The position numbers and the translations under genes are program-made. From contig CANFIH010000005.1 in NCBI GenBank assembly GCA_947446855.1, positions 1 through 62,738 of the forward strand: DNA of 62,738 nt. Reading direction: 5' to 3'. Each line of letters starts with the position of its first letter. The stretch's first letter is position 1. The stretch is from Burkholderiales bacterium (lineage in GTDB: Bacteria; Pseudomonadota; Gammaproteobacteria; Burkholderiales; Burkholderiaceae_C). This document shows positions 1-62,738 of the stretch, piece by piece. The notes below the pieces were generated by a model, which saw only the letters and a program-made list of their open reading frames with translations, was not told the origin of the DNA and made no database searches.

Positions 1-297
1 ACAGTAGCGAGAAATTATTATTCTGAATCATAAAAAAAACACATTGAAAACACAGTGGCACGCGTCGCTGGCAGGGACTTCGTGCAGAAAAAAAGGGGAG
101 AAATAACCGCTGGGCCGTGAAAGTGCTGTGCGGTGCGCTTTGAAATTGCTGAACAGACGACCTCTCTGCCAGGGGCCGGTGCAGTGTTGCGGGGGGTGAA
201 TTGCCTGGGAGGCAAACCGCAGCTGTGCACAGTCTGTTCGCATGAAGCGACTCGCTAATGTAACACGGTTACCAAAATCGGTGGAAAATACTGCAAT
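1..297. other. Leading non-coding stretch
   Basis: No convincing gene is seen here. The first 60 bases are AT-rich and the rest has mixed composition. Open frames on the minus strand run antisense across the start of the next gene and have no recognisable product. The promoter of the amidotransferase gene should lie in the last 100 bases. A weak purine-rich stretch (GGTGGA) lies about 14 bases before its ATG. Confidence 0.5.
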
Positions 298-1008
298 ATG
301 AAGAAACTCTGCATTCTCGAAAACGACGACCTGTCGCCTGAAATAGCGCCGCTCTACCAGCGTTATGGTGCCATGTTCGAGCGCCTGTTCCGCGACGCCG
401 GTGCCACCGACTGGCAGTTCGATGTGTTCCACACCCCGGCCATGGAATACCCGGATTCCTTTGATAGCTATGACGCCGTGCTACTGACCGGCAGCAAAGC
501 GGACTCGTTTTCGGATGCGCCCTGGGTGGTGGAACTGCGCCGCCGCGTGACGGAGTTGCTGGAGCAAAAGAAAAAGCTGCTGGGCATTTGCTTTGGCCAC
601 CAGTTGATTGCCATCTGCCTGGGTGCCAAGGTTGGGCGCGCACCACAGGGCTGGGGCGTGGGCCGCATGTCCTACGACTGGCATGCCGCCGATCTGCCAC
701 TGGCCCCGGAAGACAAGAAAATGTCGCTGCTCGTCAGCCACCAGGATCAGGTGCTGGAACTACCGGAAAACGCCGTGCTGCTGGCCAGCAATGCCCACTG
801 CCCGGTGGCCGGTTATGCCGTAGGGAATGAGGTGTTCTGCGTGCAAGGTCACCCGGAATTCGTGGCGGAGTACAGCGCCTTCTTGATGGGCAAGCGGCGC
901 GAAATGTTGGGGCAAGACTTGTATGGCGCGGGCGTGAAAAGCCTGGAGTACGGTCACGACGGACTCCACGTGGCCCGCATGATGAAGGCCTTCGTCGAGG
1001 CTCCCTAA
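298..1008 (+). CDS. Class I glutamine amidotransferase-like protein
   Basis: A 236-residue stand-alone GATase1 domain. The nucleophile elbow GICFGHQ places the catalytic Cys at residue 98. GHPEF near residue 185 supplies the His and Glu of the Cys-His-Glu triad, so hydrolase or transferase activity looks intact. The family includes GMP synthase-like amidotransferases and gamma-glutamyl hydrolases of the PuuD/YfeJ type. No synthetase domain is attached and no partner enzyme is adjacent, so the substrate cannot be given. It is convergent with the next gene, with only one base between the two stops. Confidence 0.85.
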   Translation: MKKLCILENDDLSPEIAPLYQRYGAMFERLFRDAGATDWQFDVFHTPAMEYPDSFDSYDAVLLTGSKADSFSDAPWVVELRRRVTELLEQKKKLLGICFGHQLIAICLGAKVGRAPQGWGVGRMSYDWHAADLPLAPEDKKMSLLVSHQDQVLELPENAVLLASNAHCPVAGYAVGNEVFCVQGHPEFVAEYSAFLMGKRREMLGQDLYGAGVKSLEYGHDGLHVARMMKAFVEAP

Positions 1009-1009
1009 A

Positions 1010-1498
1010 TCAGGCCGGACTGCGCAGCACTCGCATCAGTTCGTCTGCCTCGATCGAACGTGCGGCGCCAAAACCCGCGACCTGCCGCGCACCGCTGACC
1101 GCAATGGCGACGAAGCGAAAGTCGCCGAGTTGCGTCATGTATTCCACGTCCGGAAAGCGCGCCAGATAGGTCGCTTTGGCGCTCGCCCAGGCGGCGCTTC
1201 CGCCCTCCGGCACTGAGGCCATGCCGTCCAGCGTGACGCGCGGCAGGGCGTGCACCGGCTCACCCGTCACTTCAGCCTGCATCACCAACAACGAAACGCG
1301 GGGCGTACGCTCCAGATTGCGCGCATGCGCAGCCAGACCGCTGACATGAATAACCACAGCGCCGCTGCTGCCGTCGATCGCATAGGGAACCATGGAGACA
1401 AACACATGGCCTGCCTCATCCAGAGTGCCGAGTGCAGCCACCCGTTGTGTGTTCAGCAGGCTGCGCAAGGCCAGGGTCAATCGGGGTTCATGGGTCAT
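1010..1498 (-). CDS. HugZ-like pyridoxamine 5'-phosphate oxidase-fold protein
   Basis: About 162 residues with the split-barrel FMN-binding fold typical of PNPOx-like or HugZ proteins. The N-terminal region (RSLLNTQRVAALGTLDEAG) followed by a beta strand ending in FVSMVPYAID and the segment HARNLERTPRVSLLV are characteristic. The family includes FMN flavoproteins and heme-degrading oxygenases; the C-terminal HugZ heme domain is absent, so heme degradation is not supported. I take the ATG at 1498; a TTG six codons upstream at 1516 is an alternative with a slightly better ribosome-binding context. Confidence 0.8.
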   Translation of the reverse strand: MTHEPRLTLALRSLLNTQRVAALGTLDEAGHVFVSMVPYAIDGSSGAVVIHVSGLAAHARNLERTPRVSLLVMQAEVTGEPVHALPRVTLDGMASVPEGGSAAWASAKATYLARFPDVEYMTQLGDFRFVAIAVSGARQVAGFGAARSIEADELMRVLRSPA

Positions 1499-1564
1499 GG
1501 TGCGAAGGGGAAACAAGGGATGCTGACCTTATAGCGCATAGCGCTGCACCTGCCCCTAAAAGCC

Positions 1565-1597
1565 AAACCCCCGGAACAGATGCTGCGCCGGGGGTTT
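1565..1597. terminator. Orphan rho-independent-type hairpin
   Basis: A perfect 10-bp stem (AAACCCCCGG pairing with CCGGGGGTTT) around a 13-base loop, with T-rich sequence on both outer sides, lies between two divergent genes. No gene ends here on either strand, so it does not terminate a visible coding sequence. It could end a small non-coding RNA or act as a leader attenuator for the minus-strand flavoprotein gene. Confidence 0.6.
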
Positions 1598-1786
1598 GTC
1601 TTTGCAATATCCGGCCTTGTGGGCCGGGGCTGCGCAAGCGGGGCTTATGGCCGGTCTTGCTTTGTGCTGTGGATTACAGATGCATTCAGTGTACGGTGCA
1701 GGATCCGGCAGCGAATTGCGTTGTTGCGTTATATTGGGTTGTTTTTGGCACAATCTGCCAACAATTACTTTTTCAAGAGTAACTAA

Positions 1787-2251
1787 ATGACTTTAGACCG
1801 CTATGACCGGCAAATTCTGGAAATTTTGCAAACCGATGGCCGTATCAACAACCAGGATCTGGCCGACCGCATTGGCCTGTCGCCCTCGCCCTGCCTGCGC
1901 CGGGTTCGTGCCTTGGAAGAATCCGGCCTGATCGTTGGCTACCGGGCTCTGCTGGATGCACGCAAGTTGGGCCTGACCTTGATGGCGTTGGTGCACATAT
2001 CCATGGACCTGCACACCCCTGAACGCTTTGCCAATTTTGAGGGCTCAGTCAGCGTGTTGCCCGAAGTGCTGGAATGCTTGCTGATCACCGGACAGGACGC
2101 GGATTACCAACTGAAGGTGGCGGTACGTGACATGGACCACTACCAGACCCTGCTGCTGGACAAGTTAACCCGTATTACCGGTGTGACCGGTGTACACAGC
2201 AGTTTTGTACTGCGCCGCGTGGTGGACAAGACTGCGTTGGCCCTGGCCTGA
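1787..2251 (+). CDS. Lrp/AsnC family transcriptional regulator
   Basis: A 154-residue one-domain-pair regulator. The N-terminal winged helix-turn-helix begins LDRYDRQILEILQTDGRINNQ and continues through LADRIGLSPSPCLRRVRALE, the signature of Lrp/AsnC proteins. The C-terminal RAM (ligand-sensing) domain follows from about residue 65. Members usually respond to an amino acid and often control the adjacent gene. The NRDE gene begins 11 bases downstream in the same direction, so the two are probably co-transcribed. The effector and targets are unknown. Length matches the family. Confidence 0.93.
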   Translation: MTLDRYDRQILEILQTDGRINNQDLADRIGLSPSPCLRRVRALEESGLIVGYRALLDARKLGLTLMALVHISMDLHTPERFANFEGSVSVLPEVLECLLITGQDADYQLKVAVRDMDHYQTLLLDKLTRITGVTGVHSSFVLRRVVDKTALALA

Positions 2252-2262
2252 GACCAAGCGCC

Positions 2263-3015
2263 ATGTGTCTGATTGCCTGGAACTGGCAACCCGATAGCGA
2301 TACGCCCTTGGTGTTGCTGGCAAACCGCGACGAGTTCTATGGCCGGCCTGCACAAGCCTTGCACTGGTGGGACAACGGTCAAGTGCTTGCGGGCAGGGAC
2401 TTGCAGGCCGGTGGCACCTGGCTTGGAGTGGGTCGCTCTGGCCGCGTCGCAGCGCTCACCAATTACCGTCTGCCGCTCAACAATCCGGGGCAACGGCCCT
2501 CGCGCGGCGCCCTGGTCACGGACTTTCTGCAGGGGAAATGGGATGCCGCCAGCTATCTGAACCTGTTGTTGCAGCGTGCCGATGATTACAACCCGTTCAA
2601 TCTGCTGGTCTGTGATGGGGAGCGCCTAATGGGGCTGGAAAGCCGCAACAAGCAACTGATAAGCATGGCCACAGGCCTGGGTGCTGTCTCCAACGCAGAC
2701 TTTGACACGCCCTGGCCCAAGTTAACCCGCTTGAAAGCCGGACTACAGGCGCAACTGCAGACTGGACGTACGCAGGTGAGCGACTTACTTCCACTATTGC
2801 GTGACAAGATGCTGGCGGCTGATACCGAACTGCCTCAAACCGGTGTTTCCTTGGAGTGGGAACGCATGTTGTCTGCCACTTTTGTGACTTCTGAACACTA
2901 CGGTACACGTGCTTGCAGCGTCATCACAATACAGAGAAAAAAGGTCTCTTTTTTCGAAGAAAGCCACGGTGAACGTGGCATGCTCGGTGCGGCGCAGCAG
3001 TACTTCACCATATAA
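2263..3015 (+). CDS. NRDE family protein (TANGO2-like)
   Basis: A 250-residue protein beginning MCLIAWNW, with Cys2 in the position of the N-terminal nucleophile-like residue, and carrying the diagnostic motif LLANRDEFYGRP near residue 30. The family (NRDE/TANGO2) is widespread; in animals TANGO2 is linked to lipid and heme handling, while bacterial functions are not settled. Full length. It follows the Lrp gene with an 11-base gap and is probably in its operon. No catalytic reaction can be assigned from sequence. Confidence 0.9.
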   Translation: MCLIAWNWQPDSDTPLVLLANRDEFYGRPAQALHWWDNGQVLAGRDLQAGGTWLGVGRSGRVAALTNYRLPLNNPGQRPSRGALVTDFLQGKWDAASYLNLLLQRADDYNPFNLLVCDGERLMGLESRNKQLISMATGLGAVSNADFDTPWPKLTRLKAGLQAQLQTGRTQVSDLLPLLRDKMLAADTELPQTGVSLEWERMLSATFVTSEHYGTRACSVITIQRKKVSFFEESHGERGMLGAAQQYFTI

Positions 3016-3214
3016 ATTTTCGGTCCGGGCTTAACTAGCTCTGTTGCGCGTCGTCTAGGTCCATCGGCTGTTCGCCGCTCGCTTAATTGCCAGCGGCATT
3101 TTTTATGGCTGTTGCACAAGCGGTTCTTAAGGCCAATAATGCGCGGCAAAGGGATGGTTTGCGGGGTCTATGAAACCCACCACATGTGTAAGAGCCCCAA
3201 ATGAAGGCCTTGTG

Positions 3215-4369
3215 ATGAATACCTTGGATAGCAGCGAGAAACCAACCATTCTGGTTGTGGATGACACGCCGGACAACCTCACGCTGGTGAGTAATCTTTT
3301 GAGAAAAGACTACCGTGTACGGGTCGCCATCAATGGTGAAAAGGCCTTGAAAATTGCCTGCTCCGAGACGCCGCCGGACCTGATCCTGCTGGATGTCATG
3401 ATGCCCATCATGGACGGGTACGAAGTGTGTCAGCAATTGTGCAACAGCACCCGGACCTCGCGTATTCCCATTATTTTTCTCACGGCCAAATCAGAGGTGG
3501 AAGATGAACGCAAGGGCTTGAGCATGGGTGCTTGCGACTACATCACCAAGCCCATCAGCCCGCCCATTCTGGAAGCCCGTGTCAAAACCCACTTGGCGGC
3601 AAAAGCCTATGCTGATTTTCTGACCGACAAGACGGCATATTTGGAAAGTGAAGTGGCACGGCGTACCAGGGAAGTGAGTGCGATTCAGGACGTCACGATT
3701 CAGGCGATGGCCTCACTGGCCGAAACCCGGGATTCCGACACGGGGAATCACATTCGCAGAACCCAGTTTTACGTCAAGGCGCTAAGTCACAAGTTAAAGA
3801 GTCATCCGAATTTCAGTGCCTATTTAACGGACAACATGATTGAGATGATTTTCTAATCAGCTCCCCTGCACGACATTGGCAAGGTCGGGATTCCGGATCG
3901 GATTCTGCTCAAGCCCGGGCGTTTTGATGCGGCAGAATTTGAAATCATGAAAACCCACACCACCCTGGGTCGTGATGCAATTCAGGCGGCAGAAAATTCA
4001 CTCGGCTTGCAGGTTGATTTTTTGTCGGTAGCCAAGGAAATTGCGTATGGCCACCAGGAGAAATGGAATGGGTCAGGCTATCCCGAAGGTCTGACGGGAA
4101 ATACCATTCCGATCTCGGCGCGCTTGATGGCGGTTGCCGACGTTTACGACGCGCTGATCAGCCGGCGTGTATACAAGGACAGCATGCCGCATGAAAAAGC
4201 CATTGCCATCATGAAAGAAGGCAGGGGGACTCACTTCGATCCTGACATGCTGGATGCTTTTCTGACCATTCAGGATGAAGTCCAGGCCATTGCCAAACGG
4301 TATGCCGATACGGATGCGGATATGGACCTCAAGCGCAAGCAATTGGAGTTGCTCTCCACCCCGCGCTGA
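3215..4369 (+). pseudogene. Response regulator with HD-GYP phosphodiesterase domain, interrupted by an in-frame stop
   Basis: A receiver domain (VVDDTPDN near the start, phospho-acceptor Asp60 in LILLDVMMP, Lys92 in FLTAK) is joined by a helical linker to an HD-GYP domain that should hydrolyse cyclic di-GMP. Translation from the ATG at 3215, which has GAAGG eight bases upstream, meets TAA at 3854-3856. The same frame then continues at once with SAPLHDIGKVGIPDRILLKP, the HD motif, and later GHQEKWNGSGYPEGLTG, the GYP motif, up to 4369. The stop stands where family members usually have Lys, so one AAA-to-TAA change explains it. The first piece alone is a receiver plus linker of 213 residues. 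Either a true nonsense mutation or a sequencing error; readthrough is also possible. Confidence 0.85.
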
Positions 4370-4396
4370 AACAACACGGAGTAGCCGCTGGGCTAT

Positions 4397-4657
4397 TTAA
4401 CGGGCGTCCGGCAACTCGATTTTGACTTCCAGCACTTCCAGATTGTCCTGGCGTTCCAGATTGACCTTGATGTCGTTCGGATTGATCTTGATGTATTTGC
4501 TGATCACAGCCACCAGGTCTCTTTGCAAATCGGGCAGATAGTCAGGCTCCGCCGCATTGCGACCACTGCGCTCGTGCATCAGAATCATCTGCAGGCGTTC
4601 TTTGGCAACCGTCGCTGTTTTCTTTTTTTCGCCCAGAAAAAATGAGAGAAAAGACAT
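4397..4657 (-). CDS. minE: Cell division topological specificity factor MinE
   Basis: An 86-residue protein with the MinE layout: amphipathic N-terminus ([15 protein letters not shown]), the MinD-contact helix [14 protein letters not shown], and a C-terminal topological-specificity domain ending in VKIELPDAR. MinE stimulates MinD ATPase and drives pole-to-pole oscillation, confining the MinC inhibitor to the poles. It is last in the minCDE operon, three bases after minD. Length and order match other betaproteobacteria. Confidence 0.97.
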
Positions 4658-4660
4658 GGT

Positions 4661-5476
4661 TTATTTACCTCCGAACAGGCGCTTGAACAAGCCTTGTTTG
4701 GGGGCTTCAATAAAGCGCATGGGCCTTTCTTCGCCGAGAAAACGTGCGATCAGGTCTTTGTAGGCTTCCGACACATCGCTACCTTGCAAATGCACGGCAG
4801 GCACGCCTTGATTGGAGGCCTGCAGCACCGATTCGCTCTCGGGGATAACCCCGATCAACGGTATGCGCAAAATGTCCTTGATGTCGTCCAGTGACAGCAT
4901 CTGGCCCTGGTCCACCCGTGCCGGGTTGTAGCGGGTGATCAGCAGGTGCTCCTTGATCGGCTCGGCACCTTCCATGGCGCGTTTGGTCTTGCTGGCCAGC
5001 ATGCCCAGGATGCGGTCCGAATCCCGTACCGAAGACACTTCCGGGTTGGTCACCACCAGCGCTTCGTCGGCAAAGTGCATGGCCATCAGGGCACCGGTTT
5101 CAATGCCGGCAGGCGAATCACAAACAATGAATTCAAAACCCATGGCTCCGAGATCGGCCAATACCTTTTCCACTCCATCCTGGGTCAACGCATCTTTGTC
5201 GCGCGTTTGCGAAGCAGCCAGCACAAACAGGTTTTCACATTGCTTGTCTTTGATGAGTGCCTGGTTCAGATTGGCTTCGCCATGGATCACATTGATCAAG
5301 TCATACACCACGCGGCGCTCACAACCCATGATCAAGTCCAGATTGCGCAAGCCCACATCGAAATCGATAACCGCCGTCTTGTGACCCAGCAAGGCCAAAC
5401 CGGTTGCAAAACTGGCACTGGTAGTGGTCTTGCCTACACCACCTTTACCGGAGGTCACCACGATGATTTTTGCCAT
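4661..5476 (-). CDS. minD: Septum site-determining ATPase MinD
   Basis: A 271-residue deviant Walker ATPase of the ParA/MinD family. The P-loop KGGVGKTT is at residues 11-18, switch I lies in DFDVGLRNLD, and Walker A' is in VCDSPAGIETG. The C-terminal amphipathic helix GLFKRLFGGK is the membrane-targeting sequence. MinD recruits MinC to the membrane to block FtsZ assembly near the poles. It lies between minC and minE, with 34 and three bases of spacing, so the three are one transcript. Confidence 0.98.
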   Translation of the reverse strand: MAKIIVVTSGKGGVGKTTTSASFATGLALLGHKTAVIDFDVGLRNLDLIMGCERRVVYDLINVIHGEANLNQALIKDKQCENLFVLAASQTRDKDALTQDGVEKVLADLGAMGFEFIVCDSPAGIETGALMAMHFADEALVVTNPEVSSVRDSDRILGMLASKTKRAMEGAEPIKEHLLITRYNPARVDQGQMLSLDDIKDILRIPLIGVIPESESVLQASNQGVPAVHLQGSDVSEAYKDLIARFLGEERPMRFIEAPKQGLFKRLFGGK

Positions 5477-5510
5477 GCTTGCGTATTCTTTCGTTTAATA
5501 AATTCAAATG

Positions 5511-6281
5511 CTAATTTTTTAGCGACTCAATCAGCAGCTTGTCCTGCCCGTCTTCGCTGGATAGGCGTACCTGGGCTGGCTTACCCGCTACATCGGCTGG
5601 CAGTGGATTTTCACTGGTTCTGTAAACACCGGCGATTGAAATGAGTTCGGGTTCAAGACAGAGCGAAAAAATGCGCGCTGATACATTGCCACGTGCCCCT
5701 GCCATCGCCTTGCCACGCAAGGGTGCGTAAACATGGATGTTTCCATCAGCGACTATTTCCGCGCCTTGATTCACCATGGCCAGGACCACCAGATCAGCGC
5801 CCCGCGCATAGATCTTTTGACCCGAACGAATCGGCTTGTCAATCACCATCGTGCCCGGACCCGGTACTTCCCGGACAACTTCCACGACCGCTGGCGTAGT
5901 CACTTCCGGCACTTTTTTTACTTTGCTTATTTCCAGCGGAGCTGGTACCAGACCTGCACGGACCAGTGCTTCGGTCCAATGCGATGGTTCTCCACGAAAT
6001 GCCAAAGGTAGCAGTTTGCAGGAACGCAGTCCCTTGAGCAAAGTTCCTATGTCTAACCATTTCGCATCTCTTGCAAGCGCAGAAAAATCGAGAACGACGG
6101 GATCTTGATCAAAAAAATGGGCGTTTTTTCCTGAATCACCGTACTGCCTGCATAGATCGGCCGTGACGACATCCCATTTTTCCGACTTCAGCAACAAGGC
6201 AACCAAGGGCAATTGGGCACTCTTGATTTCAAAACTTGCATTGCTTTGCGCAGTTGCTTTACCGGGGGAAGGAACGGACAT
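5511..6281 (-). CDS. minC: Septum formation inhibitor MinC
   Basis: About 256 residues. The N-terminal FtsZ-inhibiting domain begins ASFEIKSAQLPLVALLLKS, followed by a Pro/Val-rich linker (KVPEVTTPAVVEVVREVPG) and the C-terminal beta-helical MinD-binding domain (IRSGQKIYARGADLVVLA, then IHVYAPLRGKAMAGARG). I choose the ATG at 6281; an in-frame TTG at 6323 would add 14 residues. First gene of minCDE. Its promoter must lie in the long upstream gap that also holds the candidate replication origin, so transcription of min genes points away from it. Confidence 0.95.
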   Translation of the reverse strand: MSVPSPGKATAQSNASFEIKSAQLPLVALLLKSEKWDVVTADLCRQYGDSGKNAHFFDQDPVVLDFSALARDAKWLDIGTLLKGLRSCKLLPLAFRGEPSHWTEALVRAGLVPAPLEISKVKKVPEVTTPAVVEVVREVPGPGTMVIDKPIRSGQKIYARGADLVVLAMVNQGAEIVADGNIHVYAPLRGKAMAGARGNVSARIFSLCLEPELISIAGVYRTSENPLPADVAGKPAQVRLSSEDGQDKLLIESLKN

Positions 6282-6369
6282 GGGGAGTGGAACTTGGCTT
6301 GTGGCCGCAACAGAACAAGCCAAATCTTACTTGATCGGGGTGCGCAAACTCACTTTCCGGAGCGAGAAC

Positions 6370-6620
6370 ATTTTTGTTTTTTAAAGGGTCCTTATCCTGT
6401 CTTCTTATCTTCTTTTTAAGAAAAAGAATAGTAGTAGTAGATAGAGCAAACCACCATTCTGTGGACAAGCCATTTTTTTTGTTTTAAATCAAGGACTTAC
6501 AGCATCCCAAGCCATGTTGGTGAGCGTGTTTTCGGATGTACCCGAAAACTGGATAACTTTCCAATACTTGAATAGTCTGTGGATAAGTCTTTGGTTCTGC
6601 AATATTTATCCACAGCTTTG
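6370..6620. other. Candidate chromosomal replication origin (oriC-like region)
   Basis: The non-coding gap between minC and the GGDEF gene (about 500 bases) is clearly richer in A+T than its surroundings. It holds two perfect DnaA boxes, TGTGGATAA at 6578-6586 and TTATCCACA at 6606-6614, in opposite orientations. TGTGGACAA at 6460-6468 is an 8/9 match and ACTGGATAA at 6548-6556 a 7/9 match. An AT-rich tract (6371-6428) and TAG triplets adjoin the first box. Genes on the two sides run away from it (minCDE left; GGDEF, mnmG, rsmG, parAB right), and parS sites lie 16 kb away, as expected near an origin. No dnaA or dnaN is in the window, which is unusual for an origin in this group. Confidence 0.6.
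6429..6468 (+). other. DnaA-trio next to a DnaA box
   Basis: Four TAG triplets followed by ATAG (6429-6444) lie 15 bases before the DnaA box TGTGGACAA (6460-6468) on the same strand. Read 3' to 5' the triplets are GAT repeats, the published DnaA-trio pattern on which DnaA assembles on single-stranded DNA to open the origin. The box lies on the 3' side of the trio, the expected relative position. The AT-rich tract on the other side would be the unwinding element. Confidence 0.55.
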
Positions 6621-6784
6621 TTCCTTGACAGTGGAAATTTGCCGGTTTTGCCCCTGGGAAGTGTTTTGGGGCTCCTTGATGTAGCGCAAAATGGCTGGAA
6701 AGCGGATACTTGCGGTTCGCGAAAAATCGGCTGAAGCCCTTGTTTTCGTTGCATTGTTAGCTATAAAAAACATAGCAAATTGAG

Positions 6785-8323
6785 ATGGTTATGAGTGAAA
6801 AAAAATCTTTTGAAACAGCCCGTGAGACGCTCAAGCAGCTGACGCTACGCAAGCTTGCCCCTACCCCGGTGAACTACAAGGCCGTCTACAACGAGATAGC
6901 GGGCATCCCGGCGCTGGAGCATTTCCCTGCACAGGAGTTGCGCAGCATTGCCACTTCACTGCAAGCCAAGACACCGGGTCAACAGCGGCAAAAGGGTTTA
7001 CTGGAATCGGCCATAGACCGTATGAACTGGGATGGGGTGCGTGCAGCGTTTGTCGCCTATGCAGGTTTCTTGCCTGCAAACACGGAGTCAGCAGCGGCAC
7101 TTGCTTCGCCAACAGGCGAGGCAAGTGCCGCATTGACCCCCGATTTTTTGGCACAAATGGGGCGTTTGATCGAATATGCCCAACCGGCGCTCGGTGTCGA
7201 CGATGAGCGCTTTATTGCGCAAAGCAAGCAGTTGATCACGGCCTTGAAGCAGCCGGATATCGACATTACCGCAGTCAAACTGATGCTGATTAATTACAGC
7301 CACAGGTTGTCGTTTGCAGCCGAGGACCAGGCTGAAATCAAGGGCGCCCTGCTCAAACTCCTGCACCTGGTGTTTGAGAATATTGGCGATTTGAGCTTGG
7401 ACGAACAATGGTTGAAAGGGCAGATGGATGCACTGAAAGCGGCGTCTTCCCCGCCCTTGTCCTTGCGCCGTTTGGACGATGTCGAGAGCCTGCTCAAAGA
7501 CGCGATCAGCAAGCAAAAAGATGCCAAGCAAAAAGCCTCGCTGGCCCATACAGAGATGCGTCAAATGCTGGTGGCGTTTATTGACCGTCTCGCGCAAATT
7601 TCGCAATCCACCGGTTCTTTTCAGGCCAAGATGGAAGAGAGCGCACGCTTGATAGAGAACGCCAGGTCGATCGATGAGATTGCCCCGGTTCTAAAGGATG
7701 TGGTGGGTGCGACCCGTACGATTGCCCACGAAACCTTGGCCACGCGTGATGAATTGCAGTCCATGCGGGAACAGGCCAACTCCCGGCAGGCTGAAATCGC
7801 CAAATTGCACCAGGAGTTGGACCGCATCAGCACCCAATCGCGCCATGATCCACTGACCGGTGCGCTCAATCGCAGGGGCCTGGAAGAGGCGCTGGAGAAA
7901 GAGATATCAACGGTACGGCGCAAGGAAAGACCTTTGAGCGTGGGTTTGCTGGACATTGACAATTTCAAGGCACTGAATGATGCATTGGGTCATGACATGG
8001 GAGACGGCGCATTAGCGCATTTGGCGCAGGTGGCGCGCGAGTGCATGCGACCCCAAGATACCCTGGCCCGCTATGGGGGTGAAGAATTCGTCATACTCTT
8101 GCCGGATACAGAACTTGAAAACGCCATAGAAGCCATGACCCGTTTGCAGCGGGAATTGACCAAGCGTTTTTTCATGGCGGGAACGGAAAAGGTGCTGATT
8201 ACTTTCAGCGCCGGTGTGGCCCAACTGAACAATGAAGAACCCGGCATGGATGCGATCCGGCGCGCCGATCAGGCGATGTATTTGGCCAAGCGCGCGGGTA
8301 AAAACCGCGTTCTCGGGACCTGA
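6785..8323 (+). CDS. GGDEF-domain diguanylate cyclase
   Basis: A 512-residue protein. The C-terminal GGDEF domain starts at about residue 350 (RHDPLTGALNRRG), has the active-site motif GGEEF at 431-435 and the allosteric inhibitory I-site RPQD at 422-425, so it should make cyclic di-GMP and be product-inhibited. Residues 1-340 form a mostly helical region with no transmembrane segment, including coiled-coil-like stretches just before the GGDEF domain, and no recognised sensor domain. A near-perfect hairpin lies in the DNA encoding a Ser/Ala-rich linker near residue 105-115. The ATG at 6785 is followed by another at 6791. First gene to the right of the origin-like region. Confidence 0.93.
   Translation: MVMSEKKSFETARETLKQLTLRKLAPTPVNYKAVYNEIAGIPALEHFPAQELRSIATSLQAKTPGQQRQKGLLESAIDRMNWDGVRAAFVAYAGFLPANTESAAALASPTGEASAALTPDFLAQMGRLIEYAQPALGVDDERFIAQSKQLITALKQPDIDITAVKLMLINYSHRLSFAAEDQAEIKGALLKLLHLVFENIGDLSLDEQWLKGQMDALKAASSPPLSLRRLDDVESLLKDAISKQKDAKQKASLAHTEMRQMLVAFIDRLAQISQSTGSFQAKMEESARLIENARSIDEIAPVLKDVVGATRTIAHETLATRDELQSMREQANSRQAEIAKLHQELDRISTQSRHDPLTGALNRRGLEEALEKEISTVRRKERPLSVGLLDIDNFKALNDALGHDMGDGALAHLAQVARECMRPQDTLARYGGEEFVILLPDTELENAIEAMTRLQRELTKRFFMAGTEKVLITFSAGVAQLNNEEPGMDAIRRADQAMYLAKRAGKNRVLGT
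7096..7129. repeat. Inverted repeat inside the diguanylate cyclase gene
   Basis: Two 15-base arms (7096-7110 and 7115-7129) match in 14 of 15 positions around a four-base AACA spacer, giving a very strong hairpin inside a coding region. The encoded peptide (ALASPTGEASAAL) is a low-complexity linker. This fits either an inserted short repeat tolerated in a linker or an RNA structure in the mRNA. Confidence 0.7.
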
Positions 8324-8356
8324 TTCCTACAAAAAAGCAAGAAAGAAGGCAGCAAC

Positions 8357-8935
8357 GTGGCATATTTGATTTTGGGTTTGGCTCTGTTTTTAGGCGTGCA
8401 CTCGGTGCGAATTTTTGCCGATGGTTGGCGCACGCAAACCATTGCCCGGGTGGGGGCAAGTGCCTTCAAGGCCGGGTATGCGGTTGTGTCCTTGCTCGGT
8501 TTTGTACTCATCGTCTGGGGCTTTGGTATCGCCCGTGAAGTACCTACCGTGCTATGGATCCCCCCGCATGGCATGCGCCATGGTGCTGCATTGCTCAATG
8601 TGCTGGCCTTTGTGTTGCTGATGGCGGCTTATGTGCCCAGAAACGGCATCAAGGCCCGTGTCCATCACCCCATGGTGCTGGCCGTCAAGACTTGGTCTTT
8701 TGCGCATCTGATTTCCAACGGCAACTTGGCGCATGTGGTGCTGTTTGGCCCCTTTCTGGCCTGGGCGGTACTGGACTTCATCAGCGCGCGGCGCCGCGAC
8801 CGGGTACAGGGCACGCAATACCCTGCCGGAACTGGTTCGGCAACGGTCTTGACCCTGTTGTTGGGTGTCGTGCTGGCGGGTGTATTTGCCATGTGGCTGC
8901 ATGGCCTGTTGATTGGCATCAAGCCATTCGGCTAG
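8357..8935 (+). CDS. NnrU family membrane protein
   Basis: A 192-residue integral membrane protein with about five to six hydrophobic segments. It opens LILGLALFLGVHSVRIFADGWR, and the block HPMVLAVKTWSFAHLISNGNLAHVVLFG is characteristic of NnrU, a protein first noted beside nitric-oxide reductase genes and related to NnrS-region membrane proteins and isoprenoid-modifying enzymes. No denitrification genes are near, so a role in nitric-oxide metabolism is not supported here. It follows the cyclase gene with a 33-base gap and may be co-transcribed. Confidence 0.88.
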   Translation: MAYLILGLALFLGVHSVRIFADGWRTQTIARVGASAFKAGYAVVSLLGFVLIVWGFGIAREVPTVLWIPPHGMRHGAALLNVLAFVLLMAAYVPRNGIKARVHHPMVLAVKTWSFAHLISNGNLAHVVLFGPFLAWAVLDFISARRRDRVQGTQYPAGTGSATVLTLLLGVVLAGVFAMWLHGLLIGIKPFG

Positions 8936-8972
8936 TTGTTTAGCGCTGGCGTCAGGCTGAACGGACGGAAGC

Positions 8973-9182
8973 TCAGTGCTCCATGAACCACTGGATGAAG
9001 TACTTGGCGACAAAGCCGACCATGCCAAAGGCCAGGCCCAGAAAGATCACAAAGGTGCCGAACTTGCCGGCCTTGGACTCCCATGCCAGATGGCCGATGA
9101 TGAACAACATGTAGAGCATGAAGCCACCCACCCCGAAGCTGAGGCCAAAGGTTGCGATTTGCTCTTCAGAAAAACCAAACAT
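8973..9182 (-). CDS. DUF2788 small membrane protein
   Basis: A 69-residue protein with two membrane-spanning segments (about residues 10-30 and 42-62) matching the DUF2788 family: FGLSFGVGGFMLYMLFIIGHLAWESKAGKFG then TFVIFLGLAFGMVGFVAKYFIQW. Function is unknown. The ATG at 9182 overlaps the TGA of the upstream gene as TGATG, so translation is probably coupled. An in-frame TTG one codon upstream is less likely. Confidence 0.85.
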   Translation of the reverse strand: MFGFSEEQIATFGLSFGVGGFMLYMLFIIGHLAWESKAGKFGTFVIFLGLAFGMVGFVAKYFIQWFMEH

Positions 9183-10033
9183 CAAAGATCACCAAATTTG
9201 CTATCCGGGGCCGACAAGGCATCCCGAGCCGGCAGGTGCGAGGCATCCACCAGGTCATGGTAGGCATGCCAGCTGGCGTGGCCCAGCATGGGCAGCACGG
9301 GGATCAACCCCAGCAGCAAAGAGCCCAGCCCCAGCAGGGTAAAAATCATGATGATGCTGGCCCAGAAAGCCATGGGCATGGGATTCACCAGTACGGTTTG
9401 CCAGCTGGTCAGCACTGCCTGCATCAGGGTGACACGACGGTCCAGCAGCAGTGGCATGGCGACCACGCTGGATGCAAACAGGGGGGCCGCCATGACGCCA
9501 CCCAAAGCCAGCCAGATTTCGAATAGCCAGCCATCCTTTGCCAGCATCACATGGTGCACAAAATCGAGTGGATTGTTGATGGGTACGGGCGCCAGCAAGG
9601 TGATGAGGGCGGCTGAAGTCAGTACCCAGCCGGTGGCGGCTGCGGCCAGCAGGGCACCGAACTGCAGCATGCACCAGTAATCGCTGTCCCACTTGTTGAA
9701 ATGGCTGTTTTGCCAGTTCAGCCAGGTTTTCAAAACGACTGAAAAATTGGGTTTTTCCCGCCGCTCGATGGCACGGCTGAGGGCGTATAGACTCGTAGCC
9801 AGCACCGGCGCAATCACCATGAAACCTGAAATGGCACCCGCCAGCAACCAGAAACGGTGGCGGGCAAAGGCAATGATGGCCATGCCACCGAGCGAGAGCA
9901 CCAAGCCATGCAGAATGCTGATCCAGCCCGCCTTGGCAATATCGCGCCAGGCCATGACCAGCCAAATCAGGGGCTGCATCATGCCCACTGTTCGAACCAG
10001 AGGCAGATTGCTTGATGGAGTAGTGGTGGGCAT
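9182..10033 (-). CDS. DUF2189 integral membrane protein (BPSS1780-like)
   Basis: About 283 residues with six or more hydrophobic segments after a short polar N-terminus. The stretch IGFM-like VIAPVLATSLYALSRAIERRE and the motif [19 protein letters not shown] fit the DUF2189 predicted membrane protein family common in proteobacteria. Function is unknown. I use the ATG at 10033 (MPTTTPSSNLPLVRTV); an upstream in-frame start would add 29 non-conserved residues. It forms a two-gene operon with the DUF2788 protein, with overlapping stop and start. Confidence 0.82.
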   Translation of the reverse strand: MPTTTPSSNLPLVRTVGMMQPLIWLVMAWRDIAKAGWISILHGLVLSLGGMAIIAFARHRFWLLAGAISGFMVIAPVLATSLYALSRAIERREKPNFSVVLKTWLNWQNSHFNKWDSDYWCMLQFGALLAAAATGWVLTSAALITLLAPVPINNPLDFVHHVMLAKDGWLFEIWLALGGVMAAPLFASSVVAMPLLLDRRVTLMQAVLTSWQTVLVNPMPMAFWASIIMIFTLLGLGSLLLGLIPVLPMLGHASWHAYHDLVDASHLPARDALSAPDSKFGDL

Positions 10034-10157
10034 GGCGTTAAGTGTGGGAGTGTAGTGCCGCGCCCATCTTACAGGCTTGATGTCAGTCAACAGCGCTGCT
10101 CCCGACGGCATGGCTGCCACGCATAATGAACGGCTCCAGTATTAAAGGAAAACCACC

Positions 10158-10523
10158 ATGCCTCGTTCCGTACTAGAAGAAGCCAAGCTGCATCCGGCGA
10201 TTCGCCAGCACGTTGCCGAGCATGAGGCTGACATTGTGAGGGAGGTGCAAACGGCTGTTGCGGCCCATGCAGTGGTGGTGGTCGGCATGGCTGCCAATCC
10301 GTTTCCCAAGAAAGCCTGCAAGGCATTGGACAGGGCCGGAATCGCCTACCAATACCTGCAATACGGCAGCTACTTCAGCGGCTGGCGCCGGCGCAATGCC
10401 TTGAAGATGTGGACCGGTTGGCCCACTTTCCCCATGGTGTTTGTGAAAGGCACACTGGTTGGTGGTGCAAGCGATCTGCAGGCACTGATTGCCAGCGGCG
10501 AACTCAAAAAAACACTGGCCTGA
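10158..10523 (+). CDS. Glutaredoxin-fold protein with degenerate active site
   Basis: A 121-residue glutaredoxin-like domain. Fold markers are present: the cis-Pro region GWPTFPMVFVKG, and the glutathione-binding GGASDL motif near the C-terminus. The position of the usual CPYC or CGFS active site reads NPFP (residues 47-50), with no Cys; the nearest Cys is residue 54 four residues later in KKAC. Dithiol and ordinary monothiol chemistry therefore look unlikely. It may bind glutathione or act as a non-redox partner. Divergent from the DUF2189 gene; its 3' end overlaps a terminator for the opposite-strand gene. Confidence 0.8.
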   Translation: MPRSVLEEAKLHPAIRQHVAEHEADIVREVQTAVAAHAVVVVGMAANPFPKKACKALDRAGIAYQYLQYGSYFSGWRRRNALKMWTGWPTFPMVFVKGTLVGGASDLQALIASGELKKTLA

Positions 10524-10540
10524 GCAGGCTCAGGCCAGTG
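10513..10540 (-). terminator. Intrinsic terminator of the Spy-like gene
   Basis: A perfect 12-bp stem (CACTGGCCTGAG with CTCAGGCCAGTG) around a CAGG tetraloop. On the minus strand it is followed by seven T residues, a textbook intrinsic terminator 16 bases past the Spy-like stop codon. It overlaps the last codons and stop of the convergent glutaredoxin-fold gene. Confidence 0.85.
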
Positions 10541-10555
10541 CACCGCGTTGCGGGT

Positions 10556-11062
10556 TTATGGCTTGGGTTCTGGCTTCAGGTCAGGACGACCGTGCATGCG
10601 GCTGTGCTTGTCACCGCGCATGTCCATACGGGCATGCTCTGAATCAAAGGTTTTCTTCTGTTCAGGGCTCAAAGTGGCATAGAAAGTCTTGGTTGCCTCA
10701 GCGCGCTTGTCCATAGCGGCTTCCATGGCGGCCATTTTGTCCTTGTGCATCGCGCGCATTTTGTCGATACGTTCCGGGGTGGTGAGCTTGTCCATGTCAG
10801 CACGGTTGGGGTGATTGCCCATCATGCCGGCCGGGGGCTTCATGCTCTCGGTAAAAGTAGTCCAGGCGGCTTCTTGTGACGCCGCGAGTTTGAGCTTGGC
10901 TTTCAATTCGGATAAATGATTGGCATGCATTTGCTCCATCTTGGCCATGTCATGCTGGGGCATGCCTTCATGTCCCATCATGCCGCCATCCATTTGCGCA
11001 AACGCAGTACCGGCGGCAGCCATCACACCAGCGATGACCAGAGATTGAATCAATGTTTTCAT
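10556..11062 (-). CDS. Spy/CpxP-like periplasmic protein, Met/His-rich
   Basis: A 168-residue exported protein. Residues 1-22 are a signal peptide (MKTLIQSLVIAGVMAAAGTA, cleaved around AFA). The mature N-terminus is rich in Met and His (GGMMGHEGMPQHDMAKMEQMHANH). The rest is helical with Spy/CpxP features, including YATLSPEQKKTFD, an LTxxQ-type motif. Spy and CpxP are envelope-stress chaperones. The Met/His richness and a location 3 kb from copA suggest periplasmic copper binding, which is inference. A GTG or ATG further upstream is possible but the signal peptide fixes the start at 11062. Confidence 0.82.
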   Translation of the reverse strand: MKTLIQSLVIAGVMAAAGTAFAQMDGGMMGHEGMPQHDMAKMEQMHANHLSELKAKLKLAASQEAAWTTFTESMKPPAGMMGNHPNRADMDKLTTPERIDKMRAMHKDKMAAMEAAMDKRAEATKTFYATLSPEQKKTFDSEHARMDMRGDKHSRMHGRPDLKPEPKP

Positions 11063-11255
11063 GGTTTTATTCCTTCCGTTAAGGGTGGTCACTTGCGAAC
11101 ATCGCTCACAACCTGCAGGCAGTGTGCAGCGCCTGTGTATCGCGCGCATGGCGCTGGGAAAAGGGTTTGTAAAGTTGCATGAAAATTTGCTGCAACGCTT
11201 GCGCTGACAATAGAGTCTGCGCCGCTATTCAGCGGCCGGAAGAAGAAGGAAAGCT

Positions 11256-12173
11256 GTGTTCAAGAATGTGATGATGTACCGCATGCTGTCGCCCTGGACG
11301 GTGACCATGCCCCAACTGGAAGAAGCGCTGGAGTCTGCGCGCTATGTGGAATGTGCCGGCTCGCAGGAAAAGTCGGTCGGTTGGGTCGAGCCGCGCGGCA
11401 AGGCCAATGGCGCGCTGGTGGAAGTGGTGGCTGGCCAATGGATTGTCAAGCTGATGGTGGAAACCAAGGTCTTGCCGGCCTCGGTGGTGAAACGCCGGGC
11501 CCAGGAACAACTTGCCCAGATTGAAGCCACGACCGGGCGCAAGCCCGGCAAGAAAGAAGCACGCGAGATTCTGGACGACGCCCGCATGAGCCTGATGCCC
11601 ATGGCCTTTACCAAGCAGGGTGCGACGGTGGTCTGGATCGATCCGCAGGCGATGCTGCTGGTGCTGGATGCTGGCAGCCAGGGTCGGGCCGATGAGGTCA
11701 TGAGCTGTCTCGTCAACGCCATCGAAGGCTTTGCCGTGCAACTGATCAATACCGAGATGTCTCCAGCCGCCGGCATGGCCCAATGGCTGGCAACCAAGGA
11801 AGCACCGTTTGCCTTCAGCGTGGACCGGGAATGTGAGTTAAAGGCGGCCGACGAATCCAAGGCTGTGGTGCGCTACACCCGCCATGCGCTGGACACCGAC
11901 GAGGTGACCGAGCACATTGCCCAGGGCAAGATGCCCACCCGCCTGGCCATGACCTGGAACGACCATGTGTCTTTCGTACTGACCGAGGCGCTGCAGCTCA
12001 AGAAAGTGGCTGTGCTGGATGTGGTGTTTGAAGCCGCATCGGCCTTGGCCTCCGACGGCAAGGATGACAACTTCGATGGCGATGTGGCCATTGCCACGGG
12101 TGAATTGCAGAAGCTGATTCCGGACCTGCTGGAGGCTTTGGGCGGCGAGGTGCTGCCTATTCCGGCAGTCTAA
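11256..12173 (+). CDS. rdgC: Recombination-associated protein RdgC
   Basis: A 305-residue protein aligning end to end with RdgC: MFKNVMMYRMLSPW at the start, the central ARMSLMPMAFTKQGATVVWIDP-type block, and the C-terminal LVLTEALQLKK region. RdgC forms a ring on double-stranded DNA and restrains RecA-mediated recombination. The start codon is GTG at 11256 with GAAGGA six bases upstream. Monocistronic; neighbours are unrelated. Confidence 0.96.
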   Translation: MFKNVMMYRMLSPWTVTMPQLEEALESARYVECAGSQEKSVGWVEPRGKANGALVEVVAGQWIVKLMVETKVLPASVVKRRAQEQLAQIEATTGRKPGKKEAREILDDARMSLMPMAFTKQGATVVWIDPQAMLLVLDAGSQGRADEVMSCLVNAIEGFAVQLINTEMSPAAGMAQWLATKEAPFAFSVDRECELKAADESKAVVRYTRHALDTDEVTEHIAQGKMPTRLAMTWNDHVSFVLTEALQLKKVAVLDVVFEAASALASDGKDDNFDGDVAIATGELQKLIPDLLEALGGEVLPIPAV

Positions 12174-12196
12174 GCCTGGGCGCCTAGCAAGCGGAA

Positions 12197-12646
12197 TCAG
12201 TCGCGGCGACCGCTACCGCCATGGCGGTCCCAATCGCGGCGGTATTCGTCGTGGCGCTCCCAAGCGCGCTCATGTCCACCCCAGCCGCGGCGGCCGTAAT
12301 CATGCACCGGGTAGTAGTTGACCCGCTCCACCTCGCGGTAACTGTATGCAGGTGCCTGGCGGTAGGGCTGTTCGTAAACGACGTTGCGCACCGGTTCGCT
12401 ACGGCGACGCTCGCCGTTGCTGGCGATGCTGACACCGGCCACGCCGCCGACGGCCGCACCAATCATGGCGCCATCACGCCCGCCCATGGACTGACCGATC
12501 AAGGCGCCGGCCATGGCGCCCAAGCCTCCGCCCAGAATCGGATTGAGGTTGTCGGCATGGGCTGCTTGTCCGGCCAACGCCGCAAAGGCCAGGGTCAGTG
12601 TGGCGGTGGTGCGCAGAACCTTGTTTCGGCTTGCAGAGGTAAACAT
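12197..12646 (-). CDS. Glycine-zipper outer membrane-associated protein
   Basis: A 149-residue exported protein. A signal peptide covers about residues 1-30 (hydrophobic TATLTLAFAALAGQAAHA). It is followed by a glycine-zipper stretch (ILGGGLGAMAGALIGQSMGGRDGAMIGAAVGGVAG) like that of Rick_17kDa or YMGG-like proteins, then a charged Tyr/Arg/Gly-rich tail. Such proteins associate with the outer membrane; the specific role is unknown. I use the ATG at 12646; seven further codons upstream are open but lack conservation. Confidence 0.78.
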   Translation of the reverse strand: MFTSASRNKVLRTTATLTLAFAALAGQAAHADNLNPILGGGLGAMAGALIGQSMGGRDGAMIGAAVGGVAGVSIASNGERRRSEPVRNVVYEQPYRQAPAYSYREVERVNYYPVHDYGRRGWGGHERAWERHDEYRRDWDRHGGSGRRD

Positions 12647-12778
12647 GGCGTTGGTGGGTTGTGACACCCGGTACCGCCAAACGTGGCGGCTTCTGACTAT
12701 TCAACGGACGCAAGTGCCAGGCGATGACCCGGTTAACAAGGTCTTACAACTTCGCACAGTGCGAGAGTCAAGGCCGGA

Positions 12779-13693
12779 TCAGCCCATGCGCCCGGCCTGG
12801 AAATCTTCCACGGCCTTCATCAACTCATCGCGCGTGTTCATGACAAAGGGGCCGTATTGCGCAATCGGTTCGTGCAGAGGCTTGCCGGCAATCAGCAGGG
12901 CGCGGGCCGGCTCGTGCGAGCGTTCAGACTGCAGCATCACGGCATCACCCGCGTTCTTCAAAATCGCCATGCGCTTGCACGGCACCGCTGTGGCCCGGCC
13001 TTCGGCGTCCAGCACCTGTACGGTGCCACGGTAGACGTACAGAAAGGCGTTGTGCTCCTGCGGCACCGGCTGGGTGATGCTGGCGCCGCCGGCAGGGAAC
13101 TGCAGGTCCAGATACAGCGGATCGGTCGGGTAGTCGGCCACAGGGCGGTGCATGGCACCCTCGACCCCGTGGCTGCTGCCGGAGATCACGCGCACCCGCA
13201 CGCCGCCGCGCGGGTCGTCACCCTCGCCCACGGGGGTGGTGACTTCGGGGATGGCTTCGCTCTGGATGTCGCGGTACCAGGGCTTGCACAGCTTGTCCCT
13301 ACCCGGCAGGTTGAGCCAGAGCTGAAAGCCCTCCATCACGCCTTCTTCCTGCTCCGGCATCTCGCTGTGGACCAGGCCGAAACCGGCCGTCATCCACTGC
13401 ACGCCGCCGTTTTGCAGCAGGCCTTCGTGGCCGCCGCTGTCCTTGTGGCGCATGCGCCCGGCAATCATGTAGGTGACCGTCTCGAAACCCCGGTGCGGGT
13501 GGTTGGGAAAACCCGCGCCATAGTCTTCCGGGTTGTCGCTGGCGAAGTTGTCCAGCATCAGAAACGGGTCCAGGCGTTTTTGCAGATCCTGCGTCAGCAC
13601 ACGGGTGAGCTTGACGCCGGCCCCATCGCTGGTGGGTTGGCCGGTGACCAGGCGCTCGACCTGGCGCAATGCGGAGGAGGTGGGTGCGTTCAT
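12779..13693 (-). CDS. Pirin family protein
   Basis: A 304-residue bicupin of the pirin family. The metal-binding N-terminal cupin has HPHRGFETVTYMIAGRMRHKDSGG, giving the His ligands, and QWMTAGFGLVHSE, giving His and Glu. The C-terminal cupin follows with LYVYRGTVQVLD. Pirins include quercetinases and redox or stress regulators; which activity this one has is not visible. Full length. Adjacent but unlinked in function to the copper genes. Confidence 0.93.
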   Translation of the reverse strand: MNAPTSSALRQVERLVTGQPTSDGAGVKLTRVLTQDLQKRLDPFLMLDNFASDNPEDYGAGFPNHPHRGFETVTYMIAGRMRHKDSGGHEGLLQNGGVQWMTAGFGLVHSEMPEQEEGVMEGFQLWLNLPGRDKLCKPWYRDIQSEAIPEVTTPVGEGDDPRGGVRVRVISGSSHGVEGAMHRPVADYPTDPLYLDLQFPAGGASITQPVPQEHNAFLYVYRGTVQVLDAEGRATAVPCKRMAILKNAGDAVMLQSERSHEPARALLIAGKPLHEPIAQYGPFVMNTRDELMKAVEDFQAGRMG

Positions 13694-13740
13694 GGCGCTG
13701 ATTATCTGGTCTTCGCGTCAAGCGTGCGCTGTGAGCCGGT

Positions 13741-13938
13741 TCAGGCGGCGACCGTGTAGCCTTCTTCGGCAATGGCCTGGGCCAGCGTTTCGCGCGGCTG
13801 CTCGGAGGCGATTTGCACCAGGTTCTGGGTGCGGTCGATCTGCACCTGGGCTTGCGGGTCGGCTTGCAGAATGGCGCGGGTAACGGCTTTCTCGCAGTGG
13901 CCGCAGGTCATTCCAGTGACGGTAAAGGTCTGGTTCAT
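13741..13938 (-). CDS. CopZ-like copper chaperone (HMA domain)
   Basis: A 65-residue single heavy-metal-associated domain with the metal site GMTCGHC at residues 9-15 and the typical beta-alpha-beta-beta-alpha-beta pattern. It should bind Cu(I) in the cytoplasm and hand it to the P-type ATPase encoded divergently 142 bases away. Its own promoter contains a MerR/CueR-type operator, so it is probably copper-induced. Length is normal for CopZ-like chaperones. Confidence 0.92.
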   Translation of the reverse strand: MNQTFTVTGMTCGHCEKAVTRAILQADPQAQVQIDRTQNLVQIASEQPRETLAQAIAEEGYTVAA

Positions 13939-13974
13939 GGTTTCTCCAAAGGTGCTGGGTTACGAATGGAGCAT

Positions 13975-14005
13975 AGTGTGAACCTTTCCACGGTAGCAAG
14001 GTCAA
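13975..14005 (-). promoter_or_regulatory. CueR-type promoter and operator of the copper chaperone gene
   Basis: On the minus strand a -35 TTGACC and a -10 CACACT are separated by 19 bases, the extended spacer typical of MerR-family promoters. Between them lies the dyad ACCTTGC-n7-GGAAAGGT (13982-14002), close to the known CueR operator. Expected to respond to Cu(I) or Ag(I). No cueR gene is visible in the window. Confidence 0.8.
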
Positions 14006-14043
14006 GCACTTCTTGCGCCTTGGCATGTGGCTGCTGAAAGCCC

Positions 14044-14074
14044 TTGACCTTGCGACCGTAGGAAGCTTTAGGCT
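14044..14074 (+). promoter_or_regulatory. CueR-type promoter and operator of copA
   Basis: TTGACC (14044-14049) and TAGGCT (14069-14074) are separated by exactly 19 bases. The dyad ACCTTGC-n7-GGAAGCT spans the spacer, a MerR/CueR operator arrangement. The -10 ends only six bases before the copA ATG at 14081, so the transcript would have almost no leader, or translation starts at a downstream codon. Confidence 0.8.
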
Positions 14075-14080
14075 CAGCCC

Positions 14081-16378
14081 ATGAACAACGAAGCAACTCT
14101 GGATATTGGTATTGGTGGCATGACCTGCGCTTCCTGCGTGGCGCGGGTGGAGCGCGCGCTGAAAAAGGTGCCGGGTGTGTCCGGGGTGGCGGTCAATCTG
14201 GCGACCGAATCGGCGCGGGTGCAACTGGCAACTGCCGATGCGGCGGAGGCTGCCGCCCCAGTGCCTGCAGTGAATATGGAGGCGCGCCTGCGCCGGGCCG
14301 TGCGCGATGCCGGCTACGAACCGCGCGCCGCCAACACCATGCTGGATGCACCCGATGCCTCGCCCTGGGCCGGCTTTGCGCCGATTGCCTGGGGCCTGGC
14401 GCTGTCGGCCCCGCTGGTGTTGCCCATGCTGGGTGATTTGTTCGGGCTGCACTGGATGTTGCCTGCGCTGTGGCAATTCCTGCTGGCCACGCCGGTGCAG
14501 TTTGTTTTGGGTGCGCGCTTCTACAAGGCTGGCTGGCATGCGCTGCTGAACCTGAGCGGCAACATGGATTTGCTGGTGGCCATTGGCACGACGGCGGGCT
14601 GGGCGCTCTCGGTCTGGCTCTGGCTGACGGCGGAGCCGGGCGCCATGGTGCATCTGTACTTCGAGGGCTCGGCCCTGGTGGTGACGCTGGTGCTGCTGGG
14701 CAAATGGCTGGAGGCCGGTGCCAAGCGCCAGACCACCTCCGCCATCCGCGCGCTGCATGCGTTGCGGCCCGAAGTGGCGCATTTGATTGGCTTGGACGGC
14801 GAGGTCGATGTGCCGGCCGACGAGGTGCTGGTCGGTGACAAACTGATCGTCAAGCCGGGAGAGCGCTTTGCCGCCGATGGCGTGCTGCTGGAGGGATTCA
14901 CCCAGGTGGATGAGTCCATGCTGACCGGCGAATCCCTGCCCGTGGCCAAGGAGGTGGACAGCCTGCTGACGGCCGGCTCCATCAATGGCGACGGCCGCGT
15001 GCTGATGCGGGTGCGCGCCGTGGGAACCGACACCATGCTCTCGCACATCATCCGGCTGGTGGAGGATGCCCAGGCCGCCAAGGCGCCTATCCAGCGCCTG
15101 GTGGACCAGGTCAGCGCCGTGTTTGTGCCGGTGGTGCTGGGCATTGCGCTGCTCACCCTGCTGGGCTGGTGGCTGAGCGGTCACAGCTTTGAGATGGCGC
15201 TGATCAATGCGGTGGCCGTGCTGGTGATTGCCTGCCCCTGCGCGCTGGGGCTGGCGACACCGGCGGCCATCATGGCGGGCACCGGCGTGGCCGCGAAATA
15301 CGGCATTCTGATCAAGGATGCCGAGGCGCTGGAACTGGCACACAAGATCGATACCGTGGTGTTTGACAAGACCGGCACCTTGACGGTGGGACGCCCCAAG
15401 CTGCTGGAACTGGCATGCGTACCGGAAGATGCGCAAAACCGCCAGCACGCGCAAGAGCGGGATCGCGACGGCGGCCTGCCGCGTGCCGAAATCCTGCAAC
15501 TGGCGGCCAGCCTGCAAAGCGGCTCCGAACATCCCTTGGCCCGCGCTGTGCTGGCGTCTGCCAAGGCCGAGGGCCAGGCCTTGCTGGCGGCGACGGATGT
15601 CAGCGCCGTGCCCGGACGCGGCATGCAGGGGCTGGTCGATGGCCGGCGCTTGCTGTTGGGCAGCCTGCGCTGGATGGATGAGTTGCAAGTGGGTTTGGGC
15701 CCGTTGGCGGCCAGCGCGGCGCAATGGCAGGCGCAAGGCGCCACCGTATCGGCGTTGGCCGAACAGGTCACGCAGGGAGGCCTGGAAAGGGTGGTCTTGC
15801 TTGCCCTGATGGCCTTTGGCGACGAGCCCAAGCCTGCGGCCAAGCAGGCGCTGGACGCTTTGCGTGCGCGTGGCCTGCGGGTGCTGATGCTGTCCGGCGA
15901 TAACCAGGGCGCCGCCGAGGCCATGGCGCGCCGCCTGGGCCTCAAGCCCGAGGCGGGTGAGGTGATGGCCGAGGTGTTGCCGGGCGACAAGGCGGCCCAG
16001 GTATTGCGCCTGAAAGCGGGCGGGCACCGCGTGCTGATGGTGGGTGACGGTGTCAACGATGCACCCGCCCTGGCCGCCGCCGATGTCGGCATGGCCATGG
16101 CGAATCCGGACGGCGGCGGCACCGATGTGGCCATGCATGCCGCCGGCATGACGCTGATGCGCGGCGACCTGCTGCTGGTCGCCGCGGCCCTGGACATCTC
16201 GGCGCGCACCGTGCGCAAGATCCGCCAGAACCTGTTCTGGGCCTTTGCCTACAACGTGGCCGGTATTCCGCTGGCGGCGCTGGGCTTTTTGAACCCGGTG
16301 TTTGCCGGAGCGGCCATGGCCATGAGTTCGGTCAGCGTCATGGCCAATGCGCTGCTGCTCAAACGCTGGAAGCCCTGA
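14081..16378 (+). CDS. copA: Copper-exporting P1B-type ATPase CopA
   Basis: A 765-residue P-type ATPase. One N-terminal metal-binding domain has GMTCASC (Cys16, Cys19). The intramembrane metal site CPC is at 385-387, with the phosphorylation motif DKTGT starting at Asp429 and the hinge GDGVND near residue 658. The TGES motif is present as [12 protein letters not shown]. It exports Cu(I) from the cytoplasm. A second HMA domain found in some homologs is absent. Divergent from the chaperone gene, and both promoters carry MerR-type 19-bp spacers. Confidence 0.95.
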
Positions 16379-16483
16379 GCGCCAAATGCCAGCGCCGGTG
16401 GCTTGTGTCAGCGGTTGACCTCTGTCAATGCCAGGCCTGTCAGCATGTGAGAGCCTATGTGCCATAGAGTGAGGAGACAAGCC

Positions 16484-17050
16484 ATGGTACACAGCAGTTT
16501 GCAGACCATCCGCGACGAGCACACGGCGCTGGCTGCCATGCTGCACGCGTTGGGCAAGATGATTGACCGAGGCCCGGGCGATGAGCCCGAGCGCTATTTC
16601 GATGTGATGCGCGCCACGCTGTTCTACATCGACGAGTTCCCAGAGCGCAAGCACCACCCCAAGGAATCGCAACTGCTGTTCCCCCAAATTGCCCGGCGCA
16701 ACAGCGAATGCCATGCCGTGCTGGAGCGGCTGGAAAAAGACCATGCGGGCAGTGAGCGTGCGATTCGCGAACTGCAGCATCTGCTGCTGGCCTGGGAACT
16801 GGTGGGGGATTCGCGCCGCCAGGCGTTCGAGCAGGCCGCCAGAAAGTACCTTGAGCTGTACCAGAGCCATATGCAACTGGAAGACACCGTGATCTTGCCC
16901 TTGGCCGAGCAGGTGCTGGACGAAGCCGACTGGCTGCTGCTGGACGCCGCCTTTGCCAGCAACTGCGATCCGCTGACCGGCAAATACCCGCGCGACCCGA
17001 TGTACGACCGGCTGTTTACCCGCATCGTGATGAGCCGCGCTTCCAGCTAG
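16484..17050 (+). CDS. Hemerythrin domain-containing protein
   Basis: A 188-residue four-helix hemerythrin-like protein. Metal-ligand candidates occur in the expected order: HTALAAMLHAL near residue 15, the E-R-K-H-H-P-K-E segment near residue 56, and HMQLEDTVILPLAE near residue 126. Such proteins carry a di-iron site and sense or bind O2 or NO, or repair iron centres. The ATG at 16484 has GAGGAGAC upstream. It follows copA by about 105 bases; a link to copper stress is possible but unproven. Confidence 0.88.
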   Translation: MVHSSLQTIRDEHTALAAMLHALGKMIDRGPGDEPERYFDVMRATLFYIDEFPERKHHPKESQLLFPQIARRNSECHAVLERLEKDHAGSERAIRELQHLLLAWELVGDSRRQAFEQAARKYLELYQSHMQLEDTVILPLAEQVLDEADWLLLDAAFASNCDPLTGKYPRDPMYDRLFTRIVMSRASS

Positions 17051-17147
17051 CCCTTGGCGTCTGGTGGTGTGGAGACCACACCCTGGTGGGGAAATCGGTA
17101 CCCCGCTGTCGCCCTTGTTGCCGGGCTGCTGGGGCGCTGGCCCCACA

Positions 17148-18389
17148 ATGCAGGTCATCGTTTTCAGCCGTAGAAAAATCACCTTGCACACCTCTTCGCG
17201 CCAATTGACGGCCCTGGCGCTGGCCATTGCGCTGGGTGCGGCCATCTCGCTGGGCATTACCCGCTTTGCCTACGGCCTCCTGCTGCCTTCCATGCGCACG
17301 GACCTGGGCTGGTCGTACGCGCTGGCCGGGGCCATGAACACCGCCAATGCCACAGGCTATTTTCTGGGGGCCTTGGCCTGTCCCTGGCTGATGCGCCGCT
17401 TTGGGCCGTCGCTGCTGCTGGTGGCGGGTGCTCTGCTGGCCAGCGTGTTCATGGTGGGCAGCGGCTTTGTCACGCAAACCGAAGGCCTGCTGGCGCAGCG
17501 GCTGCTGGCTGGCATGGCCAGTGCCCTGGTGTTCGTGGCCGGTGGTCTGCTGGCTGCCAGGCTGGGTGCGCGCGATCCGCTGCGCAGCGGCTTGTTGCTG
17601 GGCATTTATTACGGTGGCACCGGGGTGGGCATCCTCCTGTCCAGCTTGCTGGTGCCGGTGGCGCTGGAGGGGGCGCAGGCCGCGTTGCATGGCTGGCGCT
17701 GGGCCTGGTGGGCTCTGGGCGCCTTGTGCGGCTTGTTCAGCCTGGTGCTGGTCTGGCCGGCGCGCGTCATGGCGGCCTGGGCGGCGCCTGTCGCCGCGGC
17801 GGGCGCGGTGCCTGTGACGTTTCGCTGGCGGCAGTTTGGCTTTGGTCTGGCGGGTTACACCCTGTTCGGTGTGGGCTACATCGGTTACATGACCTTTGTG
17901 GTGGCGCTGCTGCGCAGCCAGGGCCGCTCGGCCACGGAAATCACGGTGTTTTATGCCTTGCTGGGCGTGGCAGTGATGGCGTCTTCGCGCATCTGGGCGC
18001 GACTGCTGGACCGCTTTCATGATGGCCGCCCATTGGCCCTGCTCAATGGCTTGCTGGGCCTGGCGACGTTGTTGCCCGCCCTCACCCATGCCTGGGGCTG
18101 GGTGATGCTGTCAGGCCTGCTGTTTGGCGGGGTGTTCCTGTCGGTGGTGGCCTCAACCACCGCGCTGGTGCGGCACAACCTGCCGCAGTCGGCCTGGGGT
18201 CAGGGCATCAGTGCCTTCACGACGGTGTTCGCTGCGGGGCAGATTGTCGGCCCCACGGTAGTGGGTTGGATTGCCGATGGCCCTGGCGGTCTGGAGCGTG
18301 GGTTGGTGTTCTCCGCCTGCGCCTTGTGGGTGGGCGCCGCGCTGGCATTGCGCCAGCGCGGGCTGATGCAGCAGGCCGCCAGCCATTGA
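17148..18389 (+). CDS. YbfB/YjiJ family MFS transporter
   Basis: About 413 residues with twelve predicted transmembrane segments. The N-terminal block GAAISLGITRFAYGLLLPSMRTDLGWSYALAGAMNTANA fits the YbfB/YjiJ branch of the major facilitator superfamily, with the RF-Y-LLP-M motif typical of the branch. Substrate unknown. I start at the ATG at 17148 (MQVIVFSRRK); the frame is open 28 codons further upstream without sequence support. Convergent with the GST gene. Confidence 0.88.
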   Translation: MQVIVFSRRKITLHTSSRQLTALALAIALGAAISLGITRFAYGLLLPSMRTDLGWSYALAGAMNTANATGYFLGALACPWLMRRFGPSLLLVAGALLASVFMVGSGFVTQTEGLLAQRLLAGMASALVFVAGGLLAARLGARDPLRSGLLLGIYYGGTGVGILLSSLLVPVALEGAQAALHGWRWAWWALGALCGLFSLVLVWPARVMAAWAAPVAAAGAVPVTFRWRQFGFGLAGYTLFGVGYIGYMTFVVALLRSQGRSATEITVFYALLGVAVMASSRIWARLLDRFHDGRPLALLNGLLGLATLLPALTHAWGWVMLSGLLFGGVFLSVVASTTALVRHNLPQSAWGQGISAFTTVFAAGQIVGPTVVGWIADGPGGLERGLVFSACALWVGAALALRQRGLMQQAASH

Positions 18390-18416
18390 AGACTGCGCGG
18401 CCTGCCGGGCCCAGGC

Positions 18417-19025
18417 TTACTTGATCAGGCCTTCGGCCTTCATCGCGGCAATCACGGCCGGGCGGGCGGCCACGCGGGCGCGGTAGGCCAGCAGGTTGGG
18501 AAAGCCGGAGATGTCCAGCGCCACATAGGGCGCCCAGTTGGTCACGGTAAACAGATAGGCATCGGCCACGGTGAATGTGTCGCCCATCAGGTACTGCTTG
18601 CCGGCCAGTTCGCCTTCCACCCATTGCAGGCGGCTGCTCAGGCGCTCGATGCAGGAGGGTTTGTAGTCAGCCGGGGTGGTCGGGTTGAACAAGGGCGAGA
18701 AACCCTTGTGCAACTCGGTGCCAATAAAGGTCAGCCATTCCTGCAACTTGTAACGCTCATAGGTGCCGTTGGCTGGCGCCAACTGGCTGGCGGGGGCCTG
18801 GTCGGCGATGTACTGAACAATGGCCGGGCCTTCGTGCAGGCCGCGGCCGTCGTCCAGCGTCAGGTAGGGCACATAGCCCAGGGGGTTGATGGTGTAGTAG
18901 TCGGTGCCGTCTTCCAGCTTGTGGGTCTTGGTGGGGGCCGATACGGCCTGGTAAGGCAGACCGGACTCCTCCAGCACGATGTGGGGGGAGAGCGAGCAGG
19001 CGCCGGCAGAGTAATACAGCTTCAT
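18417..19025 (-). CDS. Glutathione S-transferase
   Basis: A 202-residue GST. The N-terminal thioredoxin-like domain starts MKLYYSAGACSLSPHIVLEE, where Ser11/Cys10 match the beta-class GST active site region, followed by the cis-Pro segment GYVPYLTLDDGRGLHEGPAIVQYIAD. The all-helical C-terminal domain follows. Beta-class enzymes conjugate or bind glutathione in detoxification. Upstream open codons to 19184 are not homologous to GSTs, so the ATG at 19025 is used. Confidence 0.94.
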   Translation of the reverse strand: MKLYYSAGACSLSPHIVLEESGLPYQAVSAPTKTHKLEDGTDYYTINPLGYVPYLTLDDGRGLHEGPAIVQYIADQAPASQLAPANGTYERYKLQEWLTFIGTELHKGFSPLFNPTTPADYKPSCIERLSSRLQWVEGELAGKQYLMGDTFTVADAYLFTVTNWAPYVALDISGFPNLLAYRARVAARPAVIAAMKAEGLIK

Positions 19026-19241
19026 GGTGTAGTCCTTAGATTCAAGGGAACGCAAATGGCAGGCCGGGTTATCCCCGGGGCTGGGCGCGATGTTAATCCC
19101 AACGCGCTGCAGATGCCGGTTCGGGTGCATGCGCTCCGCTACCCGCAGGTTGAAACCGGGAGGGCGGGCGCTCACCCGGGCCACTCCCTGGTTTGCGCCC
19201 AGCGCACCAGCTATTTCATTAAGTGAGCGCAGGCTTCTCGT

Positions 19242-20846
19242 TTAAGCGTTGGCTAGCTTGATCATGTCGGCAGCCTTCTCGGCGATCATGATGGTCGGCG
19301 CGTTGGTATTGCCGCTGACGATGCGCGGCATGATGGACGCATCCACCACGCGCAGACCTTGAATGCCATGCACCCGCAACTGCGCGTCCACCACATCCAT
19401 GGCGCCGCTGCCCATGCGGCAGGTACCGACCGGATGGTAGATGGTGTCGCCGTAATTGCGGATGAATTGCTCGATCTCCTGGTCGCTTTGGGCGGCTGCC
19501 GAGCGGGGCGATTCCTGTGCCCCCAGGCTGGTGAGGGCGGGCTGCTGCAGGATGTTGCGCATCAGCTTGAAGCCCTTGACCAGGCGCTGCAGATCATCCG
19601 GATCAGCCAGAAAGTTCGGGTCGATCAGCGGCGCAGCCAGCGGGTCGGCGCTGGCCAACCGGATGCTGCCCCGGCTTAAAGGACGCAGCACACACACATG
19701 GCAGGACACGCCGTGGCCCAGCACCAGGGTGCGGGCATGGTTGACGATCTTGGCAACCACAAAGTGCAGTTGCAGATCGGGTGTGGCTTCGCTGGGCTCG
19801 CTCTTGATAAAGCCCCCGGCCTCGGCCACGTTGCTGGTCAGCATGCCGGTGCGCTGCTGGCGCCATTCCGCAATGCCCCGCAGGGTCTTGAGGGCACCGC
19901 CCAACGAGATGCCGATCGAATCTCTGAGCTGCGGCCCGTCCAGCATCTGCACCACATCCATGTGGTCCTGCAGGTTCCGGCCGACGCCCGGCAGGTCCAA
20001 CAGCGGCGTGATGCCATGGGCTAGCAAATGCGCCTTGGGGCCTATGCCGGACAGCATCAGAATCTGCGGCGACTGCAGGGCTCCGGCACACAACAGCACT
20101 TCCCGCGTGGCACGCAATTGCCGGGTCTGGCCCTGCTGCAGGTATTCCACACCGACGGCGCGCTGGTCCTCGATCAGGATTTTGCAGGTGTGAGCCTCGG
20201 TGATCACCTGCAAATTGGGCCGTGACAGATTGGGTGTGAGATAGGCCTTGGCGGCGCTGTGGCGCTCGCCGTTCTTGTGGGTCACCTGGTACATGCCCAC
20301 GCCTTCCTGGCTGGCGGCATTGAAGTCGGTGTTGACCGCAAAACCGGCCTGGCGACCTGCCTCTATGAATTGCGGGCCCAAGGGGTTGGGGCTGGTCAGA
20401 TCCATCACGTGCAAGGGGCCACCCGTGCCGTGAAAGGCACCGGCGCCACGGGCGTTGTCCTCGGCGCGCTTGAAGTAGGGCAGCACCTCGTCAAAGGACC
20501 AGCCGGGATTGCCCTCGGCAGCCCAGTGCTCATAGTCTTCGCGCTGGCCACGGATGTAGATCATGGCGTTCAGTGAACTGGAGCCGCCCAGCACCTTGCC
20601 GCGCGGCTGGTAGCCGCGGCGGCCGTTGAGGCCCGCTTGCGCCACGGTGTCGAATGTCCAGTTGGCCTGGCCGGTCTGGGCCAGCACGGCCATGCCAAGA
20701 GGGCAGTGGATCAGCACGCTGGTGTCGGCGCCGCCGGCTTCCAGCAGGGCGACCCGGACCTGCGGGTCTTCGGACAGGCGGGCCGCCAGCACGCAGCCGG
20801 CGGACCCTGCGCCAACGATGAGGTAGTCAAAAGATGCTGGTTTCAT
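19242..20846 (-). CDS. GMC family oxidoreductase (choline/alcohol dehydrogenase type)
   Basis: A 534-residue flavoenzyme. The FAD-binding motif [17 protein letters not shown] is at the N-terminus. The GMC signature [22 protein letters not shown] follows at about residue 87, and the second signature [16 protein letters not shown] near residue 255. The C-terminal catalytic HPVGTCRMG and the [15 protein letters not shown] block are intact. It oxidises an alcohol; choline dehydrogenase-like enzymes and long-chain or polyethylene-glycol dehydrogenases share these motifs, and no betaine genes are adjacent, so the substrate is open. Confidence 0.94.
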
Positions 20847-20916
20847 GGTCTGCGCCTGTGGATCCGTGCCTGCCGGGGTTTTTGCACTATGGCATGCCAG
20901 CTTGTCTAAGGGCTAG

Positions 20917-20954
20917 AGCCCACCGCCTAGTCCCCCTCGGGGTTTGCCTGGGCT
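20917..20954. repeat. Nested hairpin upstream of mnmG
   Basis: Outer arms AGCCCA (20917-20922) and TGGGCT (20949-20954) enclose an inner CCCC-CTC-GGGG hairpin (20932-20942). It lies between divergent GMC oxidoreductase and mnmG genes, about 110 bases before the mnmG ATG. It has no T-tract, so it is not a clear terminator; it resembles the short GC hairpins scattered through genomes of this family. Confidence 0.4.
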
Positions 20955-21060
20955 GCCCCTGGCATCTGCCTGAATTTGCAGCAACCGGTAGAATCGGCGG
21001 CAATCCCCGACTCCTTTTTGCGCCCGGCGCGCGCGGTTGAGCGCCCTCATTGGACCCACC

Positions 21061-23148
21061 ATGCTTTACCCAGAACATTTCGACGTGATCGTCGTTGGCG
21101 GCGGCCATGCCGGAAGCGAGGCTGCCTTGGCAGCCGCCCGCATGGGCTGCAAAACCCTGCTGCTGACCCACAACATCGAGACCCTGGGGCAGATGAGCTG
21201 CAACCCGTCGATAGGCGGTATCGGCAAGGGCCACCTGGTCAAGGAAGTGGATGCCATGGGCGGCGCCATGGCGCTGGCCACCGACGAAGCCGGTATCCAG
21301 TTCCGCATACTCAATTCCAGCAAGGGCCCGGCCGTACGCGCCACCCGTGCCCAGGCCGACCGCGTGCTGTACAAGGCGGCGATCCGCCGCATGTTGGAGA
21401 ACCAGCCGAATTTGTGGCTGTTCCAGCAGGCGGTGGATGACCTGCTGGTGGAAGGGGAGCGGGTGGTCGGTGCCGTCACGCAGGTGGGGATCCAGTTCCG
21501 CGGGCATACCGTGGTGCTGACCGCCGGCACATTCCTAGACGGCAAGATTCACGTCGGCCTGAACAACTACGCTGCGGGCCGCGCGGGTGATCCGCCGGCG
21601 GTGACTTTGAGCGCGCGACTGAAGGAGCTCAAGCTGCCGCAGGGCCGGCTCAAGACCGGCACGCCGCCGCGCATTGACGGCCGCAGCATCGACTTTTCCA
21701 GATGCCAGGAGCAGCCCGGTGATGGCATGCCCGGCGGCATGGCGGCACAGATGCCGGTGTTCAGTTTCATGGGTACGACCCAGATGCACCCGCAGCAAAT
21801 GCCCTGCTGGATCACGCACACCAATACGCGCACCCACGACATCATCCGCTCCGGCTTTGACCGCAGCCCCATGTTCATGGGCAAGATCGAAGGGGTGGGG
21901 CCACGCTATTGCCCCAGCGTGGAAGACAAAATCAACCGTTTTGCCGACAAGGACAGCCACCAGATCTTCCTGGAGCCCGAGGGCCTGACCACCCACGAGT
22001 ACTACCCCAACGGCATCTCCACCAGCCTGCCCTTTGACATCCAGTTGGCACTGGTGCGCAGCATGGATGGGCTGGAGAACGCCCACATCCTGCGCCCGGG
22101 CTATGCCATCGAGTACGACTACTTTGACCCGCGCTCGCTCAAGAGCAGCTTCGAGACGCGCCAGATTGCCGGCCTGTTCTTTGCCGGGCAGATCAATGGC
22201 ACCACCGGTTATGAGGAGGCGGCGGCGCAAGGCATGTTCGCTGGCATCAACGCCGCCCTGCAGGCGCGTGCCAACGGTGGCGGCCATGACGCGGCCAGCG
22301 CGGCGGGCAGTATTGCTTTTGCCGGCGATTGCTGGCTGCCGGGCCGTGACCAGGCCTACCTGGGCGTGCTGGTGGATGACCTGATTACCAAGGGCGTGAC
22401 CGAGCCCTACCGCATGTTCACCAGCCGTGCCGAGTTCCGCCTACAACTGCGCGAGGACAACGCCGATGCCCGTCTGACCGAAGTCGGGCGGCAACTGGGC
22501 CTGGTGGACGATGCCCGTTGGGCTGCCTTCAGCCGCAAGCGCGAGGCTGTTTCACGTGAAACAGAACGCCTGCGCAGCATCTGGGTCAATCCGCGTAACC
22601 TCGCGCAGGCGGAAGCCGAGCGGGTGCTGGGCAAGGCCATGGAGCATGAATACAACCTGGCCGACCTGCTGCGCCGCCCGGATGTGAGCTATGCCGGTCT
22701 GATGTCGCTGGCCGATGGTCGCTTTGCCAATGCCGCGTTGCCGGTGGCGGCTCTGGCGGTAGAGGGGGATGCGGCGGGTGTGGCCCAGGACGTGTTTGTT
22801 GCCGCCGTGGTGGAGCAGGTGGAGATTGCTGCCAAATACTCCGGCTACATTGACCGGCAAAAGGGCGAGGTAGAGCGTGCTGCCTTCTACGAAAACCTGC
22901 GTTTGCCGGCTGAGCTGGATTACATGCAGGTCTCGGCCCTGAGTATTGAGGCGCGCCAGCGCCTGAACAAGTTCCGCCCGGAGACACTGGGTCAGGCCTC
23001 GCGCCTGTCGGGCATTACGCCGGCGACGATTTCTCTGCTGTTGATCCACCTGAAACGGGGCAATTTCAAAGGCTTTGCCGACAAGCCCGTGGACCCTGCG
23101 GGTGCCAAGCTGGGTGATGCCAGCCTCACTGCGGAGTTGGCCGGATGA
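21061..23148 (+). CDS. mnmG: tRNA uridine-5-carboxymethylaminomethyl(34) synthesis enzyme MnmG (GidA)
   Basis: A 695-residue FAD enzyme. The dinucleotide motif [17 protein letters not shown] is at residues 13-29, and the MnmG signatures [24 protein letters not shown] and [16 protein letters not shown] are all present. With MnmE it installs the cmnm5 group on wobble uridine 34. The ATG at 21061 is chosen over open codons from 21037. A perfect parS site is embedded in the coding sequence at 22548. First gene of the mnmG-rsmG-parAB chromosome-maintenance block; rsmG overlaps its end by four bases. Confidence 0.98.
22548..22563. other. parS centromere site 1 (inside mnmG)
   Basis: TGTTTCACGTGAAACA, a perfect 16-base match to the bacterial parS consensus bound by ParB. 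It lies within mnmG about 3.8 kb before parB. It should be a ParB loading site for origin segregation. Confidence 0.95.
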
Positions 23149-23825
23149 GCAAGCCACTGGAATTGGAATTGCGCGCTGGTGCCCAGGCTCTGGGTCTGGC
23201 CCTGTCGGACGCACAGGTGGAGCAGTTGCTGGCTTACCAGGACCTGATCCAGAAGTGGACCAAGGTCTACAACCTGACTGCCGTGCGTGATCCGGCGGAA
23301 ATGCTGACGCACCATCTGCTGGACAGTCTGACGGTGGTCTTGCCCTTGCAGAAGCAGTTGGCCCAGATGCGTGCTGCGGCTGGGGCGGATGTTGATGCGC
23401 CGGTCCTCCTGCTGGACGTGGGCTCTGGTGCCGGTCTGCCAGGTGCGGTGATTGCCATCTGTTGCCCCGAGGTGAGCGTGCATTGCGTGGATACGGTGGC
23501 CAAGAAGGCTGCCTTTATCCAGCAAGTGGCGGTGTCCCTGAAGTTGCCCAATCTGCGCGGCATTCATGCGCGTGTGGAAAATCTGACCGATACCTATAAC
23601 GTGGTGAGTTCGCGCGCCTTTGCGTCGTTGCTGGATTTTGTGACCTGGTCGCGCAAGTGCCTGGCAGAGCAGGGCGTCTGGATGGCGATGAAGGGCAAAC
23701 ACCCGGCAGAAGAGATTGCTGCCTTGCCTGCTTTTGTCGAAGTGTTTCACGTGGAACCGTTGGTGGTGCCGGGTTTGGATGCGGAGCGCTGCCTGCTGTG
23801 GCTGCGGCCTGTGGTGCCTGCCTGA
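23145..23825 (+). CDS. rsmG: 16S rRNA (guanine(527)-N(7))-methyltransferase RsmG (GidB)
   Basis: A 226-residue class I methyltransferase with the RsmG features: [23 protein letters not shown] near residue 45, the SAM loop [17 protein letters not shown], and [13 protein letters not shown]. It methylates G527 of 16S rRNA, and loss in many bacteria gives low-level streptomycin resistance. Its ATG overlaps the mnmG stop (ATGA), so translation is coupled. A second parS-like site sits near its 3' end. Confidence 0.97.
23743..23758. other. parS-like site 2 (inside rsmG)
   Basis: TGTTTCACGTGGAACC matches the parS consensus at 14 of 16 positions and keeps the central CACGTG. It lies inside rsmG, 1.2 kb after site 1, and is plausibly a weaker ParB site. 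Confidence 0.75.
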
Positions 23826-23870
23826 TTGGTGTTAACTCCTGCGCTGGGTTGATCGCCTCCGTTCGCTCTG

Positions 23871-23964
23871 GATCCGGCGGGCTGGGTACTCTGCTCCGTT
23901 CGTGTCCTCCGCCCTTCGGGCTCCCCCTTTACCTCACTGCACAGAGCACCCAGTCCGCCTGATC
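23871..23964. repeat. Hairpin repeat, copy A (reverse orientation)
   Basis: Outer arms 23871-23893 and 23942-23964 pair at 20 of 23 positions. The 48-base interior has a short inner hairpin (GCCC-TTC-GGGC). Read on the minus strand, the interior blocks are GAGGTAAAGGGGGAGC and GGAGGACACGAACGG, nearly identical to copy B. The stem sequences of the two copies differ but each stays paired. No protein is encoded. Confidence 0.8.
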
Positions 23965-24000
23965 CGGGTCGGACTGTTTGCATGCCAACTGCCGGGCTTG

Positions 24001-24016
24001 TGTTCCACGTGGAACC
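24001..24016. other. parS-like site 3 (rsmG-parA intergenic)
   Basis: TGTTCCACGTGGAACC contains the palindromic core GTTCCACGTGGAAC, a common parS variant. It lies in non-coding DNA between the two hairpin repeats and about 0.9 kb before parA. Confidence 0.8.
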
Positions 24017-24018
24017 AA

Positions 24019-24120
24019 GCAGCAGGGATGGGGTAAGTGTCAGAGCGAGGTGAAGGAGGAGCGGAGGGCGCAGCCCTCTGCGGGGGACACGAGCGGCGAC
24101 ACTTACCCCATCCCTGCTGC
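24019..24120. repeat. Hairpin repeat, copy B
   Basis: A perfect 23-base inverted repeat (24019-24041 with 24098-24120) encloses 56 bases. The interior holds an inner perfect hairpin (GAGGGC-GCA-GCCCTC, 24064-24078) flanked by the blocks GAGGTGAAGGAGGAGC and GGGGGACACGAGCGG. Copy A carries the same blocks in reverse orientation 150 bases away. The element starts two bases after parS site 3. It may be a mobile REP-like or MITE-like unit or a structured RNA. Confidence 0.85.
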
Positions 24121-24260
24121 GGGCGAGAGCAGTGGCCGCGACACGCGTTGAATTTTGTCTTCCCTGCGTGATGAGCGCCTGGAAAAAGACGACCAAGGAG
24201 CAAATTCAGCGCGCCAAAAACCTAACGTAAACTCACACTCTCCCTCAGAAAGAAACCACC

Positions 24261-24875
24261 ATGCTCGGCGTTACCGATTACGGCACCTTTGTCGTCACTG
24301 TCATTGTGTTCTTGGCGATCCCCGGCCCCGGTAACCTGGCCCTGGTCACCAGCACCAGCAAGGGTGGAATCGCAGGTGGTCTGGCTGCAACCTGTGGTGT
24401 CATCCTGGGCGATCAGGTGCTGATGTGGTCGGCCGTGGCCGGTGTGGCAGCCCTGTTGATTGCCTACCCGGATGCTTTCTCGGCCGTGCAATGGTTTGGC
24501 GCCGCCTATCTGGCCTGGCTGGGCATCAAGATGCTGCTGGCCAAACCGGGCGCTGCCCCGGTGATCAACATCAAGCCGCGCCACTACCTGCGCCAGGCGC
24601 TGATGATCACCCTGCTCAATCCCAAGGCCATCCTGTTTTACATGGCCTTCTTCCCGCTGTTTGTGGACCCGGTGCGTCAGCAGGGACTGGTCACCTACGC
24701 CTTCATGGCCGCAACCATTGCCACGCTTACCTTCCTGTACGGACTGGGCGCCACCCTGCTGACGCACTTTCTGGCTGAGCGCGTACGCGCCAACCCCTTG
24801 ATCGGCCGGGTGCTGGAAAAAGTGGCCGGGCTGTTCCTGGTTGGCTTTGGCATCAAACTGGCACTCTCCAAATGA
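24261..24875 (+). CDS. LysE family translocator
   Basis: A 204-residue membrane protein with about six transmembrane segments and the LysE/RhtB pattern: AIPGPGNLALVTSTSKGGIAGGLAA at about residue 20, GAAYLAWLGIKML, and ALMITLLNPKAILFYMAFFPLFV. Members export amino acids or their derivatives. It sits between rsmG and parA with its stop overlapping a possible upstream parA start (ATGA), so it is likely part of the same operon despite its unrelated role. Confidence 0.9.
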   Translation: MLGVTDYGTFVVTVIVFLAIPGPGNLALVTSTSKGGIAGGLAATCGVILGDQVLMWSAVAGVAALLIAYPDAFSAVQWFGAAYLAWLGIKMLLAKPGAAPVINIKPRHYLRQALMITLLNPKAILFYMAFFPLFVDPVRQQGLVTYAFMAATIATLTFLYGLGATLLTHFLAERVRANPLIGRVLEKVAGLFLVGFGIKLALSK

Positions 24876-24919
24876 CAGACTCAGACGTGAACGCAACACC
24901 GGCAGGAACCACCCAGCAC

Positions 24920-25705
24920 ATGGCAAAAATATTCTGCGTAGCCAACCAAAAGGGCGGGGTGGGCAAGACCACCACCACGGTCAATCTGGCCGCTGGCCTG
25001 GCCAAGGTCGGACAGCGCGTGCTGATGATTGACCTGGACCCACAGGGCAATGCCACCATGGGTTCCGGGGTGGACAAGCGCAAGCTCGCACTCACGGTCT
25101 ACGACGTGCTGCTGGAGTCGGCCTCGATTGCCGAGGCGCGTGTGCAAAGTGAAAAACTCATCAGCGCCGGCTGCGGTTACGACATTCTGGGTGCCAACCG
25201 CGAACTGGCCGGGGCCGAGGTGGAACTGGTGGAAGTGGAGCGGCGCGAGCGCCGCCTCAAGGCTGCCATTGCCGCGGTGGAGACCGAGTACGACTTCGTG
25301 CTGATCGACTGCCCGCCGTCGCTCTCCATGCTCACCCTCAACGGCCTGTGCTGCGCCCATGGCGTGATCGTGCCCATGCAGTGCGAGTACTTTGCCCTCG
25401 AAGGCCTGACCGACCTGGTCAACACCATCAAGCAGGTCAAGGCCAACCTCAACGACGATTTGCAGATCATCGGCCTGTTGCGCGTGATGTTCGATCCGCG
25501 CATCACCCTGCAGCAGCAGGTCAGCGAGCAACTCAAGGGCCACTTTGGCGACAAGGTGTTTAACACCGTGATTCCGCGCAATGTGCGCCTGGCCGAAGCG
25601 CCCAGCTACGGTGTGCCCGGGGTGGTGTTTGACATCCACTCCAAAGGCGCACAGGCCTTTGTCGCCTTTGCCCAGGAGATGGTGGGGCGCATCGAGACGA
25701 TGTAG
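24920..25705 (+). CDS. parA: Chromosome partitioning ATPase ParA
   Basis: A 261-residue ParA/Soj ATPase: MAKIFCVANQKGGVGKTT carries the deviant Walker A, followed by MIDLDPQGNATMGSG and VLIDCPPSLSMLTLNGL. With ParB and parS it moves newly replicated origins apart. I start at the ATG at 24920, matching the usual N-terminus. An in-frame ATG at 24872 overlaps the LysE stop and would add 16 residues; coupled translation from there cannot be excluded. ParB follows after one intervening hydrolase gene. Confidence 0.96.
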   Translation: MAKIFCVANQKGGVGKTTTTVNLAAGLAKVGQRVLMIDLDPQGNATMGSGVDKRKLALTVYDVLLESASIAEARVQSEKLISAGCGYDILGANRELAGAEVELVEVERRERRLKAAIAAVETEYDFVLIDCPPSLSMLTLNGLCCAHGVIVPMQCEYFALEGLTDLVNTIKQVKANLNDDLQIIGLLRVMFDPRITLQQQVSEQLKGHFGDKVFNTVIPRNVRLAEAPSYGVPGVVFDIHSKGAQAFVAFAQEMVGRIETM

Positions 25706-25772
25706 GCCAGCACCTCGAAATCGCCCCCGTTTGCTATCTAATTAATAGCGTATTAATCAAGCCCCATAACCC

Positions 25773-26342
25773 ATGCCGACCCCCAACCTCCTGATTCTGC
25801 CCGGCTGGCAAAGCTCCGGCCCGGCCCACTGGCAAAGCCGCTGGGAGGCGCTGTATGGCGATGTGCGGGTGGAGCAGCACGACTGGATGCGCCCGCTGCG
25901 GGGCGACTGGATTGCGCGCCTGGAAGACGTGCTGCTGTCGCAGTCCGGCCCCAGCGTGCTGGTCTGCCACAGCCTGGGTTGCTTGCTGACGGCCGCCTGG
26001 GCTTCGCATTCGCGCAATACCCATCTGGTGGCCGGTGCCCTGTTGGTGGCACCGGGCGACCCGGAGCGGCCGGAACTGCAGGCCGCACTGAAAAGCTGGT
26101 CGCCGGTGCCTTCAACGAAGCTGCCGTTCAGAAGCATGTTGCTGGGCAGCCAGGACGACCCGTATTGCAGCTTTGCGCGTGCCGACGCATTTGCCAAGGT
26201 CTGGGGCTCGGAGTTCATCGACTACGGCGCGCGCGGTCACATCAACGCCGACTCCGGCCTGGGCGACTGGCCTGAAGGGCGCGCCCTGCTGGCCCGGCTC
26301 ATGGACTGCAGGTCCACAGACACCCCATCCAACCCAAGCTAA
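25773..26342 (+). CDS. RBBP9/YdeN family alpha/beta hydrolase
   Basis: A 189-residue small serine hydrolase. LLILPGWQSSGPAHWQSRWE opens the fold. The nucleophile elbow is CHSLG near residue 68, the acid is probably Asp in GSQDDPY near residue 132, and the His is in GARGHINADSGLGDWPEG near residue 156. This matches RBBP9/YdeN. It lies between parA and parB, 67 bases after parA and 15 before parB. A role in partition is not implied by the fold. Confidence 0.9.
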   Translation: MPTPNLLILPGWQSSGPAHWQSRWEALYGDVRVEQHDWMRPLRGDWIARLEDVLLSQSGPSVLVCHSLGCLLTAAWASHSRNTHLVAGALLVAPGDPERPELQAALKSWSPVPSTKLPFRSMLLGSQDDPYCSFARADAFAKVWGSEFIDYGARGHINADSGLGDWPEGRALLARLMDCRSTDTPSNPS

Positions 26343-26357
26343 CAAGGAACACACACT

Positions 26358-27344
26358 ATGGCCACCAAAAAACCCAAGGGATTGGGCATGGGTCTGGAAG
26401 CATTGCTGGGCCCCAAGGTCAAGGAAGCCATCAACCTGGACGGCAGCGCCGCAACGCCCGATCTGCCCAGCACCCTGTTGCTGGACGACATGGTGGCCGG
26501 GCAGTACCAGCCGCGCACCCACATGGACGAGGGCGCCTTGTACGAATTGGCCGAGAGCATCAAGGCACAGGGCATCATGCAGCCGATTCTGGTGCGCCGC
26601 CTGAGCGACGAGCAGGCGCTGGCCAAACGCCAGGCAGCGGACCCGGGTGGCGCGGCCAGCGGCGGTACGCCGCGCCCCTTGTACGAAATCATTGCCGGTG
26701 AACGGCGCTTCCGCGCCGCTAAACTGGCCGGGCTGGACAGCGTGCCGGTGCTGGTGCGCGATGTGCCGGACCAGGCCGCAGCCGCCATGGCGCTGATCGA
26801 AAACATGCAGCGTGAAGACCTCAATCCGCTGGAAGAGGCACAGGGCCTGCAGCGCCTGATCCGGGAATTCGGCCTGACCCACGAAACCGCCGCCCAGGCG
26901 GTAGGGCGCTCGCGCAGCGCCGCCAGCAACCTGCTGCGCCTCTTGAACCTGGCCGACCCGGTGCAGACCATGCTCATGGCCGGTGACATCGACATGGGCC
27001 ACGCCCGTGCTCTGCTGGCCTTGGACCGCGCCACCCAGATCACGGCAGCCAGCCAGATCGCCACCAAGAAGTTCTCGGTGCGCGAGGCGGAAAGCCTGGT
27101 CAAGAAACTCAGTGCCGAGTTTTCACTCACCAGCCCCAAGCCCAAAAAAGAGAAGTCGCGCGACCTCAAGCGCGTGGAAGAAGAACTGTCCGACCTGCTG
27201 ATGGCCCAGGTGGACGTGCGTATCAAGAAGCGTGTCAAACGCAACGGCCGCATGGAAGACATGGGCGAGGTGGTGATCCAGTTTGGCTCGTTAGAGGAGC
27301 TCAACGGCCTGATCGAACGCCTGTCGCCCGGCGTCAGCCGCTAG
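26358..27344 (+). CDS. parB: Chromosome partitioning protein ParB
   Basis: A 328-residue ParB/Spo0J CTP-dependent clamp. The N-terminal GLGMGLEALLG is typical. The CTP-binding region contains YEIIAGERRFRAAKLAG. The helix-turn-helix parS reader follows (LTHETAAQAVGRSRSAASNLLRLL), with a C-terminal dimer domain. An insertion (QAADPGGAASGGTPRP) within the N-terminal domain is not typical of all homologs. It should load at the three nearby parS-like sites. Confidence 0.97.
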   Translation: MATKKPKGLGMGLEALLGPKVKEAINLDGSAATPDLPSTLLLDDMVAGQYQPRTHMDEGALYELAESIKAQGIMQPILVRRLSDEQALAKRQAADPGGAASGGTPRPLYEIIAGERRFRAAKLAGLDSVPVLVRDVPDQAAAAMALIENMQREDLNPLEEAQGLQRLIREFGLTHETAAQAVGRSRSAASNLLRLLNLADPVQTMLMAGDIDMGHARALLALDRATQITAASQIATKKFSVREAESLVKKLSAEFSLTSPKPKKEKSRDLKRVEEELSDLLMAQVDVRIKKRVKRNGRMEDMGEVVIQFGSLEELNGLIERLSPGVSR

Positions 27345-27353
27345 GGTCTGCCC

Positions 27354-28121
27354 ATGCCCGCCGCAAGCAAGGGGTGGCCGGGCCATTGGCAATGGCCGCT
27401 GCCCGCCGCACTGGCCTGGTTGCTGGCCTGGCTGTTGTTCAAGCTGATGGCCGGGCAGGGCGTCGCACCCGGTTTTGCCCTGGGCGCCGCATCGGCCCTC
27501 GGTGTGGCTTGCAGCCTGTGGGGCGAGACCTGGTGGCGCCGCCTGCTGATCGGTGCGGGCTTTCCGCTGTCACTGGCCATGACCCTGGTCACTTCCGGCG
27601 CTACGCCCCTGCCGGCCTGGTCCTGGTTGGTGCCGCTGGCCCTTCTTCTGTTGGTCTATCCCATCAATGCCTGGCGCGACGCGCCGGTCTTTCCAACACC
27701 CTGGGATGCCTTGCAGGAATTGCCGCACCACGCACCGCTTCCCGCCGGAGCCCGGATTCTGGATGCCGGCTGCGGTGCGGGCCATGGATTGAAGGCCTTG
27801 CATGCTGCTTACCCCCAAGCCGAATGCCACGGCCTGGAGTTCTCCTGGCCGCTGCGGTGTGTGAGCGCGCTGCGCTGCCCCTGGGCCAGGGTGCGCCACG
27901 GCGACATCTGGCTGGCCGACTGGTCGGGCTACGACCTGGTGTATTTGTTCCAGCGGCCCGAGAGCATGACGCGCGCCGTGATCAAGGCGGCGGAGCTGCG
28001 CGAGGGTGCGTGGCTGGTGAGCCTGGACTTTGAAGCCACGCATCTGCTTGCAACAGCCCACTACCGCACACCCGGCGGCAAAAGGGTCTGGGTGTACCGG
28101 GCGCCGCTGGTTGCGCTTTGA
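27354..28121 (+). CDS. Class I SAM-dependent methyltransferase with N-terminal membrane segments
   Basis: A 255-residue protein with two to three hydrophobic helices in residues 15-100, then a SAM-binding loop ILDAGCGAGHGLKALHAAYP near residue 135 and ECHGLEFSWPLRCVSALRC. Only the first half of a Rossmann methyltransferase is clearly conserved. The substrate is unknown. It starts 9 bases after parB and may be co-transcribed with it. Confidence 0.82.
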   Translation: MPAASKGWPGHWQWPLPAALAWLLAWLLFKLMAGQGVAPGFALGAASALGVACSLWGETWWRRLLIGAGFPLSLAMTLVTSGATPLPAWSWLVPLALLLLVYPINAWRDAPVFPTPWDALQELPHHAPLPAGARILDAGCGAGHGLKALHAAYPQAECHGLEFSWPLRCVSALRCPWARVRHGDIWLADWSGYDLVYLFQRPESMTRAVIKAAELREGAWLVSLDFEATHLLATAHYRTPGGKRVWVYRAPLVAL

Positions 28122-28362
28122 GGGTGACCACCGCGATACCCAGCTGGCAACACAGAATGTCCCTGCAAGCCTTGCATGGGCATCCGATGGTGTTTTGGCG
28201 GTGGCCTCGCTGGCCGGGCCCGCGAAGTTCACGGCGTGCAGAGCTTCCCGCGTGAGGCCTGTGGCGCGGGCTGTCGCTTGCGGCACAAGGGGATCGGCTG
28301 TGGAGGCTGCGTGCGGCGGTTTATGCGTCAATAATCTGGTTTTGATTCAAGGACGCACCGAA

Positions 28363-28935
28363 ATGGGAAACCGCCTCACACAAATCGCCACCCGCACCGG
28401 GGATGCCGGTACCACCGGCCTGGGCGACAACACCCGCGTCTCCAAGAACAGCCTGCGTGTGCACGCCATGGGTGATGTGGACGAGCTCAATTCGCATATC
28501 GGCGTGCTGCTGTGTGAAGACATGCCCGAGGGCATCCGCACCCTGCTGGTCGAGATCCAGCACCAGCTGTTCAACCTGGGCGGCGAGTTGTCGATTCCCG
28601 GCTACGAGCTGCTCAAGCCCGAAGCGGTGCTGGCGCTGGACCAGGCGCTGGAGGAATACAACGCCCAGCTGCCGCGCCTGGCCGAATTCATCCTGCCCGC
28701 CGGCACCCGTGCCGCGTCGCTGGCCCATGTCTGCCGCACCGTGGCGCGCCGCGCCGAGCGTGCGCTGGTAGCCCTGGGCAATGAAGAAGCCCTGAAAGAA
28801 AACCCGCGCCAGTACCTCAATCGCCTGTCCGACCTGTTGTTTGTCTTGAGCCGCGCCCTGAACCGCCATCGCACCGATGGCACGGTGGGCGACGATGTGT
28901 ACTGGAAGAGCGAGCGCATGGCCGCTGCCTCTTAA
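28363..28935 (+). CDS. Cob(I)alamin adenosyltransferase, PduO type
   Basis: A 190-residue PduO-type ATP:cob(I)alamin adenosyltransferase: TRTGDAGTTGLGDNTRVSKNS, MGDVDELNSHIG and CRTVARRAERALVAL are diagnostic and contain the ATP and cobalamin contacts. It makes adenosylcobalamin from cob(I)alamin. The start at 28363 is fixed by homology; an open frame runs upstream to 28030 but lacks similarity. The 240 bases before it hold no recognisable B12-box riboswitch. Its stop overlaps the LacI-type gene on the other strand. Confidence 0.95.
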   Translation: MGNRLTQIATRTGDAGTTGLGDNTRVSKNSLRVHAMGDVDELNSHIGVLLCEDMPEGIRTLLVEIQHQLFNLGGELSIPGYELLKPEAVLALDQALEEYNAQLPRLAEFILPAGTRAASLAHVCRTVARRAERALVALGNEEALKENPRQYLNRLSDLLFVLSRALNRHRTDGTVGDDVYWKSERMAAAS

Positions 28936-29954
28936 ACCGGCACGTTAAACGGCGTCACCACCTGCACGCCGGATAGCGTGGCCGGTGTCTGTGTCGGCCC
29001 CACGCCGTGGGCGCGCATGAGGTGCAGGCAGGCCATGCGCATGTCGTGCGCCAGATCGTGGTGCAGCACGGCGCTGAGTTGCCCAGTGCGCAGCAATGCC
29101 AGGTTATCGGCATCCAGGTCGTGGCCTATGAATGCCTTGCAAACCCGCCCGGCCTGGGCAAAGGCCTGCAGGATGGCGGCGTTGGCGCCGCCTATGGAAT
29201 ACACCGCGCACACCTGTGGCCACTGGCGCAGCCGCTCCCGCACCAGGGCAGCGGTGGCCGCGTGCAGGCCCAGGCCCTCGCTGGCGTCGACCGCCTGCAG
29301 CAGCGGGTAACGCTCGCGCAGCGCCCCGGCAAACCCTGCCTCGCGCTCCTCCTCACCACGAAAGCGTGTGCTGCTCAGCGACACCAGCACCCCGGCGCGC
29401 TGGTCCGCGCCCAGCCATTGGCCCAGCAGATAGGCGGCCGTTTGGCCGGCCGCGCGGTTGTCCATGCCCACATAGGCCAGGCGTGCCGAGTCCGGCAGAT
29501 CGGTCACCAGTGTCACCACCGGTATGCCCCTGGCCTGCAGCCGCGCCACCGCTGCGACCAGCCGTGCATCGTTGGGCGCTTTGAGCAGCACGCCGTGGCT
29601 GCCGCGCGCGGCGATCTTGTCCAGTGCGGCGACCAGCTCCGCCACTTCCATGGACTCGCCCATCTGGTAGCGGGCGCGCAATATAGCCGGGTGCAACAGT
29701 GGCATCTCGCGCTCCAGCGCGTCGCGCACCACGTGCGTAAAGCGCTCCGGGGCCTGCACCACCACATCCAGCATGAACTTGCGGCCCTGCAGTCCGACCT
29801 GGGCGCTTTGCCGCTCCAGCTCGGAGCGGGCTTGCTCTACCCGCCGCACGGTGTGGGCGCGCACGCCGGGGCGCTGGTGCACCACGCGGTCCACCGTGGC
29901 CAGGCTGACACCGGCTTGCAGGGCAATGGCTTTGAGCAGATGCGGGTGGGACAT
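28932..29954 (-). CDS. LacI family transcriptional regulator
   Basis: About 340 residues. The N-terminal helix-turn-helix LLKAIALQAGVSLATVDRVVHQRPGVRAHTVRRV is typical of LacI proteins. The periplasmic-binding-protein-like sensor domain follows, with YVGMDNRAAGQTAAYLLGQWLG. Divergent from the dioxygenase gene 166 bases away, which it probably controls. The VDRVVHQRPGV variant of the recognition region is common in regulators of inositol or sugar use. The effector is unknown. The ATG at 29954 is chosen because it begins the helix-turn-helix. Confidence 0.9.
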   Translation of the reverse strand: MSHPHLLKAIALQAGVSLATVDRVVHQRPGVRAHTVRRVEQARSELERQSAQVGLQGRKFMLDVVVQAPERFTHVVRDALEREMPLLHPAILRARYQMGESMEVAELVAALDKIAARGSHGVLLKAPNDARLVAAVARLQARGIPVVTLVTDLPDSARLAYVGMDNRAAGQTAAYLLGQWLGADQRAGVLVSLSSTRFRGEEEREAGFAGALRERYPLLQAVDASEGLGLHAATAALVRERLRQWPQVCAVYSIGGANAAILQAFAQAGRVCKAFIGHDLDADNLALLRTGQLSAVLHHDLAHDMRMACLHLMRAHGVGPTQTPATLSGVQVVTPFNVPV

Positions 29955-30020
29955 GGTGTGGGCTGGCGCAGAACGCGATACACGGCAGAAGAATGGTTTC
30001 ATTGTGCCGCAAGCCGTCCA

Positions 30021-30042
30021 TTTCTGAGGTGTTTCTGAGGTG
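30021..30042. repeat. Tandem 11-bp repeat in the LacI-dioxygenase intergenic region
   Basis: TTTCTGAGGTG occurs twice in perfect tandem (30021-30031 and 30032-30042), between the divergent LacI-type regulator and dioxygenase genes. One helical-turn spacing suits a regulator bound to one DNA face. It is not a LacI-type palindrome, so its reader is unclear. Confidence 0.5.
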
Positions 30043-30120
30043 TTTTAAGACCGCACGGCAATGCTGCGCTTCCTACACTGCAACTTCCTTCCATTGACTT
30101 GCATCACACAGGTGTCCTTT

Positions 30121-31329
30121 ATGAACCCTTATGCCCTTGAGTCCTCCAGCCGCCTTGCCACCACCGGCTGGTTGCGCGCCGATCAGTGCCAGTTGTCCGA
30201 TCTGGACGCTCTGGTACAGACGCCCACCCAGGCGCAGGACTGCCCGCAGGCTACGGCCCTTCTCCAGGGTGTGCCGGTATATGACGGCGTGGCCTTGCGT
30301 ACGGCCCAGGCCGCATCCACGGACCCGCTGGGCTGGCGCCAGCAATTGATGGCCGAGTGGGCGCAGGTGTGGCGCAGTGGTCCCGGCGTCTTGGTGGTGC
30401 AGGGACTGATGCCGGATACGGCCGTGGTGGACGCGGCCAGTGTGGCGTTTCGCGCGCTCATCGAAGAATCCCGCGCTGCCGGCCAGGGTGGTGACCACTT
30501 TGCCAAGCCCGGCGCCAACGACCGGGTCTGGAACGCGCTGGAAAAGCTCTGTCTGCGCGCCCCCGATGTCTTTGCCGCCTACTACGGCAATGCCCTGCTG
30601 GCCACCGTTTTTGAGGCCTGGCTGGGGCCGGCCTACCAGATCACCTCCCAGATCAACAGCGTCAACCCCGGCGGCGCGGCGCAAACCGCGCACCGCGACT
30701 ACCACCTGGGCTTCTTTACTGCCGCAGGGGCCGAGCGCTTCCCGGTCCATGTGCACCAGCTCTCGCCCCTGCTCACGCTGCAGGGCGCCGTGGCCCATGT
30801 GGACATGCCGCTGGAAAGCGGCCCCACGCTGTACCTGCCGCATTCGCAAAAGTACGAGGCGGGCTATCTGGTGGCGGGCCTGCCGGCGTTCCAGGAATAC
30901 TTTGACCAGCACCATGTACAGCTGCCCTTGAAGAAAGGGGATGGCATTTTCTTCAACCCGGCGCTCATGCACGCGGCCGGCCACAACCGCTCGGCCGACA
31001 TCCGCCGCATGGCCAATCTGCTGCAGGTCTCCTCCGCCTTTGGCCGCTGCATGGAGACGGTGGATCGGGTGCGCATGGCGCAGGCGCTGTATCCCGGCCT
31101 GTTGCAGGCGCAGAGCAGCGGTCACATGTCTGCAGACGATCTGGCCGCCGCCGTGGCCGCCAGCGCCGAGGGCTATGCCTTCCCGACCAACCTGGACCGC
31201 GATCCGCCCGTCGGCGGCCTGGCGCCGCAAAGTCAGCAGGACCTGATGCGCAGCGCACTGGCGCAGGGCCACAGCCCGGAACAGTTCAACACCACCTTGC
31301 AAGCCCAGGCGCAAACGCGCTTGAGCTGA
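30121..31329 (+). CDS. Phytanoyl-CoA dioxygenase family protein
   Basis: A 402-residue non-heme Fe(II)/2-oxoglutarate oxygenase-fold protein. The candidate iron motif is HRDYH near residue 197 (HxD), with a distal His in MHAAGHNRSADIRRM near residue 282, where Arg would contact 2-oxoglutarate. The substrate is not visible from sequence. I use the ATG at 30121. Its divergent LacI-type neighbour suggests regulation by a sugar or polyol, so the substrate may be of that kind. Confidence 0.83.
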   Translation: MNPYALESSSRLATTGWLRADQCQLSDLDALVQTPTQAQDCPQATALLQGVPVYDGVALRTAQAASTDPLGWRQQLMAEWAQVWRSGPGVLVVQGLMPDTAVVDAASVAFRALIEESRAAGQGGDHFAKPGANDRVWNALEKLCLRAPDVFAAYYGNALLATVFEAWLGPAYQITSQINSVNPGGAAQTAHRDYHLGFFTAAGAERFPVHVHQLSPLLTLQGAVAHVDMPLESGPTLYLPHSQKYEAGYLVAGLPAFQEYFDQHHVQLPLKKGDGIFFNPALMHAAGHNRSADIRRMANLLQVSSAFGRCMETVDRVRMAQALYPGLLQAQSSGHMSADDLAAAVAASAEGYAFPTNLDRDPPVGGLAPQSQQDLMRSALAQGHSPEQFNTTLQAQAQTRLS

Positions 31330-31413
31330 TTCCATTCCCACATCAAAGGTGCAGGGTGTGAGCCGCCTTGCATGCCTTCACCGCTGCGGGGTTGATCAAC
31401 ATTCGATCAAGAC

Positions 31414-32046
31414 TTGGTTGGGGTAAGACCGCAGACTTTGCGCCTTACCCCCCTTTTGATTGAACGAAAGTTTGCGCACTTGACGCTCCCCGCACTTCTT
31501 GTTGTTCTGCTGCTTTGTGCGGTCCTGGCCTGGCTTGTGTCCCTGCGCCGCAACGCATGGCGCGATGCGGATGTGCAGTGGCCGTTCTTCCAGAGAAAGC
31601 CCCTGGCCAGCCCTGAGCAGGTGCTGTACCAGCGACTGGTGCAGGCCTTGCCCGGGCACATGGTGTTGAGCCGCGTGCCGCTTTGCGCGGTGCTGGGGGT
31701 GCGGCGCGGCTTTGACGCTGCCACCTGGAGCCAGCGCCTGCGCGGCCTGCAATACGACTTCGTGCTCTGCAGCGCGGATGCCACCGTGCTGGCAGCGATT
31801 GAACTGACCGGCAAGGCGCGCGCTAAAAGCGATGTCCCGGAGTCCGACCGGATCAAACAGCGCGCCAGCGCCGCCGCCGGTATTCGCCTGCTGCATTGGC
31901 AGGCCGGGGCCTTGCCGGACCACGCGGCGATACAAGCGGTGTTTGGTCTGCCCTTGACGCAGATTTTCGATGAAGTTGCGCCCAGCGCCCATTCATCCTG
32001 GTGGCCGCCGATTTCAAACGCCAGATCTCTTCCTCCCCTCAACTGA
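31414..32046 (+). CDS. DUF2726 domain-containing protein
   Basis: About 210 residues. One N-terminal transmembrane helix (LPALLVVLLLCAVLAWLVSL) is followed by a soluble DUF2726 domain (LASPEQVLYQRLVQALP then YDFVLCSADATVLAAIELTGK), a PD-(D/E)xK-like nuclease-related fold found in membrane-anchored proteins. Asp and Glu-x-x-x-K are present in YDFV and AIELTGKARAK. No ATG is in reach: the frame opens with TTG at 31414, and another TTG about 14 codons later is possible. Confidence 0.75.
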   Translation: MVGVRPQTLRLTPLLIERKFAHLTLPALLVVLLLCAVLAWLVSLRRNAWRDADVQWPFFQRKPLASPEQVLYQRLVQALPGHMVLSRVPLCAVLGVRRGFDAATWSQRLRGLQYDFVLCSADATVLAAIELTGKARAKSDVPESDRIKQRASAAAGIRLLHWQAGALPDHAAIQAVFGLPLTQIFDEVAPSAHSSWWPPISNARSLPPLN

Positions 32047-32069
32047 CCCCGCCTTACCAGAAGCACACC

Positions 32070-32483
32070 ATGGACCACAACGAAAAAGTTCACGCAATCA
32101 TCGCCGCCTACTACGCCGTTTTTGACGCGAAAACGGGCAATCCAGCCACGCTGGACACCCTGCTTGCCCCGAGCTGGAGGAACTATTCCAGCGATACCGT
32201 GTACGCCGACAAGCCGGCATTTATCGGGCTGTTACGCGGCACACACCAGGCTGTGCCTGACCTGCAGTGGCGCGTATCGGAAGTGCTGCTGGCCGGTGAC
32301 CGCGTGGTCGTGCGTGGCGAGGGCCGGGGCACGCCGGCGGGCGAATTTTTTGGTGTGCCGCATACGGGCAAAGCCTTCTGCATCATGAGCATCGATATCC
32401 ACACCATCCGCGACGCCCGCATCCAGACCACCTACCACCTGGAAGACTGGGCAGGTGCCCTGCGCCAGCTCAGCGGGCAGTAA
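32070..32483 (+). CDS. SnoaL-like/ester cyclase family protein
   Basis: A 137-residue NTF2-fold protein of the SnoaL-like polyketide cyclase or ester cyclase group: VHAIIAAYYAVFDAKTGNPATLDTLLAPSW, the loop GLLRGTHQAVPDLQWRVSEVL and the strand VVVRGEGRGTPAGEFFGVPHTGK. Members include small enzymes and uncharacterised stress proteins. No polyketide genes are near, so only the fold is called. ATG at 32070. Confidence 0.85.
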   Translation: MDHNEKVHAIIAAYYAVFDAKTGNPATLDTLLAPSWRNYSSDTVYADKPAFIGLLRGTHQAVPDLQWRVSEVLLAGDRVVVRGEGRGTPAGEFFGVPHTGKAFCIMSIDIHTIRDARIQTTYHLEDWAGALRQLSGQ

Positions 32484-32518
32484 GCAGCCTTCGCCTGTTC
32501 CCTGCGCGCCGCATCACT

Positions 32519-33025
32519 ATGTCCACCTCTGCACTGACGGCACTGTTCGCCTACAAAGCCTGGGCTTCTACCGAACTATTCCACGCACTGTCCAAAATCT
32601 CGGCCGACCTGCATCCGAACGCCCTGCACAGCGCGATCCGAACCATGAACCACATGTATGTGGTGGACCGGATTTTTCGTGCCCATATGCTGGGTGAGCC
32701 CCATGGTTACCGGACAACCCAAACCGCAGAGACCCCCAAGCTGTCGACCCTGCAGGCAGCCGTTGCGGCAACCGATGCCTGGTACGCGCAGTACCTGGCC
32801 CAGGCCACGCCGCAGCAACTGTCTGAAACCGTGTGCTTTACCTTTACCGACGGCGACACCGGCTGCATGACGCGCGAGGAAATGCTGTTGCACGTCATCA
32901 CCCATGGGGGCTACCACCGGGGAACACTCGCGCGTTTGCTCAATGCAGTCTCCATTGCCCCGCCGCGCGATCTGTTTACCCGCTATCTGCACGTCGCAGA
33001 GCCGATCCGCAGAGAACTGATCTGA
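32519..33025 (+). CDS. DinB family protein
   Basis: A 168-residue four-helix DinB/YfiT-type protein. The three-His metal site of the family is plausibly made by NHMYVVDRIF near residue 45 and the HVITHGGYHRG block near residue 128, so a divalent metal should bind. Members include bacillithiol or mycothiol transferases and damage-induced proteins; the substrate here is unknown. It follows the SnoaL-like gene by 35 bases. Confidence 0.88.
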   Translation: MSTSALTALFAYKAWASTELFHALSKISADLHPNALHSAIRTMNHMYVVDRIFRAHMLGEPHGYRTTQTAETPKLSTLQAAVAATDAWYAQYLAQATPQQLSETVCFTFTDGDTGCMTREEMLLHVITHGGYHRGTLARLLNAVSIAPPRDLFTRYLHVAEPIRRELI

Positions 33026-33096
33026 TACCCGGGCCGTACTCACGGCACAGTACAAACCCCAGTGGCGCTCTTGGCATGAAAATGGCTAGTATCGGC

Positions 33097-33126
33097 ACAT
33101 AAGTTGACCAATTGGTTAACTTATGT
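33097..33126. promoter_or_regulatory. RutR-type operator upstream of the ABC importer operon
   Basis: A 30-base near-perfect palindrome. Its core TTGACCAATTGGTTAA (33104-33119) matches the E. coli RutR consensus TTGACCA-nn-TGGTCAA at 13 of 14 defined positions. It lies 41 bases before the ATPase ATG, and the operon ends with a RutR-type TetR regulator, so feedback control by a pyrimidine or purine ligand is likely. Confidence 0.85.
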
Positions 33127-33159
33127 TCCCAGGCCTCAAAGTAGTGCACCCTTGCGCCA

Positions 33160-33969
33160 ATGACTAAAACAGAAACGACTCGCTCCGCAGACGCCTCCCG
33201 GCTGGCTGTTCAAGTGCAAAACGCCAGCGTGGTGTACCAAACCGCGGACACGCCGGTGCACGCACTCAGCGACATTGATCTGGACATCGCCGAAGGGGAA
33301 TTCGTCTCTCTCATCGGCCCCTCCGGCTGCGGCAAGACCACCCTGATGCGGGTGATTGCCGACCTGGAGCACATCAGCGCCGGGCAGGTGCTGGTCAATG
33401 GTGTCTCGCCGCATGAGGCGCGTTTGGCGCGGGCCTATGGCTATGTGTTCCAGGCACCCGCCTTGTTCCCCTGGCGCACTGTTTTGGGCAATGTGACCCT
33501 GCCGCTGCAGATCCAGGGCAGGGGCCGCACCGAGGCCAAGCAGATCGCCATCGAGCACTTGGAGCGCGTGGGCCTCAAGGGCTTTGAGGGCAAATACCCC
33601 TGGCAGCTTTCGGGCGGCATGCAGCAGCGCGTGTCGATTGCGCGCGCCCTGTCGTTTGAGCCCAGGATTTTGATGATGGACGAACCCTTTGGTGCGCTGG
33701 ACGAAATCACCCGCGACCGGTTGAACGAACAACTGCAGCAACTCTGGCAGCGCGAGCGCCGCACCGTGGTGTTTGTCACCCACTCGATTGCGGAAGCCGT
33801 GTACCTGTCGACCAAGATCGTGGTGATGTCGCCGCGCCCGGGGCGCATCGTCAAGGTGATTAATTCACCGCTGCCGGACGAGCGCCATCTGGGCCTGCGC
33901 GACACGCCCGAGTTCATGGCGCTGGCGCATGAGGTACGCGAGGCCTTGGCGGACGGCCACCATGGCTGA
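33160..33969 (+). CDS. ABC transporter ATP-binding protein (nitrate/sulfonate/pyrimidine type)
   Basis: A 269-residue ATPase of the TauB/SsuB/ThiZ branch. Walker A is GPSGCGKTT near residue 49, the signature is LSGGMQQRVSIARAL near residue 149, Walker B is [14 protein letters not shown], and the H-loop His is in VFVTHSIAEAVYL. It energises import with the two permeases downstream. RutR-type control and the THI5-like binding protein point to a pyrimidine-related substrate; taurine or another sulfonate is the alternative. Confidence 0.93.
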   Translation: MTKTETTRSADASRLAVQVQNASVVYQTADTPVHALSDIDLDIAEGEFVSLIGPSGCGKTTLMRVIADLEHISAGQVLVNGVSPHEARLARAYGYVFQAPALFPWRTVLGNVTLPLQIQGRGRTEAKQIAIEHLERVGLKGFEGKYPWQLSGGMQQRVSIARALSFEPRILMMDEPFGALDEITRDRLNEQLQQLWQRERRTVVFVTHSIAEAVYLSTKIVVMSPRPGRIVKVINSPLPDERHLGLRDTPEFMALAHEVREALADGHHG

Positions 33970-34046
33970 AATAGAACCCCCACGCTCCCCCTCTTCGAGT
34001 GGGTCGCTGGCGCATGGACTGTGCGAAGCTTTGTCGGATGATCGCC

Positions 34047-34943
34047 ATGCATAGCAAGAAGTCTCCTTTGCAACGCTTCTGGCACCAGGGCCTGCCCGTC
34101 GCCGTGGTGCTGCTGAGCGTGCTGCTGGCCTGGTATGTGGCGGCCTGGCGGCTCAATGCGCCCGGCGCGATTGAGCGCGTGCTGGATTCCGATGCCGGTT
34201 ACACCCAGCGCGAACTGTTCGAAGCCACCATGTCGATGGAGCGCCCGCTGATGCCGGCGCCGCACCAGGTGGCAATCGACTTTTATGAGAGCCTGACCGA
34301 GTGGCCGGTGGACAACCCGCGCAACCTGCTCTTCCACGTGGCAGTCACCGGGCAGAGCACCCTGATCGGTTTTGTCATGGGCACGGCGCTGGGGCTGCTG
34401 CTGTCCATCCTGATCGTGCACAGCCGCACCCTGGACCGCGCGCTCATGCCCTGGATCGTGGCCTCGCAAACCGTGCCGGTGCTGGCGATTGCCCCCATCG
34501 TGCTGGTGATTCTGGGCACGCTGGGTTTTTCCGGCGTGGCGCCCAAGGCGGTGATCGCCATGTACCTGTGCTTCTTCCCGGTCACGGTGGCCATGGTGGC
34601 CGGACTGCGCTCGCCGCAAACCATGGAGACCGAGATGATGCACACCTACGCGGCCAGCCGCTGGCAAAGCCTGTGGCTGCTGCGCATGCCCGCAGCCCTG
34701 CCGTTTCTGTTCCCGGCTCTGCGCGTGGGCGTGGCCGCCGGCCTGGTCGGCGCCATGGTGGCTGAACTGCCTACCGGTGCCGTGTCCGGTCTGGGTGCGC
34801 GCCTGCTCACCGGCTCCTACTACGGGCAGACCACGCAGATCTGGTCGGCGCTGGTGATGTCGGCTTTGCTGGGTCTGACGCTGACCGCGTCGGTGGCGCT
34901 GGTGGAGCGCATGGTCTTGCGCAACCGCGGGGGTGTGGCATGA
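34047..34943 (+). CDS. ABC transporter permease 1
   Basis: About 298 residues with six or more transmembrane segments and the permease EAA-type loop (MHTYAASRWQSLWLLRMPAALPFLFPALRVG). The long periplasmic stretch near residues 38-90 is unusual. Start codon is uncertain: ATG at 34047, ATG at 34038 or an upstream GTG at 33999. The 77-base gap after the ATPase includes a hairpin typical of dispersed intergenic repeats of this family. Confidence 0.88.
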   Translation: MHSKKSPLQRFWHQGLPVAVVLLSVLLAWYVAAWRLNAPGAIERVLDSDAGYTQRELFEATMSMERPLMPAPHQVAIDFYESLTEWPVDNPRNLLFHVAVTGQSTLIGFVMGTALGLLLSILIVHSRTLDRALMPWIVASQTVPVLAIAPIVLVILGTLGFSGVAPKAVIAMYLCFFPVTVAMVAGLRSPQTMETEMMHTYAASRWQSLWLLRMPAALPFLFPALRVGVAAGLVGAMVAELPTGAVSGLGARLLTGSYYGQTTQIWSALVMSALLGLTLTASVALVERMVLRNRGGVA

Positions 34944-35896
34944 GCGACGTTGTGAACGCCGCAGCAGGCGCTGCCTCAGCTGCAACTGCCAGCGTCGATG
35001 GTGCCGCAGTTTCAGATGCGGCCGTAAGCACCTGGCTGCAAGCCGGCGCCTCGCCCTTGTTCTGGCCCGCCATTCTGTTGCTTGCCGCTTTGGCCGGGTT
35101 CAGCATCTACCGCACCGCCGCGCTCGAAGGCCGCTGGGCCGGCACGCTGACCGCCGCCGTATTCGGCCTGTGGGTGGTTTTCTTTTGGGAAGTGCTGGTG
35201 CGCTGCCTGGACGTGTCGCGCGTACTGCTGCCCGCGCCCAGCTTCGTGCTGGCCTCCATGGCTGAGCATGCGCCCAAGCTCTGGGGCGACTTTGTGCAGA
35301 CCGTCGGCAAGGCCGTGCTGATCGGCTGGGCCATGGGCTGCGGCCTGGGTTTCGCCGTGGCCGTGGCGATTGACCGCATGCCGTTTTTGCAGCGTGGCCT
35401 GCTGCCGGTGGCCTCCCTCACCAGCGCCATACCGCTGGTGGCGGTAGCGCCGATTGCGGTGATGTGGTTCGGTTTTGAGTGGCCGTCCAAGGCGGCCGTG
35501 GTGGTGCTGATGACCTTCTTCCCCATGCTGGTGTCCACGCTGGCCGGGCTCAAGGCGGCCGGCAAGCTGGAGCGCGAGCTGATGTACAGCTACGCCGCCA
35601 GCTACAGCCGCACGTTGGTGGCGCTGCGCCTGCCCTCGGCCCTGCCGCATATCTTCAACGCCCTCAAGGTGAACGCCACGCTGGCGCTGATCGGTGCCAT
35701 CGTGGCCGAGTTCTTTGGCTCGCCCACCAGCGGCCTGGGTTTTCGCATTTCCACCGAGGCCGCGCGCATGAACATGCCTCTGGTCTGGGGCGCGATCGTG
35801 GTGGCGGCGGTGACCGGTTCGCTGGCCTATGCCCTGCTGGTGGCGCTGGAGCGCAGGGCGGCTTTCTGGCACCCGTCGATTCGCGGCGCTCAATAA
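34940..35896 (+). CDS. ABC transporter permease 2
   Basis: A 318-residue permease with six or more transmembrane helices and the conserved EAA loop (MYSYAASYSRTLVALRLPSALPHIFNALKV). Its ATG overlaps the stop of permease 1 by four bases, so translation is coupled and the pair probably forms the heterodimeric channel. The first 30 residues are Ala/Ser-rich and cytoplasmic. Confidence 0.92.
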   Translation: MSDVVNAAAGAASAATASVDGAAVSDAAVSTWLQAGASPLFWPAILLLAALAGFSIYRTAALEGRWAGTLTAAVFGLWVVFFWEVLVRCLDVSRVLLPAPSFVLASMAEHAPKLWGDFVQTVGKAVLIGWAMGCGLGFAVAVAIDRMPFLQRGLLPVASLTSAIPLVAVAPIAVMWFGFEWPSKAAVVVLMTFFPMLVSTLAGLKAAGKLERELMYSYAASYSRTLVALRLPSALPHIFNALKVNATLALIGAIVAEFFGSPTSGLGFRISTEAARMNMPLVWGAIVVAAVTGSLAYALLVALERRAAFWHPSIRGAQ

Positions 35897-35947
35897 ATTT
35901 TGTGTGTTGTCCTGTGTTGATTCTTTAACCCTGAAGGAGTGTTCCCC

Positions 35948-36964
35948 ATGATTCGTTCCCCCAAGATCACCAGTCGCCTGATGGCTGCGGTGCTGGCTGT
36001 GTGCGGCGTCGCCGCCAGCGCCGGCGCGCTCGCCAATGAAGCCGTCACCGTGCAGCTGAAGTGGGTGCCGCAAGCCCAGTTTGCCGGCTACTACATGGCC
36101 GCTGCCAAGGGCTTCTACAAGGACGCCGGTCTGGACGTCACCATCAAGCCGGGCGGCCCCGACATCGCCCCCACCCAGGTGCTGGCTGGCAAGCAGGCCG
36201 ACATCGTGGTCGACTGGATGCCCTCTGCCATGGCCTCGCGCGAAGCCGGTGTGCCGCTGGTCAACGTGGCCCAGGTGTTCGACAAGTCCGGCCTGATGCT
36301 CACCTGCAAGAAGAAGAGCGGCGTGGCCACGCCCAAAGACTTCAAGGGCAAGACCCTGGGCGTCTGGTACGGCGGCAACGAATACCCCTTCCTCAACTGG
36401 ATGAACAAGCTGGGCCTGAAGACCGACTCCGATATCAAGATCCTCAAGCAGGGCTTCAATGTGGACCCGCTGTTGCAGGACCAGGCGGCTTGCATCTCCA
36501 CCATGATTTACAACGAGTACTGGCAGGTGGTGGACGCGGGTGTGAAGGAAAAAGACCTGGTCACCTTCTTCTATGAAAAAGAGGGCGTGTCCACGCTGGA
36601 AGACGGCCTCTATGTGCTGGAACCCAACCTGAAGGACGCGGCCTTTGTCGCCCGCATGGGCAAGTTCCTGAAAGCCACGCTCAAGGGCTGGGACGCTGCG
36701 GTGAAAGACCCCGAAGGTGCGGCCAAGGCCGTGCTGGCCGCCGACAGCTCCGGCAGCTCCAGCCTGAAGGTGCAAAAGCGCCAGATGGAAAACGTGGCCA
36801 AGCTGATCAGCAATGCCGGCACCAAGAAGATTGGTTACCTGGAACCCGCCGCCTTTGAGCGCACCATCAAGGTGTTGCTGACCGGTGGCAGCGACCCCGT
36901 GATCAAGAAAGATCCGGGCAAGGCCGCCTACACCCATGCGGTGTGGGAAGCTGCGCAGAAGTAA
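35948..36964 (+). CDS. ABC transporter substrate-binding protein, NMT1/THI5-like
   Basis: A 338-residue periplasmic binding protein. A signal peptide covers residues 1-27 (RLMAAVLAVCGVAASAGALA). The start of the mature protein VTVQLKWVPQAQFAGYYMAAAKGFYKDAGLDVTIKPGG matches THI5/NMT1-like proteins that bind pyrimidine, riboflavin-like or formylaminopyrimidine ligands. A YNEYWQVVDAGV segment lies in lobe 2. Its neighbours and the RutR operator favour a pyrimidine. ATG at 35948, with AAGGAG about 13 bases before it. Confidence 0.92.
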   Translation: MIRSPKITSRLMAAVLAVCGVAASAGALANEAVTVQLKWVPQAQFAGYYMAAAKGFYKDAGLDVTIKPGGPDIAPTQVLAGKQADIVVDWMPSAMASREAGVPLVNVAQVFDKSGLMLTCKKKSGVATPKDFKGKTLGVWYGGNEYPFLNWMNKLGLKTDSDIKILKQGFNVDPLLQDQAACISTMIYNEYWQVVDAGVKEKDLVTFFYEKEGVSTLEDGLYVLEPNLKDAAFVARMGKFLKATLKGWDAAVKDPEGAAKAVLAADSSGSSSLKVQKRQMENVAKLISNAGTKKIGYLEPAAFERTIKVLLTGGSDPVIKKDPGKAAYTHAVWEAAQK

Positions 36965-36967
36965 GTG

Positions 36968-37645
36968 ATGAAAGAGCGGATGACTTTGACAGCCAAGGCC
37001 GCTCAAACCTCCGCCCGGGCAACCGGGCCGGAGGCCTCCTCCAAGGGCCTGATTCGCCAGACGAATGAGGCCCTTATTTTGTTGGCCGCAGAACGCGTGT
37101 TTGCACGCACGGGTTTCAGTGGCGCCACCATGGCCGCCATCTCCGAGGGCAGCGGCCTGCCCAAAGCCAATCTGCATTACTACTTCGGCAGCAAGGACGT
37201 GCTGTACCGCGCAGTCCTCGCCCGCATCCTGAATGACTGGCTGGTGCCCACGCATGGCATTACGCAAGACGCGGAGCCGCGCGCGGCATTGGAACAATAC
37301 ATACGCGCCAAGATGGAGTTGTCAGCCCAGCGGCCGGATGGCTCCAAGGTCTTTGCCAACGAGCTGCTGCACGGCGCGCCGGTGGTCAAAGAACTCTTGA
37401 GCACCGAACTGCGCCAGCTCGTCATCGACAAAGCCACCGTGGTGCAGGGCTGGATAGACGCCGGCCGCATGGCGCCGGTGGACGCCACCCATCTGTTCTT
37501 CACCATCTGGGCCGCCACGCAAACCTATGCCGACTTTGATGTGCAGGTCAGTGCCGTGCTGGGCACGGAATCGCTGGGGCCCAAGGACTATGCGCGGGCT
37601 ACCGAGCATGTGGTGGGGCTGATTCTGCGCGGTTGCGGGTTGTAG
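36968..37645 (+). CDS. TetR family regulator, RutR/YcdC type
   Basis: About 225 residues. The N-terminal TetR helix-turn-helix is LLAAERVFARTGFSGATMAAISEGSGLPKANLHYYFGSKDVLY. The YcdC-like C-terminal domain has DATHLFFTIWAATQTYADFDVQV, typical of RutR, which binds uracil and controls pyrimidine use. It is the last gene of the operon, three bases after the binding protein. The operator at 33104 fits its expected site, so autoregulation is likely. Start may be ATG 36968 or ATG 36980. Confidence 0.9.
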   Translation: MKERMTLTAKAAQTSARATGPEASSKGLIRQTNEALILLAAERVFARTGFSGATMAAISEGSGLPKANLHYYFGSKDVLYRAVLARILNDWLVPTHGITQDAEPRAALEQYIRAKMELSAQRPDGSKVFANELLHGAPVVKELLSTELRQLVIDKATVVQGWIDAGRMAPVDATHLFFTIWAATQTYADFDVQVSAVLGTESLGPKDYARATEHVVGLILRGCGL

Positions 37646-37655
37646 ACTGATGCCG

Positions 37656-37895
37656 TTAGGCGGGCTGCTTTTCTGCTGCCGCGTCACGCGCATCCAGCCG
37701 ATCCAAAATGCCCAGAGCCTGCGCCACATTGCCGGTTGCAGCCATGGCACGAAAGTGGTTCTCCGTGTCCCACGCAGACAGCGCATGGGCACTCAATTGC
37801 TCCACTAGTTTGTTCATGCTCAGGCCCCGACTCTGCGCCAATGATTTCAGGCGTGCGGCCGTGTCGTCCGGTAATCGGATGGTTAAGGTGCTCAT
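37656..37895 (-). CDS. Ribbon-helix-helix antitoxin of a PIN toxin pair
   Basis: A 79-residue protein. The N-terminus STLTIRLPDDTAARLKSLAQSRGLSMNKLVEQL is a ribbon-helix-helix DNA-binding domain like those of FitA, HicB-tail and VapB-type antitoxins. The polar C-terminal half would block the PIN toxin. The ATG at 37895 overlaps the toxin stop (ATGA) and has GGAGG upstream, so the two are translationally coupled, with the toxin gene first. Expected to bind the palindrome upstream of the pair. Confidence 0.83.
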   Translation of the reverse strand: MSTLTIRLPDDTAARLKSLAQSRGLSMNKLVEQLSAHALSAWDTENHFRAMAATGNVAQALGILDRLDARDAAAEKQPA

Positions 37896-38311
37896 TTCCA
37901 TTCCTCCAAACATTGCGCAGGCGTTAACACCCGCAAGGACCCCAGTCGCAATTCCCCTCCCTGCAAGTCACGCAGGTTGTGCGTGACGATGGCTTTCGCT
38001 CCACCGGCGAGCGCCAACTCGATCAGATGGTTATCGGCTTCATCCGGCAAATTAGGGCGCCAGCCGTAATACACGGTGACCCAGCGGCCCTGTTTGGCGA
38101 GTGCAGCCACTATCTGTTGGCGTTCCATGGTCGTGGTCTGCTCGCCCCAAACAGGCCGACCGAGCAAATCCTGGTATTCGGACCACAGCGCATTGCCAAA
38201 CAAGGCTTGAAATTTACCCGTCAACGCCTGACGGATGACATCCCGTGACGCGCCTTGCGAAGAGCGCAATGCGGCCACAAAGACATTGGTATCAATCACC
38301 AGCGGAATCAT
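37892..38311 (-). CDS. PIN domain toxin (VapC-like ribonuclease)
   Basis: A 139-residue PIN-fold ribonuclease: MIPLVIDTNVFVAAL carries the first catalytic Asp, LWSEYQDLL the Glu region, and DEADNHLIELALAGGAKAIVTHNLRDL the later acidic residues. VapC-type toxins cleave RNA to arrest growth. It is the promoter-proximal gene; the antitoxin follows, the reverse of the more common antitoxin-first order. The ATG at 38311 lies three bases after the 22-bp palindrome. Confidence 0.88.
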   Translation of the reverse strand: MIPLVIDTNVFVAALRSSQGASRDVIRQALTGKFQALFGNALWSEYQDLLGRPVWGEQTTTMERQQIVAALAKQGRWVTVYYGWRPNLPDEADNHLIELALAGGAKAIVTHNLRDLQGGELRLGSLRVLTPAQCLEEWK

Positions 38312-38313
38312 TG

Positions 38314-38335
38314 TTGACAGCATATATGCTGTCAA
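38314..38335. promoter_or_regulatory. Palindromic operator of the toxin-antitoxin operon
   Basis: A perfect 22-base palindrome with half-site TTGACAGCATA, ending three bases before the PIN toxin ATG. It contains ATATAT and TTGACA-like sequence. The position and symmetry fit an autorepression operator for the ribbon-helix-helix antitoxin. Confidence 0.8.
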
Positions 38336-38362
38336 AGTGCATTGCAAGCAACCCGCTTGCCC

Positions 38363-39478
38363 TCAGGCCACAAACACCCGCGCCTTGCGCGGCGTCAGCA
38401 CCAGCACTTCGCCTTCCTTGAAGCCGTCGACGGCGTACTGTTGCGCGCCGATCTGCGCCTCGATGATGTCGCCGCTGCCGGCGGTCGAGGCGTCGAGCGG
38501 CAGCAATTCGAGGCGGGCTATCGGGCCGACCACAATGGCGCGTACCAGCTTGGCTGGGATGCCGCTTTGGGGCTGGTAGGCGCCGATGCCGCTTTGCTCG
38601 CCGGGCTTGTAGCGCCGCACATCCAGATCGTGCGGACGCACGTAGGCAAAGGCCTTGCTGTCCTGGGTGGCGCTGTGCTCCGGGCTTTGCAGGCGCACAC
38701 CCTGCTGGTCTTCACCGATCAGCATCTCGCCCTCGTGGGCGCGGCCGTGGAACAGGTTCACGTCGCCCAGGAAGCCATAGACAAAGGGGCTGGCGGGATG
38801 GTCCCAAACCTCTTGCGGCGAGCCGATCTGTTCGATCTTGCCGCTGTTCATCAGCACCACGCGGTCAGCCACTTCCAGCGCCTCTTCCTGGTCGTGGGTG
38901 ACAAAGATGCTGGTCACATGCAGGTCATCGTGCAGGCGGCGCAGCCAGCGGCGCAGTTCCTTGCGCACCTTGGCATCCAGCGCGCCAAAGGGCTCGTCCA
39001 GCAGCAGCACCTTGGGCTCCACGGCCAGGGCGCGGGCCAGGGCAATGCGCTGGCGCTGGCCGCCCGAGAGCTGCGCCGGGTAGCGGTCGGACAGCCAGTC
39101 CAGCTGCACCAGGCCCAGCAGCTCGTGCACCTTCTGCTTGATCACGGCCTCGCTGGGGCGGGTGGCGCGCGGCTTCATGCGCAGCCCAAAGGCCACGTTG
39201 TCAAACACACTCATGTGGCGGAACAGCGCGTAATGCTGGAACACAAAGCCCACGTTGCGCTCGCGCACATGGACGTCGGTGGTGTCTTCGCCGCTGAACA
39301 GGATGTTGCCTTGGTCCGCCGTCTCCAGGCCGGCAATGATGCGCAAGAGCGTGGTCTTGCCGCAGCCCGAGGGGCCGAGCAGGGCGACCAGTTCGCCGGA
39401 CGCTATGTCCAGGCTCACATCACGCAGGGCGTGGAAGGTGCCAAAGTCTTTGCTGACGTTGCGAATGGCGATGCTCAT
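38363..39478 (-). CDS. cysA: Sulfate/thiosulfate ABC transporter ATP-binding protein CysA
   Basis: A 371-residue ATPase. Walker A is [18 protein letters not shown] near residue 33, the Q-loop FVFQHYALF, signature [15 protein letters not shown], and Walker [30 protein letters not shown], the last being a CysA hallmark. The C-terminal part is a TOBE/CysA-specific regulatory domain with an additional divergent segment. It energises sulfate and thiosulfate import. Last gene of cysTWA, 29 bases after cysW. Confidence 0.96.
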
Positions 39479-39507
39479 GGTGTCGTTCTCGGAATTCTGG
39501 AATGGTT

Positions 39508-40497
39508 TCAGGCTTGGGCTGTGGCGACGGGCAATGTCGGGGTCAGCGGACGTTCGGGGGGAAGGGCTGCGGCGGCTTTCATTTCCCGCTCAAAGCGCCA
39601 CTCCACCACCTGCTTGATCACCAGCGTGACCAGGGCCAAGAGGGCCAGCAGCGAGGCCACGGCAAAGGCGGCCACGCTCTGGTATTCGTTGTACAAAATT
39701 TCCACATGCAGGGGCACGGTATTGGTCTGGCCGCGGATGTGGCCGGACACCACCGACACCGCGCCAAACTCGCCCATGGCCCGCGCATTGCACAGGATCA
39801 CGCCGTAGACCAGGCCCCACTTGATATTGGGCAGGGTCACATGCCAGAAGGTCTGCCAGCCGGTGGCACCCAGCACAATCGCGGCCTGCTCTTCCTCCGT
39901 GCCCTGGGCCTGCATGAGCGGAATCAGCTCACGGGCGATGAAGGGGAAGGTGACAAAAATAGTGGCCAGCACGATGCCGGGAATGGCGAACACGATCTTG
40001 ATGTCATGTTCCTGCAGCCAGGGGCCGATCCAGCCCTGGGCGCCAAACATCAGCACATAGACCAGGCCCGCCACCACCGGCGACACCGAGAAGGGCAAGT
40101 CCACCAGCGTGGTCAAGAAGGCCTTGCCACGGAACTCGTACTTGGCAATGCACCAGGCCGCGGCAATGCCGAAGACCAGATTCAGCGGGACGGCAATCGC
40201 GGCGGTGATGAGCGTTAAGCGGATGGCGCTCCAGGCGTCGGGTTCCTTCAACGCCTCGAACGCGGCACCGCCGCCCTTGCGCAGGGCCTCGGTGAACACG
40301 GCGGCCAGCGGCAGCAGCAGGAACAGGAAGATAAAGCCCAGGGCGATGGTCAGCAGGGTCCACTTGACCCACAAGGGCTCGGTGGTTGTGGTGTTCTTGC
40401 GGGAACGCCGTGGAACCGGCTTTGCCGGGCCACTGGCGTTGTCCCCTGTAGGGGAAGACAGGCTTGCCTGGCTCAGGGGGGTGCTTTGTTCACTCAT
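39508..40497 (-). CDS. cysW: Sulfate ABC transporter permease CysW
   Basis: A 329-residue permease with six transmembrane helices and CysW motifs ([80 protein letters not shown]). The first 45 residues form a long Ser/Lys/Thr-rich cytoplasmic tail, longer than in most homologs. Its start overlaps the cysT stop by four bases. Confidence 0.95.
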
Positions 40498-41345
40498 GAC
40501 GAGGCTCCGTTGCGGCGGCGCTGCCAGGCTTGCAAGGCATTGATCACCAGCAGCAGCACAAAGGAAATCACCAGCAACACCACGGCCACCGCGGTGGCGC
40601 CGGCATAGTCGTACTGCTCCAGCTTGCCGATGATGATGAGCGGCGTGATCTCCGAAATCATGGGCATGTTGCCGGCGATAAAAATCACCGAGCCGTATTC
40701 GCCAATGGCGCGGGCAAAGGCCATGGCAAAGCCGGTCAGCAGGGCCGGCGCAATGGTCGGGAAGATCACATGCCAGAAGGTCTGCAGGCGCGTGGCGCCC
40801 AGGCAGGTGGCGGCTTCTTCGAGTTCTTTCTCGGCGTCTTCCAGCACCGGCTGCACCGTGCGCACCACAAAGGGCAGGCCGATAAAGATCAGTGCAATCA
40901 CCACGCCATTGCGGTTAAAGGCCAGCTGGATGCCATAGGGTTCCAAGAGTGATCCGACCCAGCCGTTGCTGGCCAGCAGGGCGGTGAGCGAAATGCCGGC
41001 CACGGCGGTGGGCAGGGCAAAGGGCAGGTCCACCAGCGCGTCGATGATCTTCTTGCCGGGGAACTGGTAGCGCACCAGCACCCAGGCCACCAGCAGGCCG
41101 AACACGGCATTCACCGTGGCGGCGATCAGCGAGGCGCCAAAGGTCAGGCGGTACGAGGCCATCACGCGCGGGCTGCTCACGGCCAGCACAAACTGGTCCC
41201 AGGTCAGGGTGAAGGTCTTGAAGATCAGGGCCGAGAGCGGTATCAGCACGATCACGCTCAGGTAAAACAGCGTGTAGCCCAGCGTCAGCTTGAAGCCGGG
41301 CAACACGCGCTTGGGCGCGCGGCGTGGAATGGAGAGTGTGGACAT
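40494..41345 (-). CDS. cysT: Sulfate ABC transporter permease CysT (CysU)
   Basis: A 283-residue permease with six helices and the CysT pattern ([43 protein letters not shown], then [30 protein letters not shown]). It forms the channel with CysW. The promoter should lie upstream, where a dyad shared with the sbp promoter region is found. I choose the ATG at 41345. Normally sbp precedes cysT; here a BRO-type gene separates them. Confidence 0.95.
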
Positions 41346-41403
41346 GGGCAAAAAATAAGGGCCACCAAAAAGTGGCCAGAGCGCGATTCTGCGGACTCAA
41401 GGG

Positions 41404-41439
41404 GCATAAGCAAACGACTTTGTCGTTGTTTGCTTATGC
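41404..41439. promoter_or_regulatory. Dyad upstream of cysT, shared with the sbp upstream region
   Basis: Perfect 12-base arms GCATAAGCAAAC (41404-41415) and GTTTGCTTATGC (41428-41439) enclose a 12-base spacer. The right arm extended, CGTTGTTTGCTTATGC (41424-41439), is repeated exactly at 43643-43658 before sbp. The distance to the ATG of cysT is about 80 bases. A CysB/Cbl-type or other sulfur regulator site is likely; it is not a close match to the E. coli CysB consensus, so the reader is inferred. Confidence 0.65.
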
Positions 41440-41587
41440 GAATTGCGAGCAAGACCCTGCTTTCAACATGCGATGCGCAGGCGGTGCTTGCGCCCAAGTC
41501 GGCTGTTGCAGGCCAAAATCAGATGGTACTGTATGAAATATCAGTATCATTATGGACGGGCAAGCGTGCCCATCCCAGGAGCCAGAC

Positions 41588-42439
41588 ATGAAGATTTTGC
41601 CCACGGAGTTTGACGGTCAATCCATACGCCGCGTGTATGACGAAGACACGGAAACCTGGTGGTTTTCTGTCGTGGACGTGGTGCAGGTACTCACACAACA
41701 AGCGGATGACCTGACTGCGCGCAAATACTGGAACCAGCTTAAGCGGCGTTTGGATAAGGAAGGCAGCCAACTGGTGACAAGTTGTCACCAGTTGAAAATG
41801 TCGGCCGCAGATGGACGACAGCGCTTGACCGATGTGGCAACAGCTGAAAGTTTGCTGCGCATCGTTCAGTCAGTCCCCAGCCCCAAGGCCGAGCCGATCA
41901 AGCTCTGGCTGGCCAAGGTCGGATACGAGCGCATGCAGGAAATGGCAGACCCCGCCTTGTCGCTGGACCGCGCGCGTCAGACCTGGCAACAGCATGGACG
42001 CAGCGAAAAATGGATACAGCAGCGCATGACCGGGCAGGAAACCCGTAACAAGCTGACCGACTACTGGAGCGCCCACGACATCCAGGCGGGCCGGGAGTTC
42101 GCCATCCTGACCAACATCATCCACCAGGAATGGGCCGGTGTCAGCGTCAAAGAACATAAGCAAACCAAGGGTTTGAGCAGCCACAATCTGCGCGACCACA
42201 TGACCGAGGCGGAGCTGATTTTTACCGCGCTTGCTGAGCTGTCCACACGCCAGATTGCGCAAGCTACGGATGCCACCGGAATGGAGGACAACACTACCGC
42301 AGCCAAGGCGGGTGGCGGTATCGCACGTGGGGCCCGCAAACAACTGGAAAGTCAAACCGGCAAGCCGGTGGTATCGGCCGACAACTACTTGCCGCCGCCA
42401 TCCACCAAGAAGGTGCTGGCCGGCAAGGGTAAAAAGTAA
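41588..42439 (+). CDS. BRO-N domain protein (phage antirepressor-like)
   Basis: About 283 residues. The N-terminal domain QSIRRVYDEDTETWWFSVVDVVQVL is the BRO-N/Bro family DNA-binding domain found in phage antirepressors and mobile-element genes. VATAESLLRIVQSVPSPKAEPIKLWLAKVGYERM completes it. The C-terminal part is Lys/Gln-rich and not recognised. ATG at 41588 has CAGGAG-like sequence upstream. No phage genes surround it; it sits between sbp and cysT, transcribed against both. Confidence 0.85.
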   Translation: MKILPTEFDGQSIRRVYDEDTETWWFSVVDVVQVLTQQADDLTARKYWNQLKRRLDKEGSQLVTSCHQLKMSAADGRQRLTDVATAESLLRIVQSVPSPKAEPIKLWLAKVGYERMQEMADPALSLDRARQTWQQHGRSEKWIQQRMTGQETRNKLTDYWSAHDIQAGREFAILTNIIHQEWAGVSVKEHKQTKGLSSHNLRDHMTEAELIFTALAELSTRQIAQATDATGMEDNTTAAKAGGGIARGARKQLESQTGKPVVSADNYLPPPSTKKVLAGKGKK

Positions 42440-42551
42440 GGCGCGACTTATTCCGTTTCTACATCAAGCGTGAACGCGAAGACCCGCCGCAGACAGTGCT
42501 GACGCACGGCCAGGCGGGTCGGCGAAGTGCACGGTTGATTTGGAAATGGAA

Positions 42552-43550
42552 TTACTTCACCGTGTACAGCTTGTCGAACTGCCCGCCATCGTTGAAGTGC
42601 ACCTTCTGCGCCTCGGCCAACGAGCCGAACAGCTCTTCCACCGTGAACAACTGGATCGGCTTGAAGGTGGATGCGTATTTCTTCAGGATGGCAGGGTTGA
42701 TCGGGCGCAGCGCATGCTTGGCGGCAATCTCCTGCGCCTCGTCGGTGTACAGGTAGTTCAGATAAGCCTTGGCCACATCGGCGGTGCCCTTTTTGGCTAC
42801 GGTGCGTTCCACCACCGCCACCGGGTTTTCCGCCACGATGCTGATGCTGGGGTGCACCGCGTCCACCTTGCCGGTGCCGAATTCGCGGTCCACGGAGACG
42901 ACTTCGGATTCAAAGGTCACCAGCACATCGCCGATATTGCGTTGCAGGAAGATGGTGGTGGCGTCGCGCCCGCCCTTGGCCAGCACCGGCACATTCTTGT
43001 ACAGCTTGCCGACAAACTCCGCAGCTTGGGCGTCGGTGCCGCCCTTTTTTCGCGCATAACCCCAAGCCGCCAGATAGGCCATGCGCCCGTTGCCGCCGGT
43101 CTTGGGGTTGACCAGTACCACCTGGATGCCGGGCTTGGTCAGGTCGTCCCAGTCCTTGATGTGCTTGGGGTTGCCTTCGCGCGTCAGAAACAGCATGGTG
43201 CTGGAGGTGGGCGAGGCGTTGTGTGGGAAGCGCGTCTTCCAGTCCTTCGCGACGATGCCGGCATTCGCCAGAAACTCGACGTCGGTGGTGGTGTTCATGG
43301 TCACCACATCGGCGTCCAGACCGTCGTTGACGGCGCGCGCCTGGGCGCTGGAGCCGCCGTGCGACTGGTCGATTCTGATGTCCTTGCCGCTGCTCTTCTT
43401 GTAGCTGGCGATGAAGGCGCTGTTGATGTCCTTGTAAAACTCGCGCGCCACGTCATAGGAGGCGTTCAGCAGGGTTTGGCTTGAAGCCAGGTTGCTGGAC
43501 GTGAGTGCCAGGGCGGCAAGAACCAAGGACAGCTTGTGTTTGAGTTTCAT
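42552..43550 (-). CDS. sbp: Sulfate ABC transporter substrate-binding protein
   Basis: A 332-residue periplasmic binding protein. The signal peptide is MKLKHKLSLVLAALALTSSNLASS. Typical sulfate-binding protein blocks follow: LLNASYDVAREFYKDIN, QSHGGSSAQARAVNDGLDADVVTMN, and GGNGRMAYLAAWGYA. It delivers sulfate to CysTWA. Convergent with the BRO-type gene; its promoter region shares the 16-base element. A second, partial homolog lies at the window end. Confidence 0.94.
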   Translation of the reverse strand: MKLKHKLSLVLAALALTSSNLASSQTLLNASYDVAREFYKDINSAFIASYKKSSGKDIRIDQSHGGSSAQARAVNDGLDADVVTMNTTTDVEFLANAGIVAKDWKTRFPHNASPTSSTMLFLTREGNPKHIKDWDDLTKPGIQVVLVNPKTGGNGRMAYLAAWGYARKKGGTDAQAAEFVGKLYKNVPVLAKGGRDATTIFLQRNIGDVLVTFESEVVSVDREFGTGKVDAVHPSISIVAENPVAVVERTVAKKGTADVAKAYLNYLYTDEAQEIAAKHALRPINPAILKKYASTFKPIQLFTVEELFGSLAEAQKVHFNDGGQFDKLYTVK

Positions 43551-43642
43551 AAAGAGCCTGAGAAATGGTTTGGCAACCGGCGTGAAAACGCCAGTGGGAT
43601 GCCGATTGTGCACACCCCGGCCGCAAAGCCGAACAAACCATC

Positions 43643-43658
43643 CGTTGTTTGCTTATGC
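43643..43658. promoter_or_regulatory. 16-base element upstream of sbp
   Basis: CGTTGTTTGCTTATGC, identical to part of the cysT upstream dyad (41424-41439). It lies about 95 bases before the sbp ATG, a distance like that at cysT, which fits shared control of the two transcripts now split by the BRO-type gene. Confidence 0.65.
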
Positions 43659-43667
43659 CCTGCCGGT

Positions 43668-44561
43668 CTAACCAAACAGCTGGCCCCGCGCCGCATCGGT
43701 AATCGCCACCACGCAGGGGTGGGTGATGCGCCTTTCCACCGATACGGCAAAGAAATCGTCGCGCAGTTCCTCGCTGCGGCCTATCACCTCCACGCCAAAC
43801 TGCTGCACCGTCTCGGCCTCCATCACACTGGGCGCGATGAACACGCCGCGCCCCTCGCGCCCGAAGGCCGTCATCAGCGCGCCGTCGTCAAACTCGCCGA
43901 CGATGCGCGGTGCCAGGCTGTGGCGCGTGAGCCAGCCTTCGAGTTGCTGGCGCACCGAGGCCTGGGCGCCGGGGATCAGCAGGGGCTGGCCGTTCAGGCA
44001 TTGCGGGAAGTCACCTTGCAGCTGGCTTTTGAGCGCCGCAGTGCAGAAGAAACTCATGGCCGTGCCGCCCAGTGGGTGGTTGAAGGCGCGCACGCTCAGG
44101 CGGCGCGACATGGGCTCGTCGGCGAGCACCAGGTCCAGCCGGTTCAGCGCCAGCTGCGCCAGCAGGTCCGGGAACTTGCCTTCGCTGCAAATCAGGCGCA
44201 CCGGCTCGGTCACGTTGAGCGCCGGCTCCAGCAGCCGGTAGGCAATCGACTTGGTCACCGAGTCCGCCACGCCCACCTTGAAGTCCAGCACTTTTTTGCC
44301 TTCGTGGGCGCTGCGCACGGCCGCTTCCAGTTCCGCGCCCAGGGCGAAGATCTGGTCGGCATAGCCCAGCGCCAGTCGCCCGTCTTCGGTCAGCTCCAGG
44401 TTGCGGCCGGCTTTCTTGAACAGCTTGCGGCCCAGCCAATCCTCCAGCAGCTTGATCTGGCCGGACAGGGTGTGCGGGGTGGTGTGCAGTTGTTCGCCCG
44501 CGCGCATCACGCCGCCGGCCTTGGCGGTCACCCAGAAATACAGCAGGTGTTTGTAATTCAT
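43668..44561 (-). CDS. LysR family regulator, NhaR type
   Basis: A 297-residue LysR regulator. The N-terminus MNYKHLLYFWVTAKAGGVMRAGEQLHTTPHTLSGQIKLLEDWLG is closely NhaR-like. NhaR controls sodium/proton antiport in enterobacteria. Here it is divergent from an Rrf2 gene and lies between sulfate and sulfonate transport genes, so control of sulfur genes is equally possible. The intergenic DNA has an AAAAGT-n3-ACTTTT dyad (44587-44601). ATG at 44561. Confidence 0.9.
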   Translation of the reverse strand: MNYKHLLYFWVTAKAGGVMRAGEQLHTTPHTLSGQIKLLEDWLGRKLFKKAGRNLELTEDGRLALGYADQIFALGAELEAAVRSAHEGKKVLDFKVGVADSVTKSIAYRLLEPALNVTEPVRLICSEGKFPDLLAQLALNRLDLVLADEPMSRRLSVRAFNHPLGGTAMSFFCTAALKSQLQGDFPQCLNGQPLLIPGAQASVRQQLEGWLTRHSLAPRIVGEFDDGALMTAFGREGRGVFIAPSVMEAETVQQFGVEVIGRSEELRDDFFAVSVERRITHPCVVAITDAARGQLFG

Positions 44562-44586
44562 CGCATAAACCGAAGTGAAATTATTA

Positions 44587-44601
44587 AAAGTACGACTTTT
44601 C
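44587..44601. promoter_or_regulatory. Dyad between the divergent NhaR-type and Rrf2 genes
   Basis: A perfect inverted repeat AAAAGT-ACG-ACTTTT in the AT-rich part of the 107-base divergent intergenic region. It could be an operator or part of overlapping promoters; the short arms do not identify a regulator. Confidence 0.4.
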
Positions 44602-44668
44602 ACGAAGCATTGTCCCACCTACATTCAAACCTCACCAGCGCCTTCGCGCTGACATAGGAGTGAAAACC

Positions 44669-45193
44669 ATGCGACTCAGTACCCGTGGACGTTTTGCCAT
44701 TACCGCCATGATCGACCTGGCCTTGCGTGAAAAAGGCTACCCCGTGCCCCTGTCCGACCTGGCCCTGCGCCACGGCATTTCCCTGTCCTACCTGGAGCAG
44801 GTGTTTGCCAAGCTGCGCCAGCACAGCCTGGTGGAAAGCACGCGCGGCCCCGGCGGCGGCTACGCCCTGGGCTTTCGCGGCGACAGCATCACCGTGGCCG
44901 ACATCATCGGCGCCATCGAGGAAGTGGGCGATCTGCAGGGTGCGCGCAAAGCGCGCGTCGGCGTGCTCGATACCCAGGCGCTGTGGGACTCGCTGAATTC
45001 CGCCGTGTTTGAACACATGAAAACCATCACGCTCAAGAGCCTGGCCGATGACCAGCGCGCCCATGGCTTCCAGGTGAAAGAGCGGCGCAAGACCACCAAG
45101 GGCGTGATGCCGGTGACCCTGCCCACACGCCAGATGCCGCGCCCCATGGTGCCCAACTCGGTGTTTGCGCTGGGGCAGTCCTTCGGTCTGTGA
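44669..45193 (+). CDS. Rrf2 family regulator without Fe-S cysteines
   Basis: A 174-residue Rrf2 protein. The winged helix domain MRLSTRGRFAITAMIDLALREKGYPVPLSDLALRHGISLSYLEQVFAKLRQHSLVESTRGPGGGYAL is close to IscR. The three Cys that bind an iron-sulfur cluster in IscR, expected near residues 92-104, are all absent (sequence DLQGARKARVGVLDTQALWDS). It may therefore resemble CymR-like sulfur regulators. It lies just before tauA, same direction. ATG at 44669 with AGGAG eight bases upstream. Confidence 0.9.
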   Translation: MRLSTRGRFAITAMIDLALREKGYPVPLSDLALRHGISLSYLEQVFAKLRQHSLVESTRGPGGGYALGFRGDSITVADIIGAIEEVGDLQGARKARVGVLDTQALWDSLNSAVFEHMKTITLKSLADDQRAHGFQVKERRKTTKGVMPVTLPTRQMPRPMVPNSVFALGQSFGL

Positions 45194-45329
45194 GCGCGCG
45201 CTGAGCCGTCTTCTGCAGGATTCACATATGCAATGTTGAAAACGGTCTTTGTTCAATCCGGGGTCTGTCCCTACAGTTTGTTTCAGGGCGCAAATTCGCG
45301 CACCGATGAACTGTTAAAGGACACCGCAT

Positions 45330-46343
45330 ATGAAGATCGTAAAAAAACTGCTCACCGCCACCGTGGGTGCACTGGCACTGGCTGGCGCGCTCAGCGCCGC
45401 CGCTGCCGACAAACCCGTGGTGGTGGCCTACCAGACCGACGCACTGCCTTCCTCGCTGGGCATTGCCAACGGCGACTTTGAAAAAGCCACCGGCAGCAGG
45501 ATTGACTTTCGCAAGTTCAACTCCGGTGGCGAAATTTTTGCGGCCATCGCTTCTGGCGACGTGCAGGTCGGCTATGTGGGCTCCAGCCCCTACGCCGCTG
45601 CCACCTCACGCGGTCTGGACGTCAAGGCCTTTTACCTGGCCTCCATCTCCGGCACCGATGAGGCGCTGGTGGTGCGCAACGGCTCCGGCATCAACAGCGT
45701 GGCCGACCTCAAGGGCAAGAAGCTCGCGGCCGCGCCCGTGTCTACCGACCATTACCAGCTGCTGGCGCTGATCAAGAGCCAGGGATTGACCGAAAAAGAC
45801 GTGCAGGTGTTTGCCATTCCCCAGCCGGAAATCGTGGCCGCCTACAACCGCGGCGATATCGATGGTGGCTTTGTCTGGGACCCGGCGCTGACCGAATTGA
45901 AAAAGACCGGCAAGGTCCTGGTCACCTCCAAGGAAGTCGCTGAAAAAGGCGCACCCACCTTCTCCGCCTGGGTTGCCACCGGCGCCTTTGCCAAAGAGCA
46001 CCCGGAGTTCCTCAAGGCCTTTGCCGGCGTGATCGAAAAGCACACCCATTCCTTTGTGCACGACAAGGCGGCCTGGAACAAGGACAGCGAAAACGCCAAG
46101 CAACTCGCCAAATTGCTGGGTGGTACGCCGGCCGATCAGGCTGCGGGGCTGCTCAACCTGAATCTGGTGCCGCTGAACGCGCAGGCGTCGGATGCCTGGC
46201 TGGGCGGTGGCGAGAAATCCGGCATTGCCAAGATCCTGAAGGAAACCTCGGTGTTCCTGAAAGAGCAGAAGAAGATTTCGGACGTGCTGCCCAGTTACGC
46301 CCCGTTCGTGACAGCCACCGCCGTCGCATCCCTGAAGAAGTAA
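45330..46343 (+). CDS. tauA: Taurine/sulfonate ABC transporter substrate-binding protein
   Basis: A 337-residue binding protein with signal peptide ([27 protein letters not shown]) and TauA-like mature sequence ([66 protein letters not shown]). It should bind taurine or another aliphatic sulfonate. First gene of tauABC here. A strong hairpin follows its stop, which may raise its expression above that of tauBC. Confidence 0.93.
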
Positions 46344-46363
46344 GCGCTTTTTCAAACCCTCTA

Positions 46364-46393
46364 CGCCGCGCGGTGGGTAAGCACCGCGCGGCG
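46364..46393. terminator. Strong hairpin between tauA and tauB
   Basis: A perfect 12-bp GC-rich stem (CGCCGCGCGGTG with CACCGCGCGGCG) around a 6-base loop, 21 bases after the tauA stop and about 34 before tauB. Without a long T-tract it is more likely an mRNA-stabilising or partial-termination structure than a full terminator. Confidence 0.65.
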
Positions 46394-46426
46394 TTGCGTC
46401 TTGCAAAACCACCACGAGAACAGCCC

Positions 46427-47218
46427 ATGTTGAAAGTTGATAACGCCAGTGTCTTTTTTGCCGCCCGCGATGGCCGGGCCGTGCAGGCGCTGGACCGCGT
46501 GTCGCTGGATATTCCCAACGGCGGCTTTGTCGTCGCGCTGGGTACTTCGGGTTGCGGCAAGTCCACGCTGCTCAACGCCATGGCCGGCTTTTTGCCGCTG
46601 TCGAGCGGCAGCATCACGCTGGACGGCGCACCGGTGACCCAGCCCGGGGCCGAGCGTGGCGTGGTGTTCCAGAAGGACAGCCTGCTGCCCTGGAAATCGG
46701 TGCTGGACAACGTGGCGCTGGGTTTGAAGTTTGCCGGTGTGCCGCGCAGTGAGCGCACCGAACGCGCCCACGCCTTGCTGCGCCTGGTCGGCCTGCAGGA
46801 CTTTGCCAAGGCAGCGCCCTATGAACTTTCGGGCGGCATGCGCCAGCGCGTGGGCCTGGCGCGGGCCCTGGCACCGGACCCCAAAATTTTGCTGATGGAC
46901 GAACCCTTTGGCGCGCTCGACAGCATGACGCGCGAGCAAATGCAGGAGCTGCTGGTGTCGGTGTGGGCCCGCACCGGCAAGCAGGTGTTCTTCATCACCC
47001 ATTCGATTGAAGAGGCGCTGTTTCTGGGCACGCAGGTCATCGTCATGTCGCCGCGCCCCGGGCGCATCGTGGCGCGTTTTGAGGTGGACTTTGTGCGCCG
47101 CTTTGCGAGGGACCGCGATGCCCGCACCATCAAAACTCTGCCCGTTTTTTCCGAACTGCGCGAAGAGATCCGCGCCATCGTGCACCAGACCGAAGACCAG
47201 GAGCTAGCCAACGTATGA
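46427..47218 (+). CDS. tauB: Taurine/sulfonate ABC transporter ATP-binding protein
   Basis: A 263-residue ATPase: Walker [18 protein letters not shown], signature [15 protein letters not shown], Walker [22 protein letters not shown], and H-loop [14 protein letters not shown]. It belongs to the TauB/SsuB branch and energises sulfonate import. ATG at 46427. Its stop overlaps the tauC start (ATGA). Confidence 0.94.
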
Positions 47219-48102
47219 CCGACCTTGCCGCACAACTTTCCGTGTTTCAGCACATAGACGCCAGCGCCACCGTCATGCTGCCCGAAGCCAAAACCCCCAC
47301 GCCCACTCTGGTGAAAATGCGCAGCTTTGGCATCGGCGAAGGCCGCACCGTTTGCATCAGCCTGGCCACCGGCATTGCCATCTTGAGCCTCTGGTGGCTG
47401 CTGGCGCAGACCGGCTGGGTGCCGCATTTGTTTCTGCCCACACCGGCCGAAGTCATCACGATGGCGCAAAACATCTGGGAAGACGGCTACGCCAATGCCA
47501 CGCTGTGGGAGCATGTGTCGGCCAGCCTGGCGCGCATCCTCTCGGCTGCAGCCATTGCCGTGCTGCTGGGCATTCCGGTGGGCCTGCTGATGGGCCTGAA
47601 CCGCTGGGCCAAGGGCGTGCTGGACACACCCATCGAGTTCTACTGGCCGCTGCCGCCACTGGCCTATTTGCCGCTGATGATCATCTGGCTGGGCATTGGC
47701 GAGGCCTCCAAGATCACCCTGCTGACGCTGGCCATGTTTGCGCCCATAGCTCTCTCGGCCCAGGCCGGCGTGCGCGCCCTGCCGCAGGAGCGGGTGAATG
47801 CCGCGCTCGCATTGGGGGCCACACGCTGGCAACTGTTTCTTGAGGTGGTACTGCCTTCCGCCCTGCCGGAAATCCTGACCGGCATCCGCATTGCGCTGGG
47901 CGTGGGCTGGGGCACGCTGGTGGCCGCCGAGCTGATTGCCGCCAACCGCGGCATCGGCTTCATGATCATGTCGGCCTCGCACTTTTTGGCCACCGACGCG
48001 GTGTTTGTCGGCATCGGCGTGATTGCGGTGTGCGCCTTCAGCTTCACCCTGGCCATGCGAATGCTGGAGGGCGCACTGGTGCCTTGGAAGGGCAAGAGTT
48101 AG
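47215..48102 (+). CDS. tauC: Taurine/sulfonate ABC transporter permease
   Basis: A 295-residue permease. After a 45-residue cytoplasmic N-terminus come six transmembrane helices with the EAA loop [54 protein letters not shown], typical of TauC/SsuC. Its start overlaps tauB. No tauD follows; a TauD-like gene is 7 kb away at 55132. Confidence 0.93.
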
Positions 48103-48225
48103 CGCCTGGCCCGCAAATTGCTATTTCGTGGTGGTTACGTTTCACTCCGGTTGATCATCGTCAACTTGACGTGCTAAGGTCCTAGCCACAATGCACATTC
48201 ACCCTATGTCACACAGGAGCCCACC

Positions 48226-48651
48226 ATGGCAACGACAAAAAAACCAGTAACCGCCGCTGCCCCCAAAGTAGTTCCCGCCGTTAGCGCCAAGCCTGTCGCG
48301 AAGTCTGTGGCGGCCAAGCCGGCTACACCCAAGGCTGTGCCCGCCGCCAAGACATTGGCTGCCAAGGCAGCCCCCAAAGTGGCTGCAAGCCCGGTGGTCG
48401 CTGCCAAGCCTGTTGCCGTAAAAGCTGCAGCAACCGCAGCACCGGTGGTCAAGGCCAAGGCGCCTGCCAGGAAAAAGGCAGCACCGGTTGCCAAAGTAGT
48501 GGATCCGGCTCAGCGCGCCAACTACATCGAAGTGGCCGCCTTCTACATTGCCGAGCGCCGCGGCTTTGCGCCTGGTGATGCGCAACAGGACTACCTGGAC
48601 GCTGCGGCCGAGATCGACCGCCTGATTGCCGACGGCCACTTCGGCCAGTAA
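48226..48651 (+). CDS. DUF2934 protein with Ala/Lys/Pro-rich histone-like tail
   Basis: A 141-residue protein. The first 88 residues are an Ala-Lys-Pro-Val repeat like those of histone H1-like bacterial proteins (many AAKP and PVVAAKP units). The C-terminus RANYIEVAAFYIAERRGFAPGDAQQDYLDAAAEIDRLIADGHFGQ is a DUF2934 domain. The tail would bind DNA or RNA non-specifically; the function of DUF2934 is unknown. ATG at 48226 has AGGAG upstream. Confidence 0.85.
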   Translation: MATTKKPVTAAAPKVVPAVSAKPVAKSVAAKPATPKAVPAAKTLAAKAAPKVAASPVVAAKPVAVKAAATAAPVVKAKAPARKKAAPVAKVVDPAQRANYIEVAAFYIAERRGFAPGDAQQDYLDAAAEIDRLIADGHFGQ

Positions 48652-48825
48652 GACCCACCACCGGCGCTGCTGCACTAAGTGCAGCCGGGCCGGGACCGGC
48701 TCGCACCCCGTTTGCTTGTACCGCAGCCCGTGCCACCACGCCCTGTTGCGTGCTTGTGTCGTGGCCCTTGTGAGACCTCAGCGCACGCTCATTCCAATGC
48801 CCAAGTTGCCCGCGGGAAGCCTGGC

Positions 48826-49644
48826 TCAGGGTTTCACAAACTTCAGGGTCATGCGGTCGCTCTCGCCGATGGCCTGGTAGCGCTCCCGGTCGACTTCCTT
48901 GTTGGCATAGCCAGGCGGCAGGGCCCAGACGCCGCCCGCATGGTCGGCCTTGTCTTGGGGGTTGGCATTGATCTCGGAGCTGGCCTCCAGGCGTAAGCCA
49001 GCCTCCTGCGCGATACGGGTCACATAGGCCTGGTGCATATAGCCCGTGCTGCTGGTGGCGTCCTGCGCCTTGTCGGCGGGCAAGCGGTGCTCCACCACGC
49101 CCAACACGCCACCGGGCTTCAGGCTGCGGTAGGCACTGGCGAACACGGCGCGCACACCGGCGTCGCCCTGGTCCATCCAGTTGTGCACATTGCGAAAGGT
49201 CAGCACCAGGTCGGCGCTGCCGGGCTCGGCGTAGTCCAGCCGGGCCGGTGGTGCAAACACGCCGATACGAACCTGGTCGGACCAGTCCGGGCTGGCCGCC
49301 AGTTTGGCCTTGAGGCGCTCCAGGCTTTTGATGGTTTCCGGCTTGGTGGAATCCGGGTCGTCGGCCGCCAGAATCAGCTGCCCCTTGTCCCGCAAATAGG
49401 GCGCCAGGATTTCGGTGTACCAGCCGCCGCCGGGGCTGATCTCCACCACCCGGCTGTCAGGGCGCAGCCCGAAGAAGGTCAAGGTCTCATAGGGGTGGCG
49501 CCAGGTGTCGCGTGCGGCGTAGGCCGGCGTGCGACCCGGGTTGGCAATGGCCTGCCGGAGCGCCGTATCCGTATCGGCCTGCACGCCCACGCAGGGGCCC
49601 AGCACCAGCAGGGCGGTCAATAGCAATTTCTTCATGGAGCGCAT
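48826..49644 (-). CDS. Exported class I SAM-dependent methyltransferase-like protein
   Basis: A 272-residue protein. A signal peptide (MRSMKKLLLTALLVLGPCVG) precedes a methyltransferase fold with VVEISPGGGWYTEILAPYLRDKGQ, DLVLTFRNVHNWM and SLKPGGVLGVVEHR. A periplasmic SAM methyltransferase is unexpected because SAM is cytoplasmic; this family (periplasmic methyltransferase-like) recurs in proteobacteria and its reaction is unknown. ATG at 49644 has AAGGAAAC upstream. Follows the cytochrome b561 gene. Confidence 0.86.
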   Translation of the reverse strand: MRSMKKLLLTALLVLGPCVGVQADTDTALRQAIANPGRTPAYAARDTWRHPYETLTFFGLRPDSRVVEISPGGGWYTEILAPYLRDKGQLILAADDPDSTKPETIKSLERLKAKLAASPDWSDQVRIGVFAPPARLDYAEPGSADLVLTFRNVHNWMDQGDAGVRAVFASAYRSLKPGGVLGVVEHRLPADKAQDATSSTGYMHQAYVTRIAQEAGLRLEASSEINANPQDKADHAGGVWALPPGYANKEVDRERYQAIGESDRMTLKFVKP

Positions 49645-49738
49645 GGTCTGTTTCCTTTCAGAACCCGCCAATACAAGCAGGCCCATGCGAATGCGTGGGC
49701 CCGCCTGATTCTGGCCCCTTGGCCCTGCCGAAACCGGC

Positions 49739-50308
49739 TCAGCGTGAGAATTTTTCCGGCAACATGGACAGGAGCACGCCATCTTTCAAAAACATGTGGT
49801 GGTAGATCGCAGCCACCGCGTGCAGGCCGGCCAGCCAGATCAGCACGTCGCCCAGCAGGCCGTGTACATCACCCCAGTCGGCCAGCTTCGCGAACACGGA
49901 GTTGGCAATCAGCGGCATCTGGTCCACACGCACACCGCCCAGCAGTGTCAGCGGATGGCCTTCGCTGCCAAGAGCCAGCAGTGCACTGCCGGGCAGTGCC
50001 AGCAGCACGGCCCACAGGGCCAGGTGCATCAGCCTGGATGCCAGTGCCATCCAGCCAGCGGATTCGGATTGCGGCGCTGCCGGACGCAAGGCGACCCAGA
50101 CCAGGCGCAGCAGCGTTACCGCAAACACAAAGATGCCCAGGGTCTCGTGCCAGACGATGTCACTGCGGGTGGCAGGGTCCAGGCCCTGGCGCATGAGGCG
50201 GCCGAAGTGTTCGGGGCCGAGGACGAAGGCAATGCTCACGGCCATGGCCGTGAGCCAGTGAAAGGCGCGGCTGAGGGCGTCGTAGCGGGGTGTGGATTGC
50301 AAGTTCAT
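49739..50308 (-). CDS. Cytochrome b561 family protein
   Basis: A 189-residue membrane cytochrome of the CybB/YceJ type with four hydrophobic helices. Candidate heme-ligand His residues are FHWLTAMAVS near residue 17, WHETLGIFVFAVTLLRL near residue 53, and the pair HGLLGDVLIWLAGLHAVAAIYHH near residues 149-163. It transfers electrons in the cytoplasmic membrane; the partner is unknown. Upstream of the exported methyltransferase-like gene. Confidence 0.92.
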   Translation of the reverse strand: MNLQSTPRYDALSRAFHWLTAMAVSIAFVLGPEHFGRLMRQGLDPATRSDIVWHETLGIFVFAVTLLRLVWVALRPAAPQSESAGWMALASRLMHLALWAVLLALPGSALLALGSEGHPLTLLGGVRVDQMPLIANSVFAKLADWGDVHGLLGDVLIWLAGLHAVAAIYHHMFLKDGVLLSMLPEKFSR

Positions 50309-50460
50309 CAGGAGTCCTTTTTATCAATACGGCGCCAGTATGCCGCCGCTTTGTTAAGCCCCGATTAATTGCAGCACGTCACCACAAGCGGTGTTGACAG
50401 GGTGATCCGGCCGGCACTTCCTGCGGCTTGGCGCTCGATGCGCTGGCAGGGCGCAGACAA

Positions 50461-50490
50461 AAAAAGAGCGACCCGCAGGTCGCTCTTTTT
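50461..50490 (-). terminator. Terminator of the encapsulin operon
   Basis: A perfect stem GAGCGACC (50466-50473) and GGTCGCTC (50478-50485) around a CGCA loop, with A5 on the left and T5 on the right. It ends 20 bases past the desulfurase stop on the minus strand. The symmetric tracts would let it work in both directions. Confidence 0.9.
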
Positions 50491-50510
50491 CACAGCAGGG
50501 CAGCAGATCC

Positions 50511-52733
50511 TCAGTGACTGCGCGCCGAACTCAGCCGTCGCACCACTGCGATCATCCGGTCCACCTCTTCGCAGGTGTTGTAGAACGCCAGCGAAGGCCG
50601 CACCGTGGTCTCCACACCCATGCGCCGCAGGATGGGCTGCGCGCAGTGGTGGCCGGAGCGCACCGCAATGCCTTCGTCGTTCAAGGCCTTGCCCACTTCT
50701 TCGGTGGTGTAGCCCTTGAGCACAAAGGACAGCACGCTGGCCTTTTCATGGGCCGTGCCAATCAGCCGCACACCGGGGATCGGTTTGAGCAGATGCGTGG
50801 CATAGGCCAGGAGGTCATGCTCGTAGCGCGCGATATTTTCCAGGCCCAGCCGCTGCACATAGTCGATGGCCGCACCCAGACCCACCGCGTCAGCGATGTT
50901 GCCGGTGCCTGCCTCGAACTTATTTGGAGGCGGCTGGAATACGGTGCGCTCAAAGGTCACGTCGGCAATCATGTTGCCTCCGCCCTGCCAGGGGGGCATG
51001 GCGTCGAGCAGCGCGCGCTTTCCGTAGACCACACCAATGCCGGTGGGGCCGAACAGCTTGTGCCCGGAGAACACAAAGAAGTCCGCACCCATGTCCTGCA
51101 CATTCACCCGCATGTGGCTGACCGATTGCGCACCGTCCACCAGCGCGATGGCGCCGGCACGGTGGGCGAGTTCCACAATCTCTTTGACTGGCACCACGGT
51201 GCCGAGTGCGTTGGAGACCTGTGTTACGGCCACAATTTTCGTGCGGTCGTTCAAGAGCTTTTTGTACTCGTCGATCAAGACCTGGCCGGAGTCGTCCACC
51301 GGGATCACCCGGATCTTCGCGCCCTTTTGTGCTGCGAGTTGCTGCCAGGGCACGATGTTGGCGTGGTGTTCCAGGTTCGAGACGATGATCTCGTCGCCCT
51401 CCAGCACGTTCTGCACCCCCCAGGTCTTGGCCACCAGGTTGATGGCCTCGGTGGCGCCGCGCACGAAGATGATCTCGTCCACGCTGCCGGCACCCAGGAA
51501 GGTGCGCACTTTTTCACGCGCGCCTTCATAGGCATCGGTAGCACGCGCCGCCAGCTCATGTGCTGCACGGTGGATATTCGAATTCTCATGTTCGTAAAAA
51601 TACGAGATCCGGTCGATCACCGCCTTGGGCTTGTGTGTGGTGGCCGCGTTGTCAAACCACACCAGCTGCTTGCCGTTGACGCGTTCCTGCAGGATGGGGA
51701 AATCCCGGCGGACCGCGTGGACGTCAAAGGCCGGATGGCGTGAGGCGTCGAGCTCAGGATCGCGCCCGGCGTAAGCGTTGGGGTCACGCTGGGGCTCCAG
51801 AAAGTAGAAGGGTCCTGCCGCCTGCGCACCGCCGGCAACCGGTGCAGAACCAGAACTTGCAGGCTGCGCTGCGCTTGCGTGAGCCGGTATACGCGGGTTG
51901 TTGCTCAGCAGCGCACGCAAATCGTCGGCACCGGGCAGCCCGAAGGAATGCGCGGTGACACGGTCTTCGCGTGGCACGCTGTACTCGTTCAGCTTGGATG
52001 GATAACCGTTGCCGCTGTTGACGAAGTAGAACGGCGAAGCTTCAGCCGGCGCCGGGGCAGTAGCACCGTCTGCTAGCAGCGCTGCACTGCCAGCAGTCAC
52101 CGCAGCCGAGTCACCAATGCCCGGAGCGGCCGGCACGGACGCACCTCCCGCGGTGGGCTTCGATGGCGCAGTTGCGGGTGCCGATTGCGGCGAGGTTGTG
52201 CCCGCGCCTTGCGGCACACCCAGTGTCTGGGCGCCGAAGCGGTTGTCCACGGCAGGCGCTACCAGGGTGGCGTTGTCGGGCAGGCCGTTGGGGGCTGCGG
52301 AGTGGGGCACCAGGGATGGTGTGGATGCGCCCAGGTTGAGCGCATTTTGTGGCGTGGTGGGCGCCATATTGGCTCCCGGAGGCGGCGAGCCAAATGGAAA
52401 GGCTGCGGGCGACTGCGGCTCGCGCACCACCGGGCCCAGCGAGCTGCCACCGGGCAGAACGTTTGTGGGCGCAGGTACCCCGCCCAGCGCTGGCGCAGTC
52501 GGTTGCACATTGCCAAACGCCGGTGGCGAGGGCTGCGGCAGACTGCCCAGTGAAGGGGGTGTAGGTGCTTGCGGCAGGCCAGCCGGTGCAGGGGCCGCCG
52601 ACGGAAATTGCGGTGCCTGTCCCGGCAGCGCCGAGAAGAAGGCGCCGGCCAACTGCGTCAGCATGGCGATGTCGGGCAAGCCTGCAGGGGGAGTTCCCCC
52701 CGGCAGATTATTTGTAGGTGTCTGGATAGTCAT
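50511..52733 (-). CDS. Family 2A encapsulin cargo: cysteine desulfurase
   Basis: A 740-residue protein. Residues about 342-740 are a SufS-like, PLP-dependent cysteine desulfurase: the PLP Lys in FSGHKLFGPTG is about 559, the catalytic Cys in RSGHHCAQP about 697. The first 340 residues are a disordered Pro/Ala/Gly-rich extension with the repeated motif SPFYF or GPFYF and NEYSVPREDRV; in family 2A encapsulins this extension loads the enzyme into the shell. It releases sulfur from cysteine inside the compartment. It overlaps the end of the shell gene by 26 bases and is the last gene of the operon. Confidence 0.95.
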   Translation of the reverse strand: MTIQTPTNNLPGGTPPAGLPDIAMLTQLAGAFFSALPGQAPQFPSAAPAPAGLPQAPTPPSLGSLPQPSPPAFGNVQPTAPALGGVPAPTNVLPGGSSLGPVVREPQSPAAFPFGSPPPGANMAPTTPQNALNLGASTPSLVPHSAAPNGLPDNATLVAPAVDNRFGAQTLGVPQGAGTTSPQSAPATAPSKPTAGGASVPAAPGIGDSAAVTAGSAALLADGATAPAPAEASPFYFVNSGNGYPSKLNEYSVPREDRVTAHSFGLPGADDLRALLSNNPRIPAHASAAQPASSGSAPVAGGAQAAGPFYFLEPQRDPNAYAGRDPELDASRHPAFDVHAVRRDFPILQERVNGKQLVWFDNAATTHKPKAVIDRISYFYEHENSNIHRAAHELAARATDAYEGAREKVRTFLGAGSVDEIIFVRGATEAINLVAKTWGVQNVLEGDEIIVSNLEHHANIVPWQQLAAQKGAKIRVIPVDDSGQVLIDEYKKLLNDRTKIVAVTQVSNALGTVVPVKEIVELAHRAGAIALVDGAQSVSHMRVNVQDMGADFFVFSGHKLFGPTGIGVVYGKRALLDAMPPWQGGGNMIADVTFERTVFQPPPNKFEAGTGNIADAVGLGAAIDYVQRLGLENIARYEHDLLAYATHLLKPIPGVRLIGTAHEKASVLSFVLKGYTTEEVGKALNDEGIAVRSGHHCAQPILRRMGVETTVRPSLAFYNTCEEVDRMIAVVRRLSSARSH

Positions 52734-53637
52734 GGAACTTGCCCACTTCAACATCTTCCAGCACGGCCAGCGCGTCGTCGGATTGGACGACCAGCGAGCA
52801 GTACAGGCTGATCAGGTAAGAGGCAATCGCACTGCGGTTGATACCCATGAAACGTACCGACAGACCGGGGCTTTGTTCGCCGGCCAGACCGGGCTGGAAC
52901 ACGCCGACCACGCCCTGGCGCTTGTCGCCCACGCGCACCAGAATGATCTTGGTCTTGCCATCGGCTACGGGCACCTTGTCGCTGGGGATCAGCGGCACGC
53001 CGCGCCAGGTCAGGAACTGCGAACCAAACAGGCTCACGGTGGGCGGCGGCACGCCACGGCGCGTGCATTCGCGGCCGAAGGCAGCAATGGCCAGCGGGTG
53101 GGTCAGGAAGAAGGCGGGCTCTTTCCAGACCTTGGTGAGCAGCTCGTCCAGATCGTCCGGTGTGGGCGCGCCGGTCAGCGGGTAGATGATTTGATCCGGT
53201 GCGACGGATGCCAGCAAACCGTAGTCGGGGTTGTTGATCAGCTCGGATTCCTGGCGTTCCTTGATGGTCTCAATCGTCAGGCGCAGTTGTTCCTTGATCT
53301 GGTCATGCGGGCTGCTGTACAGATCGGAGACGCGGGTGTGCACGTCCAGCACGGTGGAGACGGCGTTGAGGAAATACTCGCGCGGTGTGTCTTCGTAATC
53401 GACAAAGGTTTGCGGCAGTTCGGACTCGTCGCGCTTGGCGCAGGCCACCAGCACGTCTTGCGGGTTCTTGACCTTGTTGAGGCGGTAAATGCCGGCTTCC
53501 ACGGGCACCCATTGCAGCAGGTGCACCAGCCAGCGCGGGCTGATGGTGGACAGAATGGGGACGGTCTTGGTGGCGTTGGCGAGTTGCCGCGCGGCGCTGT
53601 CGCTGAGCGCGGATTGGCTGGGAAGGGGCTCTGACAT
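52708..53637 (-). CDS. Family 2A encapsulin shell protein (SrpI-like)
   Basis: A 309-residue HK97-fold shell subunit of family 2A encapsulins. Diagnostic blocks are LVHLLQWVPVEAGIYRLNKVKNP, DYEDTPREYFLNAVSTVLDVHTRVSDLYSSPHDQIKEQLRLTIETIKERQESELINN, and GREC-TRRGVPPPTVSLFGSQFLTWRGVPLIPSDKVP. It builds the icosahedral compartment for the desulfurase. SrpI homologs respond to sulfur limitation. It lies between the acetyltransferase and desulfurase genes. No phage genes are near. Confidence 0.96.
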   Translation of the reverse strand: MSEPLPSQSALSDSAARQLANATKTVPILSTISPRWLVHLLQWVPVEAGIYRLNKVKNPQDVLVACAKRDESELPQTFVDYEDTPREYFLNAVSTVLDVHTRVSDLYSSPHDQIKEQLRLTIETIKERQESELINNPDYGLLASVAPDQIIYPLTGAPTPDDLDELLTKVWKEPAFFLTHPLAIAAFGRECTRRGVPPPTVSLFGSQFLTWRGVPLIPSDKVPVADGKTKIILVRVGDKRQGVVGVFQPGLAGEQSPGLSVRFMGINRSAIASYLISLYCSLVVQSDDALAVLEDVEVGKFHDYPDTYK

Positions 53638-53687
53638 AAAGGTCTCCGGGGTTAAAAAAGGGAACGTGAAAAGGGGTTGCGTTGGTG

Positions 53688-54605
53688 TCAGGCTGCTTTG
53701 ATGTCCTGGCGTGCGGTGGCCTGCGTGATGTGGGTGCCGGGGGCTACGTCATGCGTGAGCCAGACATTGCCGCCGATCGATGCGCCGCGCCCCACGGTGA
53801 TGCGGCCGAGCACGGTGGCGCCGGCGTAGATGACGACCTCGTCTTCCAGAATCGGGTGGCGCGGCTGGCCCTTGATGGGTTTGCCATCGGCATCGACCGG
53901 GAAGCTCTTGGCACCCAATGTGACGGCCTGGTAGAGGCGTACACGCTCACCGATGACGGCCGTCTCGCCGATCACGACGCCGGTGCCGTGGTCGATGAAA
54001 AAGCCCGGGCCAATCGTGGCACCGGGGTGGATGTCGATGCCGGTTTCGGCATGGGCCAGCTCGGCCGCAATGCGCGCCAGCAGCGGCACGCCCGACTCGT
54101 ACAACCGGTGCGCCACGCGGTGGTACATCATGGCCAGGATGCCGGGGTAGCACAGCAGCACCTCGTCCACACTGCGTGCGGCCGGGTCGCCTTCAAAGGC
54201 GGCAATCACATCGCTGTCGAGCAGGCGGCGTATGCCGGGCAGGGCGCCGGCAAAGTCGCGGGTGATGGCCAGGGCCTGCGCGTCCAGCGCGCTGCCATCC
54301 ACCGCATCCTGATGGCGGGCGGTGTAGTGCAACTCCAGCCGCACCTGGGCGTGCAGCGCATGCAGCACGGCGCCCAGGGTGTGGCCCACATAAAAGTCTT
54401 CGCTCTCCTGGCGCAAATCGGTAGGCCCCAGGCGCATGGGAAACAGCACGCCCTTGAGGCCGCGCAGGATGTCGGCCAGCGCATCGCGCGAGGGCAGCTC
54501 GCGCCCGCCGGGTTCATTGGAGCGCTGTTGCCCGGCACGCCATTCCTGGCGCACGGCAGCGAGTTGACCCACGACGTTTTCCAGATCAAACAGGGGCTGG
54601 GCCAT
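53688..54605 (-). CDS. Serine O-acetyltransferase EpsC-type
   Basis: A 305-residue CysE-like enzyme with an N-terminal helical domain and a left-handed beta-helix of hexapeptide repeats: AHAETGIDIHPGATIGPGFFIDHGTGVVIGETAVIGERVRLYQAVTLGAKSF, including the catalytic DHGTG. It makes O-acetylserine from serine and acetyl-CoA for cysteine synthesis. This EpsC form is the usual partner in family 2A encapsulin operons. ATG at 54605, three bases after the rhodanese stop. Confidence 0.94.
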   Translation of the reverse strand: MAQPLFDLENVVGQLAAVRQEWRAGQQRSNEPGGRELPSRDALADILRGLKGVLFPMRLGPTDLRQESEDFYVGHTLGAVLHALHAQVRLELHYTARHQDAVDGSALDAQALAITRDFAGALPGIRRLLDSDVIAAFEGDPAARSVDEVLLCYPGILAMMYHRVAHRLYESGVPLLARIAAELAHAETGIDIHPGATIGPGFFIDHGTGVVIGETAVIGERVRLYQAVTLGAKSFPVDADGKPIKGQPRHPILEDEVVIYAGATVLGRITVGRGASIGGNVWLTHDVAPGTHITQATARQDIKAA

Positions 54606-54608
54606 CAC

Positions 54609-55076
54609 TCAATCCTGCACCCAGGGCAGCTGGTGAAAGCGCCAGCCGTCCTTGCCGCCGCGCTGTTTGTGGGCGTCAATCTCGCCCTCAAAACCTTCGA
54701 GGATGTTGAACACGCGGGTGAAGCCGGCGGTGGCTGCTGCCTGGGCGGCCAGGGCCGAGCGCTTGCCGCTGCGGCACAGCAGCAGGACGGTGGACTGCTT
54801 GCCCACTTTGACTTCCAGCTCGCGCACAAAGCGCGGGTTGCGTGTGAGGGCCGTGCCGGTGGCCCAGGCCACATGCTGGCTGCCGGGCACATGGCCGACG
54901 AACTTGCGTTCCTCGGTGGTGCGCACATCGACCAGCACCACTTCGCCGGCGGAGAACAGTTCCCAGGCGAGCTGGGGCGGTACCGCGCCCGCATAGGGCA
55001 GGCCGGTGGAAAGGGCCACGGCGCGTATGGATTCCAGTGCGGTGGGCAGGGCGGTCGGTTCGGCGGCAACAGTCAT
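54609..55076 (-). CDS. Rhodanese-like sulfurtransferase
   Basis: A 155-residue single rhodanese domain. The active loop VLLLCRSGKRSALAAQ has the catalytic Cys at 101. VLVDVRTTEERKFVGHVPGSQHVAW provides the other family motif. It carries persulfide sulfur and probably takes it from the encapsulated desulfurase. Positioned before the acetyltransferase gene in the operon. Length fits single-domain rhodaneses. Confidence 0.95.
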   Translation of the reverse strand: MTVAAEPTALPTALESIRAVALSTGLPYAGAVPPQLAWELFSAGEVVLVDVRTTEERKFVGHVPGSQHVAWATGTALTRNPRFVRELEVKVGKQSTVLLLCRSGKRSALAAQAAATAGFTRVFNILEGFEGEIDAHKQRGGKDGWRFHQLPWVQD

Positions 55077-55131
55077 GGGGAGTGTCCTCAGCAGGGGGTG
55101 AAAAAAGGGGTGTGGAACAGCGTGCGGGGGC

Positions 55132-55965
55132 TTAAAAAGGCCTGTCGCCCAGCACCGTGGCGCGGTGCATCACGCGGCGGTGCGGCAGGTAATCGTTGGT
55201 GGCGTAGTGCTGGGTCAGGCGGTTGTCCCAGAAGGCGAAGTCATGGGCCTTCCAGCGCCAGCGCACGGTGAACTCCGGCTTGGCAATGTGCTTGACCAGC
55301 AGGGCCAGTACGGCGTCGCTCTCCGGCAGGCTGAGTTCGCGGATGCGGGTGGTGAAGCCCTCGTTGACGAAGATGCCCTTCTTGCCCGTGACCGGGTGGG
55401 TGCGGATCACCGGGTGCACCACCACCGGGTTGTTTGTGCGGGCCATGTCATAGCGCAGCTGTTCTTCCGGCGTGCGGGCAAAGCGCACCGCGTGGAAGGA
55501 TTTCATGATGTCGTGTTCGGCCGTCAGCCCGTCCAGCAATTTCTGGAACGCGGGAGAGAGCGCGTCAAACGCTGCCACGCCACTGGACCACAGCGTGTCG
55601 CCGCCGCTGGGCGGCAGCAGTTTGGCCGACAGCAGTGCGCCCATGGGTGGTGTCTGGATAAAGGTGACGTCGGTATGCCAGTTGTCGTTGTCGGGCGGGT
55701 TGCCGGTGCTGGTGTCGAGCAGGATGATTTCCGGCACCTGCGGGTCTGACGGGTAGATCGGGTGGATGTGCAGTGCGCCAAAGCGTGCTGCCAGATCGCG
55801 CTGCTGGCGCGGCGTGATGGGCTGGTTTTCAAAAAACAGCACCTGGTGCTGCAGCAGGGCTTGCGTCAGTGCGTCGCGGTGGTCATCGCGCAAGGGCTCA
55901 GAGAGTTGAATGCCGCTGACCAGTGCGCCAATGGCCGGGCCCAGGGCTTGTATGTGTAATGTCAT
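55132..55965 (-). CDS. TauD/TfdA family Fe(II)/2-oxoglutarate dioxygenase
   Basis: A 277-residue dioxygenase. The iron facial triad is His97-x-Asp99 (WHTDVTF) and His253 (LTQHYATNDY), with Arg268 (MHRATV) to bind 2-oxoglutarate. TauD frees sulfite from taurine; relatives act on alkyl sulfates or herbicides. It is the first gene of the encapsulin operon, 55 bases before rhodanese, a position that links sulfonate use to the compartment. ATG at 55965. Confidence 0.93.
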   Translation of the reverse strand: MTLHIQALGPAIGALVSGIQLSEPLRDDHRDALTQALLQHQVLFFENQPITPRQQRDLAARFGALHIHPIYPSDPQVPEIILLDTSTGNPPDNDNWHTDVTFIQTPPMGALLSAKLLPPSGGDTLWSSGVAAFDALSPAFQKLLDGLTAEHDIMKSFHAVRFARTPEEQLRYDMARTNNPVVVHPVIRTHPVTGKKGIFVNEGFTTRIRELSLPESDAVLALLVKHIAKPEFTVRWRWKAHDFAFWDNRLTQHYATNDYLPHRRVMHRATVLGDRPF

Positions 55966-56169
55966 GCCGTGAGCGTAAGCAGGCAGCACGCAAAACCAAA
56001 CGATCAAAACCGGCCTTGCTTAGGCGGAAAACGCATATGCCCCAGGCCTGTGCCGACACCCGGAGGGGCGTCTGAAAGTGAAGGCCCGGGTTTCATTTTT
56101 TTCCTGCCTTTGTCACGGAGGCGGGCGCAAACCTATGATCGGTCGGCTTCCTGCAATACACGTAAATCC

Positions 56170-57399
56170 ATGTACCTGTCTCCCATCAACGGACAGTCGA
56201 TCGCGCTGAACCAGCCCTTGCCCTTCAGCCTGGTGGACAAGCATGGCATCTTGCTGGCCAAAAAAGGATTTGTGTTTGAAAGCGAGAAACTGCTAAACGA
56301 TCTGGAAAGTCGCGGCGGTGGTTTTTTCATTGACTTCAAGGAAGGCGGCAAGGCGCTTCGGCACGCCCATCAGTCGTATGTGAACCGGTTGCAAAGCGTG
56401 ATCCGCAACCAAAAGCCTCTGGGCGAGATCGCCAAAGTCGGGGTGCAATATGCGCCCCCCCTGGCCGCCGGCGCATTGGAGCCGCAGCCCGTGGACTGGC
56501 CCTATGTGCTGATGAAGTGCAACGTCTTGCTGCACAGCGCCAGCGCGGAAAAGTTCGCTGCCGGTCTGGAGGAAATGGTCGCCTTCCTGACGCAGCAAAA
56601 CCAGCACAACCCCGACGGTATGCTGTTTGCCCTGTTTTATCTCTCGTCCGAATACATCACGTTGTACAGCGCGACCCACAGCTTGCTGTGCAGTGTGATG
56701 TGTGTGCTGGCCGCCAAAGACGTGCTGCGCTGGTCGGATGAGGAGGTGGCCCTGCTGTTTCGGGCCACCCTCACCATGAACATCGGCATGACGGCGCTGC
56801 AGGACCGGTTGGCGATGCAAAAGACACCGCTCGACGAGCTGCAGCGGGCCGCTGTCGATGGCCACACGCACCTTGCGACGGACACTTTGGAGTCTTTGGG
56901 CGTTGAGGACCGCTTGTGGCTGGACACCGTGCGCAACCACCATGCCTACATTCATGCGCCGCTACAGGCGCGTCGGGAGGCGCACCGCTTTGCCGGGTTG
57001 ATCCAGCGTGCCGACGTGTTCTCGGCCCGTCTGGCTCCGCGGGTGTCGCGTGCTCCATCGTCAGCCGCGCAGGCCATGCGGGCCATCTACTTTGATTCCG
57101 ATATGAATGTGGACGGCGCGGGCGCGGCCCTCATCAAGGCGGTGGGTATCTACCCGCCCGGATCGTTTGTGAGGCTGCACTCCGGGGAGGTGGCGGTGGT
57201 GCTGCAAAGGGGCCCGAACACGGCGATTCCCAAGGTCGCGGTGGTGCTCAATCGCCATGCGCTGGCTTCGGTGGAGCCCATCGTCCGCGACACCTCCGTG
57301 CCGGCCTACGCCATCGCGTCCCATGTGCTGCGGGGCGACGTGCGGGTGCACCTCAGCCTGGAGAAAATGCTGGCGCTGACCCGCGCGCGCCCGGCCTGA
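56170..57399 (+). CDS. Degenerate HD-GYP domain protein
   Basis: A 410-residue protein. The first 135 residues resemble the DUF3391-type N-terminus of HD-GYP phosphodiesterases (LDFFIDFKEGG-like and YVNRLQSVIRN). The HD-GYP core keeps HSLLCSVMCVLAAKDVL and HLATDTLESLG, but HDIGK is replaced by MNIGM and the GYP motif by IHAPLQARR. It is unlikely to cleave cyclic di-GMP and may bind it or a protein. Divergent from the encapsulin operon, with a 200-base gap. Confidence 0.85.
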   Translation: MYLSPINGQSIALNQPLPFSLVDKHGILLAKKGFVFESEKLLNDLESRGGGFFIDFKEGGKALRHAHQSYVNRLQSVIRNQKPLGEIAKVGVQYAPPLAAGALEPQPVDWPYVLMKCNVLLHSASAEKFAAGLEEMVAFLTQQNQHNPDGMLFALFYLSSEYITLYSATHSLLCSVMCVLAAKDVLRWSDEEVALLFRATLTMNIGMTALQDRLAMQKTPLDELQRAAVDGHTHLATDTLESLGVEDRLWLDTVRNHHAYIHAPLQARREAHRFAGLIQRADVFSARLAPRVSRAPSSAAQAMRAIYFDSDMNVDGAGAALIKAVGIYPPGSFVRLHSGEVAVVLQRGPNTAIPKVAVVLNRHALASVEPIVRDTSVPAYAIASHVLRGDVRVHLSLEKMLALTRARPA

Positions 57400-57431
57400 A
57401 GGGTTGTGCGTGCCCTTTGCGGCCGGTGGCG

Positions 57432-58235
57432 CTACAGACTCTGCAAGCCGCTGGCGCAGGCCTGCTCCTGCATGTCCATGCAGACCCGGTAATCGGCCAG
57501 CGTGGTCGCTTCAAAACCGCAGATCAACAGGGGTGCGCGCAGGGCCGCATAGGCGGGCTCGCTGGCCAAGGCCTGCAAGCCCCGGCGCAAGGCCGTCACG
57601 ACGTTTGTGGGTGTTTGCAGCGAGGTAATCAGCGGCAGGCCGGGATAGGGTGCGGTTTGGCCGAAGACGCGCAGCGCGCTGGCTTTTTCGGGGTGGCTGC
57701 GTTGCCACAGCGCCCAGGTCACGGCGTCCACGGCGGCCAGGTCGGCGCGGCCGTTGCGTACCGCTTCCATCGACCGGATATGTGCGCCGGTCTGCACGGT
57801 GGCGGCAAAGAAGGGTCGCGCGGTGCCGGGCTCGGCAAGCAGCGCACGCAAGGCGTTGTAGCCGGACTGGGAGATGCGGTCGTTCAAGGCCAGTGTGCTG
57901 CCGGCAAACTGGGCCAGCGACTGGCGCGCATCCCCTGCACGGCACAGCAGCTGGCTGCGGCAGGTCACGCCACGGGTGCCCGGCGCGTCGTAGGCAAAGG
58001 TGCCCACCAGGCGCACCCGGTCTTTGAGCAGGGTGACCAGCGGATAACCACAGGCCTGGCTGAGCAGCAGGTCGCCCTCCTGCCATTGGGCGTGGCAGTC
58101 CAGCGGCTCGCTCAACTCAAAGGGGATGTCCAAACCGGCGCAGGTACCATCGGCGCGCAGCAAACCGGCCAGCGCGGCCCAGAAGGCCTGCAGCGCCTCC
58201 CGCGGCGGGTAGTACATGGGCAGCGCGGCTTGCAT
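57432..58235 (-). CDS. PhnD-like phosphate/phosphonate-type binding protein without signal peptide
   Basis: A 267-residue protein with the fold of PhnD/SsuA-2 binding proteins: LLLSQACGYPLVTLLKDRVRLVGTFAYDAPGTRG, RISQSGYNALRALLAE and SMEAVRNGRADLAAVDAVTWALW. No N-terminal hydrophobic signal is visible, so a cytoplasmic location or a wrong start is implied. No permease or ATPase is adjacent. Ligand unknown. It follows the desaturase gene by 15 bases and may share its operon. Confidence 0.85.
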   Translation of the reverse strand: MQAALPMYYPPREALQAFWAALAGLLRADGTCAGLDIPFELSEPLDCHAQWQEGDLLLSQACGYPLVTLLKDRVRLVGTFAYDAPGTRGVTCRSQLLCRAGDARQSLAQFAGSTLALNDRISQSGYNALRALLAEPGTARPFFAATVQTGAHIRSMEAVRNGRADLAAVDAVTWALWQRSHPEKASALRVFGQTAPYPGLPLITSLQTPTNVVTALRRGLQALASEPAYAALRAPLLICGFEATTLADYRVCMDMQEQACASGLQSL

Positions 58236-58250
58236 GGCGGAGGTGTGTGG

Positions 58251-59204
58251 CTAGGGTTTGAGCGCTGCGGCTGCCGTCTTGGCAGCGCGTCGCGGTGCCG
58301 TGGCGGGCTTGGCCAGCACCGGGTTGTCGATGGGGCGCCAGGCAAAGTGGCGTATCAGGTGGAGGTAGCCCGGCACGACAAAGCCGCCATTGACGGCACG
58401 AAAGCCCTGGCGCTGCGCGGTATACAGGGCTGCAATCCGGTACCAGGGCAACTGCGGGTAGGCGTGGTGCACCACGTGGTAGTTGTTGTTCAGGTAGAGC
58501 AGGCGCCAGGGTGCGGCGGCCTCGTTGATGACGGTGCGGTGTGCCGGCAGGGTACCGGGGCGGTGCTCGTAGAGCGAGCGCAGCATGGCCAGGCCCAGCG
58601 CCGGGTAGGCAATGCCCAAACAGTAGTGCCAGGCCGTCAGGGCGGTGAATTGCTCCAGCCCCCAAAGCAGCAGCGCCACCAGCGGCAGGTGCACGGCCCA
58701 GACCTTGAGTTCAGCCCCATCGCCCCGGCGCAGCGAGCGCAGCAGCCGCGTCCACAGGCTGACGTTGACGATGGCCGGCCCGATCAGCAGGCGGCCCAGC
58801 ACGGTGCGCTGGCTTTTGTACAGCCACAGCGCCGTGGCGCCCATGGTGGCGGCTTGTTCCGGGGTGATGTAGTTGCTTTCGGTGTCCACGCCGGGCTCGG
58901 TCAGGTGGGCGTCGTCGTGGTGCTTGAGGTGGTCGGTCTTGTAGGTGTCAAACGGGTACCAGACGGCCAGGGGGGGCAGGCCGATCAGTCGGTTGATGGC
59001 CTCAAAACGGGTCGGGTGGCCGTGGGTGAGTTCGTGCTGAAAGCTCATGTACCAGGCCAGCAGCAGGATCAGCAAGGGGGTGGCAATCCAGCCGGGAAGG
59101 ATGCCGTAGCGGCTGACCAGCAGCACCCAACAGCCCCAGATCACGCCCCACAACAGCCAGGTGGGCCATTCGAATTCCGTGCGCTGTGCTGTGTCTGCCT
59201 GCAT
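58251..59204 (-). CDS. Fatty acid desaturase family protein
   Basis: A 317-residue membrane di-iron enzyme with the three His boxes of the FA_desaturase family: HELTH near residue 57, HLKHHDD near residue 92, and NNYHVVHHAYPQLPW near residue 242. Four hydrophobic segments surround them. The substrate may be a fatty acyl chain or a carotenoid. The last 20 residues are Ala/Lys-rich. Upstream of the PhnD-like gene. Confidence 0.92.
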   Translation of the reverse strand: MQADTAQRTEFEWPTWLLWGVIWGCWVLLVSRYGILPGWIATPLLILLLAWYMSFQHELTHGHPTRFEAINRLIGLPPLAVWYPFDTYKTDHLKHHDDAHLTEPGVDTESNYITPEQAATMGATALWLYKSQRTVLGRLLIGPAIVNVSLWTRLLRSLRRGDGAELKVWAVHLPLVALLLWGLEQFTALTAWHYCLGIAYPALGLAMLRSLYEHRPGTLPAHRTVINEAAAPWRLLYLNNNYHVVHHAYPQLPWYRIAALYTAQRQGFRAVNGGFVVPGYLHLIRHFAWRPIDNPVLAKPATAPRRAAKTAAAALKP

Positions 59205-59296
59205 AGGGAGTGTGGGGTTGGGTTGGGTATTGCCGCGCAGTGTAGGGTCAGCGAGGGTCTGCGTCCCTTACACGGCGCATGGGGGTCGCTGCTGTG

Positions 59297-59740
59297 CTAG
59301 TCGATGTCGGCCGTCTGGCGGTAATGGCTCCAGCGCTGCAGGGCAGCCCCGGCAATGATGCTGGGCACCACCCACAGCGCCTCTGGGTTGCCAAAACCCA
59401 GGGAAGCAATGGCCGGGCCCGGGCAGTAGCCCGACAGGCCCCAGCCAAGGCCGAACAGCGCCGAACCCAGAACCAGCGGCCGGTCTATGGCCTTGGCAAC
59501 GGGCAGGTGAAACAGGCTATCCCAGAGCGGCGCGCCGCGTCGGAAAACCAGGCGAAAGGCCAGGGTGCTGAGGGTCACGGCGCCGCCCAGCACCAGCAGC
59601 AGGCTGGGGTCCCAGTGGCCGCTGATGTCCAGAAAGTTCAGCACCTTGTCGGGGTTGGTCATCTGCGCCAGTGACAGGCCCAGGCCGAACACCACGCCAC
59701 TGCCCAGAGCCGCTGCATTGCGTAACAAGGCCCGGCTCAT
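59297..59740 (-). CDS. DUF6691/YeeE-YedE half transporter
   Basis: A 147-residue membrane protein with four hydrophobic segments. GVVFGLGLSLAQMTNPDKVLNFLDISGHWDPSLLLVLGGAV and the Cys motif WGLSGYCPGPAIASLG are typical of the smaller half of YeeE/YedE-type sulfur-compound transporters. YeeE takes up thiosulfate; homologs bring in reduced sulfur. Overlaps the larger half by four bases. Confidence 0.93.
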   Translation of the reverse strand: MSRALLRNAAALGSGVVFGLGLSLAQMTNPDKVLNFLDISGHWDPSLLLVLGGAVTLSTLAFRLVFRRGAPLWDSLFHLPVAKAIDRPLVLGSALFGLGWGLSGYCPGPAIASLGFGNPEALWVVPSIIAGAALQRWSHYRQTADID

Positions 59741-60168
59741 GCGGCCAGCCCCACGATGTGGCGCAACACATAGGTGCTGAGCATGGCTACGCCCAGAAAG
59801 GTGCCGGTGGCCACCAGCGAGCGCAGCGAGAAGCGCGCCATGCCGCAGACGCCGTGGCCGCTGGTGCAGCCATTGGCCTGCGCCGTGCCATAGCCGGTGA
59901 GCAGGCCGGCCACGACCAGCAGCGGCAGCGGGAAGCCCTGGCGCACGGGCGTGGGCTGGGAGGCAAACCATTCATACGCTGCGGTACCGGCCACCAGCCC
60001 CAGCAGAAACAGCAGGCGCCAGCTCTGGCTGGCCGAGGGTTTGACCAGCAGGCCGGTCAGCATGCCGGTGACACCGGCAATGCGGCCGTTGAGCCAGAGT
60101 AAAAGCGTGGCCGCGCTGCCGATCAGCAGGCCGCCTATCAGCGCGTGTAAGGGGGTAAATGCAGTCAT
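59737..60168 (-). CDS. YeeE/YedE family sulfur transporter half
   Basis: A 143-residue membrane protein with four hydrophobic segments and the key Cys motif [20 protein letters not shown], in which persulfide chemistry passes sulfur across the membrane in YeeE. It pairs with the next gene as the two halves of a full-length YeeE. The cysB gene ends 10 bases upstream, so it probably belongs to the same transcript. Confidence 0.94.
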
Positions 60169-60178
60169 CCGGGGATTA

Positions 60179-61111
60179 TCAGCCGCCCTGGTCCGCAAAG
60201 GCAGTCGCCACCACCTTGCGCGTGAGCGTGGGCGCGAACAGTTCGACAAAGCTGTAGGCATAGCCGCGCAGCCAGGCGCCCTTGCGCAGGCCCAGGCGCG
60301 TGACGTTGAAGGCAAACAGATGGCCGGCATCCAGAATGCCCAGGTTGCGGTCGCGCTCCTCGTCCACGGCAATGGAGGCCACGATGCCGATGCCCATGCC
60401 CAGTTCCACATAGGTCTTGATGACGTCGGCGTCCATGGCGGTCAGCACCACATCCGGGTGCAGGCCTTCGGCGTGGAAGGCGTCATCAATGTGCGAGCGT
60501 CCGGTGTAGCCCACCTCGTAGGTGATGATGGGGTAGCGCGTGAGTTGTTGCAGCGTGATGGGCGCAGTCTCTTGCAGCAGCGGGTGGCCGGGTGGCACGA
60601 TCACGCTGTGGGTCCAGCGATAGCAGGGCAGGGTGACCAGCTGCGCATAGTCGCCCAGCGCCTCGGTGGCCACGCCGATATCGGCCTCGCCGGACAGCAG
60701 CATGGCCGCTACCTGCTTGGGCGAGCCCTGGTGCAGGTGCAGGGTGACCTTGGGAAAGGAGTCGCGGAACTCCTTGACCACCTGCGGCAACGCATAACGC
60801 GCTTGCGAGTGGGTGGCGGCCACGGTGAGCTGGCCTTCGAGTTGCGCGGTGAAGTCCTGGCCGGCGCGCTTGAGGTTTTCGGCATCGAGCAGCAGGCGCT
60901 CGACGATGGGCAGCAGCGCCTCGCCCGGGGGGGTGAGGCCGGTCAGGCGCTTGCCGGCGCGTACAAAAATTTCCACCCCCAGCTCTTCCTCGAGTTCGCG
61001 GATCTGGCGGCTGACTCCGGGCTGCGAGGTGAACAGCATGTTGGCCACCTCGGTCAGGTTGAAGTTGCAGCGCACGGCCTCGCGCACGGAGCGCAGTTGT
61101 TGGAAATTCAT
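60179..61111 (-). CDS. cysB: CysB-type LysR transcriptional regulator
   Basis: A 310-residue LysR regulator of the CysB/Cbl branch: MNFQQLRSVREAVRCNFNLTEVANMLFTSQPGVSRQIRELEEELGVEIFVRAGKRLTGLT is a standard CysB N-terminus; the effector domain has THSQARYALP and DADVIKTYVELGMGIGIVASIA. CysB activates sulfate assimilation in response to N-acetylserine. It lies between metY and the YeeE pair. It could instead be the Cbl-type sulfonate regulator. Confidence 0.93.
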   Translation of the reverse strand: MNFQQLRSVREAVRCNFNLTEVANMLFTSQPGVSRQIRELEEELGVEIFVRAGKRLTGLTPPGEALLPIVERLLLDAENLKRAGQDFTAQLEGQLTVAATHSQARYALPQVVKEFRDSFPKVTLHLHQGSPKQVAAMLLSGEADIGVATEALGDYAQLVTLPCYRWTHSVIVPPGHPLLQETAPITLQQLTRYPIITYEVGYTGRSHIDDAFHAEGLHPDVVLTAMDADVIKTYVELGMGIGIVASIAVDEERDRNLGILDAGHLFAFNVTRLGLRKGAWLRGYAYSFVELFAPTLTRKVVATAFADQGG

Positions 61112-61159
61112 GTACTTTTCAATCTGCGCCCCTGGGGGTCAGGGGCGCTGCTTCAGGGT

Positions 61160-62455
61160 TTAGGTGGCGGCCAGTGCCCGGTCCAGGTCGGCCAGCAGGT
61201 CGTCGATGTGCTCAATGCCAATGGACAAGCGCACCGCGTCTTCCGGCACGCCGGCCTTCACCAGTTCTTCGGGTGAGAGCTGGCGGTGGGTGGTGGAGGC
61301 CGGGTGCGTGGCCAGCGATTTGGCGTCGCCGATATTCACCAGGCGGGTGAACACCTGCAGCGCATCCAGGAAGGCGGCACCGGCTTCGCGGCGCTGGCCT
61401 TCGGGCGCTTTCACGCCAAAGGTCAGGAGGCCCGAAGGCTTGCCGCCCAGGTACTTTTGCGCCAGCGCGTGATCCGGGTGCTCGGGCAGGCCGGCGTAAT
61501 TCACCCAGCCCACCTTGGCGTGCTTTTGCAAAAACTTCGCCACCTGGATGGTGTTCTCGGTGATGCGCTCCATGCGCAGCGCCAGGGTCTCGATGCCTTG
61601 CAAAATGAGGAAGGCGTTGAAGGGCGAAATGGCCGCGCCCATATTGCGCAGCGGCACCACACGGGCGCGACCGATGTAGGCGGCCGGGCCGAACGCTTCC
61701 GTATAGACCACGCCGTGGTAGCTCACGTCGGGCTCGTTCAGGCGCTTGAAGCGTGCCTTGTGTTCGGCCCAAGGGAACTTGCCCGAATCCACAATCGCGC
61801 CGCCAATGCTGGTGCCGTGGCCGCCCAGGTATTTGGTCAGCGAATGCACCACGATGTCGGCACCGTGCTCGATCGGGCGCAGCAAAAACGGCGAGGCCAC
61901 GGTGTTGTCCACGATCAGCGGAATGCCGTGGCGGTGCGCGATCTCGGCCACGCGGGCGATGTCGGTCACATTGCCCTGCGGGTTGCCCAGGGACTCCACG
62001 AAGATGGCCTTGGTGCGCTCGTCAATCAGCGGCTCAAAGCTGGTGGGGTCGCGGTGGTCGGCAAAGCGGGTGGTGATGCCGTACTGCGGCAGCGTGTGGG
62101 CAAACAGGTTGTAGGTGCCGCCATACAGCGCCGTGCTGGAGACGATGTTGTCACCGGCCTCGGCAATGGTCTGGATCGCATAGGTCACCGCCGTCTGGCC
62201 CGAGGCCACGGCCAGTGCGGCAATGCCGCCCTCCAACGCGGCCACGCGCTTTTCCAGCACGTCCTGCGTCGGGTTCATGATGCGGGTGTAGATGTTGCCT
62301 GCCACCTTCAGGTCGAACAGGTCCGCGCCATGCTGGGCATTGTCAAACGCATAGGCCACGGTCTGGTAAATCGGTACGGCCACCGCCTTGGTGGTGGGGT
62401 CGGGGGTGTAGCCGGCGTGGACGGCCAGGGTTTCAAATTTCAAGGTGTCGGTCAT
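61160..62455 (-). CDS. metY: O-acetylhomoserine aminocarboxypropyltransferase (MetY)
   Basis: A 431-residue PLP enzyme of the Cys/Met metabolism family. The PLP Lys is in HSLTKYLGGHGTSIGGAIVD. The lengths of the N- and C-terminal segments and KVAGNIYTRIMNPTQDVLEKRVAALEGG fit O-acetylhomoserine sulfhydrylase. It makes homocysteine directly from O-acetylhomoserine and sulfide. Between cysB and a sulfate-binding protein gene. Confidence 0.95.
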   Translation of the reverse strand: MTDTLKFETLAVHAGYTPDPTTKAVAVPIYQTVAYAFDNAQHGADLFDLKVAGNIYTRIMNPTQDVLEKRVAALEGGIAALAVASGQTAVTYAIQTIAEAGDNIVSSTALYGGTYNLFAHTLPQYGITTRFADHRDPTSFEPLIDERTKAIFVESLGNPQGNVTDIARVAEIAHRHGIPLIVDNTVASPFLLRPIEHGADIVVHSLTKYLGGHGTSIGGAIVDSGKFPWAEHKARFKRLNEPDVSYHGVVYTEAFGPAAYIGRARVVPLRNMGAAISPFNAFLILQGIETLALRMERITENTIQVAKFLQKHAKVGWVNYAGLPEHPDHALAQKYLGGKPSGLLTFGVKAPEGQRREAGAAFLDALQVFTRLVNIGDAKSLATHPASTTHRQLSPEELVKAGVPEDAVRLSIGIEHIDDLLADLDRALAAT

Positions 62456-62611
62456 GGCTTTCTGCTTTCCTGAAGAGGTGAATGGGGAGCACAGTGTGGC
62501 CTATGTTTTGCCGCCGGGCCTTCCCAAGGCTAAACGCGGACCCCTTGGGGGCAGGCGCCACAGGCGCCAGGCGCTGACGCACCTGTCTGGGCAGTGGGCA
62601 ACCGTGGGGCC

Positions 62612-62738
62612 TTATTTCTTGGTGTAAATCTGGTCGAAACTGCCGCCGTCGACAAAGTGCTCCTTATCGGCCTTTTCCCAGCCACCAAAGGCCTGGTCGA
62701 TGGTGAAGAGATTGATCTTGGCAAACTGCTTGGCGTAC
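62612..62738 (-). CDS. Sulfate-binding protein, C-terminal end (partial)
   Basis: The last 42 codons of a gene that continues past the window edge. They end KINLFTIDQAFGGWEKADKE, then DQIYTKK, matching the C-terminus of Sbp-type sulfate-binding proteins. This is a second copy besides the one at 42552. It would lie upstream of metY in the same direction, 156 bases from it. Confidence 0.85.
   Translation of the reverse strand, partial: YAKQFAKINLFTIDQAFGGWEKADKEHFVDGGSFDQIYTKK

Follow-up and report, generated by a model that had tools for sequence, protein, structure and literature searches.

A taurine dioxygenase gene heads a family 2A encapsulin operon, behind a putative sulfur-starvation switch, in a Burkholderiales genome

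It is, to our knowledge, an open question what loads family 2A encapsulins and what unloads them. The locus described here gives it a specific form: does a taurine dioxygenase gene (tauD) that stands directly before the shell operon tie the shell to the scavenging of organic sulfur? Our window, the whole 62,738-bp stretch analysed, belongs to a Burkholderiales draft genome of 334 contigs (86.93% complete, 6.49% contaminated). In the available portion of PMC8049743, family 2a shell genes are described as adjoining sulfur metabolism genes, and the Synechococcus elongatus shell as one that carries a desulfurase as its cargo and is induced under sulfur starvation. The accessible part of PMC12407261 names sulfur storage as the role, citing others.

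The operon and its sulfur island

The operon comprises five genes read in one direction.

55132–55965, minus strand: tauD, taurine dioxygenase, 277 aa, first gene of the operon (NF007104 448.5 bits, cut-off 313)
55077–55131, minus strand: tauD–rhodanese junction, 55 bp, with a GAGGA ribosome-binding sequence
54609–55076, minus strand: single-domain rhodanese with a CRSGKR loop, 155 aa (PF00581 55.8 bits)
53688–54608, minus strand: EpsC-type serine O-acetyltransferase (SAT), 306 aa, abutting the rhodanese gene (NF041874 161.8, cut-off 150)
52708–53637, minus strand: family 2A encapsulin shell, SrpI-like, 309 aa (NF041162 530.8 bits, cut-off 380; PF19307 337)
50511–52733, minus strand: cysteine desulfurase cargo with a long N-terminal region (NF041166 928 bits, cut-off 800)
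50459–50485, minus strand: likely operon terminator, hairpin GAGCGACC-4-GGTCGCTC followed by a T run (sequence and fold)

The last four genes had been recognized by a sequence-only reading as the known family 2A encapsulin operon, and profile matches bear this out, as does comparison with the consulted part of PMC8346489, in which rhodanese and SAT are accessory genes of family 2A. The SrpI-like domain is the only Pfam domain of the shell protein, which lacks the cyclic-nucleotide domain of family 2B; the 450-position 2B model also matches (408.4 against a cut-off of 400), most strongly over its positions 210–449. The desulfurase aligns over residues 1–734 of 740 to positions 1–623 of the long-N-terminal cargo model, and the first 26 bp of its gene overlap the shell gene. 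Against the cysE model TIGR01172, the SAT scores 170.8, under the cut-off of 210.65.

The first gene product is predicted to be a taurine dioxygenase that releases sulfite. Its residues 2–277 align to positions 4–279 of the 282 in the NF007104 equivalog model, and it scores 235.9 bits against PF02668. The closest solved relative is E. coli TauD (1gqw, 387.5 bits), with which it is identical at 169 of 277 aligned residues, including all 13 of the active-site positions that we take to be the iron, 2-oxoglutarate and taurine ligands. It has no terminal extension relative to E. coli TauD that could be used for loading, which rules it out as shell cargo.

The 55-bp spacing noted earlier is exact, with the tauD ATG at 55965 and the desulfurase stop at 50511. 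A separate promoter and terminator at this junction had been named as evidence against joint transcription; neither scan nor fold revealed a terminator-like site in 55077–55131, which contains a run of six T's with no stable hairpin ahead of it. A simple promoter and terminator scan gave no result above shuffled sequences. It also missed the hairpin at 50459–50485, perhaps because the stem can extend into A/T tracts; as this hairpin is symmetric, it could serve the other strand too.

Further sulfur genes surround the operon.

45330–48102, plus strand: tauABC, taurine importer, convergent neighbour (TauA TIGR01729 319.3, cut-off 304.25)
42552–43550, minus strand: sulfate/thiosulfate-binding protein CysP/Sbp (TIGR00971 380, cut-off 155.5)
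38363–41345, minus strand: cysTWA, sulfate/thiosulfate importer (TIGR02139, TIGR02140 and TIGR00968, over cut-off)
60179–61111, minus strand: CysB-family LysR-type regulator, candidate controller (NF009327 473.2 bits, cut-off 402)

For TauB and TauC, the best-matching models are taurine ones, yet both proteins score under the cut-offs (327.9 against 357 and 312.7 against 342). The suggestion that tauABC-like import lies nearby thus holds in that the importer is real and adjoining; it is, however, a separate convergent operon and not part of the same unit. It lies 2.4 kb beyond the operon end, and its opposite strand and the terminator-like hairpin in between rule out a place in the encapsulin transcript. 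Compared with E. coli tauABCD (NC_000913.3), the window shares the taurine importer and a TauD with the same active-site residues; in E. coli, however, tauD comes last in tauABCD. Sulf_transp-type genes are also present in the island. An ABC set at 33214–36964 was considered as a second sulfonate importer and rejected: the model that fits its ATPase best is a taurine one, but the score of 221 bits falls short of the cut-off, 357; its other three genes have no NCBIfam match at 1e-30, and a RutR-like TetR gene follows it. The genome also has a gene for a NIR_SIR-domain reductase, along with two for CysK/M proteins that score above cut-off.

An operator-like palindrome before sulfur genes

CysB/Cbl/SsuR-type sulfonate regulons occur in proteobacteria, and LysR-type regulators such as CysB are expected to bind T-N11-A palindromes. 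A palindrome of the form CTTATNCG-N5-CGNATAAG precedes tauD.

56019–56039, minus strand: operator-like palindrome CATATGCG-TTTTC-CGCCTAAG, matching the consensus at 12 of 14 letters, with its start 74 bp upstream of tauD

The consensus was built from the window and two congeneric loci (L151 and L149) and then tested before rhodanese in other genera. Before tauD in relatives, the site is identical to ours at L145 and scores 12/14 at L151, 11/14 at L149 and 10/14 at L143. Within the window, a 12/14 palindrome (41433–41453) starts 108 bp upstream of cysT, a 10/14 palindrome starts 120 bp upstream of tauA, and another of 10/14 lies upstream of the CysP/Sbp gene. The motif is thus common to tauD, cysT, tauA and cysP here and recurs in other genera, as in a CysB-type regulon. 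In those genera, at least 10 letters match before rhodanese in 16 of 68 loci (the remaining 52 score lower; 6 of the 74 family loci lack a usable upstream region), compared with 3 of 410 control upstream regions (p = 4e-12). Permuted half-sites equalled the real palindrome in 1 of 1000 cases.

Position is what makes the motif informative, since genome-wide, at up to 3 mismatches, it is no commoner than a reversed control (49 against 119). Two of the four window sites with 2 mismatches lie inside predicted genes. We also considered a tie to tauD as such and rejected it: eight shell-unlinked TauD genes outside the genus score 6–9 of 14. Within 200 bp before the window's rhodanese gene there is no site of 10/14 or better, the best being a 9 inside tauD. 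Among the seven congeners that lack a true tauD at the operon head and have a scorable region upstream of rhodanese, one (L139, 13/14) reaches at least 10/14 before rhodanese and the others score 7–9, so that the claim that the switch formerly stood before rhodanese rests on L139 and the other genera. The likeness to CysB/Cbl/SsuR-type regulons lies in the CysB-family gene of the island and the T-N11-A palindrome; the regulator is a candidate only. The portion of the literature searched, including part of PMC10179380, yielded no comparable CysB or SsuR binding consensus, and none of it placed an encapsulin operon in such a regulon.

Linkage of tauD and shell genes among relatives

A true TauD is encoded in 7 of 103 congeneric genomes and the shell in 13 (12 over cut-off). 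Five genomes have both, and in all five tauD heads the operon (Fisher p = 0.0003, for genomes of one genus that are not independent); the linkage is thus conserved, as a survey of related genomes had been proposed to establish. Three share the order of the window: G517 (L145, gap 47 bp), G516 (L143, called gap 10 bp) and G453 (L149, gap 247 bp), with gene calls made by a codon-score script and start sites approximate. The G453 gap could hold a promoter of its own. In G514 (L151), tauD, a second TauD-family gene, rhodanese and SAT run to a contig end, and shell and cargo open another contig (L140). TauD identity across these four genomes is 70–93%.

In our trees, TauD of G453 and its shell and SAT group apart from their counterparts in the window, in clades set off by starred branches; by this measure the tauD-headed operon appears to have been assembled separately at least twice in the genus. 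G446 carries the same tauCBA–tauD block without shell genes (TauD, TauA and TauC 94–96% identical). The shell tree, made by a quick method without bootstrap and leaving out four loci (L140, L150, L159 and L227), needs at least 6 changes for close TauD, 5 of them forced by starred branches. The link is optional, since 8 of the 13 shell-bearing congeners show no tauD before the shell.

The tauD-headed form is seen in the window's genus only. Across the family, 16 genomes have both a shell and a TauD match (E ≤ 1e-80), and in 6, the window's included, the two lie within 10 kb, against a random expectation of 0.07; two of these close TauD matches, in G119 (partial) and G214, are under the family cut-off. 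TauD–shell closeness thus recurs elsewhere in other arrangements. Sulfonate, sulfate or CysB-type genes lie within 9.5 kb of the shell in 43 of 74 loci of other genera and are absent from 31, compared with 1 of 40 random regions taken from the same contigs at least 30 kb away. Controls for single markers were 0/40, except sulfonate-binding protein and SsuE (1/40 each, in one region), and SsuE alone is not significantly enriched near the shell (p = 0.16). Five of the 74 regions (L154–L158) had been cut off-centre to include TauD; a recount within 9.5 kb of the shell gave the same 14/74. None of 80 named loci has the tauD-headed form, L005 being cut at the shell. A genome-wide TauD search for 42 of them gave 3 over cut-off; TauD is linked in the L005 genome, which is G514, in an Andreprevotia locus (L057) some 18 kb separate tauABCD from the shell gene, and a Moraxellaceae MAG (L017) has TauD on a contig other than the shell's. 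The version headed by tauD is uncommon and represents one form of a broader tendency of shell operons to adjoin sulfonate, sulfate and CysB-type genes.

Function of the locus

We favour, with modest confidence, a sulfur-starvation operon with tauD as its first gene, behind a switch common to cysTWA, cysP and tauABC. The place of tauD at the operon head, apparently under one switch, suggests that scavenged organic sulfur may be what feeds the shell. The palindrome before tauD would be bound by a LysR-type regulator, for which the CysB-family protein whose gene lies 4 kb off is the likeliest candidate; this regulator would turn on the genes from tauD to cargo as a single message, in concert with cysTWA, cysP and tauABC. 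Taurine would be imported by TauABC and its sulfite released by TauD outside the shell. Sulfite reductase and cysteine synthase encoded elsewhere would make cysteine with O-acetylserine from the operon's SAT, within the shell the encapsulated desulfurase would split this cysteine into alanine and sulfane sulfur, and rhodanese would hand this sulfur onward. We infer the single transcript, the identity of the regulator and this metabolic flow from gene order and motifs. According to the consulted portion of PMC8049743, shell and desulfurase knock-outs of S. elongatus have no growth defect, sulfur starvation included, which counts against the sulfur-starvation reading.

A narrower interpretation, to which we give a minor share of our belief, accepts the common starvation switch and the island with no direct flow of taurine sulfur into the shell. 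The shell would handle cysteine sulfur of any source, for protection, persulfide supply or storage, and tauD would merely have fallen in behind the operator. The shell's neighbours do vary among tau, ssu, sulfate transport and CysB-type genes, the eight congeners that show no tauD there fit as well, and srpI of S. elongatus is induced by sulfur starvation in a report whose main text, as far as available, has no occurrence of sulfonate (PMC8049743); the linkage in five of five congeners with both genes, assembled at least twice, exceeds what an island alone would lead one to expect. That the arrangement is a chance product of a single rearrangement or of assembly, with no function, is barely credible. 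The draft state and contamination of the window genome would speak for it. Against it, three other genomes keep this order and a fourth differs by a single added gene, TauD being conserved in all four, and the family has six close pairs where 0.07 were expected; order conserved in independent assemblies already contradicts this explanation.

Sulfite and sulfane sulfur react to give thiosulfate, which opens the possibility that TauD sulfite, with rhodanese as catalyst, attacks sulfane sulfur held in the shell, which would leave as thiosulfate and then be assimilated. The adjoining tauD and rhodanese genes fit this chemistry, as do the Sulf_transp-type genes of the island and the CysM/K-like genes found in 9 of 74 family regions (several within or beside the operon) and in 0 of 40 controls. 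We nevertheless regard it as very improbable: most of the rhodanese–SAT–shell–cargo operons surveyed have no tauD, and YeeE-type markers are confined to 1 of 74 family regions and 2 of 12 regions from the genus. A broader proposal, that family 2A encapsulins of this bacterial family form the sulfane-sulfur arm of an organosulfur-starvation regulon and that the leading tauD is functionally coupled to the shell, so that taurine sulfite both feeds cysteine and, via rhodanese, can draw stored sulfur out as thiosulfate, we hold to be unlikely. If true, sulfur would both enter and leave its store by way of a single operon.

Shell, cargo, rhodanese and SAT are those of the known family 2A operon (SrpI of S. 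elongatus, PMC8049743; survey PMC8346489, each in its consulted part); what differs here is the tauD-headed version, in which a true taurine dioxygenase comes first and an operator-like palindrome is common to sulfonate and sulfate uptake genes. The sequence-only reading had taken the combination as not described as one unit, and titles and abstract openings on encapsulins with taurine, sulfonate or TauD likewise offered no description; the words dioxygenase, sulfonate and TauD do not occur in the main text of PMC8346489. A taurine dioxygenase in what appears to be the same message, under a common switch, names a candidate sulfur source and inducing condition for the shell, and the palindrome and CysB-family protein offer a candidate operator and regulator for the encapsulin genes of this bacterial family.

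Composition and surroundings of the encapsulin operon

The operon that the sequence-only reading had described, a family 2A encapsulin set headed by a TauD-like dioxygenase, is borne out: tauD, rhodanese, serine acetyltransferase (SAT), shell and cysteine desulfurase cargo follow in that order on the minus strand, and family scores over cut-off leave little doubt about the predicted assignments.

Features of the operon and the sulfur island
55132-55965, minus: tauD, taurine dioxygenase equivalog (448.5 bits, cut-off 313)
54609-55076, minus: rhodanese, second gene, after tauD
53688-54608, minus: SAT, abutting rhodanese
52708-53637, minus: family 2A shell (530.8 bits, cut-off 380)
50511-52733, minus: desulfurase cargo (928 bits, cut-off 800), 26-bp overlap with the shell gene
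50459-50485: hairpin and T run after the operon's end (sequence and fold)
38363-43550: cysTWA and cysP
45330-48102, opposite strand to the operon: tauABC
59297-60168, in the operon's direction: two Sulf_transp/DUF6691-type genes
60179-61111: CysB-family regulator (473 bits, cut-off 402)
61160-62455: Cys/Met-metabolism PLP enzyme

The proposed 55-base gap between tauD and rhodanese measures 55 bp in the window (55077-55131), and a terminator there, named beforehand as counting against a single unit, was not found by sequence, terminator scan or fold. Among solved proteins the window TauD is closest to that of E. coli, with which it shares 169 of 277 aligned residues; all 13 positions that we take to be iron, 2-oxoglutarate or taurine contacts in E. 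coli TauD are kept. TauD is unlikely to be a shell cargo itself, since it has no terminal extension.

The operon lies in a sulfur island of ~24 kb, which runs from cysTWA/cysP through the operon to the PLP enzyme gene and includes a LysR gene and an Rrf2 gene. The nearby tauABC genes are present as claimed, but on the other strand, convergent on the operon and 2.4 kb away. Genes for a fatty acid desaturase and a lone phosphonate-type binding protein (57432-59204) share the operon's direction, as does the neighbouring Sulf_transp/DUF6691-type pair. At L145, the locus of congener G517, binding protein, desaturase and Sulf_transp/DUF6691-type genes run directly into tauD, and at L155, in another genus, a phosphonate-type binding protein and desaturase lie immediately 5' of rhodanese. 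In the window, tauD and the binding-protein gene are separated by a plus-strand gene (56170-57399) that has no Pfam match and looks inserted, because the same interval is 138 bp in L145.

Linkage of tauD and sulfur genes to the shell

Among 103 genomes of the genus searched, 13 carry a shell (12 over cut-off) and seven a TauD over cut-off, one of these being incomplete at the end of its contig. Five genomes, the window's own included, have both (Fisher p = 0.0003), and tauD heads the operon in all five, which upholds the conserved linkage at issue in the sequence-only reading. In G517, G516, G453 and the own genome it lies immediately 5' of rhodanese; G514 has a second TauD-family gene in between, and a contig break there separates SAT from shell, across which we infer adjacency. 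G490 has a homologue of this second gene (83% identical) alone before rhodanese. Second dioxygenases directly before rhodanese at L151:10128-11039 (a G514 locus) and L146:6946-7857 are 83% identical to each other and about 37% to E. coli TauD. Of the remaining congeners with a shell, G444, G479, G488 and G478 show a long gap or other genes 5' of rhodanese, G482 has a CysB-like gene there, and the G484 locus is truncated by the end of its contig. No rhodanese was found near the divergent shell of G486 (L150, G486:C289; 60% identical), nor was SAT detected beside it. A small gene separates SAT and shell at L149:9140-9412 (in G453) and L285:8667-8936, annotated in Variovorax as a helix-turn-helix regulator; the 50-bp SAT-shell gap of the window is too short for it.

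Beyond the genus, no tauD-headed operon was seen in the 68 of 74 family loci that have rhodanese and a called upstream gene, or in 80 named loci (L005, from the same genome as G514, ends at the shell). In the family draw of 399 genomes, 75 carry a shell (72 over cut-off) and 12 a TauD over cut-off, with shells in 8 of these 12 vs 67 of the 387 others (p = 0.0003). Sixteen family genomes have a TauD at E <= 1e-80 and a shell, and in six (own, G119, G197, G214, G282 and G311) the two lie <=10 kb apart, against 0.07 pairs expected at random TauD placement; of these six, G119 (partial) and G214 score below the TauD cut-off. Gene order varies among them: the own genome has tauD first, G197 has tauDCBA convergent behind cargo, G119 and G282 have tauABC divergent from rhodanese and tauD at greater distance, and in G311 tauD lies 9 kb upstream in the same orientation. 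At L164:12183-13055, in another genus, the cargo stop is abutted, going by called starts, by a TauD-family gene with about 40% identity to the E. coli protein; a dioxygenase can thus also stand last in the operon. A CysM/K-like gene stands between rhodanese and SAT in L158, L180 and L187, and behind cargo in L154 and L156.

Within 9.5 kb of the shell in the 74 family-draw regions, own genome apart, we counted TauD superfamily members in 14 (11 genera), sulfonate-binding proteins in 20, SsuD in 10, SsuE in 7, CysP in 18 and CysB-like proteins in 11. One of the first four occurs in 30 regions, and any of the six in 43 (32 of 44 genera, given because genomes of one genus are non-independent), leaving 31 with none. 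Random regions of the same contigs had a marker in 1 of 40 (sulfonate-binding protein and SsuE; p = 3e-10). PMC8049743 already states that family 2a adjoins sulfur metabolism genes; to that statement, the present analysis adds the sulfonate/TauD association and the candidate operator.

An operator-like palindrome

The ~75 bp 5' of tauD are strongly conserved in the window, L145 and L151 and contain a palindrome also found in L149 and L272. The window, L151 and L149 supplied its consensus, CTTATNCG-N5-CGNATAAG, which was fixed before other loci were examined. A scan of 87 shell-bearing or genus loci found 51 matches at >=11/14, 43 of them intergenic, and 26 of these 43 have rhodanese, tauD, tauA, cysP, cysT or ssuE <=400 bp downstream. 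In other genera the palindrome precedes rhodanese at >=10/14 in 16 of 68 cases, a score that control upstream regions attain in 3 of 410 (p = 4e-12). Only 1 of 1000 permuted half-sites, a near variant, performs as well, and spacers of 3, 4, 6 and 7 instead of 5 give 3, 2, 5 and 11. Of 66 of the 80 named loci, partly of the same species and without a control of their own, 19 reach 10/14.

Within the window the score is 12 for tauD and cysT and 10 for tauA and cysP; of 15 other starts tested, only the divergent gene in tauD's intergenic region reaches 10. The own genome has six sites with <=2 mismatches, four of them in the window, two of those inside predicted genes; at three mismatches the reversed control is commoner (119 vs 49). 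The palindrome's spacing agrees with the T-N11-A box known for LysR-type regulators, which makes the CysB family the leading candidate regulator.

Origin of the arrangement and proposed sulfur flow

In a TauD tree of 33 rows, the window groups with L145, L151 and L143 (in G516) (100/99), and the G453 TauD falls in another starred clade with G446, G459 and G243. A starred branch also separates G453 from the window in an 83-row shell+SAT tree built by a quick method. On these trees the tauD-headed operon arose at least twice in a single genus, unless its two parts were exchanged jointly. G446, which has no shell, carries the same tauCBA-tauD block as G453 (TauD 94%, TauA 96% and TauC 95% identical); the rhodanese-to-cargo cassette of G453 is flanked by tauD on one side and, on the other, by a block also present in G446, made up of YeeE-type genes and a gene named by eye as metallo-beta-lactamase-like.

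tauD may either have entered behind the operon's own site or have arrived carrying one. The site precedes tauD at >=10/14 in all five tauD-headed operons of the genus (three fed the consensus) but rhodanese in only one of seven congeners without a true tauD (over cut-off) at the head, which speaks against simple capture of one ancestral site. For the G453 version, arrival with its own site is an open route, because G446 has tauD and the site but no shell.

Taurine sulfur might be converted by way of sulfite, sulfide and cysteine into sulfane sulfur within the shell. Elsewhere the own genome encodes two CysK/M proteins and a NIR_SIR-domain reductase, which could complete this chain. Elemental sulfur has reportedly been seen in an Acinetobacter shell. 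A vital role of the shell system is disfavored by S. elongatus knock-outs, which showed no growth defect (PMC8049743).

The palindrome precedes rhodanese in other genera and one congener; in the window it precedes tauD, with none in the junction. On the simplest account, a sulfur-starvation switch controls the operon as a whole, and tauD sits downstream of it. SAT makes the precursor of the CysB inducer, and the operon may thereby strengthen its own induction.
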